This document shows positions 1 to 33,429 of a DNA stretch of 33,429 nucleotides, one piece after another. The notes under the pieces are model-generated. The model saw only the letters and a program-made list of their open reading frames with translations, had not been told where the DNA came from and did not search any database. Origin of the DNA: Campylobacterales bacterium (GTDB taxonomy: Bacteria; Campylobacterota; Campylobacteria; Campylobacterales; Sulfurimonadaceae). Where the stretch lies: positions 1 through 33,429 of the forward strand of contig JAPLGP010000053.1 in assembly GCA_026390075.1 (NCBI GenBank), in the 5' to 3' direction. Each line of letters opens with the position of its first letter. Within the stretch, counting starts at the first letter, position 1. The translations under genes were made by a program, and so were the position numbers.

Positions 1-2
1 AT

Positions 3-950
3 GCAGAAGAAGAGTATCAGCTAGGTAAAGGGAAGCAGGTAGCATCTCTGCCATTGTATGTTGGTGGTTATATCTCAGCAGATTATAGTAATATGAATAA
101 TGAAAATAGATATAGACTCGATGACATAGCTGTTATCGGCTATGGCAATTATGAAAAACTCTCTTATATGGCTGAATTTGAGTATAAAGAATTTTATACT
201 CAAACTTATAGAGGGGATACGGTTGATATTGTGAAAAACAATAAATTACACGCAGAGCGAATTTACCTAGACTACAATTATAATGAAGATTATATGTTTA
301 GAGTGGGTAAGTATAACAATCCTATCGGCTTTTGGAATCTTCTGCCTGTAAATGTTTTGAGAGATACAACATCAAATCCGATAACTTCGGAAATTCTTTT
401 TCCAAGGTTTACAACGGGAGTTGGTGCTACTTATTCTTCTTATGATGAAGGCGAATTAAAAATAGATTTAATGGCTCAAAACAACCAAGATATAGATAAC
501 AACTATAACAATTATAAAATTAATAAACATTATGGTTTTGGTATTTTGTATGAAAGAAGCAACTATTCGATAAAAGCAAATGCAGGTTATTTTGATAGAC
601 TTGACAGTTTGCTCAGTACTCCTGATAATCTATACTATTTTCTTCTCTCTGGTAAATATGATTTGGATAGATTTCAACTCTTAGGTGAAGTTGGTACTCA
701 AAAATCAAAAGGTGAATTTACTACAAATTATGCAGGGTATCTTCAATCTCTCTATCGTTTTACCGAACAGCATGTGGGAATCTTAAGATTTGAATCCTAT
801 GATGACAAACTTAATAACAAAAAAGATGATATAGGGATAGTTGCTTACACTTATAGACCAATATATCCTGTGGCGATTAAATCTGAATACCAGTTTCATT
901 CATTTCACATAGAGAATCAATTTCTATTCTCACTGTCGGTAATGTTTTAA
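3..950 (+). CDS. Outer-membrane beta-barrel porin-like protein, 5' end cut by window edge
   Basis: The frame is open from base 3 with no stop, so the gene begins before the window; the TTG at 54 is only an internal codon. The visible 315 residues alternate short polar and aromatic stretches (for example YVGGYISADYSN and FRVGKYNNPIGFWNL) and end in SLSVMF, a terminal phenylalanine typical of outer-membrane barrels that are recognised by the BAM complex. The pattern resembles the phosphate-selective porin or general porin type, but the substrate cannot be read from the sequence. Its stop overlaps the next ATG by one base (TAATG), so it is co-translated with a PstS-like protein and stands at the head of a sensory module. 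Assignment as an outer-membrane barrel is fairly safe; the porin function is inferred. Confidence 0.7.
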   Translation, partial: AEEEYQLGKGKQVASLPLYVGGYISADYSNMNNENRYRLDDIAVIGYGNYEKLSYMAEFEYKEFYTQTYRGDTVDIVKNNKLHAERIYLDYNYNEDYMFRVGKYNNPIGFWNLLPVNVLRDTTSNPITSEILFPRFTTGVGATYSSYDEGELKIDLMAQNNQDIDNNYNNYKINKHYGFGILYERSNYSIKANAGYFDRLDSLLSTPDNLYYFLLSGKYDLDRFQLLGEVGTQKSKGEFTTNYAGYLQSLYRFTEQHVGILRFESYDDKLNNKKDDIGIVAYTYRPIYPVAIKSEYQFHSFHIENQFLFSLSVMF

Positions 951-1363
951 TGAAAAAAATTTCTATAGCCTCAACAATGCTTATACTTTTACCACTTTTG
1001 TCTTTTGCAAATGAGTATGTTGTTATATCTAACAAAAATATGAAAGAGTTTTCAGAGAGCGAAATAAAAGCAATCTTTATGAAAAAACTAACACTTAAAG
1101 ATGATATAACGCTCGTTCCATTAAATTTGGAAGCTGGAGACCCTTTGCGATTATCGTTTGAAGAAAAGATACTCAATATGGATTTTGAAAAACTTAAATC
1201 TTATTGGACAAAAGAACACTATCTTGGACATAGACCGCCTATAAGCATGAAATCACAGGAGAGTGTAATCGCTTTTGTGAAAAAAGTGGATGGTGCGATT
1301 GGGTATATTAATGCAAATAGCGTTGATGATAGCATAAAAGTTTTACATAAATGGAGAGATTAA
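950..1363 (+). CDS. Small PstS-like periplasmic phosphate-binding-family protein
   Basis: This 137-residue protein starts with a Sec signal peptide (charged MKK, hydrophobic core to about residue 19, cleavage near SFA-NE). The mature part contains the pattern seen in short PstS-like (PBP-like) proteins: VVISNKNMKEFSESEIKAIFM near the N-terminus and SVIAFVKKVDGAIGYI near the C-terminus, where PstS proteins carry the VxxxxGAIGYV turn. It is well under half the length of a full PstS, so it is probably a single-lobe sensor or accessory protein and not an ABC transporter binding protein; no pst transport genes are nearby. It overlaps the porin-like gene upstream (TAATG) and the response regulator downstream (TAATG), which points to a signalling role with them. 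Confidence 0.72.
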   Translation: MKKISIASTMLILLPLLSFANEYVVISNKNMKEFSESEIKAIFMKKLTLKDDITLVPLNLEAGDPLRLSFEEKILNMDFEKLKSYWTKEHYLGHRPPISMKSQESVIAFVKKVDGAIGYINANSVDDSIKVLHKWRD

Positions 1364-2418
1364 TGGCAACGGTACTTTTATGTGATGATGAATTAATGAA
1401 TAGAAAAGTGGCATCTAAAATATTAATGAAAGAGGGTTTTAGTGTCATAGAAGCTCAAAATGGTAAAGAAGCGATAGAAATTTTAAACACTACCAAAATA
1501 GATTTGATTTTAATGGATTTGATGATGCCTGTTATGGATGGGTATGAAGCTACTAAAATTATAAAAGAAGATGATGAACTCTCCACTATTCCTCTTATAA
1601 TTATTTCCGCACTCTCAGATAAAGAGGCTATTACAAAGGGTTTAGAACTAGGTGCAGATGAGTATCTGACAAAACCTTTTGACATAACTGAGTTTAGACT
1701 TCGAGTAAAAAATGCAATAAAAATAGGTATTTATCAAAATATGCTTAAAGATCATAAAACACTTTTAGAATTTCAAGTGAAAGAGAAAACGAAAGAGTTA
1801 CAAAATGCACTTGATGAAGTTCAAAAAAGTGAAAAAGATATTATTTCTATCTTAAGTAAAACAGCTGAATATCGAGATAATGAAACATCGGTTCATACTC
1901 TGCGAGTTGGAGAAATGGCAGCTTTAATGGCTGAAAAGTTTGGTTGGAATGAAGAAGATATTGAGCTTATTCGTCTTGCTGCTCCCATGCACGATATTGG
2001 TAAAGTTGGTATAGAAGATAGAGTACTTTTAAAACCAGGAAAACTCGACGATGATGAGTTTACAATTATGAAAACTCACTCTGCCATAGGACATTCTATA
2101 CTTTCTCAAAAAGAGACACCACTTCTAAAATTAGCAGCAGAGATTGCACACTCTCACCATGAAAAATATAATGGTCAAGGGTATCCAAAAGGTCTAAGTG
2201 GAGATGGAATACCACTGAGTGGGGCGATAGTAGCTGTTGTGGATGTTTTTGATGCACTTTTGAGTGAGCGACCTTATAAAAAAGCTTTTACACTTGAAAA
2301 AGCACTTGAGATAATAAATAACGACTCTGGTACACATTTTCATCCTAAAGTGGTTTCCTTGTTTATGGATAACATAGATGAAGTTTTAGATATAAGAAAA
2401 AGATTAAACGATGTTTGA
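1363..2418 (+). CDS. Response regulator with HD-GYP cyclic-di-GMP phosphodiesterase domain
   Basis: The start at 1363 is preferred over the in-frame ATG at 1351 because GGAGAG lies about five bases upstream and the ATG overlaps the previous stop (TAATG), giving a 351-residue protein. Residues 1-118 form a receiver domain with acidic D8/D9, phospho-acceptor D52 in LMDLMMP and K104 in LTKPF. A helical linker (about 125-160) leads to an HD-GYP domain with H210-D211 in MHDIGK, a downstream HHE (265-267) and GYP at 273-275. All signature residues are present, so it should hydrolyse cyclic di-GMP when phosphorylated. It overlaps the histidine kinase gene by eight bases, which is the obvious partner. 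Family call is firm; the signal it answers is unknown. Confidence 0.93.
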   Translation: MATVLLCDDELMNRKVASKILMKEGFSVIEAQNGKEAIEILNTTKIDLILMDLMMPVMDGYEATKIIKEDDELSTIPLIIISALSDKEAITKGLELGADEYLTKPFDITEFRLRVKNAIKIGIYQNMLKDHKTLLEFQVKEKTKELQNALDEVQKSEKDIISILSKTAEYRDNETSVHTLRVGEMAALMAEKFGWNEEDIELIRLAAPMHDIGKVGIEDRVLLKPGKLDDDEFTIMKTHSAIGHSILSQKETPLLKLAAEIAHSHHEKYNGQGYPKGLSGDGIPLSGAIVAVVDVFDALLSERPYKKAFTLEKALEIINNDSGTHFHPKVVSLFMDNIDEVLDIRKRLNDV

Positions 2419-4447
2419 TTATTTTCAAAAATCTTTACGAAATAAGCTTCTTGTAACATTCATAGCAATTGGTTTTTTACCATTTCTTACACTTTTGATT
2501 TATACACTTTTTTTGAGTGAAACCAAAATTGTTAGCAAGATTGTCATTGAACAGTTTGATAGAACTCAGGCTGTAATGAAATTGCTCAATAACCATTTAG
2601 CTTCACTCACAAAAGAGGTAAATTTTTTAAGTTCACTTGATTTAATGGACGACTTTTTAGCAGAAGATATTGATAAAAGAATTTCGAGACTTTTAATACA
2701 AAAATCAAATGATTTTAACCTAAAAGTAACACTCATGGCCGTAAATATGGAAGCTAATATAATTGCTTCTTCAAGTATCAGTGCTACAGTAAATAAGTTT
2801 GATATAACAAAATTTACAAATACACAAGGAGAGTATATTGAGGGGAAAAAGTTATATATTTATTCGAGTGTATATGCCTCTTTTGATGAAAGTAAGAGAC
2901 TTGGCTTTTTAGTTTTAGAGTATGAATTAGATAATTTAGACATATATCTTACACATAAAGATAGTATGCATTCTTATATAATAAATTCAAAAAATAGCTT
3001 CACAATAGGTGAAAACTTACCTTTAAATCTTAATTTTTATCAAGATGAGAATAGTGTTATCAATGATGATCATGTTATTGTATATAAAAAGTTATCTTCA
3101 ATTATGAGTGATTGGTACATTGTTTATGCAGTGGATAAAAGTGTTGCATTGGCTTTTTTATATGATTTTATTCGTTTTATGCTCTATATATCTGTTGTTA
3201 TTTTTGTTCTCATTATATATGTTTCTTTTAAATATTCTAAGGGCATCGTCAAACCCATAGAAGAGCTAACAGCTATAACAAACGAGATAACAAGCACACA
3301 CAATTACTCTGTTGAGTTGCATGTGGATTCTAAAGATGAGATAGCAATACTTACGCACTCTTTTAATGAAATGCTTAAAACTACCTCTTTCGCCCTTGCA
3401 AAACTTGAGGAAGAAAATAAGTTGAGATTGAAAAGATTTATTCAACTCATTGAGGTTTTCAATACGATTATCCAAACAAAAAACGAAGATGAGTGTATGG
3501 ATGTCTCCATAGAGCAGATAAAAATACTTACGAATAAGAGTGATTTACAATTTAATAAAGAGAAGTCTTGGCATGTGCGAATGGAGTGTATTGACCTTTT
3601 CGTTAGTGATTTTGAAAAAAATGAAAAAGTTTACTTTGGCTCTATAGAATTAGGACTTGATAGTTTTGAGGATAAAAATGAAAAAGATTTTTATAACTCA
3701 ATTGCTTCGATGATTACTTTGCAACTTGATAGAATTAGACTTATCGAGCGAACAATGTCCGCTTCACACGCTAAGTCTGCATTTATATCCAATATGTCAC
3801 ATGAATTAAGAACACCATTAAACGCAATTATTGGTTTCACACAGTATATGATAGCCTATGAAGAGCTTAATGAAGACCAGCTAGATACTATGGGAAATAT
3901 AGAGTCATCAGCACACTATTTACTTGGTATGATAAATGAAATTTTAGATATTGCAAAAATTGAAGCTGGAAAAATGGAAGCACATATTGAAGATGTAAAT
4001 ATTTTAGAATTGGTTCAGAGTTCTCATTCTATGTTACAACCGTTGGCGAAAGATAAAAAGTTAGATTTTGATTTGATTATTGAAAACTTTGAAAATAAGT
4101 ATTATAAAACCGATCCTAAAATGTTCAAACAAATTGTTATAAATCTTCTTTCAAATGCTATTAAATTTACGCAAGAGGGGCATGTGGAATTGAAGCTGTA
4201 TAATAACGCTAACACGATTTTTGTGAGTGTAAAAGATAGCGGTATCGGTATTTCTAAAGAGGATATGAAGCAACTTTTTAATGACTTTACTCAGGTTGAA
4301 AATGTAATGCAAAAACAGCACAAAGGAACAGGATTGGGACTTTCATTGAGTAAAAAGATGGCGCATATTTTAGGTGGAGATGTTACACTCAGCAGTGAAG
4401 GTATTGGGCATGGAACAGCATCACTTTTTTCAATAAAAATAGTATAA
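2411..4447 (+). CDS. Membrane sensor histidine kinase (HAMP-HisKA-HATPase)
   Basis: The 678-residue protein has a transmembrane helix at about 12-32, a roughly 210-residue periplasmic sensor region of Cache-like length, and a second helix at about 248-270. A HAMP segment follows (VKPIEELTAITNEI to about 325), then a possible GAF-like region (about 335-440). The kinase core has the H box MSHELRTPLN with H464, N box INLLSNAIKFT, G1 DSGIGIS, F box LFNDFTQ and G2 GTGLGLS. There is no C-terminal receiver or HPt domain, so it is a classical kinase expected to phosphorylate D52 of the overlapping HD-GYP regulator. The porin-like and PstS-like genes upstream suggest the periplasmic domain may read a ligand delivered by them; that is inference. 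An exact GGCATGTGGAA motif lies in the catalytic-domain coding region at 4179. Confidence 0.93.
   Translation: MFDYFQKSLRNKLLVTFIAIGFLPFLTLLIYTLFLSETKIVSKIVIEQFDRTQAVMKLLNNHLASLTKEVNFLSSLDLMDDFLAEDIDKRISRLLIQKSNDFNLKVTLMAVNMEANIIASSSISATVNKFDITKFTNTQGEYIEGKKLYIYSSVYASFDESKRLGFLVLEYELDNLDIYLTHKDSMHSYIINSKNSFTIGENLPLNLNFYQDENSVINDDHVIVYKKLSSIMSDWYIVYAVDKSVALAFLYDFIRFMLYISVVIFVLIIYVSFKYSKGIVKPIEELTAITNEITSTHNYSVELHVDSKDEIAILTHSFNEMLKTTSFALAKLEEENKLRLKRFIQLIEVFNTIIQTKNEDECMDVSIEQIKILTNKSDLQFNKEKSWHVRMECIDLFVSDFEKNEKVYFGSIELGLDSFEDKNEKDFYNSIASMITLQLDRIRLIERTMSASHAKSAFISNMSHELRTPLNAIIGFTQYMIAYEELNEDQLDTMGNIESSAHYLLGMINEILDIAKIEAGKMEAHIEDVNILELVQSSHSMLQPLAKDKKLDFDLIIENFENKYYKTDPKMFKQIVINLLSNAIKFTQEGHVELKLYNNANTIFVSVKDSGIGISKEDMKQLFNDFTQVENVMQKQHKGTGLGLSLSKKMAHILGGDVTLSSEGIGHGTASLFSIKIV
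4179..4189 (+). repeat. GGCATGTGGAA dispersed motif, copy 1
   Basis: Exact 11-mer inside the histidine kinase gene, read in frame as G-H-V-E. It belongs to the family of 14 exact copies in this window. Confidence 0.85.
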
Positions 4448-4448
4448 T
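4443..4448 (+). promoter_or_regulatory. Possible -10 box for ppnP
   Basis: A perfect TATAAT overlaps the histidine kinase stop codon, 20 bases before the ppnP start. No good -35 is visible; Campylobacterota promoters often lack one. Transcription from here would begin just before the ppnP ribosome site. Confidence 0.35.
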
Positions 4449-4468
4449 ACCCCAAAAAAAGGTAAGAA

Positions 4469-4780
4469 ATGTCAAGTTTTAAAAATGTAAGTGTAGTGAA
4501 AAAAGCGAATATTTATTATGATGGAAAGGTTACAAGTCGTAGTGTTGAGTTTGCAGATGGTTCTGTAAAAACATTAGGAATTATGCTTCCAGGTGATTAC
4601 ACTTTTGGAACAAATGAAGCAGAAATTATGGAAATTATGAGCGGTAATTTGGATATTAAACTTCCAAATGAAGAATGGAAAACTTTAAATACACCAGAGA
4701 CTTTTGAAGTTCCTGCAAATGCATCTTTTGATTTAAAGATTAGAAGTGTTACGGATTATTGCTGTTCTTACATAAAGTAA
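4469..4780 (+). CDS. ppnP: Pyrimidine/purine nucleoside phosphorylase PpnP (DUF1255 family)
   Basis: This 103-residue single-domain cupin matches the PpnP/YaiE family in length and motifs: [15 protein letters not shown] near the N-terminus, the [15 protein letters not shown] segment, [12 protein letters not shown], and a C-terminal DYCCSYIK in place of the usual DYxCxY. PpnP enzymes catalyse phosphorolysis of a wide range of nucleosides to free base and ribose-1-phosphate in the cytoplasm. An AAGGTAAGA-type ribosome site precedes the ATG. It is 21 bases after the histidine kinase but functionally unrelated, and a TATAAT at 4443 could give it its own transcript. A strong hairpin follows the gene. 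Confidence 0.9.
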
Positions 4781-4821
4781 CTCACTTGTGGCATGTGCTG
4801 TGAGCGAAAGCGAGGAAATAT

Positions 4822-4853
4822 TCTTGGCATGTGGGAACTTCCACATGCCAAGA
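4822..4853. terminator. Convergent hairpin built from an inverted pair of the dispersed motif
   Basis: A 13-bp stem (arms 4822-4834 and 4841-4853, loop GAACTT) lies between the 3' ends of ppnP (plus) and trxC (minus). The right arm holds an exact TTCCACATGCC (4839-4849); the left arm holds the same word with one changed base (4826-4836). Plus-strand sequence after it is T-rich (GTTACTTCTTTCTTTT). It can act as a terminator in both directions. Confidence 0.7.
4839..4849 (-). repeat. GGCATGTGGAA dispersed motif, copy 2
   Basis: Exact copy on the minus strand, forming one arm of the ppnP/trxC terminator hairpin. Confidence 0.85.
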
Positions 4854-4893
4854 GTTACTTCTTTCTTTTAGTAAAAGAGTATGTAAAAATGTT

Positions 4894-5316
4894 TTAAATA
4901 AACTCGTAAACCAACCGATTTAGACTTGCTTCGTCCAAAGCCCCAGAAACTCTGTGAACCTCTTTTGCATCTTTAAATATTATAAGCGTTGGAATGCTTC
5001 TTATACCAAATCTTGAACCTAAATGCTGTTCTACTTCCGTATTAACTTTAGCAAAAAGAACTTTGAGTGGAAATTTTGTGGCACTTTTTTCGAAGTTTGG
5101 AGCCATCATCTTACATGGACCACACCAAGGTGCCCAGAAATCGATAATGACTGGCATATCACTGTTTACTACAATCTCATCAAAATTACCACCTGTAAGC
5201 TCGAGAGGCTTAGTATCAAGTAGTGATTTTTTACATTTCCCACAATTTGCCATTGTATAAGACTCCTTATACGGAATGTTGTTGACACTTAAACAGTGTG
5301 GACAAACGACACGCAT
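4894..5316 (-). CDS. trxC: Thioredoxin with N-terminal zinc ribbon (thioredoxin 2 type)
   Basis: Residues 1-30 carry two CxxC pairs (C5/C8 in CPHC and C25/C28 in CGKC), the zinc ribbon of thioredoxin 2. Residues 38-140 are a thioredoxin fold with the redox centre WCGPC (C65, C68) and the cis-proline turn RSIPTLI. The length, 140, is normal for TrxC. It reduces protein disulfides in the cytoplasm. It starts one base after fliW ends, at the end of the nrdA - unknown - fliW - trxC set; because class I ribonucleotide reductase needs a thioredoxin to re-reduce its cysteines, sharing a transcript with nrdA makes sense. Family is certain; dedication to NrdA is inferred from position. Confidence 0.92.
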   Translation of the reverse strand: MRVVCPHCLSVNNIPYKESYTMANCGKCKKSLLDTKPLELTGGNFDEIVVNSDMPVIIDFWAPWCGPCKMMAPNFEKSATKFPLKVLFAKVNTEVEQHLGSRFGIRSIPTLIIFKDAKEVHRVSGALDEASLNRLVYEFI

Positions 5317-5317
5317 T

Positions 5318-5701
5318 TTATAATTTAAAAGATTTTATACTTTCTGCCATTCCAAACTCTGGATGTCTTTTAGGATCAAGAACGGCTTGAGCCACTTTTT
5401 TATTATCATTATTGACTATGATAGGTGCCAAAAAGTTTATAGTAGAATTTTCAAGTGGTTTTTGAATTACAACTACATTATAAACATTAACATTAGATTT
5501 TTCATTAATTTCTAATATTACTTTAATATCTGTTGGTACATCAAATGAATACTCTCTTAATGCATAAGGATTTGCAAGAGTAAAAGATATATTCTCATTG
5601 TTAGCATCTTTCATTGTCGCAAAAAGCTCATCAATCGCAGCAATTTCTACATTTACAGTATCTTCAAAACCTAAGATATTTCCTCTTACTTCATAACTCA
5701 T
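5318..5701 (-). CDS. fliW: Flagellar assembly factor FliW
   Basis: The 127-residue protein has the FliW pattern: N-terminal EVRGNILGFEDTVNVEI, central SFTLANPYALREYSFDVP, INFLAPIIVNNDNKKVAQAVL, and a charged tail. FliW binds flagellin in the cytoplasm and antagonises the translational repressor CsrA, so that flagellin synthesis follows filament assembly. A strong GGGGA ribosome site precedes its ATG. It lies 23 bases after a gene of unknown function and one base before trxC. csrA, its usual partner, is not in the window, but a flagellin gene is (28566). Confidence 0.9.
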   Translation of the reverse strand: MSYEVRGNILGFEDTVNVEIAAIDELFATMKDANNENISFTLANPYALREYSFDVPTDIKVILEINEKSNVNVYNVVVIQKPLENSTINFLAPIIVNNDNKKVAQAVLDPKRHPEFGMAESIKSFKL

Positions 5702-5724
5702 TTTGTCCCCTTTTTATTTTAAGA

Positions 5725-6090
5725 TTAAAACGCACCCTCTTTAAACTTTATATCAGAACACACTATAAAGCATGTGGAATTTCTAGCGCTTGAGATATTA
5801 TAGCACTCATCTATTCCAAAAGCAAATAAATTATCATCATTTATAATACTTACGCCATTGCTCATGTCTATGAGGCCTAATTTTGAATTTTCTATAACTC
5901 TCGCATCACTTACAGAGTTAAATTCTAACTTTATGCTTATCCAATCAAACCCTCTAGCACTATCTTGTCCTACGAGGGTCATTATTATTGTCGTTGATGT
6001 CATAACATCAATAGAGCGAATTTCTCCATCTCTGAAGTTATCAAATCTTTGTAAAAACTTTTTTAATTCAGTTGCTAAAAGTGGTTTCAT
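5725..6090 (-). CDS. Uncharacterised 121-residue protein between nrdA and fliW
   Basis: I do not recognise this family. It is a soluble protein with no signal peptide or membrane segment, an amphipathic N-terminal helix (PLLATELKKFLQRFDNF), then mixed beta-type sequence with a central GFDWISIKLEFN and two late cysteines in NSTCFIVCSD. The start is supported by AGGA overlapping the nrdA stop codon, seven bases before the ATG, so it is probably translationally linked to nrdA. A function in nucleotide metabolism or in flagellar regulation can be guessed from its neighbours but not shown. Confidence 0.75.
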   Translation of the reverse strand: MKPLLATELKKFLQRFDNFRDGEIRSIDVMTSTTIIMTLVGQDSARGFDWISIKLEFNSVSDARVIENSKLGLIDMSNGVSIINDDNLFAFGIDECYNISSARNSTCFIVCSDIKFKEGAF

Positions 6091-6099
6091 ACCATTATC

Positions 6100-8466
6100 C
6101 TATTGACAACCCACACATTCCATTGATCTGTCTTCAACATCGTGCGCAATTTCTGGCGATTGTGAACGCAGATAGTAAGTCGACTTAAGACCTAATTTCC
6201 ATGCTAACATATAGATGTCATTGAGGTACTTTCCACTCGCTTTATCAAGAGTGATGAATATATTAAGGCTTTGCCCTTGATCTAACCATTTTTGACGAAT
6301 AGCTGCTGCTTTGATGAGAACTCTTTGGTCTAAATCATAAGCTGGAGTATAGTAGCTCCATGTTTCTGGTGAGAGGTTAGGAACAACTACTGGAATAAGA
6401 CCTGAAAGATTTTCCTCGAACCATTTTCTTTTAAATACAGGTTCAATTGCTTGCGTTGTTCCTATTAAAATAGAGATAGAACTCGTTGGTGCAATAGCCA
6501 TTAGATAGCCATTTCTCATACCTTGTTTTTTTACTTTTGCACGAAGTTCATCCCACGCATAGGCTGAAGCAAAAAGTCCACCGCGATCAACAAGGTTTAT
6601 AACCTCCGCATTCGCGTGATCCATTGGCATGATACCTCTGCTCCATTTTGAACCATTAAACGCAGGATAAGCACCTTTTTCAAGAGCAATATCAGCAGAT
6701 GCAGAAATCGTGTTATAACTAACAGCTTCCATAATCTCATCGATTTTATCAAAGTGTTCTTGACTTCCCCATGCGATGGATTGTTCCGCTAACATCTGTG
6801 CTTCACCCATAACACCAAGACCGATAGAACGACTTTTCATATTTGTTCGTTTTACTTTTTCTATTGGATAAAAATTTAAATCGATAACATTATCCAAGGC
6901 ACGAACTGCTATCGGAACTATTCTATCTATATCTTCTTTTGTGTTAATACGAGACAAATTAACAGAAGCCAAGTTACAAACAGCGGTAGCACCATCAACT
7001 TTTTCTTTTTCAACTACATAAATAGGTACTCCACCAAGAGAGTCGAGTGCCGTTACTTTTTTTGCTGGTTTTGTTAGTCCGCTGTCAACTGTGATAAGTT
7101 CTTCTTCTTCATAACTCACACTTGTGCCATCTTCAAAAATAAACTTTATTTTATAGTGGTTAGGTTCTGTATTTTGAAAAATTTCTGTACAAAGGTTTGA
7201 ACTTCTAATAACACCATAATGGTCATTAGGGTTAGCTTTGTTAGCACTATCTTTAAAGCAAAGAAAAGGACTTCCAGTTTCAAAATAAGAAGTGAGTATC
7301 TTTTTCCATAAATCTTTTGCTTTGATTTTTTCTTTGATAATAGTTTCATCTTCTTCAAGTTCCATATATCTTTCATTGAACTCTTTACCAAAAAGTTTAG
7401 CCAAATCTGGACAATCATAAGGGTCAAAAAGTGTCCAAATACCATCTTCTTGAACTCTCTGCATAAACAAATCGTTGAGCCACATTGCTGGAAAAAGGTC
7501 ATGCGCACGACGACGCTCTTCTCCAGAGTTTTTCTTTAAATCCAAAAAGTCATTTACATCTATATGCCAAGGTTCTAGGTAAACAGCAATAGCACCTTTT
7601 CGAGTACCCAATTGGTCAACTGCGATAGCAATATCATTTGTAATTTTGAGAAATGGAACGGTTCCTCCAGCAGCATTTTTGTGTCCATCAATATATGAAC
7701 CCATAGAACGAACACCTGTCCAGTCCCAACCTATCCCGCCACCAAATTTAGAGAGCATAGCCATCTCTTGGTAGGAGTCAAAAATACCTTCGATATTATC
7801 AGGAGTAGAGCCAATATAACATGAGCTAAGTTGGTGTCTCGTTGTTCTAGCATTTGAGAGAGTTGGTGTTGCAAGCATAACTTCAAAAGTAGAAATCATG
7901 TTGTAAAACTTAATTGCCCACTCCTCTTTTTTCTCTTCTCTTTGAGCCAAAAACATTGCGATAGCCATGAACATATGTTGAGGAAGTTCTATCGGATCTG
8001 AGTTTCTGTCTTTAATTAAATATCTATCATAAAGTGTTTTAACTCCAAGATAATTGAAAAGTAAATCTCTTTCAGGCTTGATGTGTTTTTCTAACTCAGC
8101 AAGATTGTACATATCTTTTAAGCCTAAAAAAATTCTTCCTTCTTTTTCACCTCTGATAAAATATTTTTCTAGTGAAGCGTAGCCAGAAAAACCATTTACT
8201 TGGTGATAGAGGTTAAATAAAAAAAGTCTCGAAGCAACAAATGTCCAGTTTGGAGCATCGATGTCTATCTTGTCAACTGCAGTTTTAATGAGTGTTTGTT
8301 GAATCTCTTTGGATGTTATTCCATCACGAAAATGGATTTGTGCATCCACTTCTAATTCACTTTGAGATACATTTGCTAAACCAGAAACAGCAGCAGAAGT
8401 GTATTTCTGAATTTTGCTGATATCAAGTTTTTCTGTTCTACCGTTTCTTTTTATAATTGTTATCAT
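6100..8466 (-). CDS. nrdA: Class I ribonucleoside-diphosphate reductase, alpha subunit
   Basis: The 788-residue protein reduces ribonucleoside diphosphates to deoxy forms using a radical delivered by NrdB (not in the window). Residues 1-95 form an ATP-cone allosteric domain (IIKRNGRTEKLDISKIQKYT). The active site shows N424, C426 and E428 in NLCTE, C216 in SSCYIG and C497 in AVCNLAS; the C-terminus ends C784-V-G-C787-Q, the tail dithiol re-reduced by thioredoxin. C426 and C497 are 71 residues apart, against 23 between the equivalent cysteines of the E. coli enzyme (439 and 462), so an extra segment of about 48 residues sits next to the active site. AGGA precedes the ATG. It heads a minus-strand set ending in trxC. 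Confidence 0.97.
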   Translation of the reverse strand: MITIIKRNGRTEKLDISKIQKYTSAAVSGLANVSQSELEVDAQIHFRDGITSKEIQQTLIKTAVDKIDIDAPNWTFVASRLFLFNLYHQVNGFSGYASLEKYFIRGEKEGRIFLGLKDMYNLAELEKHIKPERDLLFNYLGVKTLYDRYLIKDRNSDPIELPQHMFMAIAMFLAQREEKKEEWAIKFYNMISTFEVMLATPTLSNARTTRHQLSSCYIGSTPDNIEGIFDSYQEMAMLSKFGGGIGWDWTGVRSMGSYIDGHKNAAGGTVPFLKITNDIAIAVDQLGTRKGAIAVYLEPWHIDVNDFLDLKKNSGEERRRAHDLFPAMWLNDLFMQRVQEDGIWTLFDPYDCPDLAKLFGKEFNERYMELEEDETIIKEKIKAKDLWKKILTSYFETGSPFLCFKDSANKANPNDHYGVIRSSNLCTEIFQNTEPNHYKIKFIFEDGTSVSYEEEELITVDSGLTKPAKKVTALDSLGGVPIYVVEKEKVDGATAVCNLASVNLSRINTKEDIDRIVPIAVRALDNVIDLNFYPIEKVKRTNMKSRSIGLGVMGEAQMLAEQSIAWGSQEHFDKIDEIMEAVSYNTISASADIALEKGAYPAFNGSKWSRGIMPMDHANAEVINLVDRGGLFASAYAWDELRAKVKKQGMRNGYLMAIAPTSSISILIGTTQAIEPVFKRKWFEENLSGLIPVVVPNLSPETWSYYTPAYDLDQRVLIKAAAIRQKWLDQGQSLNIFITLDKASGKYLNDIYMLAWKLGLKSTYYLRSQSPEIAHDVEDRSMECVGCQ

Positions 8467-8513
8467 ATGATGTCCTATTTATTTAGAAATTGATGTTACT
8501 CATTTTTTAATTC

Positions 8514-8594
8514 TCGAAAACAAAGTTTTCGAAGCTTTAGGGGGTTGTAGGGACATTTGTCCCTGCCACTAAAACGGACTTGTTCGTTTTAGTG
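8514..8594. repeat. Three tandem stem-loops between purB and nrdA
   Basis: Three separate perfect hairpins lie in 81 bases: arms 8514-8521/8525-8532 (TCGAAAAC, loop AAA), 8550-8555/8558-8563 (GGGACA, tight loop) and 8567-8576/8585-8594 (CACTAAAACG, loop of eight). None is followed by a U-run on the minus strand, so they are not standard terminators. They may separate purB from nrdA or form an RNA structure in the nrdA leader. Confidence 0.5.
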
Positions 8595-8601
8595 CGTAAC
8601 A

Positions 8602-9930
8602 CTAGTGAAACACTCTTGCAAAAATTTTATCTACATTTTTGGTGTAATAATCAAAATTAAAACACTCACGAATTGCCTCTTCACTCAGTGAATTTCTGAG
8701 CTCTTCATCTGCTAACAAATGATTGAGATACAAACTCTCACCCTTTTCGTTTGTAGTAGGTTTGCCTTGCTGAATCTCTTCCCAAACTTTCATAGCATTT
8801 CTTTGAACAATTCTGTACGCATCTTCTCTGCTAACACCTTTTATTGGAAGCTCTAAAAGTACTCTCTGTGAAAACACTAACCCACCAGTTAGGTTTAAAT
8901 TTTTCATCATATTTTGTGGGTAAACGGTTAGGTTCGCTATAACATTATTCATGCGGTGTAACATAAAGTCAGTTGTTATAAAGCTATCTGGTAACCAAAA
9001 TCTTTCAGTCGAAGAGTGGCTGATATCTCTCTCATGCCAGAGAGCTACATTTTCCATCGCAGGAATTGCATACGCTCTAATCATTCGAGCTAAACCTGTT
9101 ATGTTTTCTGTTAGGATTGGGTTGCGTTTATGTGGCATTGCAGATGAGCCTTTTTGCCCTTTTGCAAAATACTCTTCACATTCGTACACTTCAGTTCTCT
9201 GCCAGTGGCGAACTTGAACCGCAAACTTCTCAATAGAACTTGCCATAAGTGCTAACGCAGTCGCTAACCTCGCGTATCTATCGCGTTGAATAACTTGGTT
9301 AGAAGCAGGTGCGGGTTTAAGTCCTAACTCTTCACACGCATACTCTTCTAGCTCTAATGGGGCATGTGCAAAGTTACCCATTGCACCACTCACTTGTCCA
9401 ACACTTATAACAACAAGTGTTTGCTCTAAGTTTTCTAAATGTCGAGCCATTTCATCATACCAAACAGCTAACACAAGACCAAATGTTATAGGCTCTCCAT
9501 GGATGCCATGACTTCTTCCAACCATAAGAGTCATCTTATGTTCCATCGCTCTTTTTTTAATGGACTCCATAAGCATTTTCACATCTTCTATAACTAGCTC
9601 TAAAGAAGCTTTCATCTGAAGTGCTACAGCAGTGTCAACAGTATCTGAAGAAGTCATACCATAGTGAAACCATCTGCTCTCTTCAGCTAGCGATTCTGAC
9701 ACACTTGTCGTAAATGCGATAAGGTCATGGCGAGTTACAGCTTCTATCTCATCAATTCTTTTTATATCAAATTGTGCATTATCAACAATTTTGACTGCAT
9801 CCACATCAGGAATCAATCCTAGCCTGTTCCATGCTTTTACAACTGCCAATTCTACATCTAGCCAAGCTTGATATTTTGCTTGCATTGTCCACTTAGAACT
9901 CATCTCTTCTCGCGAGTATCTCTCGATCAT
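8602..9930 (-). CDS. purB: Adenylosuccinate lyase
   Basis: The 442-residue protein has the fumarase/aspartase fold signature SSAMPHKRNP, the conserved GMTSSDTVDTA segment and GRSHGIHGEP, all placed as in PurB. It acts twice in purine synthesis, releasing fumarate from SAICAR and from adenylosuccinate, as a cytoplasmic tetramer. Its length and ends are normal. It stands alone on the minus strand, with an AGGG-type ribosome site before the ATG, opposite the divergent RluA-type gene. A one-mismatch copy of the dispersed motif (GGCATGTGCAA) is at 9361. Confidence 0.96.
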   Translation of the reverse strand: MIERYSREEMSSKWTMQAKYQAWLDVELAVVKAWNRLGLIPDVDAVKIVDNAQFDIKRIDEIEAVTRHDLIAFTTSVSESLAEESRWFHYGMTSSDTVDTAVALQMKASLELVIEDVKMLMESIKKRAMEHKMTLMVGRSHGIHGEPITFGLVLAVWYDEMARHLENLEQTLVVISVGQVSGAMGNFAHAPLELEEYACEELGLKPAPASNQVIQRDRYARLATALALMASSIEKFAVQVRHWQRTEVYECEEYFAKGQKGSSAMPHKRNPILTENITGLARMIRAYAIPAMENVALWHERDISHSSTERFWLPDSFITTDFMLHRMNNVIANLTVYPQNMMKNLNLTGGLVFSQRVLLELPIKGVSREDAYRIVQRNAMKVWEEIQQGKPTTNEKGESLYLNHLLADEELRNSLSEEAIRECFNFDYYTKNVDKIFARVFH

Positions 9931-10043
9931 ATATTAAACCCTTATGATAATTATCTTATGTTTTTATGTTAAAATTCACATACATTAAAGTCATTGATTT
10001 TACAGAAATAATTGTAAATAATTGATTAAACAAGGACTAAAAT

Positions 10044-10955
10044 TTGCCATTTGTTATAAAGAAGATGACGGCTCACAAAAAGCAAAAAGCTTTTCTCTAT
10101 TTGATTAAAGAGTTAGATTATACACAAAAAGAAGCGCAAAGATTAATTGCTAAAGGTCGTCTGTTTGTAGATGGTAAACCAATGACAAGAACTTCAGGAG
10201 AGGTAGAAGGTGAATTTGAATTTATTTACTTTAAACCAATCACTCGAGGTTTAGTTCCACATGCCGTATATGATGAATTTGTTGTATTTGATAAACCAAG
10301 TGGAGTTCTAATTCATCCTCAAAATAGAAATACAGACTATTCACTTATAGATGAGCTAAAGCATCAGTTTGGACGAGATGCAAACATTGCGCATAGAATT
10401 GATCAAGAGACAAGCGGACTTGTTTTGTGTGCTAGAAATAAGGTAAGTGAGAGAGAGATTAAAATGATGTTCCAAGAGCGAGATATGAAGAAAAAATATT
10501 TGGCTATGGTTCATGGGGAGTTTAAAGAAACGCTTTGTGTTGAAGCACCACTTTTAAGAGCAGAAGACGATAGTGCGATAGTGCGAATGGTTGTAAAAGT
10601 GCACGAGAGTGGAAAAGCTTCTAAGACAGATTTTGTGCCTCTAAAATATTTTCCACATGCCAATATGACCTTAGTAGAGTGTTCGCCTTATACAGGAAGA
10701 CAACATCAAATTAGAGTGCATTTGTTCCACGTGAAACATCCAATAGTTGGTGACCCGATTTATGGACAGAGTGAAGAAAATATTGTGAAATTCTTGGATA
10801 AAGAACTAGATGCAAAAGAGAGAATAAAAAATAGCGGTGCGAGTAGATTGTTGCTCCACGCAAATGAGTTAGAGTTTGAGCTTTATGAAAAAATTTATCA
10901 TATAAAAAGTAATATAGATTTTGAGAAAGTTTGTTTTGATAGTATTCAACTTTAA
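10044..10955 (+). CDS. RluA-family 23S rRNA/tRNA pseudouridine synthase
   Basis: The TTG start at 10044 is chosen because AAGGA lies seven bases upstream; an ATG at 10065 is the alternative. The N-terminus has an S4-type RNA-binding segment (YTQKEAQRLIAKGRLFVDGK, residues about 24-43). The catalytic motif HRIDQETSG contains the nucleophile D120, and RQHQIRVHLFHVKHPIVGD is the conserved C-terminal motif. It isomerises uridine to pseudouridine in rRNA or tRNA; which site (RluC, RluD or another) cannot be told. The codons for LFHVKH contain an exact parS consensus, and two exact GGCATGTGGAA motifs (as V-P-H-A and F-P-H-A) lie in the same gene. Confidence 0.9.
   Translation: MPFVIKKMTAHKKQKAFLYLIKELDYTQKEAQRLIAKGRLFVDGKPMTRTSGEVEGEFEFIYFKPITRGLVPHAVYDEFVVFDKPSGVLIHPQNRNTDYSLIDELKHQFGRDANIAHRIDQETSGLVLCARNKVSEREIKMMFQERDMKKKYLAMVHGEFKETLCVEAPLLRAEDDSAIVRMVVKVHESGKASKTDFVPLKYFPHANMTLVECSPYTGRQHQIRVHLFHVKHPIVGDPIYGQSEENIVKFLDKELDAKERIKNSGASRLLLHANELEFELYEKIYHIKSNIDFEKVCFDSIQL
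10255..10265 (-). repeat. GGCATGTGGAA dispersed motif, copy 3
   Basis: Exact copy in the RluA-type gene, read on the gene strand as V-P-H-A. Confidence 0.85.
10651..10661 (-). repeat. GGCATGTGGAA dispersed motif, copy 4
   Basis: Exact copy in the RluA-type gene, read as F-P-H-A, the same peptide made by the copy at 23582 in recJ. Confidence 0.85.
10723..10738. other. parS: parS centromere-like site, exact consensus
   Basis: TGTTCCACGTGAAACA matches the bacterial parS consensus TGTTNCACGTGAAACA at every fixed position. It lies inside the RluA-type gene. ParB binds such sites to organise and segregate the origin region. A hand estimate at about 34% GC gives fewer than one chance in a thousand of seeing it anywhere in a window this size. 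Confidence 0.75.
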
Positions 10956-11342
10956 AATAGTTTTATTTTTAATCGTAGAGTGAATAACTATCGATGATTT
11001 TTTGCAGACATTTTTATGTAGGAAGTAATTTATAGGAGATAAGCATATAAAGCCCATAAATAGGGACTTTATACGAGATATGAATGATGTTGGCTTCAGC
11101 TTATATTTATATAAATTTATTCTTAAAAAACTAAAGAATTGTTAAATTTATCTTCTTTAAAGTTTAAGATATTCACTTGTTAGAACAATGTGTGAATAAT
11201 ACACATTATAAAGAAATTCACATAAAATTTTATGGATTATATTTTGTTTAAGAGAAAAAAAGAAGTTTTTGAAGATAATTTTTTTATAAGAAAACTAAGG
11301 TATTATTGTATTTATAAACGACCTCCCTGGTGTGTTGGTCGT
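10956..11342. other. 387-base gene-free, very AT-rich region
   Basis: No credible gene is seen; the hydrophobic 62-codon minus-strand frame at 10869-11057 overlaps the RluA-type gene and looks like a shadow. It contains a bulged hairpin at 11046-11073 (TATAAAG-CCC against GGG-A-CTTTATA, seven-base loop), a weak inverted repeat at 11187-11207 (AATGTGT/ACACATT) and the stem-loop at 11315-11345. I see no tRNA or recognised riboswitch. Confidence 0.5.
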
Positions 11343-11345
11343 TTA
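11315..11345 (-). terminator. Stem-loop ending the hisF-rlmN operon
   Basis: A nine-bp stem (11315-11323 TAAACGACC with 11337-11345 GGTCGTTTA, loop of 13) begins at the stop codon of the 34-codon ORF. Minus-strand sequence after it (TAAATAC) is AU-rich but not a clean U-run, so it may be a terminator or a 3'-end stabiliser. Confidence 0.5.
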
Positions 11346-11447
11346 CTTCTTTGCCTCATCACTCGTAGCCGCTCGAATGAAACCGATAGCTCCAACCGCG
11401 AATACTAACACTAAAAAAACAATTTGAAATATTTCTATGTAACCCAT
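11343..11447 (-). CDS. 34-residue single-span membrane peptide after rlmN
   Basis: A short minus-strand ORF starts at an ATG that overlaps the rlmN stop codon (TAATG), with AGGA eight bases upstream, and stops inside a stem-loop. The peptide has a short polar start (MGYIEIF), one hydrophobic segment (residues about 6-25, including IVFLVLVFAVGAIGFI), then RAATSDEAKK, a positively charged tail. The coupling, ribosome site, membrane-span composition and terminator-like end argue that it is real. I do not recognise a family. It could be a small inner-membrane protein co-expressed with RlmN. Confidence 0.6.
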   Translation of the reverse strand: MGYIEIFQIVFLVLVFAVGAIGFIRAATSDEAKK

Positions 11448-12523
11448 TATAAATCCTTTTCTGTTTTTTCTTTTAATTGTCCACATGCCGCACTTATATC
11501 TATGCCTTTAGAATCGCGTATAGTGCATAATAAGCCATGATTGATCAAGTACTCTTGGAATGCTACCATATCAGCTCTTGATGGTCTCTCATAAGCAGTT
11601 CCAGGATATGGATTGAAATAGATAAGATTTACTTTAGCTTTGATATCTGTTAAGAGTTTTACGAGCTTTTTAGCAGAGGCAATGTCATCATTTTTATTTT
11701 TAATAACCAAATATTCAAACATAACTCTTTTTCTTGTATCTATAGGAAATCTTTTGACCGCTTCTATGATTGAAGCAATGTTATGTGCTTTATTCATTGG
11801 AATAAGCTCAGTTCGTAGTTCATCATCCACTGCATGAAGAGAGATTGCTATATGCACTCCTAAATCCATTGCACCGAGTTTGTCTATCTTACTGCTCAAA
11901 CCACTCGTAGAAACAGTTTGTCTTTTGCCTGATATGCACAGACCCTCTTCTTCTTTAAATATCTCAATTGCTTTTGCTAAGTTATCGAGATTATCAAGAG
12001 GTTCACCCATCCCCATATAAACTATATTTATCTTTCGGTTGTGTTTATGGTCGTTATCTCGTTTTAGATTGACTACTTGCGCAACTATCTCACCAGCAGT
12101 TAAATCTCTTGTAAAACCACCTTTAGCGGTTAAACAAAAAGAACACCCTACTTTGCATCCTACTTGCGTTGAAACACATATAGTATATTTAGCTTCTTGC
12201 ATGACATTACCATCTTCGTCCGTAAGCTCTTCTTTCATCTTTAGCCAAACAGCTTCTACGGTTTTTCCGTCTTGAAGTTCAAAAAGATACTTTATAGTTC
12301 CATCGCTTGAGACTTCTTTTCTAAGTATCTTCATAGGATTTACGATATATTTTTCTGCCAGTTCTTCTTTAAGAGCTTTTGGAATATTTTTCATAGCATC
12401 AAAGTTTTCTGCATATTGATGGTAAAGCCAACCATAAATCTGTTTTGCTCTAAAGCTTGGTTTGATAAGTGCTGTAAGTTCTTTTTGTGTGAAGTCTAGC
12501 AATGATGGTTTTAGTGCATTCAT
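11447..12523 (-). CDS. rlmN: Dual-specificity 23S rRNA/tRNA adenine-C2 methyltransferase RlmN
   Basis: The 358-residue radical-SAM enzyme has the CX3CX2C cluster motif C123, C127, C130 (GCKVGCSFC), the GMGEPLDN SAM-binding segment, and both methyl-transfer cysteines, C116 (ICVSTQ) and C347 (SAACGQL). It methylates C2 of A2503 in 23S rRNA and A37 in some tRNAs. Its ATG overlaps the stop of the nucleoside phosphorylase-like gene by four bases (ATGA), and a 34-codon ORF is coupled to its stop. A one-mismatch copy of the dispersed motif is at 11479. Confidence 0.96.
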   Translation of the reverse strand: MNALKPSLLDFTQKELTALIKPSFRAKQIYGWLYHQYAENFDAMKNIPKALKEELAEKYIVNPMKILRKEVSSDGTIKYLFELQDGKTVEAVWLKMKEELTDEDGNVMQEAKYTICVSTQVGCKVGCSFCLTAKGGFTRDLTAGEIVAQVVNLKRDNDHKHNRKINIVYMGMGEPLDNLDNLAKAIEIFKEEEGLCISGKRQTVSTSGLSSKIDKLGAMDLGVHIAISLHAVDDELRTELIPMNKAHNIASIIEAVKRFPIDTRKRVMFEYLVIKNKNDDIASAKKLVKLLTDIKAKVNLIYFNPYPGTAYERPSRADMVAFQEYLINHGLLCTIRDSKGIDISAACGQLKEKTEKDL

Positions 12524-13062
12524 CTTGAAGTGAGTTCCTTTATTCTAGTTTCCACATGCCGTGCTAAAAGCTTTTTTGCTTTTTCATGATTTTTTAAAAA
12601 GTCACTGTGAGCATCTTTGTTAGTATAGTTTGTTATACAAAAAACTCCACCAGCTGGGATATCAAACTCCTGTGCAATTCTTAAAACTGCAAAAAACTCC
12701 ATGTTTTCTATCTCTACTCCAAGATTTAAAAACTTTTTTGTAAGTTCTTGGCATGTGGAAATATAGTTTGATGAGTTTACGATTATCTCTTTTTTGTTAG
12801 TTGTGTTAGTAGAAATAACATTATCTAAAGGTGTATAAGCATCTCCGCTTAAAAAACCTAACTCAATATTTGAAGCTGTTTTTGACTCAACTATGTCAAA
12901 AATATTGTGATTTCCATAACTTCCTGCACTTCCAACAAAGAGTAAAAATTCAGGTTTATCAAAGAGACAAAGTCGTGTTAAATTCATTGCAGTTTCAATA
13001 AGCCCTACTCCCATAGGTGTAGCAAAATCAAATGTTTCATTATTTCCAGCGCAGATAATCAT
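12520..13062 (-). CDS. Purine nucleoside phosphorylase / nucleosidase superfamily protein
   Basis: The 180-residue protein fits the PNP/UDP-phosphorylase (PNP_UDP_1) superfamily but is short. Visible motifs are [20 protein letters not shown] at the N-terminus, [12 protein letters not shown], and [21 protein letters not shown], which matches the active-site VxxMEaaA segment of MTA/SAH nucleosidases. It probably splits a nucleoside such as methylthioadenosine, S-adenosylhomocysteine or a purine nucleoside; which one is not clear. It overlaps hisF and rlmN by four bases each. It holds two exact dispersed motifs, one read as R-H-V-E and one as S-T-C-Q-E-L. The SAM-using RlmN next door would fit a nucleosidase role. 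Confidence 0.78.
12550..12560 (-). repeat. GGCATGTGGAA dispersed motif, copy 5
   Basis: Exact copy near the 3' end of the nucleoside phosphorylase-like gene, read in frame as R-H-V-E. It shares TTCCACATGCCGTGC with the copy at 20432. Confidence 0.85.
12750..12760 (+). repeat. GGCATGTGGAA dispersed motif, copy 6
   Basis: Exact copy in the nucleoside phosphorylase-like gene, part of a 19-base identity (AGTTCTTGGCATGTGGAAA, 12743-12761) with the unrelated lipoprotein gene at 20897-20915. Confidence 0.85.
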
Positions 13063-13817
13063 AGGCGAACAGGAATTCCATTATCATGTAAATAGTGTTT
13101 CAAATCCATTATATCTATCTCTTTATAGTGAAAAATACTCGCGGCAAGAGCTGCATCTGCACCGTGAAGAAACGCTTCTTTTATATGTTCCATAGTTCCA
13201 GCACCACCACTAGCAATTACAGGAACATGTACAGCACGGCTTATTTGCTCAGTGATGTTTAATTCGAAACCAGCTTTTGTACCATCTGCATCCATAGAAG
13301 TAAGAAGTATCTCTCCGCTTCCGCGATTTACTACCTCTTTTGCCCATTCTACGGCATCAAGCCCTGTATCTACTCTTCCACCATTTAAAAATACATGATA
13401 TTTAGTACCAACTTTTTTAACATCAATAGCAGTTACGATGCACTGAGAACCAAATCTTTTTGCACCCTCATCAATAAGTTCAGGTCTTTGCAACGCTGCT
13501 GAGTTCACACTTACTTTGTCGCATCCAACATTTAAAAGTTTATATATATCTTCTAGTTTTCGTATGCCACCACCAACAGTAAGTGGAATAAAAATCTCTC
13601 GTGCAACTTGTGCAACGATATCTACAATAGTATCTCGGTTGTCGCTAGAAGCTGTAATATCTAAAAATGTAAGCTCATCAGCACCCTCTTCGTTATAACG
13701 ACGAGCAACTTCTACTGGGTCACCAGCATCTTGTAAACCTACAAAATTTACACCTTTAACAACGCGTCCATCTTTAACATCAAGACAAGGAATAATTCTT
13801 TTTGCAAAATAGTTCAT
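13059..13817 (-). CDS. hisF: Imidazole glycerol phosphate synthase cyclase subunit
   Basis: A complete 252-residue HisF barrel. Catalytic aspartates are D13 ([15 protein letters not shown]) and D132 (TAIDVKK), and the phosphate-binding loops [10 protein letters not shown] and [10 protein letters not shown] are intact. With HisH it makes imidazole glycerol phosphate and AICAR from PRFAR in histidine synthesis. It is the first gene of a tightly overlapping minus-strand set (four-base overlap with the next gene) and is separate from other his genes here. A TATAAT at 13849-13854 could start transcription. Confidence 0.97.
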
Positions 13818-13848
13818 AGTTTTATATACCTTGATTTTATTATCTGAA

Positions 13849-13854
13849 ATTATA
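13849..13854 (-). promoter_or_regulatory. Probable -10 box for the hisF operon
   Basis: TATAAT on the minus strand (GTGTATAATTTC), 31 bases before the hisF ATG. No -35 of quality is visible. Confidence 0.45.
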
Positions 13855-13896
13855 CACTTTCGTGCTTATATTTAGGTTTATGCAAAAAAACACTTC

Positions 13897-13902
13897 TATA
13901 AT
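13897..13902 (+). promoter_or_regulatory. Probable -10 box for rsmA, touching the parS-like palindrome
   Basis: TATAAT on the plus strand in the hisF/rsmA divergent gap. Its last two bases are the first two bases of the ATGTTTCACATGAAACAT palindrome, so anything bound there would cover the transcription start. Confidence 0.45.
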
Positions 13903-13918
13903 GTTTCACATGAAACAT
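13901..13918. other. parS: parS-like palindrome between hisF and rsmA
   Basis: ATGTTTCACATGAAACAT has eight-base arms and a two-base centre. Its inner 16 bases match parS (TGTTNCACGTGAAACA) except for CA in place of CG at the centre. It could instead be an operator for the adjoining promoters. Confidence 0.55.
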
Positions 13919-13992
13919 TCATTTTAAAAGAAATTTGAATTTTTTTAAAAATGTTAACTAACTGTAAGCAAAATTACTATAAACTCATTTTT

Positions 13993-14814
13993 ATGAAAAT
14001 AAAAAGCGTTGTAGCTAAAAAGAAATTCGGACAAAATTTCTTAAAAGATGAAACAGTTTTAAGAAAAATCGTCGAAGCGATGCCCAAAACAGACAATAAG
14101 ATTGTTGAAATTGGGCCTGGCTTAGGTGATTTAACTAAATTTTTAGTTGATGTCAAAAGTGTAGAAGCTTTTGAGGTAGATACCGATTTATGTAAACTGT
14201 TACAAAGTATATTTAAAGAAGAGATTGCCACCAAGCGACTCCATATAAATTGTGGAGATGTGTTGAACGCTTGGCAGAGTAGCTTAATTGATGAGCCGTA
14301 TGATTTAGTGGCAAATTTGCCTTATTATATAGCAACAAATATCATTTTAAAAGCACTCGCAGATCCAATGTGTAAAAATATACTTGTAATGGTACAACTT
14401 GAAGTAGCAGAAAAATTTTGCGCTACGCATGGAGAAAAAATATTTGGTTCTTTGAGTGTCATAACTCAGAGTTTAGGGGAAGCACATATTGTTGTGAAAG
14501 TCCCACCAACTGCATTTGAACCACAGCCAAAAATAGATTCTGCTGTTTTTTTGATACAAAAAAATACTGATAGAAATGATGAAGATTTTGAGAGTTTGCT
14601 AAGAGTTGCTTTTAAGCAACCTCGAAAAACACTTATGAAAAATCTATCGGTAGTGTATGAAAAAGATTTACTTCAAGAGGCTTATAAAGAGCTTGAACTT
14701 ACATTAACCGTCCGACCTCATGAACTTTCTACCCACGACTATCACCAACTCTATAAATTAACAAATACAAGGAGTTTGGATGGCAGAAGAGAATCAGGAA
14801 GTACAAGCAAGTAG
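13993..14814 (+). CDS. rsmA: 16S rRNA adenine dimethyltransferase
   Basis: The ATG at 13993 gives a 273-residue protein beginning MKIKSVVAKKKFGQNFL, which places the conserved GQNFL as in other RsmA proteins; an upstream in-frame ATG at 13951 would add 14 unlikely residues. SAM binding is seen in VEIGPGLGDLT, and NLPYYIATNI is the catalytic NxPY motif. It dimethylates two adjacent adenines near the 3' end of 16S rRNA (A1518/A1519) late in small-subunit assembly. The 3' end overlaps the start of rnj by 35 bases, so the two are translated together. Confidence 0.95.
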   Translation: MKIKSVVAKKKFGQNFLKDETVLRKIVEAMPKTDNKIVEIGPGLGDLTKFLVDVKSVEAFEVDTDLCKLLQSIFKEEIATKRLHINCGDVLNAWQSSLIDEPYDLVANLPYYIATNIILKALADPMCKNILVMVQLEVAEKFCATHGEKIFGSLSVITQSLGEAHIVVKVPPTAFEPQPKIDSAVFLIQKNTDRNDEDFESLLRVAFKQPRKTLMKNLSVVYEKDLLQEAYKELELTLTVRPHELSTHDYHQLYKLTNTRSLDGRRESGSTSK

Positions 14815-16738
14815 TCCTCAGGAAAATCGTAAACCAAATAATAATAGAAGACCGAATCACAATAACAATAATCGTAAGCCAGAAAGCAGTGAGAATTCAG
14901 AAAATTCTCAAGCAACAGGTGCAGTTAATGCAAATAAAAATAAAAACAAAAGTAGTGGTAATAGTAACCGTAATCGTCGTCAGGTTACTCCTATTGATGA
15001 AAATTTAAAGCTATTTGTAACTAAAAATCAAGAAGCACATAAGCAAAGATTAAATCCACACTATAAATTAGATTTAAACTCTAATGCAAAAATTCGTATA
15101 ACTCCACTTGGTGGGCTTGGTGAAATTGGTGGTAATATTACTGTTTTTGAAACAGAAAAAGAGGCAATTCTCGTAGATGTTGGTATGAGTTTTCCAGATG
15201 AAGATATGCACGGTGTTGATATATTAGTACCAGATTTCACTTATCTTCGTGAAATAAAAGATAAAATAGTTGCTGTAATTATTACCCATGCTCACGAAGA
15301 TCACATAGGAGCTATGCCTTATCTTTATAAAGAGATGCAATTTCCTATCTATGCTACGCCACTTCCGTTGGCTATGATTGGGAGTAAATTTGATGAACAT
15401 CATTTAAAAGAGTTTAGAAAATATTTTAATCCAGTTGAAAAAAGACAAATCTATAAAATAGGCAATGATTTTGAAATAGAGTGGATGCATATGACACACT
15501 CTATAGTGGATTCATCTTCGTTGGCAATTACTACGAGCGCTGGAACGGTTATTCATACAGGTGACTTTAAGATAGACCATACTCCAGTAGATGGATATAC
15601 AGCAGACTTACATAGACTTGCTTATTATGGTGATAAAGGTGTTTTATGTCTTTTAAGTGATTCTACGAATTCTTATAATACAACACCGACACCATCAGAA
15701 TTAAGCGTTGCTCCTGCACTTGATAGAGTTTTTTCAAAAGCTGAGGGTAGAGTTTTATTATCTACATTTAGTTCAAATATTCATCGTGTATATCAGGCTA
15801 TTCAGTATGGCATCAAGTATGGAAGAAAGGTGTGTATCATTGGTCGTTCTATGGAAAGAAATATAGAAGTTGCTATGCAGTATGATTATATAAAGTTTCC
15901 AAAAAATATATTTGTAGATGCTGATGAAGTTTCTCGTATGAATGATAAAGATGTGCTTATAGTTACAACTGGCTCACAAGGTGAACCTAATTCAGCACTT
16001 TTTAGAATGTCCATAGGCGAACATAGACATATAAAAATTAAGCCAACAGATTTGATTATTCTTTCTTCTCGTGCTATTCCAGGAAATGAGAGTTCTATCT
16101 CTGGCATGCTCAATCATCTTCAGCGTGCAGGTGCAAAAGTTGCAACAGACAAAGATATACATGTTTCAGGTCACGCAAGTATTGAAGAGCAAAAACTTAT
16201 GCTTCGTCTTGTAAATCCTAAGTTCTTTTTGCCGATTCATGGCGAGTACAATCATGTTATGCGACATAAAGAGACGGGAATGATGTGTGGTGTTCCTGAG
16301 AGAAATATCTTACTTATGACCGATGGAGAGCAGATAGAAATATCTCCAAAGTATATGAGAAAAGTTAAGACAGTTAAAACAGGTAAAACATATATAGATA
16401 ACCAAAATAATCATCAAATTGAAGATGATATCGTTCTTGACCGCCAAAAATTGGCTACGGATGGTATCGTTATGCTTGTTGCTCAAGTAGATGGACAGCA
16501 TGGTAAAATGGTTGCTAAACCAAAAGTGACTACCTTTGGAATCGTAGCCGATAAACAAGATAAGTTTTTTGCTAAAGAGATGGAAGAGATTATAGAGCAT
16601 TTTTTACTTCACCTCAAAGAGGGTATGATTGAAAATCCTAGAGCTTTAGAGAATGATCTTCGTCAAATTGTAAGAAAACATATCTTTAGAAAAATGAAAA
16701 AATATCCATTAATTGTTCCACATGTACTAGTATCTTAA
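14780..16738 (+). CDS. rnj: Ribonuclease J with long Asn/Arg-rich N-terminal extension
   Basis: The 652-residue protein has a metallo-beta-lactamase/beta-CASP core starting near residue 94 ([13 protein letters not shown]), the zinc motif [18 protein letters not shown], and the beta-CASP motifs DSTNS and SGHAS. It is a 5'-3' exoribonuclease and endonuclease acting in mRNA decay and rRNA maturation. Residues 1-80 are low complexity and rich in N, R, K, S and Q, with no fold; Helicobacter RNase J also has an N-terminal extension, there linked to contact with an RNA helicase. AAGGAG sits five bases before the ATG inside rsmA. The gene ends in V-P-H-V encoded by a partial dispersed motif. Confidence 0.95.
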
Positions 16739-16758
16739 GAGAAATTAGGGGAAATATT

Positions 16759-17340
16759 TTGAGTAAAGAAGATACGAATTTTGAAAATGCAGTAAAAACT
16801 ATGATGCTTCATGTCGGGGAAAATCCTGAGCGTGAAGGTCTGGTAAATACGCCTTCAAGAGTTAGAAAAGCGTATGAGTTTATTTATGGCGGATACAAAG
16901 AAAACCCGAGAGAAATTTTAGAAAAAGCTCTTTTTACAAGTTCTAATGATGAAATGGTTCTTATAAAAGATATAGAATTTTACTCTACATGTGAGCATCA
17001 TCTTCTGCCTATCATTGGTCGTGTTCATGTTGCTTATATTCCAGATGGAAAAGTTGTTGGTCTTTCAAAAATTCCCCGTGTTGTGAATGTTTTTGCGCGT
17101 CGTATGCAGATTCAAGAACAACTTACCGAGCAGATTGCAGACGCGATTATGGATATTATAGCTCCAAAAGGTGTTGCAGTTGTTATTGCAGCGCGTCACA
17201 TGTGTATGGAGATGAGAGGCGTTGAGAAGATAAACTCAACGACTACCTCATCTGCTCTTCGTGGTCTGTTTAAAAAAGACCAAAAAACAAGAAGTGAATT
17301 TTTCTCTCTTATTAATTCACCTACTGGCACGCGCTACTAA
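16759..17340 (+). CDS. folE: GTP cyclohydrolase I
   Basis: The start is TTG at 16759, with AGGGGAAA close upstream, giving 193 residues. Zinc ligands C78, H81 and C149 have the same spacing as in the E. coli enzyme (CEHHLLP, then ARHMCM), and the signature [20 protein letters not shown] is complete. It converts GTP to dihydroneopterin triphosphate, the first step to folate, and acts as a cytoplasmic decamer. It is 20 bases after rnj and 19 before fliI on the same strand, in an operon of mixed functions. Confidence 0.96.
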
Positions 17341-17353
17341 CTCTTAAGTAGAT

Positions 17354-17364
17354 TTCCACATGCC
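17354..17364 (-). repeat. GGCATGTGGAA dispersed motif, copy 7, over the fliI start codon
   Basis: Exact TTCCACATGCC in which the ATG is the fliI initiation codon, so the motif occupies the translation start region. Confidence 0.85.
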
Positions 17365-18676
17365 ATTCAAATCACTCAAAGATAAAATTTCTTCTAAAAA
17401 TTATTCAGTAGCATTTGGTGAAGTAGTTAAAATAAATGCTACTATAATCACAGCAACAGGATTAAAAGTAAGTATTAGTGATATGGTAAAAATCGTTTCT
17501 ACCGACACTGCTCAAGAAACTTTTGGAATGGTAACAGAGATAGATGGTTCTACATTTTTTATAACACCATTCAGCTTTGTAGAGGGATTTTGTTCAGGAG
17601 ACAGAGTCTTTTTGGATCAAACTGGGATGAATATTCCTGTTGGAGCATCTCTACTTGGACGCGTAGTTGACCCATTTATGAGACCGATTGATGGAAAAGG
17701 TGCTTTAACTGAAACAACATTATCTCCAATCATAAAAGCTCCTATTGCTGCTATGAAAAGAGGAATGATAGATGAAGTTTTTAGTGTTGGGGTTAAAAGT
17801 ATTGATGGTCTTTTGACATGTGGGAAAGGTCAAAAGTTAGGTATATTTGCTGGAAGTGGTGTTGGAAAATCTACACTTATGGGGATGATTGTAAGAGGTG
17901 CAGATGCTCCGATTAAAGTTGTTGCACTTATCGGAGAGCGTGGAAGAGAAGTTCCTGAGTTTATAGAAAAAAATTTAGGTGGCAATTTAGAAAATACAGT
18001 CATTGTAGTGGCAACTTCAGATGATTCGCCTCTAATGAGAAAGTATGGAGCTTTTGCTGCTATGAGTGTTGCAGAGTATTTTAAAGATCAAGGAATAGAT
18101 GTTCTTTTTATCATGGACTCTGTGACAAGATTTGCTATGGCTCAGCGTGAAATTGGACTTGCTCTTGGTGAACCGCCTACCTCAAAAGGATACCCACCCT
18201 CTTCTTTAACGCTTCTTCCACAGCTTATGGAGCGAGCTGGAAAAGAGGATGGAAAAGGTTCGATTACAGCCTTTTTTACTGTTTTGATTGAGGGCGATGA
18301 TATGAGCGACCCAATCGCTGACCAATCTCGTTCTATTTTAGATGGGCATATTGTCCTCTCACGCGAACTTACAGACTTTGGCATCTATCCACCTATCCAT
18401 ATACTTAACTCAGCTTCTAGGGTAATGAATGACATTATTACGAAGGATCATTTGAAAGCAGTTTTAAAGTTTAGAAGATTATATACACTTTTAAAAGAAA
18501 ATGAAGTTCTTATCCGCATTGGAGCCTATACCAAAGGAAGCGATAAAGAACTTGATGAAGCTATTGATAAAAAAGAGATAATGCAAGAATTTTTATCTCA
18601 AAATTCACAAGTTCAAAATGAATTTAATGATACTGTTGCTACTTTAATGACTATTATGGGTATTAAGAATTCATAA
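17360..18676 (+). CDS. fliI: Flagellar type III export ATPase FliI
   Basis: The 438-residue protein has Walker A at residues 164-172 (AGSGVGKST), Walker B ending in D253 (DVLFIMD), the ALGEPPTSKGYPPS segment and the LSRELTDFGIYPPIHIL region typical of flagellar F1-like ATPases. It powers unfolding and delivery of flagellar export substrates as a hexamer at the membrane base. No strong ribosome site is visible: the ATG lies inside an exact dispersed motif and only AAGTAGA is upstream, so translation may rely on coupling to folE. Its end overlaps the convergent WD40 gene by 14 bases. Confidence 0.95.
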   Translation: MPFKSLKDKISSKNYSVAFGEVVKINATIITATGLKVSISDMVKIVSTDTAQETFGMVTEIDGSTFFITPFSFVEGFCSGDRVFLDQTGMNIPVGASLLGRVVDPFMRPIDGKGALTETTLSPIIKAPIAAMKRGMIDEVFSVGVKSIDGLLTCGKGQKLGIFAGSGVGKSTLMGMIVRGADAPIKVVALIGERGREVPEFIEKNLGGNLENTVIVVATSDDSPLMRKYGAFAAMSVAEYFKDQGIDVLFIMDSVTRFAMAQREIGLALGEPPTSKGYPPSSLTLLPQLMERAGKEDGKGSITAFFTVLIEGDDMSDPIADQSRSILDGHIVLSRELTDFGIYPPIHILNSASRVMNDIITKDHLKAVLKFRRLYTLLKENEVLIRIGAYTKGSDKELDEAIDKKEIMQEFLSQNSQVQNEFNDTVATLMTIMGIKNS

Positions 18677-20795
18677 TCATTTCAAAATTTATCCAGTTAT
18701 CTCTGGTTTGTCTGCTGTTGTGGGATACTGCTAACCTTGTATTTGTCACAGTTTCATACAACCTTATGAGAGAGTTTATTTCCATATCAGTTCCAAATAT
18801 GTCTATGTATGAGTAAATAATATTTTCTGCATTCTTAAAACTCTTGTTAGTCATAAGTATTTTTATTTTTGTATGAAAGCTAACTCTTAAAAGGTCACCT
18901 ATCTTATCTCTTCTGGTACTTAGATTTATTAGACCACCTAGAGTTACTTTGATATCTTTGATATTGCCTCTGAGTGCATACTCTTCGCATGTATGAATAA
19001 GTTCAGACCATTTTTTTTCTAGTGACGCGCCAAGTTTTGTAAAGTTCAAGCTAGTGCATTCATCTAAAATTTCATAACATGCAATTAAATTTCCATCTTT
19101 ATAAGCTTTGAGAAGTTTTTGCATATTTTGATTTTCTTGAGTAAGTTTTGCAATCTCAATAGCTACGGATGGAAGTCCTTCAAATTTTAGAATATTCTCT
19201 TTTGCTGCGTTAGTATTGCCCATTTTAATAAAATCTTTTATTTCTAATAAGCCGTATTCTATGTCATTTTCAAGTAATTTATAGGTTGGAATTTTTGTAA
19301 AAGCTTCATTTGTTTTAACTATTTCATTTACCTTTAGAAAATTTTTTGCTTCTACTGCTTTGAGAAACTCTATGAACTCTTTGTTGTGATTGAGAATGAG
19401 CCGTATCATGGGTCGTTTAGAAAGAATTGTTACATATTCTAAGAGAAGTGATTTTGCTATCTCATCTCTTCCTAAGAGTATCTGTTTTTGAGCATTTATA
19501 AAAGTTTCCCTCCATAACTCTTCCATTTTTTTATACTGAGATGTATTCTCAAGTGCTGGAAACTTGGCACATAAAGCATAGGCAAGTGCATATTTTTTTT
19601 CTAAAAAGAGTTCTTGTAATCTAGAATAATGCTCAAAAGATTTAAAAAGCAGTGCAATTTCATCTTTTTTTGAGGGTATATTTTTAAATATATCAAGGAG
19701 TTTAAGGGCTTCTGTCTTTTGTTGATTTACTAAAAGTTCAACTGCTTGTTCATATATTTTGTTATAGCTATCTTGAAGTTTTTTGTACTCAAGTGATTCT
19801 TTTATCATACAATCTTTTTCGCATAAATGAAAAGCAGCATCTAATCTATTGTGTAGGATGAATGATTTTAGCTTTGCAACACTTGGCAATTGAACATGAT
19901 ATAGAGTCAAATTATCTACAACAGCTATGAGTGTAGTATTGTCTGTAAGTGCTATTTTGGTAACTTTACCTTTAAATTCTAAGTATTTATGATGCATAAT
20001 CTTATTGTTTTTTATGTCATATAAAGATACATAATTTGCATCGCCACTTATCATTATATAATTTGGGTTGGGCATTCGTATTATTGTAGATATTGTTTTA
20101 AATCCTGTATTTATCTGCTTAGATTTTTTTTCATCTTCAAGATAGTTTATAAATAGAGTTCCATCTGCATTGCCACTTATTAGGGTAGTTTCATCTAAAA
20201 AGCATAGGGTGTTCACACGAATAAAACTATTTGAAAAAGAAGTTTTACCCAGTCTGGAGTGTATGTCTATAATAAAAATATCACCATTATGACTCGCACA
20301 CGCTAACCTGTTTTTGTAAAATGCAATTGCACTGATAAAACTTTGTGTTAGGTCATCTTTTTGATTAAATTTTTTAAATGAACAGAGTCTTCCAAGCAAA
20401 GATGAACCATCATACCTATATAAAAGTACTCTTCCACATGCCGTGCCTGCAATAATATACTTTGATTCTAAATCAAAAGATACTATCTCTATATTTTCAT
20501 TATCACAGTTTATAATCTTGATGACTATGCTACTTGCTATGTGAATTATATAAATCTGTGTTTTAACACAAAATGCTAAAAATGCACCATTTGGGCTGAA
20601 AGAAGTTGAAAATGCGTTTGTGTGAAATAGCTCATGTACATTATTGATGCTGAGTTTGATAGAACAATCTTCAGAAGAAATAATTTTGATGCCATGATTT
20701 TTTGTGCTGTAAGCTACTAAATTATTATCTAAAATCTTTAGTTCTGTAACATCAGAATGATTATTTTGGCACTCCGATATTTTAGGCATGGGCAT
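18663..20795 (-). CDS. WD40-type propeller plus helical-repeat protein
   Basis: A 710-residue cytoplasmic protein with no signal or membrane span. Residues 1 to about 320 show WD40-like blades (SFSPNGAFLAFCVKTQIYII; IAGTACGRVLLYRYDGSSL; LISGNADGTLFINYLED), although full WD dipeptides are rare. Residues about 330-700 are helical and rich in K, E and L, resembling degenerate TPR-type repeats. Such proteins are scaffolds; no function can be named. The first ATG at 20795 lies inside the upstream lipoprotein gene (14-base overlap); a second ATG at 20789 has GGA at better spacing. It is convergent with fliI. An exact dispersed motif encodes T-A-C-G-R-V. Confidence 0.8.
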   Translation of the reverse strand: MPMPKISECQNNHSDVTELKILDNNLVAYSTKNHGIKIISSEDCSIKLSINNVHELFHTNAFSTSFSPNGAFLAFCVKTQIYIIHIASSIVIKIINCDNENIEIVSFDLESKYIIAGTACGRVLLYRYDGSSLLGRLCSFKKFNQKDDLTQSFISAIAFYKNRLACASHNGDIFIIDIHSRLGKTSFSNSFIRVNTLCFLDETTLISGNADGTLFINYLEDEKKSKQINTGFKTISTIIRMPNPNYIMISGDANYVSLYDIKNNKIMHHKYLEFKGKVTKIALTDNTTLIAVVDNLTLYHVQLPSVAKLKSFILHNRLDAAFHLCEKDCMIKESLEYKKLQDSYNKIYEQAVELLVNQQKTEALKLLDIFKNIPSKKDEIALLFKSFEHYSRLQELFLEKKYALAYALCAKFPALENTSQYKKMEELWRETFINAQKQILLGRDEIAKSLLLEYVTILSKRPMIRLILNHNKEFIEFLKAVEAKNFLKVNEIVKTNEAFTKIPTYKLLENDIEYGLLEIKDFIKMGNTNAAKENILKFEGLPSVAIEIAKLTQENQNMQKLLKAYKDGNLIACYEILDECTSLNFTKLGASLEKKWSELIHTCEEYALRGNIKDIKVTLGGLINLSTRRDKIGDLLRVSFHTKIKILMTNKSFKNAENIIYSYIDIFGTDMEINSLIRLYETVTNTRLAVSHNSRQTRDNWINFEMIMNS
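20432..20442 (-). repeat. GGCATGTGGAA dispersed motif, copy 8
   Basis: Exact copy in the WD40-type gene, read as T-A-C-G. Confidence 0.85.
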
Positions 20796-21288
20796 TCCAA
20801 AGTATCTCTTTTAAAGACCATTTTTGGTTTAAATCTTTTTTAAAGTGTAATTCTATATTGTTAAATTCTTTTTGTTTGCAGATTAGGGTTTCTTGGAGTT
20901 CTTGGCATGTGGAAAAGGCATTTTTATTGTATGAATCTCCAATTTTCATATTAAAGGGATTTTCTATATAATCACTTGTTATGGATATATTTTTTATATA
21001 TTGTTGTGCATTCTTACCTGCAATTGTTGGGGTGATTATCATTACTTCACGAGAATTATAAAGAACTCTCATTACACTCACTGATACCCCATTTTCCCGA
21101 GCAGTAAACATTTCTACATTGTAGCTTAAAAGTTTTGAACTTATTTCACTCTGCGAAAAAAGTGTTTTTGAATCTAAGGAGTTAACACCAACGTTTGATA
21201 AGACAAGTACAATTGAAGGCTTTTTGTTTTCTTGTGAACACCCAATAAAAAATAAAAGCATAAGTAAATGAGTTAGGATTAATTTCAT
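20782..21288 (-). CDS. Putative lipoprotein upstream of the WD40-type gene
   Basis: The 168-residue protein has a lipoprotein signal: hydrophobic residues 3-15 and a lipobox FIGC with C17 as the lipidated residue. The mature part starts SQENKKPS, then IVLVLSNVGVNSLDSKTLFS, and ends in WSLKEILWNAHA. I do not recognise the family. It overlaps the WD40-type gene by 14 bases, so the pair is co-translated: a membrane-anchored partner and a large cytoplasmic scaffold. An exact dispersed motif encodes S-T-C-Q-E-L, the same peptide found in the unrelated protein at 12520. Confidence 0.75.
   Translation of the reverse strand: MKLILTHLLMLLFFIGCSQENKKPSIVLVLSNVGVNSLDSKTLFSQSEISSKLLSYNVEMFTARENGVSVSVMRVLYNSREVMIITPTIAGKNAQQYIKNISITSDYIENPFNMKIGDSYNKNAFSTCQELQETLICKQKEFNNIELHFKKDLNQKWSLKEILWNAHA
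20904..20914 (+). repeat. GGCATGTGGAA dispersed motif, copy 9
   Basis: Exact copy in the lipoprotein gene, within the 19-base identity to 12743-12761. Confidence 0.85.
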
Positions 21289-21352
21289 GATTAATTATAA
21301 ATAAAATATATGGTATTAAGGCTGAATTTTGAAGAAAATAGAAATTTAAAAG

Positions 21353-21372
21353 AGGTTAAACCACTTTAACCT
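21353..21372 (-). terminator. Terminator after the cytochrome-like gene
   Basis: A perfect eight-bp stem (AGGTTAAA/TTTAACCT, loop of four) followed on the minus strand by CTTTTAAATTTC, a U-rich stretch. Confidence 0.65.
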
Positions 21373-21406
21373 GTGCATAAAGCAAGGTCAAGTGATTTAA
21401 AATTAT

Positions 21407-21730
21407 TTAGCAAGAAGGAACATTTCCGCTGTCACTACCGAATTCGTGAAAGAAATCGTAATAATCTTCTAAATACTCATCTTTAACAGCATCGTCTTTT
21501 AGACCTGCACAAACAGTCTTAAGTTCAGTAGCTATTTTACCACCCTCTTTAAGTTTTTTCCATTCATCTTGAGTGTGTTTGCCAGCCATTGCCGCACCAG
21601 TCATATTACAAGCAGCTTTTAACTTTTTAAGATAAAGCTTCTGACCTTTAGCAGGATCTGCACTTAGCGATACAGCACCCATTCCTAAAATAATTGTTGC
21701 ACTCAGTGCGATTTTCGCGATTTTATTCAT
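21407..21730 (-). CDS. Exported cytochrome c-like protein lacking a haem motif
   Basis: The 107-residue protein has a clear Sec signal (cleavage near SLSA-DP, residue 24). The mature start DPAKGQKLYLKKLKAACN looks like a class I cytochrome c (xxGxxLYxxxCxxCH), but the CXXCH is absent: only C41 remains, in AACNMTG. Three cysteines (C41, C74, C107) are spaced exactly 33 residues apart, the last being the final residue. It is therefore unlikely to bind haem covalently and may use thiols instead. It follows the flavoprotein gene on the same strand, separated by 124 bases with its own hairpin, so a role in periplasmic sulfur chemistry is possible. GGAG precedes the ATG. Confidence 0.75.
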   Translation of the reverse strand: MNKIAKIALSATIILGMGAVSLSADPAKGQKLYLKKLKAACNMTGAAMAGKHTQDEWKKLKEGGKIATELKTVCAGLKDDAVKDEYLEDYYDFFHEFGSDSGNVPSC

Positions 21731-21833
21731 TCTATCTCCTTGTAAGTTTGTAAAAGTCTAACTAAGTAATAATAAAAACAGAATTTATCGTAAAACTAAT
21801 TTATATCATTAACAAAAAATGTAACTTTTCGAC

Positions 21834-21853
21834 TAATCCTCAAAAGAGGATTA
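21834..21853 (-). terminator. Stem-loop after the flavoprotein gene
   Basis: An eight-bp stem (TAATCCTC/GAGGATTA, AAAA loop on the plus strand) lies directly after the flavoprotein stop. The U-run on the minus strand comes about 14 bases later, so termination may be partial and allow read-through into the cytochrome-like gene. Confidence 0.5.
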
Positions 21854-21854
21854 A

Positions 21855-23327
21855 CTATGCTTTACCAGACAACATTCCGTACATAGTCATTGGCTTAAGT
21901 GCGTAAACTTTCAACAACCACCATATCCATCTCTCTTTTGTTGGGTCAAGTGGGAATGATGGAGTTGGTTTTGCAGTCCAATCAAATTCAGCAAGCATAA
22001 CTGTGCCAATACCTGTAATAAGAGGACAAACAGTATATCCACCATAAGCAGCTGGTAATTCAGTTTTACCTTCCATAGAAGCTATCATATTTTGAACTAA
22101 AACTTTGTATTGTTTACGAATTGAACCACCTGTTTTAGCCATAGGAATTGCAGCAATATCACCTATAGCCCATACATTTTTAAACTTAACATGCTGTAGG
22201 GTCTCTTTTGTAACAGGAACCCATCCTTTTTCTGAACCTATTGGAGATTTTCCAACAACATCAGAAGCTTTCATTGGCGGAGTTACATGGATAAAGTCAT
22301 ATTTCACTTCAACTTTTTCATGTGTAGTAATCATTTCATGTTCACCAGTATCTACATCAAGTTTACCCTTAACTTGAGCATGATGATCAAATATAGCCAC
22401 TTTATTTGCAGTATCTACTTCTACAAGGTTATGACTATAATTCCATTTGAAACCTCTTGTTTTAAACTGCTCAAGTATAGCATCGTGGTACTCAGGAACA
22501 GGAAACATTTTTCCACCATTTGGATAAAAAGTAAGTTCAACTTTATCAGCAACACCAGCTTCTTTAAGTCTTGCATGTGTCAGATACATAATTTTTTTAG
22601 GAGCACCACCACATTTGATTGGTGTATGAGGATCTGTAAAAACAGCTTTTAATTTTTCAGATCCTGTATGAGCTTTGGCTTTTTCGACTAATTCTTGAAT
22701 TCCAGTCCAAGTTGCTTCTGCACCATCTGCAAAATAGATAGAATGAAGACCATTCTTGCCAACTTGTGCTTTTGTTTCAGCATTGTTAGCACCTGATGAA
22801 GTAATAACGCCATTTAGACCTTTAATTCCAGCGAAGTTAAGCACTAAACCAGTAGCAACTACAAGTTGATCATAAGATATTTCTTCTTTTCCATCCACTG
22901 TAACTTTGTTATTTGCAGGATCAAAAGCTGTAACGCTTCCGTTGATGTGTTTTACACCTTTTGGTAAAAAGCTATCTCTTGCATAAACAATATCACTTTT
23001 TTTCCAAAGACCAGCAGCAACAAGTGTTTGACCTGGTTGGTATGAAGCAGAGTTAGGGTCTGGCTCAATAATTGTAATATCAGCGTTTGACAAAGTATTT
23101 TTAAGTAGCGCCGCAGTACTGATACCACCCAATCCACCACCAACGATAACTATCTTACCAGTTGCGTTTGAAGCAGCTAAAGTCGTAGTACCTGCTGTAG
23201 CACCTGCTAAAATAGACGCCGCCATTGGAGACACACTTAAATATTTTAATGCTTCACGACGAGACATAATCTCAGGATGCTTATCAACTTCGGCTAGAAT
23301 TTCTTCTAAAATTTTGTTTTTCTTCAT
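21855..23327 (-). CDS. Tat-exported sulfide:quinone oxidoreductase-like flavoprotein
   Basis: The 490-residue protein begins with a cytoplasmic leader, then a twin-arginine signal (SRREALKYL, residues 22-30, followed by a hydrophobic stretch to about 45), so a folded FAD protein is sent to the periplasm. FAD binding is seen in IVIVGGGLGGIS (59-70) and AIGDIAAIP (387-395). C239 (KCGGAP) and C434 (TVCPL) match the two redox cysteines of the SQR/flavocytochrome c sulfide dehydrogenase family. It probably oxidises sulfide and passes electrons to quinone or a cytochrome. A C-terminal amphipathic region (RWIWWLLKVYALKP) could dock to the membrane. Exact SQR type versus FCSD flavoprotein subunit is not settled. 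GAGGGAA is the ribosome site. Confidence 0.85.
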   Translation of the reverse strand: MKKNKILEEILAEVDKHPEIMSRREALKYLSVSPMAASILAGATAGTTTLAASNATGKIVIVGGGLGGISTAALLKNTLSNADITIIEPDPNSASYQPGQTLVAAGLWKKSDIVYARDSFLPKGVKHINGSVTAFDPANNKVTVDGKEEISYDQLVVATGLVLNFAGIKGLNGVITSSGANNAETKAQVGKNGLHSIYFADGAEATWTGIQELVEKAKAHTGSEKLKAVFTDPHTPIKCGGAPKKIMYLTHARLKEAGVADKVELTFYPNGGKMFPVPEYHDAILEQFKTRGFKWNYSHNLVEVDTANKVAIFDHHAQVKGKLDVDTGEHEMITTHEKVEVKYDFIHVTPPMKASDVVGKSPIGSEKGWVPVTKETLQHVKFKNVWAIGDIAAIPMAKTGGSIRKQYKVLVQNMIASMEGKTELPAAYGGYTVCPLITGIGTVMLAEFDWTAKPTPSFPLDPTKERWIWWLLKVYALKPMTMYGMLSGKA

Positions 23328-23440
23328 GCTTATTCCCTCTTTTATTAGATAAAGTTATCCAATGGTACAAGTTTAAGCCTTAATATAAGTTTTAAGTAGT
23401 AATTTTTTTTAAGAAGTGTATCTAAAGTAAACAAATCTTT

Positions 23441-25030
23441 TTAATATATTTTATTTATAAGAAGTTGAAGTGAAACTCTGTTATTAAATTCATTTTTTGT
23501 AATCGTATAGCTACATGTGAGCTTTTTATTTTTTGGCATTTCTAAAACGGTTCTAAATGCTATAAGTTCCAAAGTTTGTTTGGCATGTGGAAATTGTCTG
23601 ACTTCTATTTTTGAGTGTGATTTATCACTTCCCATAAGCTTTATACTTACAATCTCAGCGTCACGAAGTAAAAATTTAGGACGAAGATTTCCTTCTCCAA
23701 AGGGTTCAAAACTCTCAAGTAAGTTGAGAAGTTCAAAATCAATATCTTGTGCGGATAATATTCCCATGATAGCATCTTTTGGTAAAAAATCTTCAGGAGG
23801 TAATTTTGAAGCAGTTTCGTTTATAGCAATTCTAAACGCATCAATATTTTCTTCTTTAAGCCCTAGCCCCGCTGCCATTTTATGTCCGCCAAACTTAGTT
23901 AAGAAGGATTCATGAGTCTTGATAAGCTCATAAATACTTACTTCACCGATACTTCTTGCACTTCCTTTTGCGACACCGTTTTCACAACTTAAAACTATAG
24001 AGGGCTTCCCAAAATAATCAACTAATCTCGAAGCAACTATTCCAACAACGCCTTCATGCCAATTTTTACCAGCAACAACTATGACACTGCAAGAATCATC
24101 AACACTCTCTATCGCTTCTTTTGTACATTCTGCTTCCGTAGTTTTTCTTAAATCATTTAATGTATTGAGAAGTTCAAACTCTTTATATGCATCATTTGTT
24201 GAGGTAGCAGTAAAAAATTTTAGAGCGATACTTGCATCTTCGAGCCTTCCAGCAGAGTTTATTCTTGGTGCTATGGCAAATGCAATATCTTCTGAAGAGA
24301 TTACGGTCTTATTTAAAAAGTCTCGTATTATGATTGAAGATGCTCTTTTTGAAGTTGTTAAAACTTTTAAACCTTCTTGCACAAGCGTTCTATTGATGTC
24401 CACAAGAGGCATAATATCAGCGATAATTGCAATGCAGAGTATGTCTAAAAATTGTTTCATATCGACTGAGAGATTTAACTCTTTTTTCACAAGTCCTAAA
24501 AGTAGCCAAGCGACTTGAGCGCCGCATATCTCTTTAAAAGGATATTGGCATGTGGAAAGTTTAGGATTGACAATAGCATACGCCTCTGGAACTGTATTTA
24601 AAGGAGTATGATGGTCTGTAATGATTAAATCAATATTTCTCACTTTACATATTTTAGCAGCTTCAATTGCAGAGATTCCATTATCGACGGTGATTAAAAG
24701 GTCGGTATCAATTCTTTCTAATACATTGGGAGAAACTCCATAACCATCACTAAAACGGTTTGGTATGATTGCCTCTAATGGATAAGGAATTTGTCTAAAA
24801 AAATCAACCATTATTGCAGTTGAACTTACTCCATCCACATCATAATCACCAACTACGGTTATCTTTTTATTGTTTTTTATGGCATGTGCAATTTTTTGTG
24901 CAGCTTTTGTTGCATCGTTAAGAAGAGCTGGATTTGGGATTTGTGATAATTTTTTATCTTCTGTTGGAAATCTTTGTAAGAGTAGCTCAAAAAGAGCTGA
25001 CTTACTTAATTCTGGAATTGTACTGAACAA
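23441..25030 (-). CDS. recJ: Single-stranded-DNA exonuclease RecJ
   Basis: The 529-residue protein has the DHH-family motifs GDYDVDG (61-67), DNG at 116-118, DHH at 139-141, and the DHHA1 motif GGHKMAAGL. RecJ degrades single-stranded DNA 5' to 3' in recombination and mismatch or base repair. It follows pyrG by eight bases on the same strand. The gene holds two exact dispersed motifs (F-P-H-A at 23582 and S-T-C-Q at 24547) and a one-mismatch copy at 24881, the densest set in one gene here. Plus-strand open frames across it are shadows. Confidence 0.95.
   Translation of the reverse strand: MFSTIPELSKSALFELLLQRFPTEDKKLSQIPNPALLNDATKAAQKIAHAIKNNKKITVVGDYDVDGVSSTAIMVDFFRQIPYPLEAIIPNRFSDGYGVSPNVLERIDTDLLITVDNGISAIEAAKICKVRNIDLIITDHHTPLNTVPEAYAIVNPKLSTCQYPFKEICGAQVAWLLLGLVKKELNLSVDMKQFLDILCIAIIADIMPLVDINRTLVQEGLKVLTTSKRASSIIIRDFLNKTVISSEDIAFAIAPRINSAGRLEDASIALKFFTATSTNDAYKEFELLNTLNDLRKTTEAECTKEAIESVDDSCSVIVVAGKNWHEGVVGIVASRLVDYFGKPSIVLSCENGVAKGSARSIGEVSIYELIKTHESFLTKFGGHKMAAGLGLKEENIDAFRIAINETASKLPPEDFLPKDAIMGILSAQDIDFELLNLLESFEPFGEGNLRPKFLLRDAEIVSIKLMGSDKSHSKIEVRQFPHAKQTLELIAFRTVLEMPKNKKLTCSYTITKNEFNNRVSLQLLINKIY
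23582..23592 (+). repeat. GGCATGTGGAA dispersed motif, copy 10
   Basis: Exact copy in recJ, read on the gene strand as F-P-H-A. Confidence 0.85.
24547..24557 (+). repeat. GGCATGTGGAA dispersed motif, copy 11
   Basis: Exact copy in recJ, read on the gene strand as S-T-C-Q. Confidence 0.85.
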
Positions 25031-25038
25031 ATATTTTT

Positions 25039-26658
25039 CTATTCAGCGTTTAATGATGCTTGAACAAAAGCTAAAATAGATGGATTTGGAGTTTGAAGTC
25101 TTGATGTAAACTCTGGATGAAATTGAACACCTAAAAACCAAGGATGATTTTCAATTTCAACAGTTTCTATAAGTCCGTTTGATTCACCAGTAACTATCAT
25201 TCCAGCTTTTTCGAGTGCTTCGCGGTAAGTTGGATTTGCTTCATAACGGTGGCGATGTCTCTCAAATATAGTTTTAGCTCCACCATACGCTTTTCTCAAA
25301 ATAGAACCCTCTTTTGTATCGCAAGGATACTCTCCAAGTCTCAGTGTTCCGCCCATAGGAGATTTATGCGTACGAAGTTGTGTGTTTCCACTTTGGTCTA
25401 AAAAATTGTCTATGAGGTACACCATAGGATAAGGTGTCTTTTCATCAAACTCTATAGAATTTGCACCTTTATATCCAAGAACATTCCTAGCATATTCTAC
25501 AAGTGTTAATTGCATTCCAAGACAAATCCCAAGATAGGGAACTTTGTTAACACGAGCATATTCAATAGCGAGTATTTTACCTTCTACTCCACGGCTTCCA
25601 AATCCACCAGCAACTAAAACAGAATTACAATCTTTTAAAAGAGCTTCTGCACCTTTTTCTTCTATCTCTTCAGAATCAACCCAGCAAATTTCAACTCTTG
25701 TATCTAGGTGTGCACCACAGTGAATAAGTGATTCTGTTAAGGATTTATAAGCTTCTTTGAGTTGAAGATATTTTCCTACAAAACCTATAATTACTTTATT
25801 TTTTGGTTGAACTATTTTTTTAACAAGTGAATCCCAGACTTGCATATCAGGATTTAGCTCTCCTAAACCTAGTTCTTTGGAAATAGGTTTTAAGATATTT
25901 TGTCTTAAAAATGTAATAGGTATATCATAAATAGTCGCCGCGTCAAGTGCTTCTATAACGCAATCTGAGTGAACATCACAACTCATAGCAAGTTTTTTCT
26001 TAAATGTTTTTGGCAGTGCATTTTCACTTCTAGCAATAATCATCTGCGGAGTAATACCGATACGGCGGAGTTCTTGCACAGAGTGTTGCGTTGGTTTAGA
26101 TTTTAATTCACCTGCTGCCTTGATGTAAGGAATCAATGTAACATGGATAAAAAATGTACCTTCAACTTCATCATCATGTTTCATTTGACGAATTGCTTCC
26201 ATGAAAGGTAAACCTTCAATGTCACCAACTGTTCCGCCAAGTTCTACGACGAGGATGTCATGACCAACACCTGCCTCTTTTATTCGCTTCACTATTTCTC
26301 CGACGATGTGTGGAATAACCTGAATCGTTTGACCAAGATATCCGCCAGCTCGTTCTCGTTCGATTACACTTAAATAAACTTGACCAGTCGTAAAGTTACT
26401 AGATTTTAAAAAAGAAGTATCCAAATACCTTTCATAATTTCCAATGTCTAAGTCTGTTTCAGCTCCATCTTTTGTAACAAAGACTTCGCCATGTTCAAGC
26501 GGACTCATCGTTCCTGGGTCAACATTTATATAGGGGTCTATTTTTAACATTCCAACTTTTATGCCAGAGTGTTTAAGGAGTGTTCCAACACTAGCAGCCG
26601 TAATTCCTTTGCCAAGAGAACTTAAAACGCCACCGGTCACAAAAATGAATTTAGTCAT
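25039..26658 (-). CDS. pyrG: CTP synthase
   Basis: The start at 26658 ([18 protein letters not shown]) is chosen because it matches the CTP synthase N-terminus exactly and has GGAG seven bases upstream; an upstream ATG at 26694 would add 12 residues. The 539-residue product has the amidoligase domain (residues 1 to about 270) and a class I glutamine amidotransferase domain with GGFGSRG, the nucleophile loop LGICLGMQL and the QFHPEF histidine-glutamate pair. It makes CTP from UTP, glutamine and ATP. It is followed by recJ after eight bases. Confidence 0.97.
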
Positions 26659-26693
26659 GTAAAAACTCCATAAATAGTTAAATAATAGATGCA

Positions 26694-26699
26694 ATTATA
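26694..26699 (-). promoter_or_regulatory. Probable -10 box for pyrG-recJ
   Basis: TATAAT on the minus strand (CTACTATAATTGC), 35 bases before the chosen pyrG ATG. No clear -35. Confidence 0.45.
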
Positions 26700-26753
26700 G
26701 TAGAAAATTACTTTTGAAGAGTTAAATTATGAAATTAGTTAGGGAGATTTTCT

Positions 26754-26764
26754 GGCATGTGGAA
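26754..26764 (+). repeat. GGCATGTGGAA dispersed motif, copy 12
   Basis: Exact copy in the divergent pyrG/antiporter intergenic region, outside any coding sequence. Confidence 0.85.
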
Positions 26765-26840
26765 AATACAAAAAGTAAATGTGTGTCATTTTAAACAGTG
26801 ATGTTTTGGAAAATTTATTATAATATATAGATTGATTATA

Positions 26841-26846
26841 TATAAT
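26841..26846 (+). promoter_or_regulatory. Probable -10 box for the antiporter gene
   Basis: TATAAT in a very AT-rich stretch, 34 bases before the antiporter ATG; another TATAAT is at 26819-26824. Neither has a good -35. Confidence 0.4.
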
Positions 26847-26880
26847 GTAGAGATATAGTAAAAGATGGGAAAGATTAAGT

Positions 26881-28500
26881 ATGGAATACACACTTCTTTA
26901 TATAATTATGGCTTTGGGTATCTCGATAGTTATAAATATTTTTTTAAGGCGTTTAGGAATTTCCCAGATTATAGGCTACATTTTTACAGGTACGATTATC
27001 GCCTATGCTTTTGATTTAAGAGCTGTTAGTAATTCGCATATTTTAGGGCTTGTCGGTGAGTTTGGTATAGTTTTTTTGATGTTTACTATCGGGCTTGAAA
27101 TATCTTTAGCGAAGATGGGTACGATGAAAAAAGAGATATTTGGCAATGGACTTATGCAGGTTAGTTTAACTGCTGCAGTTGTTTATATTGTTAGTTATCA
27201 TCTTTATAATCTTGATGTAAAATCATCTTTAATAATCTCTCTGGCTTTTGCACTCTCCTCGACAGCAGTTGTTTTGAGCCACTTAAAAAGTTCAAAAGAA
27301 ATATATACTCCTTATGGACAAAAAGCAACTGGAATACTTATATTTCAAGATATTGCTGTTATCCCTATCTTGATTCTTATGACGGTACTAACCAATGAAG
27401 GAAATGAAAGTATTTATGTAATTTTGCAAGATACTTTTTTAAGTGCAATCTTTGTTTTTGGGCTTTTGTTTATTGCTGGAAAAAAACTTATGACATGGCT
27501 TTTACACTTTTCTTCTTCATCAAAACTGGATGAACTTTTTATGGGTTCAGTTTTATTTATAGTCGTTAGTGCATCACTTTTGGCACACTACATGGGTTTT
27601 AGTTATTCTTTAGGTGCTTTTGTAGCTGGGATGATTATCGCCGAGACAAAATACCACCATAAAGTTGAATCCGATATCGCACCTTTTAAAGATTTATTGC
27701 TTGGAACTTTTTTTGTGGTCGTTGGTATGAAAATAGATATAGCGCTTTTTATAGAAAATTTAGGATTAGTAATAGGACTATTTTTTATTGTATTGGCTCT
27801 AAAAACAGCAATTATGTATGTATTATTGAGGTTTACTTCTTCAAAAACAACTGCTCTAAAAACAGCTTTGGCACTTTCTCAGGTAGGTGAATTTTCTTTT
27901 GTTATTTTTGCCGTTGCTAGTGCTGGTGGTTTGCTTGATGATAGTTTGGCTCAATTTTTAGTACTTGTTGTAATTTTTTCTATGGTCGTTACCCCATTTT
28001 TTATCACTAGAATCAATGAAATAGTAGAATTTTTTATAAAAGAGAAAGATACGGTAACAGATATTTCATTTTTAACTACTAAAAAGAATCATGTTGTAGT
28101 GTGTGGATATAGTATCATAGGAAAATTTGTTGCGATGCAACTTGATGAACTTGATGCTCCGTATGTGATAATAGATAATAGCCATAAACATGTAGAAGAG
28201 GCTTTTTTAGATGGGAGAGAGGTTTATTTGGGAGATATGTCAAAACTCGCAATTTTAAATGCTTTGCATGTAGAAGATGCAGCGGCTGTTATAGTTACAC
28301 TTGATAATCTGGAGAAAAAACGGCTTATTTGTGAAACCGTTTTACAACATACAAAAAATGTAAATCTCATTGTAAAAGTTGTTTCTTTGGAAGAAAAAGA
28401 GGCATTAGCGGATTTAGATGTCACCGTAATTGTGGATGGAAAACTTGAAGTAGCGAGAGTTTTAGTCGAGAGAATGCTTACCTGCCAACTACAATATTAA
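26881..28500 (+). CDS. Cation:proton antiporter, KefB type with RCK_N domain
   Basis: The 539-residue protein has about 11-12 membrane helices (residues 1-380) of the CPA2/NhaP-like Na+/H+ exchanger fold, including the conserved FTIGLEISL and FALSSTAVVLSHL segments. A cytoplasmic RCK_N/TrkA-N domain starts near residue 402 (HVVVCGYSIIGKFVAMQL), with the later acidic position D in VIIDN expected for NAD binding. It probably exports potassium or sodium in exchange for protons under nucleotide control. It stands alone on the plus strand, divergent from pyrG. No KefF/KefG ancillary gene is adjacent. Confidence 0.88.
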   Translation: MEYTLLYIIMALGISIVINIFLRRLGISQIIGYIFTGTIIAYAFDLRAVSNSHILGLVGEFGIVFLMFTIGLEISLAKMGTMKKEIFGNGLMQVSLTAAVVYIVSYHLYNLDVKSSLIISLAFALSSTAVVLSHLKSSKEIYTPYGQKATGILIFQDIAVIPILILMTVLTNEGNESIYVILQDTFLSAIFVFGLLFIAGKKLMTWLLHFSSSSKLDELFMGSVLFIVVSASLLAHYMGFSYSLGAFVAGMIIAETKYHHKVESDIAPFKDLLLGTFFVVVGMKIDIALFIENLGLVIGLFFIVLALKTAIMYVLLRFTSSKTTALKTALALSQVGEFSFVIFAVASAGGLLDDSLAQFLVLVVIFSMVVTPFFITRINEIVEFFIKEKDTVTDISFLTTKKNHVVVCGYSIIGKFVAMQLDELDAPYVIIDNSHKHVEEAFLDGREVYLGDMSKLAILNALHVEDAAAVIVTLDNLEKKRLICETVLQHTKNVNLIVKVVSLEEKEALADLDVTVIVDGKLEVARVLVERMLTCQLQY

Positions 28501-28530
28501 TACTATATTGTAAAATTGATGCTACAATAT
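28490..28530. promoter_or_regulatory. Three TACAATAT repeats before the flagellin gene
   Basis: TACAATAT occurs at 28490-28497 and 28523-28530 as direct copies and at 28505-28512 inverted (ATATTGTA). The first two form an eight-bp stem with a seven-base loop. They may be an operator or a hairpin ending the antiporter transcript; I see no clear sigma-28 or sigma-54 promoter. Confidence 0.4.
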
Positions 28531-28565
28531 GAGCATAAAGATTATTCCAAATGAAAGGATTTATC

Positions 28566-29396
28566 ATGAGTTTTTCAATTAACACAAACATAGCGTCAGC
28601 GAATGCTAATGTACATTCTAATGCTGCAAATAGTGGAATAAGTAAAAGTTTATCTTCACTCGCGTCAGGTTCTAATTTAAATAGTGCATCGTTTGATGCC
28701 GCAGGGCTTTCTATTGCTAATAAACTCTCAGCCCATGTTTCAGGTTTAGGTCAAGCGATAATGAATGCTAATGATAGTATCGGAATGCTTCAAGTAGCAG
28801 ATGGAGCGCTTAGCGGATATAACGACAATATGGATAGAGTGAGAGTTTTAACTCTACAGGCTTCCAATGGCACAATGAGCGATGATGATAGAGGGGCTAT
28901 TCAAAAAGAGATAGATGGTTTACTTAAATCATCAGATGATATAGCAAAATCTACAAGTTTTAATGGAATTAAGTTGCTTGATGGTTCTGGCGGAAGTTTT
29001 GGCAATGGCACTTTTGTAACACAAACAGGTGCGGATGGTGGAGTTACTCAAAGTGTAAAACTTGGAGATGCTAAAGTTGCATCTTTGGTTGGAACCGTTG
29101 ATGTTACAACACAGGCAAGTGCATTAAGTGCGATAGATACTGTAGATAATGCTAAAAGTAAGATAGGTGATATCCGTTCTACAATAGGGGCATCACAAAA
29201 TCAACTTGAATCAACGATTAGAAATATATCGGTAACACAACTCAATTCTGCCTCTGCTGAGTCACAAATGAGTGATGTTGATTTTGCGGCTGAGAGTGCA
29301 AACTTTTCACAAAAAAGTATGTCTGCTCAAATAGGTTCATTTGTTCAAAGTCAAGCCAATGCAAATGCTTCAAATGTTTTGGGATTACTGCGTTAA
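28566..29396 (+). CDS. Short flagellin
   Basis: The start at 28566 (MSFSINTNIASANAN) is preferred over the ATG at 28551 because AAAGGA is seven bases upstream and it matches the flagellin N-terminus. The 276-residue protein has the conserved D0/D1 N-terminal region (residues 1 to about 140, with SFDAAGLSIANKL and GMLQVADGAL) and C-terminal region (from about 200, ending QANASNVLGLLR), with only about 60 residues between. It lacks the large D2/D3 domains, so it would form a thin filament surface. It has no signal peptide and is exported by the FliI-powered system, with FliW as chaperone; both are encoded in the window. A strong terminator follows. Confidence 0.92.
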   Translation: MSFSINTNIASANANVHSNAANSGISKSLSSLASGSNLNSASFDAAGLSIANKLSAHVSGLGQAIMNANDSIGMLQVADGALSGYNDNMDRVRVLTLQASNGTMSDDDRGAIQKEIDGLLKSSDDIAKSTSFNGIKLLDGSGGSFGNGTFVTQTGADGGVTQSVKLGDAKVASLVGTVDVTTQASALSAIDTVDNAKSKIGDIRSTIGASQNQLESTIRNISVTQLNSASAESQMSDVDFAAESANFSQKSMSAQIGSFVQSQANANASNVLGLLR

Positions 29397-29409
29397 AAAC
29401 ATAAAAAAT

Positions 29410-29446
29410 AAAGAGAGCTATTTTTTGCTCTCATTATTCTCTCTTT
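29410..29446. terminator. Bidirectional terminator between flagellin and pyrE
   Basis: GAGAGC (29413-29418) pairs with GCTCTC (29427-29432); a longer alternative pairs AAAGAGAG (29410-29417) with CTCTCTTT (29439-29446). On the minus strand the hairpin is followed by TTTATTTTTTAT, a good U-tract for pyrE; the plus side is also T-rich. Confidence 0.75.
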
Positions 29447-29453
29447 CTTAAGA

Positions 29454-30062
29454 TTAATTCCCTCTTGAGCCAGGTTTAATGGCCTCACTACCATCTTTAC
29501 ATAGTGGACAAGTATCAGGAGAATGTATTTCAAATGTAAAATCTTCCAATGCAAAAAATGGAATATCTTGAGGCAGTTTACAGTTTGCTTTTGTCACAAG
29601 ATTGCTATTTTCGCGTTTACAAAAACCACGGTTTGCTAATGCTGCAACACCGACAATTACACCGCCAAGACTTTTTACAACGCGTGCCGCTTCCATTGCA
29701 GAACCACCAGTTGTTATGATGTCTTCGCACATTAAAACTCTTTCGCCCTCTTTGATTTCAAATCCACGACGAATACTCATTTCGCCATTGACTCTCTCAG
29801 CAAAAATTGAACGACAATCAAGTGCTTGTGCTAGAGCAAAGCCAGCTATCAAACCACCAAGCGCAGGAGCGCAAACTGTATCAATTTTAAGTCCACTCGC
29901 TCTGATTTGCTTTGCAAGTTCATCCGCAAGTAGTTTCACAGTTTTAGGGTCTTCCAACACTTTTGCAGATTGAAGATAATACTGTGAATGATTTCCAGAG
30001 CTTAATTTAAAATGCCCTTCTAAAAGAGCATCTGCATCCATATATATTTCTTTTATATCCAT
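29454..30062 (-). CDS. pyrE: Orotate phosphoribosyltransferase
   Basis: The 202-residue protein has the PRPP-binding loop [17 protein letters not shown] and the N-terminal [16 protein letters not shown] motif of PyrE. It joins orotate and PRPP to give OMP in pyrimidine synthesis and acts as a dimer. The tail has a C-P-L-C pair ([20 protein letters not shown]) that may bind metal, as seen in some longer PyrE proteins. It follows frr, with a 58-base gap filled by a perfect inverted pair of the dispersed motif. Confidence 0.96.
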
Positions 30063-30084
30063 GATTTATTCCTTCGTTTCGCAT

Positions 30085-30095
30085 TTCCACATGCC
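30085..30095 (-). repeat. GGCATGTGGAA dispersed motif, copy 13
   Basis: Exact copy; left arm of the frr/pyrE hairpin. Confidence 0.85.
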
Positions 30096-30102
30096 AAAGC
30101 TT

Positions 30103-30113
30103 GGCATGTGGAA
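30103..30113 (+). repeat. GGCATGTGGAA dispersed motif, copy 14
   Basis: Exact copy; right arm of the frr/pyrE hairpin. Confidence 0.85.
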
Positions 30114-30120
30114 ATAAAAA

Positions 30121-30678
30121 TTATACTTTTAAAATTTCCACTTCTTTATCTTTGAGTATTTGTTCAATATTTACTGAATATTTATCTGTAGTTTTTTGAA
30201 TGGCTTCCTGCGCTGACTTTGATTCATCTTCAGTTATCAATTTATCTTTTTCAAGTTTTTTGATTTTATCGTTTGCATTTTTTCTATCATTTCTAAGAGA
30301 TATTTTAGCGTGTTCGCCCATCCCTTTCATCTGCTTTACAGACTCTTTTCTCTGTTCTACTGTCATGGCAGGAAAAAATAGTTTTATTTGTATGCCATCA
30401 TTGTTTGGATTTGCTCCTACATTTGCTTTAGAAATAGCACTATCTATCGCAGACAAAAGGTTTTTTTCCCAAGGATTAATTACGATTGTAGTTGCATCCG
30501 TTGCTATAATCGAACCTACTTGGTCAAGGGCAGTCATAGTGCCATAGTAGTCAACTTTGACATTGTCCAAAACTGAAGTAGTAATCTTACCAGTTCTAAG
30601 TGTTTTAAAATCTCTTAGCATGTGGTTTATGCTTAATTGCATTTTTGTTTCGCATTCGCTATATATTTCATTTAGCAT
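30121..30678 (-). CDS. frr: Ribosome recycling factor
   Basis: The 185-residue protein matches RRF over its whole length: FKTLRTGKITTSVLDNVKVDYYG in domain I, NDGIQIKLFFPAMTVEQRKE, and the C-terminal coiled helices ending KDKEVEILKV. With EF-G it splits the ribosome after termination. Length is standard. It is followed on the same strand by pyrE. GGAAAAAAAA-type purine-rich sequence precedes the ATG. Confidence 0.97.
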   Translation of the reverse strand: MLNEIYSECETKMQLSINHMLRDFKTLRTGKITTSVLDNVKVDYYGTMTALDQVGSIIATDATTIVINPWEKNLLSAIDSAISKANVGANPNNDGIQIKLFFPAMTVEQRKESVKQMKGMGEHAKISLRNDRKNANDKIKKLEKDKLITEDESKSAQEAIQKTTDKYSVNIEQILKDKEVEILKV

Positions 30679-30773
30679 TTTTTTTCCTTGAATAAATAAT
30701 TGTGTAATTGTAGCAAGAAATATTTTAATTGATATAAAAGTGATTTTGTTGATAGTGGCATGTGGAGTTAAAT

Positions 30774-30800
30774 AAATAGTTGCAAAAGATGCAACTATTT
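30774..30800 (-). terminator. Terminator overlapping the secG stop codon
   Basis: A ten-bp perfect stem (30774-30783 AAATAGTTGC with 30791-30800, loop of seven) contains the secG TAG stop. AU-rich sequence follows on the minus strand. A one-mismatch dispersed motif (30757-30767) lies just beyond. Confidence 0.6.
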
Positions 30801-31151
30801 TGTACTGTTTTGTTCAGTCGTAGTGTTTAATTCTTTGTTTGACATAGGTACTGTTTCCACCTTAGCAGCGGGTGCTACAATATTCGTTGTTTCTACAAGA
30901 GTATCGATGACAGAAGCATTTTTTGATTGAGAGTATAAGTAACCAAGAACAATTGTATTGATTACAAATAAAAATCCTATGATGAAAGTAGCTTTTGCCA
31001 AGAAACTAGCAGGACCTTTTGCTCCAAACACAGACTCATTTGAGCCACTATATGCACCAAGACCTATGCTTGAGCTTTTTTGTAATAGTACTGCTATCAC
31101 GATGATTACAACTAAAACAATTTGTACAATAAGTAAAAAACTAGTTGTCAT
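30795..31151 (-). CDS. secG: Preprotein translocase subunit SecG
   Basis: The 118-residue protein has two membrane helices (about 4-22 and 52-72) joined by the SecG loop VLLQKSSSIGLGAYSGSNES. It is an accessory subunit of the SecYEG channel in the inner membrane. The C-terminal tail, after residue 80, is soluble, rich in T, N and V, and longer than the E. coli tail. It stands alone, divergent from the methyltransferase gene, ahead of a terminator that overlaps its stop. Confidence 0.94.
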   Translation of the reverse strand: MTTSFLLIVQIVLVVIIVIAVLLQKSSSIGLGAYSGSNESVFGAKGPASFLAKATFIIGFLFVINTIVLGYLYSQSKNASVIDTLVETTNIVAPAAKVETVPMSNKELNTTTEQNSTK

Positions 31152-31181
31152 TTATTAATTCCTAAATATAAAAAGTTGCGA

Positions 31182-31209
31182 ATTATATCTAAAAAAAGTA
31201 AGATTACAA
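31182..31209 (-). promoter_or_regulatory. Probable secG promoter
   Basis: Minus strand: -35 TTGTAA (31209-31204), 16-base spacer, -10 TATAAT (31187-31182), 31 bases before the secG ATG. Confidence 0.5.
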
Positions 31210-31216
31210 AATAGGG

Positions 31217-31222
31217 TATAAT
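31217..31222 (+). promoter_or_regulatory. Probable -10 box for the BioC-like gene
   Basis: TATAAT (AGGGTATAATTTT) on the plus strand, back to back with the secG promoter, 38 bases before the ATG at 31260. Confidence 0.45.
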
Positions 31223-31259
31223 TTTGAAAAAATAGAGTGTCTCGTTGGTTGTAAACAAA

Positions 31260-31964
31260 ATGAAAATAAGCTCAGAATTTTCTAAATATGCCATACAATA
31301 TGGCTCTAATAATGTTATACAAAATAAAGTTATAAAGAAATTACTTCAAAAAGTATCATATAAACCTAAATATATTTTGGATTTAGGTTGTGGCAGTGGA
31401 GCATTATGTAAAAATATAGATTGGGATTATGAGTATTTTTGTGGAGTTGATTTTGCACAAGGCATGTTAGAATTACATCCAAAATCAAATAAAATAGCTT
31501 GTGTACATGGTAACTTTAATGATATAAACTTTTTTCAAACTCTTTTAAAAGATAGATTTGATTCTATTTTCTCAGCTTCAGCTCTACAGTGGGCAGAAAA
31601 TTTAGAAGAAGTGTTTCATAATATCAAACTTTTAAATGCACCTATAGCTTTGGCTATTTTTACTGCAAATACTTTTAAAACTTTAAATCAAACAGCGTCA
31701 TTAAAGCCATTGCTTAGAACAGTTAATGAAGTTAATGAACTTCAAAAAAAATATTTTGAAGCAGAATTTGAAGTAGTTGAGTATAAACTTGAGTTTGAAT
31801 CAACCCGAGATTTATTTAGATATATAAAACAAAGCGGCGTAAGTGGCTCGAGAAAAGTTTTAGATTACAAGCAGACAAAACAACTTATGAGAGAATACCC
31901 GATGAATTATCTTGAATTTGAAGTAGTATTTATCACTTCTAAAATGGAGTCGCTCTTAGTTTGA
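31260..31964 (+). CDS. BioC-like SAM-dependent methyltransferase
   Basis: The ATG at 31260 gives 234 residues starting MKISSEFSKYAIQYG; a TTG at 31245 would add five. SAM binding is shown by ILDLGCGSGALCKNI and the acidic end of strand 2 in CGVDFAQGML. SASALQWAENLEEVF matches the conserved NxAxQW segment of BioC, the malonyl-ACP O-methyltransferase that starts biotin synthesis, and FSKYAxQY also fits. No other bio genes are nearby, so bioC is probable but not certain. It ends nine bases inside the convergent ThiD2-like gene. Confidence 0.75.
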   Translation: MKISSEFSKYAIQYGSNNVIQNKVIKKLLQKVSYKPKYILDLGCGSGALCKNIDWDYEYFCGVDFAQGMLELHPKSNKIACVHGNFNDINFFQTLLKDRFDSIFSASALQWAENLEEVFHNIKLLNAPIALAIFTANTFKTLNQTASLKPLLRTVNEVNELQKKYFEAEFEVVEYKLEFESTRDLFRYIKQSGVSGSRKVLDYKQTKQLMREYPMNYLEFEVVFITSKMESLLV

Positions 31965-32372
31965 TTTAGAGCTTAGCATAACTTCTTTTTCAAGAGTATA
32001 AAGTTCATATCGTATATGTTTGAAGTTTTCACTATGAGTGGTATTCTGAAGTTTAAAAAGTTCTTCTAAAACTCTTGAAGACTCCTGTGCTCTTTTAAAA
32101 TTAGCAGTAATTACGCTGTTTATATCACTACGATTCAGTTCATTTTTTGTAGTTGGACGAAGAACATCATTTACACTATCACGATGTTGCAATAACAATT
32201 CTTGCTCTTCAATGCGGGATTTGTGTCTTAGTTGTTTTAGTTTAGAAGATAGTTCTTTGTTATTGTTTAGATATCTCATAATATCTTCAACGACTCGTAT
32301 TCCCTCTTTAAGACGGTTGAGGTTTGCATCAATCACCCGAAAAAGTTCGGGTGAGATTTCTTTAGTCGTCAT
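31956..32372 (-). CDS. ThiD2-like / thiamine-phosphate synthase-associated protein
   Basis: The start at 32372 (MTTKEISPELFRVIDANLNR) has GGAAG four bases upstream; an ATG at 32390 would add six. The 138-residue protein is all-helical and contains RVIDANLNRLKEGIRVVEDI, then LKQLRHKSRI, the hallmark of the ThiD2 domain often fused to ThiE. ThiD2 has been reported to phosphorylate hydroxymethylpyrimidine phosphate in thiamine synthesis. Here it is free-standing. The ATG lies inside the end of the BI-1 family gene (11-base overlap), so it is translationally coupled to it. Function is family-based inference. Confidence 0.75.
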   Translation of the reverse strand: MTTKEISPELFRVIDANLNRLKEGIRVVEDIMRYLNNNKELSSKLKQLRHKSRIEEQELLLQHRDSVNDVLRPTTKNELNRSDINSVITANFKRAQESSRVLEELFKLQNTTHSENFKHIRYELYTLEKEVMLSSKSN

Positions 32373-33066
32373 TGCTTCCAAAAATACCAAACAACTGTAA
32401 TAAAGCAGTGAAGATATTTAAAAAGTCAAGATAAAGTGCAATTGCACCATCAATCGGAGTTTCATATGAGCCATTCATAATATTTTGAGTATCAAAAATT
32501 ACTAATATGCTAAAAAGTACAACTACAGCCCCAGAGATAATAACATGTAAAATAGGATTACCTAAAAATATATTGATAATCGAAAAACCAATAATTACAA
32601 ATAAAGCAATCATTAATGGTTTGCCATAACTTGTAAAATCTTTAGTTGTTTTAATGGCATAAAAACTCATAGCACCAAACACAACAGAAGTCATTGCAAA
32701 AGCATTTCCGATGATAGTTCCGCCACCACTCATTCCAAGAGTACGAGATAGTAGAGGTGCAATCATTAGTCCTGTCATAAAGACAAAGCCAAACATTACT
32801 GCGAGATTAATACCTGGCTTGTGTTTAACAAAGTGTAAGCCTATCAATAAGCCTATTTCTAAGGCAAATAGTGGCCATGTGTATGCTGCAATAGTCGCAG
32901 CCATTGGCACACCAACATACGCGCCTACTGCACCAGCCATCATTGAAGCAGCAAATAGTTTATATGTTTCTTTTACAAAAGAAATTATTTGTGTATCACT
33001 TTTAGAAGCATTTTCATAAGCAAAAGAGTTTCCTCTCGCGTAATCACGATCATATAGTCCCATCAT
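32362..33066 (-). CDS. Bax inhibitor-1 / YccA family membrane protein
   Basis: The 234-residue protein has an N-terminal tail (GLYDRDYARGN) and seven predicted membrane helices from about residue 30, ending with the BI-1 signature pattern VIFDTQNIMNG and ALYLDFLNIFTALLQLFGIF. Family members are pH-sensitive calcium leak channels or regulators of the FtsH protease (YccA). ATG at 33063 has better spacing to AAGGA than the adjacent ATG at 33066. The ThiD2-like gene overlaps its end. Confidence 0.92.
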   Translation of the reverse strand: MMGLYDRDYARGNSFAYENASKSDTQIISFVKETYKLFAASMMAGAVGAYVGVPMAATIAAYTWPLFALEIGLLIGLHFVKHKPGINLAVMFGFVFMTGLMIAPLLSRTLGMSGGGTIIGNAFAMTSVVFGAMSFYAIKTTKDFTSYGKPLMIALFVIIGFSIINIFLGNPILHVIISGAVVVLFSILVIFDTQNIMNGSYETPIDGAIALYLDFLNIFTALLQLFGIFGSNDD

Positions 33067-33279
33067 TATTCCTTTATTGTGTGTTTTTCATTAAAACACA
33101 TTTAGTTTTGATAAGGAATTCTATATGTAAAGAGTTAATAAAAAGCAACAATTAGATGAAAGCGCAAATATAAAAGGCAAATTCTATTACATAATGTAAG
33201 TGTAAATCTTGATATATAAGAAGATATGATGAAAAATAAACACTTTTAGTGTAAATATTTGAATTTCTTTAAAAAAGCA
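33067..33279. other. AT-rich spacer before the rRNA promoter
   Basis: No gene is seen. It holds an inverted repeat TGTGTTTT/AAAACACA (33080-33100) in the leader of the BI-1 gene, the promoter for that gene, and AT-rich sequence that may act as an UP element for the rRNA promoter. Confidence 0.5.
33120..33148 (-). promoter_or_regulatory. Probable promoter of the BI-1 / ThiD2-like pair
   Basis: Minus strand: -35 TTGCTT (33148-33143), 17-base spacer, -10 TATAGA (33125-33120), followed by a leader of about 45 bases. Confidence 0.45.
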
Positions 33280-33308
33280 TTGACAATTAAATTTGTTTTG
33301 TCTATAAT
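33280..33308 (+). promoter_or_regulatory. rRNA operon promoter with perfect -35 and -10
   Basis: TTGACA (33280-33285), 17-base spacer, TATAAT (33303-33308): both hexamers match the sigma-70 consensus exactly, unlike other promoters here, which lack a -35. An A/T-rich tract precedes it and a C-rich discriminator (TCCCGTCC) follows, as in growth-controlled rRNA promoters. Confidence 0.85.
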
Positions 33309-33429
33309 TCCCGTCCACAAACACAGAGACCTAAAGTTTAGGACTAGAGGGACTTCAAGTAGAAGCCATCGAATGGGTTTGAGATCATTGAAAACTAAGC
33401 AAGTAAATAGACTTAATAACAACAATTAA
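33309..33429 (+). ncRNA. rRNA operon leader with boxA-like antitermination element
   Basis: Downstream of the promoter is a small hairpin (CCTAA/TTAGG, 33330-33342) and GATCATTGAAAACTAAGC (33383-33400), close to the boxA-type TTCTTTGAAAACT found just before rRNA genes in other bacteria. The 16S rRNA sequence itself (AGAGTTTGAT...) is not reached, so it should start shortly after the window. Confidence 0.75.

Follow-up and report, generated by a model that had tools for sequence, protein, structure and literature searches.

An important question raised by this locus is whether an inverted repeat between two converging genes is a transcription terminator and nothing else, or whether its arms belong to a repeat with another primary role. 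In the window, i.e. the whole stretch of 33,429 nucleotides that was analysed, ppnP (pyrimidine/purine nucleoside phosphorylase, PF06865; 4469-4780, + strand) and a thioredoxin 2-like gene, trxC (PF00085 plus the Thioredoxin-2 zinc ribbon PF21352; 4894-5316, - strand), converge on a gap of 113 bp. The original prediction described a 13-bp stem in this gap, made of one exact and one singly changed copy of a motif, and its description was accurate: the arms at 4822-4834 (TCTTGGCATGTGG) and 4841-4853 (CCACATGCCAAGA) are perfect 13-bp reverse complements around the 6-nt loop GAACTT, the copy on the - strand being consensus (TTGGCATGTGGAA, i.e. TTGGCATGTGG-A-A; 4839-4851) and that on the + strand being one base off (TTGGCATGTGG-G-AA; 4824-4837). 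Including flanking and G-U pairs, the hairpin on the + strand spans 4820-4855 and folds as RNA with 16 pairs at -26.1 kcal/mol (z -6.8). Just upstream, a further partial copy, GGCATGTG at 4790, which lacks the GGA, lies as predicted within a CTCAC/GTGAG stem (4781-4804, + strand); this stem was not found in the ppnP-trxC gaps of the relatives that were read.

As expected of an intrinsic terminator, a stop codon is thus followed in this gap by a stable hairpin that contains G+C. A terminator scan matched both strands at the hairpin (two matches found against 0.7 expected), with the tails TACTTCTTTC 3' of it on the + strand and ATATTTCCTC on the - strand. The proposal of a convergent terminator nevertheless stands only in part. 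That an inverted pair forms a 3'-end hairpin is well supported, but the motif hairpins as a class come without a U-tract: two tests detected none after them, the mean over 41 downstream flanks being 3.0 T per 10 nt compared with a background of 3.5. Moreover, the terminator reading stops short, because the pair is apparently a single case of an uptake-sequence-like repeat for which terminators would be a secondary use.

The scale of this repeat becomes apparent in the source genome of the window (G000; 2,403,259 bp in 61 contigs, judged to be Sulfurimonas by its FliW relatives). The motif GGCATGTGGA, with a consensus of approximately yTTGGCATGTGGAAwT, occurs there 1,302 times, 663 copies on one strand and 639 on the other, and its reversed control 1+0 times; for TTGGCATGTG the counts are 344+319 and 1+1. 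In a 305-kb sample, 180 copies of GGCATGTGGA stand against 1.39 expected from an order-4 Markov model, under which the top 8- to 11-mers found de novo in the same sample are pieces of the motif. With such numbers, chance or compositional bias is refuted and retains a practically negligible probability. Aligned copies read approximately y-T-T-GGCATGTGG-A-A-w-T, with information beyond the core at positions -2, -1, +9, +10 and +12. The site is asymmetric, 10-12 bp in length, and GGCATGTGGA recurs about once per 1.8 kb; the window itself has 16 copies of GGCATGTGGA (eight per strand), 17 of GGCATGTGG and 21 of GGCATGTG. A copy number far above chance and a non-palindromic sequence on both strands are characteristic of uptake sequences of the DUS and USS types.

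We consider it probable that the two arms are copies of a DNA-uptake-sequence-like repeat of a Sulfurimonas clade, and that this pair of tags has been recruited as a 3'-end hairpin. In the mechanism that we propose, the type IV pilus/ComEC machinery of natural transformation would prefer double-stranded DNA bearing the motif; biased uptake together with homologous recombination would then cause the motif to accrue by point mutation on both strands, in genes as well as in gaps, by a molecular drive of the kind that has been modelled for Haemophilus. Where opposite copies happen to lie a few bases apart in 3' gaps, they could fold into hairpins at mRNA 3' ends, with the ppnP/trxC pair acting as a bidirectional terminator or a 3'-end stabiliser. 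Preferential uptake, a receptor and transcription termination are what we infer here from sequence.

The placement of the motif in the genome is that of uptake sequences of the DUS/USS type, which occur in genes and, more densely, in the DNA between them, and form inverted pairs at gene 3' ends. Among the 180 sampled copies of GGCATGTGGA, 129 lie wholly within called ORFs, which cover 93% of the sample, 45 are intergenic and six cross borders, corresponding to 0.45 per kb of coding and 2.05 per kb of non-coding sequence, a 4.5-fold higher density between genes. Copies inside ORFs run in either direction and are read in several frames, most often giving the peptides xACG, xPHA and xHVE, and most copies are unpaired, as exemplified by GGCATGTGGAA at 4179-4189 (+ strand) in a histidine-kinase-like ORF (2411-4447). 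In a larger sample of 620 kb, the 8-base core occurs 425 times, at 4.33 per kb in convergent, 2.33 per kb in tandem and 0.74 per kb in divergent gaps. Opposite cores within 30 bp of each other number 35, about eight times the roughly 4.4 expected by chance, and 31 of these 35 pairs are intergenic; a pair is present in 12 of the 49 convergent gaps, in 17 of the 180 tandem ones and in 2 of the 56 divergent ones (convergent versus divergent, p 0.003). Both pair orientations occur; the second inverted pair of the window, TTTCCACATGCCA...TGGCATGTGGAAA (30084-30114, + strand), has its arms inward and lies in the short spacer between two genes of like orientation. A separate REP-like family, GTCATTGCGAG / CTCGCAATGAC, which is distinct from the uptake-like motif, is represented by 35 copies in the 620 kb of G000 and was also seen in the G093 sample.

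Comparison with related genomes indicates how such sites change over time. G142, G148 and G143 form a clade with G000, in which G148 and G143 are sisters (25 genomes and three proteins, with patchy coverage); their nucleotide identities to G000 are 0.80-0.81, 0.81 and 0.79-0.80, respectively, and that of the more distant G083 is 0.73-0.74. Retention was counted only where the alignment covered every one of the 10 bases of a G000 site; of the 348 sites in the 620-kb sample, this left 25 sites for G142, 26 for G148, 33 for G143 and nine for G083. In each of the three closer relatives, about 2.5 intact 10-mers are expected after matching for codon position; intact are 21 of 25 in G142 (p 9e-18), none of 26 in G148 and one of 33 in G143, and in G083 seven of nine. 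Genome-wide counts of exact copies and of copies with precisely one mismatch are 1302/565 in G000, 1298/485 in G142 and 758/276 in G151, and 141/448 in G148 and 183/494 in G143, the reversed-pattern controls for these counts ranging from 12 to 59 across 12 genomes. In the G148 and G143 alignments, the motif is changed mostly by substitutions within alignable flanks and not by inserted blocks, and the highest-ranking de novo words in 463 kb of G148 continue to derive from the GGCATGTGGA motif, with no replacement motif among them. Orthologous sites are thus kept beyond neutral expectation and altered by point mutation, as in DUS/USS-type systems, and by these sequence comparisons the motif is maintained in some lineages, is decaying in one and is present as relics elsewhere (G093, G123, G192). 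Since G143 and G148 are sisters, their erosion may be a single phylogenetic event.

The ppnP/trxC gap itself separates the two functions that we propose for one and the same sequence. The original prediction had suggested following the arms across strains, and motif-pair hairpins indeed recur: G142 has a perfect pair with outward arms, TTTTGGCATGTGG-AAGTTT-CCACATGCCAAAA, G144 and G135 have a pair with inward arms, TTCCACATGCC-NN-GGCATGTGGAA, and in G169 the pair is inward and overlapping. In G148 and G143, the right arm CACATGCC is retained and the left arm is changed to GGTGTGTG, so that the tag is lost, but the two altered bases pair as U-G and G-U and the hairpin is kept, with folds of -17.7 and -18.1 kcal/mol; the identical two changes count as one event, because the genomes are sisters. 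A different hairpin, free of the motif, occupies the gap of G123. Loss of the arms with the gene layout unaffected, which had been named in advance as speaking against the prediction, was found in G047 and G001: ppnP and trxC converge there, nearly abutting, and the bases read between them contain no hairpin. The layout therefore does not depend on the hairpin. The gaps of G075, G019, G093 and G168 were not judged, as only a paralogue of trxC was recovered from these genomes, and G105, G151, G083, G192, G119, G069 and G139 were not counted, as a neighbouring ppnP was not found or was only a distant partial match. Taken together, these gaps support selection for a 3'-end hairpin wherever a gap exists, which would act separately from any selection on the tag.

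Only part of the genus carries the motif. In a family sample of 200 genomes, 107 of them of the same genus (G000 included), at least 300 copies of GGCATGTGGA are present in eight genus genomes (G000, G142, G083, G105, G144, G151, G135 and G169; 357 to 1,302 copies) and 36 to 183 copies in six more (G143, G148, G192, G093, G168 and G123), the remaining genus genomes having 0 to 13; near variants of GGCATGTGGA occur in G168 and G169. The count never exceeds 19 in the other genera of this sample, nor 11 outside the genus in a phylum sample of 397 genomes. Among public records, JAABQD010000001.1 (Sulfurimonas sp. S03.Bin072 MAG) carries the motif, and GGCATGTG is absent from the seven other loci that the FliW comparison named. 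Other members of the genus are rich in other motifs. TACATGTAGA reaches at least 100 copies in 12 of 135 genus genomes (117-515 each; G139, G141 and G152 among them), with balanced strands and, in the sample from G139, two different inverted pairs, and it has CATGT-n-GA in common with GGCATGTGGA, in register. TGCGTGAGG does so in seven of 135 (G001, G039, G031, G147, G166, G212 and G214; 169-327 copies); in the G001 sample it is found on both strands, with a mild lead bias (32 versus 20) and no inverted pairs. A Chi-like bias of TGCGTGAGG to the + strand in G001 was considered and rejected, as the loci examined carry it on both strands. Where counts were made, a genome with many copies of one of these motifs has the other two at background level. 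It is possible that TACATGTAGA and TGCGTGAGG are dialects, given their balanced strands and, for TACATGTAGA, the two inverted pairs; TGCGTGAGG could also be of the Chi type or have some other role. Independently of these motifs, a CTACAACCCCCTAAAGC-type repeat occurs in G143 at about 9-13 copies in 222 kb (L033, L051-L054, L179-L183) and is absent from the top lists of other genomes.

According to three papers, Neisseriaceae and Pasteurellaceae are the sole families from which uptake-type motifs have been described (PMC3630211, PMC7811141, PMC12616744). Our literature searches, with most subscription papers and all preprints outside their scope, revealed no uptake sequence from Campylobacterota. 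The Sulfurimonas motif resembles the DUS of Neisseriaceae in its non-palindromic core of 10-12 bp, its roughly thousand or more copies inside and between genes, its inverted pairs, which in DUS are associated with terminators, and possibly the division of related species into dialects (PMC3630211). It differs from DUS in that GGCATGTGGA is unrelated in sequence, that its host Sulfurimonas belongs to the phylum Campylobacterota, that a ComP-like receptor was not found here and that the pairs generally lack a U-tract. With the USS of Pasteurellaceae it shares a similar density and A/T-rich positions beside the core (here AAwT), but the USS core, AAGTGCGGT, is unrelated to GGCATGTGGA, and the phylum is again different. 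USS are reported to evolve by point mutation and molecular drive (PMC7811141), and their receptor, ComN, is only predicted (PMC12616744).

Closer relatives offer a different picture. Campylobacter and Helicobacter, which belong to the same phylum as Sulfurimonas, take up DNA in natural transformation by ComEC-based import. To our knowledge, self-recognition in these genera is either absent or based on DNA methylation, never on an enriched motif, and in contrast to Sulfurimonas, GGCATGTGGA is present outside this genus in at most 19 copies in the samples searched. It seems rather likely that Sulfurimonas has a third, independently evolved uptake-sequence system, which would be the first outside Neisseriaceae and Pasteurellaceae, with at least two exclusive dialects (GGCATGTGGA and TACATGTAGA) and possibly a third (TGCGTGAGG), and that some lineages have abandoned it, their tags now decaying and their hairpins being kept as 3'-end structures. 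Uptake biases, it has been suggested, might matter especially on mucosal surfaces (PMC7811141); if our reading is true, however, the hosts are free-living sulphur oxidisers and not mucosal bacteria. If free-living Campylobacterota have a system of this kind, it would test whether any sequence bias of an uptake machine leads to tags, and species with the motif, with another motif, with decaying relics or with none would form a graded set on which to examine the drive model.

The alternatives differ in how much of this pattern they accommodate. That the arms are only terminators, i.e. members of a lineage-specific family of hairpins (REP/BIME-like or standard terminators) that has spread between genes, would agree with pairs at eight times the chance level at 3' ends and with the terminator-like ppnP/trxC site. 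Yet this is disfavoured already by the 129 of 180 copies inside ORFs, most being unpaired. The lack of an aggregate U-tract also speaks against it, as does the way in which copies vary, namely by single-base changes within flanks that still align and not by the gain of whole blocks; we regard this explanation as very improbable. Chi-type motifs are abundant, short and non-palindromic. The motif shares these traits, but to read it as a strand-directed signal of the chromosome, whether Chi (recombination) or a polar sequence of the KOPS/FtsK type, seems highly improbable in view of the absence of leading-strand bias (88 versus 74 by GC skew, p 0.31; 663/639 by strand), the strong enrichment and pairing in intergenic 3' ends and the very narrow distribution within one clade.

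The main rival, which we regard as unlikely, is that the motif is bound by a cytoplasmic protein (nucleoid-associated, methyltransferase-linked or involved in segregation) and kept for a function of the chromosome. Maintenance of fixed sites and lineage-specific loss would follow from this as well, and any DNA-binding site that is under strong selection throughout a genome would generate part of the same pattern. What such a protein does not predict are pairing in 3' gaps, tolerance of several reading frames within genes, motifs that exclude each other by clade and long-term loss in G148 and G143; moreover, an asymmetric site of 10-12 bp at about one per 1.8 kb better fits uptake sequences. 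The reading of the arms as uptake sequences of the DUS/USS type is preferred here because several traits of such sequences come together: high copy number, asymmetry, occurrence in genes and gaps, 3'-end pairing, site maintenance, point-mutational decay and dialect-like exclusivity.

An uptake sequence presupposes competence machinery, and this is present in the genus, with ComEC in 11 of 12 genomes (in G000 at L103:5332-6594, PF03772), several secretion/pilus ATPases (T2SSE) in all 12 and pilins in each of the 10 genomes examined for them. In G148, comEC is interrupted by an insertion of about 8.1 kb (L158:7229-15347, contig C15), which contains a TnsA-like ORF (PF08722), a pilin-like ORF and radical SAM and UDG-family genes; GTCTC is found at both junctions, i.e. 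a 5-bp duplication, and the ends are suspected from the sequence to be Tn7-like, with no TnsB noticed among the ORFs of the insertion. The two halves of comEC, with dN 0.129/dS 0.979 and 0.211/1.947 (dN/dS about 0.11-0.13), have neither stops nor gaps, and since they were thus under purifying selection, the insertion must be recent and much younger than the erosion of the motif. Neither comEC nor dnaB was found in G143, so that the lack of comEC there may reflect a gap in the assembly. The notion that loss of comEC, split in G148 and absent in G143, provides natural knock-outs that caused the erosion was therefore rejected, the break in G148 being too recent and the absence in G143 perhaps a matter of assembly. 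In G093 and G123, motif counts are low and comEC is intact.

A receptor was sought among the pilins near comEC and priA. In the comEC region of G000 (L103), two pilins adjoin priA, and none of the pilins near comEC/priA tracks motif status, the priA pair being present in motif-rich and motif-poor genomes alike. One pilin beside priA (L103:13282-13695 and its relatives) has a conserved N-terminal half and a C-terminal half that is very variable across species, which makes it a candidate for a species-specific surface pilin. As a further observation on these genomes, the dnaB ORFs of G144, G135, G169 and G168 (L204-L207, L209-L212) are 826-834 aa long and encode the helicase in two pieces; these four split frames probably carry in-frame inteins, which are absent in most relatives.

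Follow-up and report, generated by a model that had tools for sequence, protein, structure and literature searches.

RESULTS

A motif hairpin in the frr-pyrE gap

Why should the narrow gap between two cotranscribed-looking genes hold two head-to-head copies of the same 11-nt motif, TTCCACATGCC? The question arises in a 33,429-nt stretch of DNA from a Campylobacterales bacterium of the Sulfurimonadaceae (assembly GCA_026390075.1, contig JAPLGP010000053.1), which we refer to as the window. A first-pass annotation of these letters described the pair as a 15-bp hairpin between frr and pyrE, and the sequence is exactly so. The inverted repeat at 30083..30115, to which no strand is assigned, reads ATTTCCACATGCCAA-AGC-TTGGCATGTGGAAAT, with two perfect 15-bp arms (30083-30097 and 30101-30115) separated by a 3-nt loop. 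Each arm comprises the full TTCCACATGCC plus two bases per side (AT before and AA after), and a motif search places the copy of arm 1 at 30085..30095 on the plus strand and that of arm 2 at 30103..30113 on the minus strand. The predicted RNA fold of the hairpin with its flanks reaches -22.4 kcal/mol (z = -5.45), which 0 of 200 shuffles equaled, and an Rfam search returned no match of weight.

The hairpin occupies a 58-bp gap, separated by 5 nt from the frr stop codon and by about 20 nt from pyrE downstream. Transcript-upstream lies frr, which encodes the ribosome recycling factor (RRF; 30121..30678, minus strand; PF01765, E = 4.6e-56), and transcript-downstream lies pyrE, for orotate phosphoribosyltransferase (29454..30062, minus strand; PF00156, E = 7.7e-12); the latter identity combines the phosphoribosyltransferase family PF00156 with the frr neighborhood, a gene order that is kept in relatives. 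A probable secG-frr-pyrE run begins with secG (30795..31151, minus strand; PF03840, E = 2.3e-16), giving the minus-strand transcript order secG-frr-hairpin-pyrE. Past the frr stop codon, the transcript continues with 5 nt, the hairpin, GCGAAACGAAGGAAUAAAUC, and then the pyrE start.

The same annotation placed the hairpin inside a probable operon and without a U-run, which agrees with the operon-type gap, the same-strand genes, and the absence on both strands of a U-run behind the stem, where the transcript reads GGAAAUGCGAAACGAAGG. The orthologous frr-pyrE gaps of relatives likewise have no U-run after the hairpin. A classical intrinsic terminator is thus ruled out at this site, which makes read-through or mRNA stabilization the likelier role. 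With neither a U-run nor promoter space before pyrE, pyrE would depend on read-through, and most polymerases would have to pass the hairpin. The likeliest RNA effect of the pair would be that of a 3'-end hairpin protecting the frr part of the message or causing a mild step-down into pyrE, while both arms could serve as uptake tags at the same time.

The frr-pyrE pair in related genomes

The first-pass annotation tied its reading to conservation of the pair in relatives, and 6 of the 7 motif-rich genomes compared have kept it. The inverted pair is present between frr and pyrE in the window's own genome, G182, G194, G181, G206, and G175, with differing loops and predicted fold energies from -17.7 to -23.6 kcal/mol; the gap of G195 contains one variant copy, which is single. 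Motif-poor relatives lack the pair; their two genes stand 5 to 10 nt apart or have another insert between them, often hairpin bearing. Such inserts occur in the gaps of motif-poor L146, L150, L160, L162, and L167, several of them with CGCCAAAGGAAGTAATTCCTTTG...CTCTCGCACC. This gap therefore repeatedly collects intergenic hairpins.

The G175 pair carries TTGCACATGCC on both arms, the two strands of the stem having changed together. Such a double change hints at, but does not prove, selection on the stem, because none of the 18 variant pairs in the window's own genome is compensated. The same null result weakens the case for selection on base pairing as such, and outside frr-pyrE the arms seem to have been retained for being motif copies no less than for base pairing.

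Abundance of the motif in the window and the genome

The 2.40-Mb genome has 946 copies of the 11-mer TTCCACATGCC, nearly evenly divided between the strands (461 and 485), and the reversed-pattern control gave 0 copies. With one mismatch or none, the count rises to 1,643, against 10 for the control. A consensus from 212 copies in 433 kb reads AT-TTCCACATGCC-(A/G)(A/T)G, or AT-TTCCACATGCC-RWG, in which the core CCACATGC is almost invariant and the further flanks are barely conserved. Exact inverted pairs no more than 30 nt apart number 74 in both orientations, compared to about 6 expected from copy number: 40 have the frr-pyrE orientation and 34 the other, with about 2.9 expected for each. Their loops and spacing vary freely. 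Even spacing of the motif was considered and dropped, since its coefficient of variation (0.86) is indistinguishable from random placement (0.94 +/- 0.07). A second dispersed repeat in the same genome, GTCATTGCGAGGA...GAAGCAATC, is unrelated to TTCCACATGCC and often stands head to head; GTCATTGCG is found in 49 copies in 433 kb (e.g., L102:1970-4699 and L101:14107-14117), and all printed copies lie outside the window.

The window holds 14 copies of TTCCACATGCC where 0.01 is expected. Single copies inside genes lie at 4179..4189 (minus strand; ORF 2411-4447), 10255..10265 and 10651..10661 (both plus; ORF 10044-10955), 12550..12560 (plus) and 12750..12760 (minus; both in ORF 12520-13062), 20432..20442 (plus; ORF 18663-20795), 20904..20914 (minus; ORF 20782-21288), and 23582..23592 and 24547..24557 (both minus; ORF 23441-25030). 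A further copy at 17354..17364 (plus) lies at the start of ORF 17360-18676, and a single copy at 26754..26764 (minus) is intergenic, upstream of ORF 26881-28500. A second inverted pair, GGCATGTGGGA ac TTCCACATGCC, with one mismatch in one arm, spans 4826..4849 (no strand) between the convergent ORFs 4469-4780(+) and 4894-5316(-). Its orientation is opposite to that of the frr-pyrE pair, and a convergent gap is the typical placement genome-wide.

Placement of single and paired copies relative to genes

Of the 212 sampled copies, 123 (about 58%) are inside genes, as delimited by simple longest-ORF calls, and 110 of these 123 genic copies are single. Copies in inverted pairs make up 18 of 23 intergenic but only 6 of 58 genic copies (Fisher p = 6e-9) in the least biased sample, a table corrected for the fact that the stretches of this genome were partly chosen around pairs. 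The inverted pairs mostly stand 0 to 26 nt past stop codons; 32 of 67 are in convergent gaps and 1 is in a divergent gap. Tight codirectional gaps (<60 nt) seldom contain a pair (1 of 97 gaps in the least biased sample). The frr-pyrE pair thus departs from the usual placement, and this heightens its interest with regard to read-through. Viral contigs contain no motif pairs.

Conservation and decay of orthologous sites

Across six motif-rich genomes, 48 of 73 orthologous sites are identical, compared to 3 to 10% of neighboring 11-mers. Identity was found at 16 of 20 sites (80%) in G182, 10 of 18 in G194, 10 of 12 (83%) in G181, 3 of 8 in G175, 3 of 9 in G195, and all 6 in G206. Within the window, the copy at 23582..23592 is identical in G182, G194, G181, and G175, that at 24547..24557 in G182, G194, and G181, and those at 20904..20914 and 26754..26764 in G182; the copy at 17354..17364 is identical in G181 and G175, while G182 keeps TCCACATGCC.

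In the closest motif-poor relatives, the motif sites have decayed to the neutral level: 0 of 27 sites are identical in G209 (neighboring-11-mer baseline, 8.5%) and 4 of 24 in G254 (baseline, 14%). G209 retains none even though, compared across the window, it is the nearer to the window's genome (81% versus 78% identity). The window sites that align in G209 and G254 are all substituted or lost; the 20904..20914 site is mutated in both, and the 23582..23592 and 24547..24557 sites are mutated in these two as well as in G253 and G184.

Taxonomic distribution of the motif

Among 228 family genomes, enrichment is limited to a single genus, Sulfurimonas by record titles, and to only part of it. About 18 of the 228 genomes have 15 to 946 copies (946 in the window's own genome, then 907, 734, 662, 595, 573, 535, 318, 152, 130, 113, 104, 83, 77, 50, 41, 33, and 15), and most others have 0 to 7. 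The compared genomes, including the motif-rich ones, are mostly metagenome-assembled genomes (MAGs); six other motif-rich genomes, each at least 91% complete, contain 535 to 907 copies. When about 85,000 named genomes were scanned for motif pairs, the matches listed included records titled Sulfurimonas, Sulfuricurvum, or Helicobacteraceae, marine biofilm MAGs, and one contig labeled Bacillota. This contig (L012; JAJYNV010000332.1) is probably a misbinned Sulfurimonas contig, since the genome to which it is assigned has only 4 copies in 3.2 Mb. The sister species G036 has the variant TTCCACATGCTA, a candidate dialect read from this genome, with G199, G227, and G176 sampled thinly.

Motif-rich and motif-poor species intermingle in a two-gene tree. 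There, the trio G248, G209, and G254, all motif-poor, falls inside a fully supported clade (100/100) that also contains G000 and G182, the two genomes with the most copies, and the order inside this clade has support of 89/68. On this tree of only two genes and 1,161 columns, the pattern reads as a loss of the motif in the trio.

Competence genes and a candidate receptor

The window's genome encodes ComEC, a secretin, a T2SSE ATPase, GspG, and minor pseudopilins, and comEC is intact here and in most relatives. Two of the decayed relatives have a broken or undetected comEC: in G209, an 8.1-kb island interrupts the gene near residue 170, and no comEC was found in G254 (99% complete), which could reflect an assembly gap. 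G248 shows similar motif decay with comEC intact, and many motif-poor species also have comEC, so comEC alone cannot account for the motif pattern. Decay together with comEC damage is what the loss of a selecting process would leave, in a comparison of three genomes with one exception.

The G209 island (15231-23346, within L286, G209:C15:13001-26000) has a GC content of 29% and 0 copies of the 7-nt core. It encodes a TnsA-like endonuclease, a complete Kiwa defense pair (KwaA and KwaB), a GspH-like pilin, a radical-SAM protein, and a UDG-family protein.

Two candidate sources of a motif-specific pilin were rejected. The T2SS-like pseudopilin operon tracks species relatedness and is equally present in motif-rich and motif-poor genomes, and the pilin pair near priA/comEC is found in nearly all genomes compared. 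The GspH/FimT profile PF12019 has no match in any of 28 genomes, and solved structures gave only weak matches, mainly to the pilin N terminus. A GspH-like minor pilin on contig C48 of the window's genome (L254:226-900, minus strand) adjoins two large ORFs; a relative with 47% identity stands beside the same neighbors in G182, and another with 40% identity is encoded within the island that splits comEC of G209. We regard the C48 protein as a lead only toward a DNA-binding pilin.

DISCUSSION

A probable uptake-type sequence and its alternatives

We consider it quite probable, with good but not full confidence, that TTCCACATGCC serves one set of Sulfurimonas species as a DNA-uptake-type sequence and that its inverted pair doubles as a 3'-end hairpin. 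Our claim, drawn from genome comparison, is that the motif appears to work like a DNA uptake sequence (DUS), not that it is a proven DUS. The first-pass annotation suggested an uptake signal of the Neisseria and Haemophilus type; the copy counts, the orthologous conservation, and the decay favor the uptake part of that suggestion, but the host belongs to neither group and the motif is unrelated to theirs. A pilus-type competence apparatus, comprising a GspD/E/F/G-type secretin and pseudopilin machine with ComEC, would preferentially bind motif-bearing DNA, and tagged DNA would be taken up and recombined into the genome, spreading and preserving the motif. Between genes, pairs may be the form in which tags last best, as a hairpin behind a stop codon would do no harm or even be of use.

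The genome-wide spread and the conservation of orthologous sites would also fit a binding site for a chromosome maintenance or repair protein, comparable to Chi, KOPS, or matS, in place of an uptake signal. We consider this unlikely: the motif lacks strand polarity within stretches (chi2 = 11.0; 21 stretches), unlike Chi or KOPS, and it is patchy within one genus, is rapidly lost, and has a variant in a sister species. Such sites would also not be expected to form strong inverted pairs just past stop codons. This very arrangement could instead mean that the intergenic pairs are primarily terminators or 3'-end hairpins, built from a standard hairpin sequence that has been copied, with the genic singles as by-products. 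Most intergenic copies are indeed paired and close behind stop codons, with convergent gaps preferred and divergent ones avoided, and canonical hairpin-plus-U-run terminators are uncommon here, at about 5% of those convergent or wide gene ends that have no pair. However, genic copies are mostly single and conserved as such, only 11 of 94 pair tails have at least 5 T in 8 positions, and the two orientations are about equally frequent, which leaves this explanation, too, improbable.

Hairpin-forming intergenic pairs in both orientations are likewise a property of REP/BIME-like palindromes, which are moved by a RAYT-type transposase. Such elements are intergenic only and have a longer palindromic unit, whereas the unit here is an 11-mer with little conserved flank that lies mostly in coding sequence, is conserved as a single motif, and pairs with no fixed loop or spacing. 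A mobile origin of this kind is therefore very unlikely.

Such motifs are known only from the families Neisseriaceae and Pasteurellaceae (PMC12616744), and our search of open-license papers found no description of such a motif in Campylobacterota. The Sulfurimonas motif is probably a third, independent origin of sequence-specific uptake tags, in another phylum, with variants among species, repeated losses, visible decay (including two relatives with a broken or missing comEC), and tag pairs used as 3'-end hairpins. If true, a third lineage, in autotrophic sulfur oxidizers, would indicate that such tags evolve repeatedly. These genomes would then offer a natural experiment in which the motif is kept, varied, or decaying beside an intact or broken comEC, and it would bear on whether selection or drive maintains uptake sequences. 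If inverted pairs came to serve as gene-end hairpins independently, this would suggest that the places open to such tags are under a general constraint.

Comparison with known systems

The closest parallel is the neisserial DUS (GCCGTCTGAA; receptor, ComP), likewise a motif of 10 to 12 nt whose copies, found on both strands, run from hundreds to thousands, with an extended flank, strict conservation of core sites, and intergenic inverted pairs; its dialects among sister species may have a counterpart in the G036 variant (PMC2397512, PMC3630211, PMC1852404). TTCCACATGCC differs in being unrelated in sequence and found in another phylum, in mostly missing U-runs, and in having pairs without a preferred orientation (40 versus 34), whereas in Neisseria the +- order, the one that supplies A- and T-tails, greatly predominates (PMC1852404). 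The Pasteurellaceae USS (AAGTGCGGT) is also a short, overrepresented, and partly genic motif with inverted pairs at gene ends, but TTCCACATGCC is unrelated to it and lacks the long AT-rich flanking tracts. The paired share of intergenic copies here (18 of 23) exceeds the 34% of comparable sites that lie in terminators in Haemophilus influenzae, although the definitions differ (PMC1852404). The frr-pyrE hairpin resembles an intrinsic (Rho-independent) terminator in being a strong hairpin shortly after a stop codon; it departs from one in its operon-internal position and in lacking a U-run, as do the conserved pairs of relatives. Within the same phylum, Campylobacter jejuni combines a T2SS/T4P-type apparatus with ComEC and discriminates its own DNA at the uptake step (PMC8468864). 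There, methylation by CtsM of RAATTY, a short and common site, provides the tag (PMC8468864), whereas the tag in Sulfurimonas would be a long, hugely overrepresented motif.
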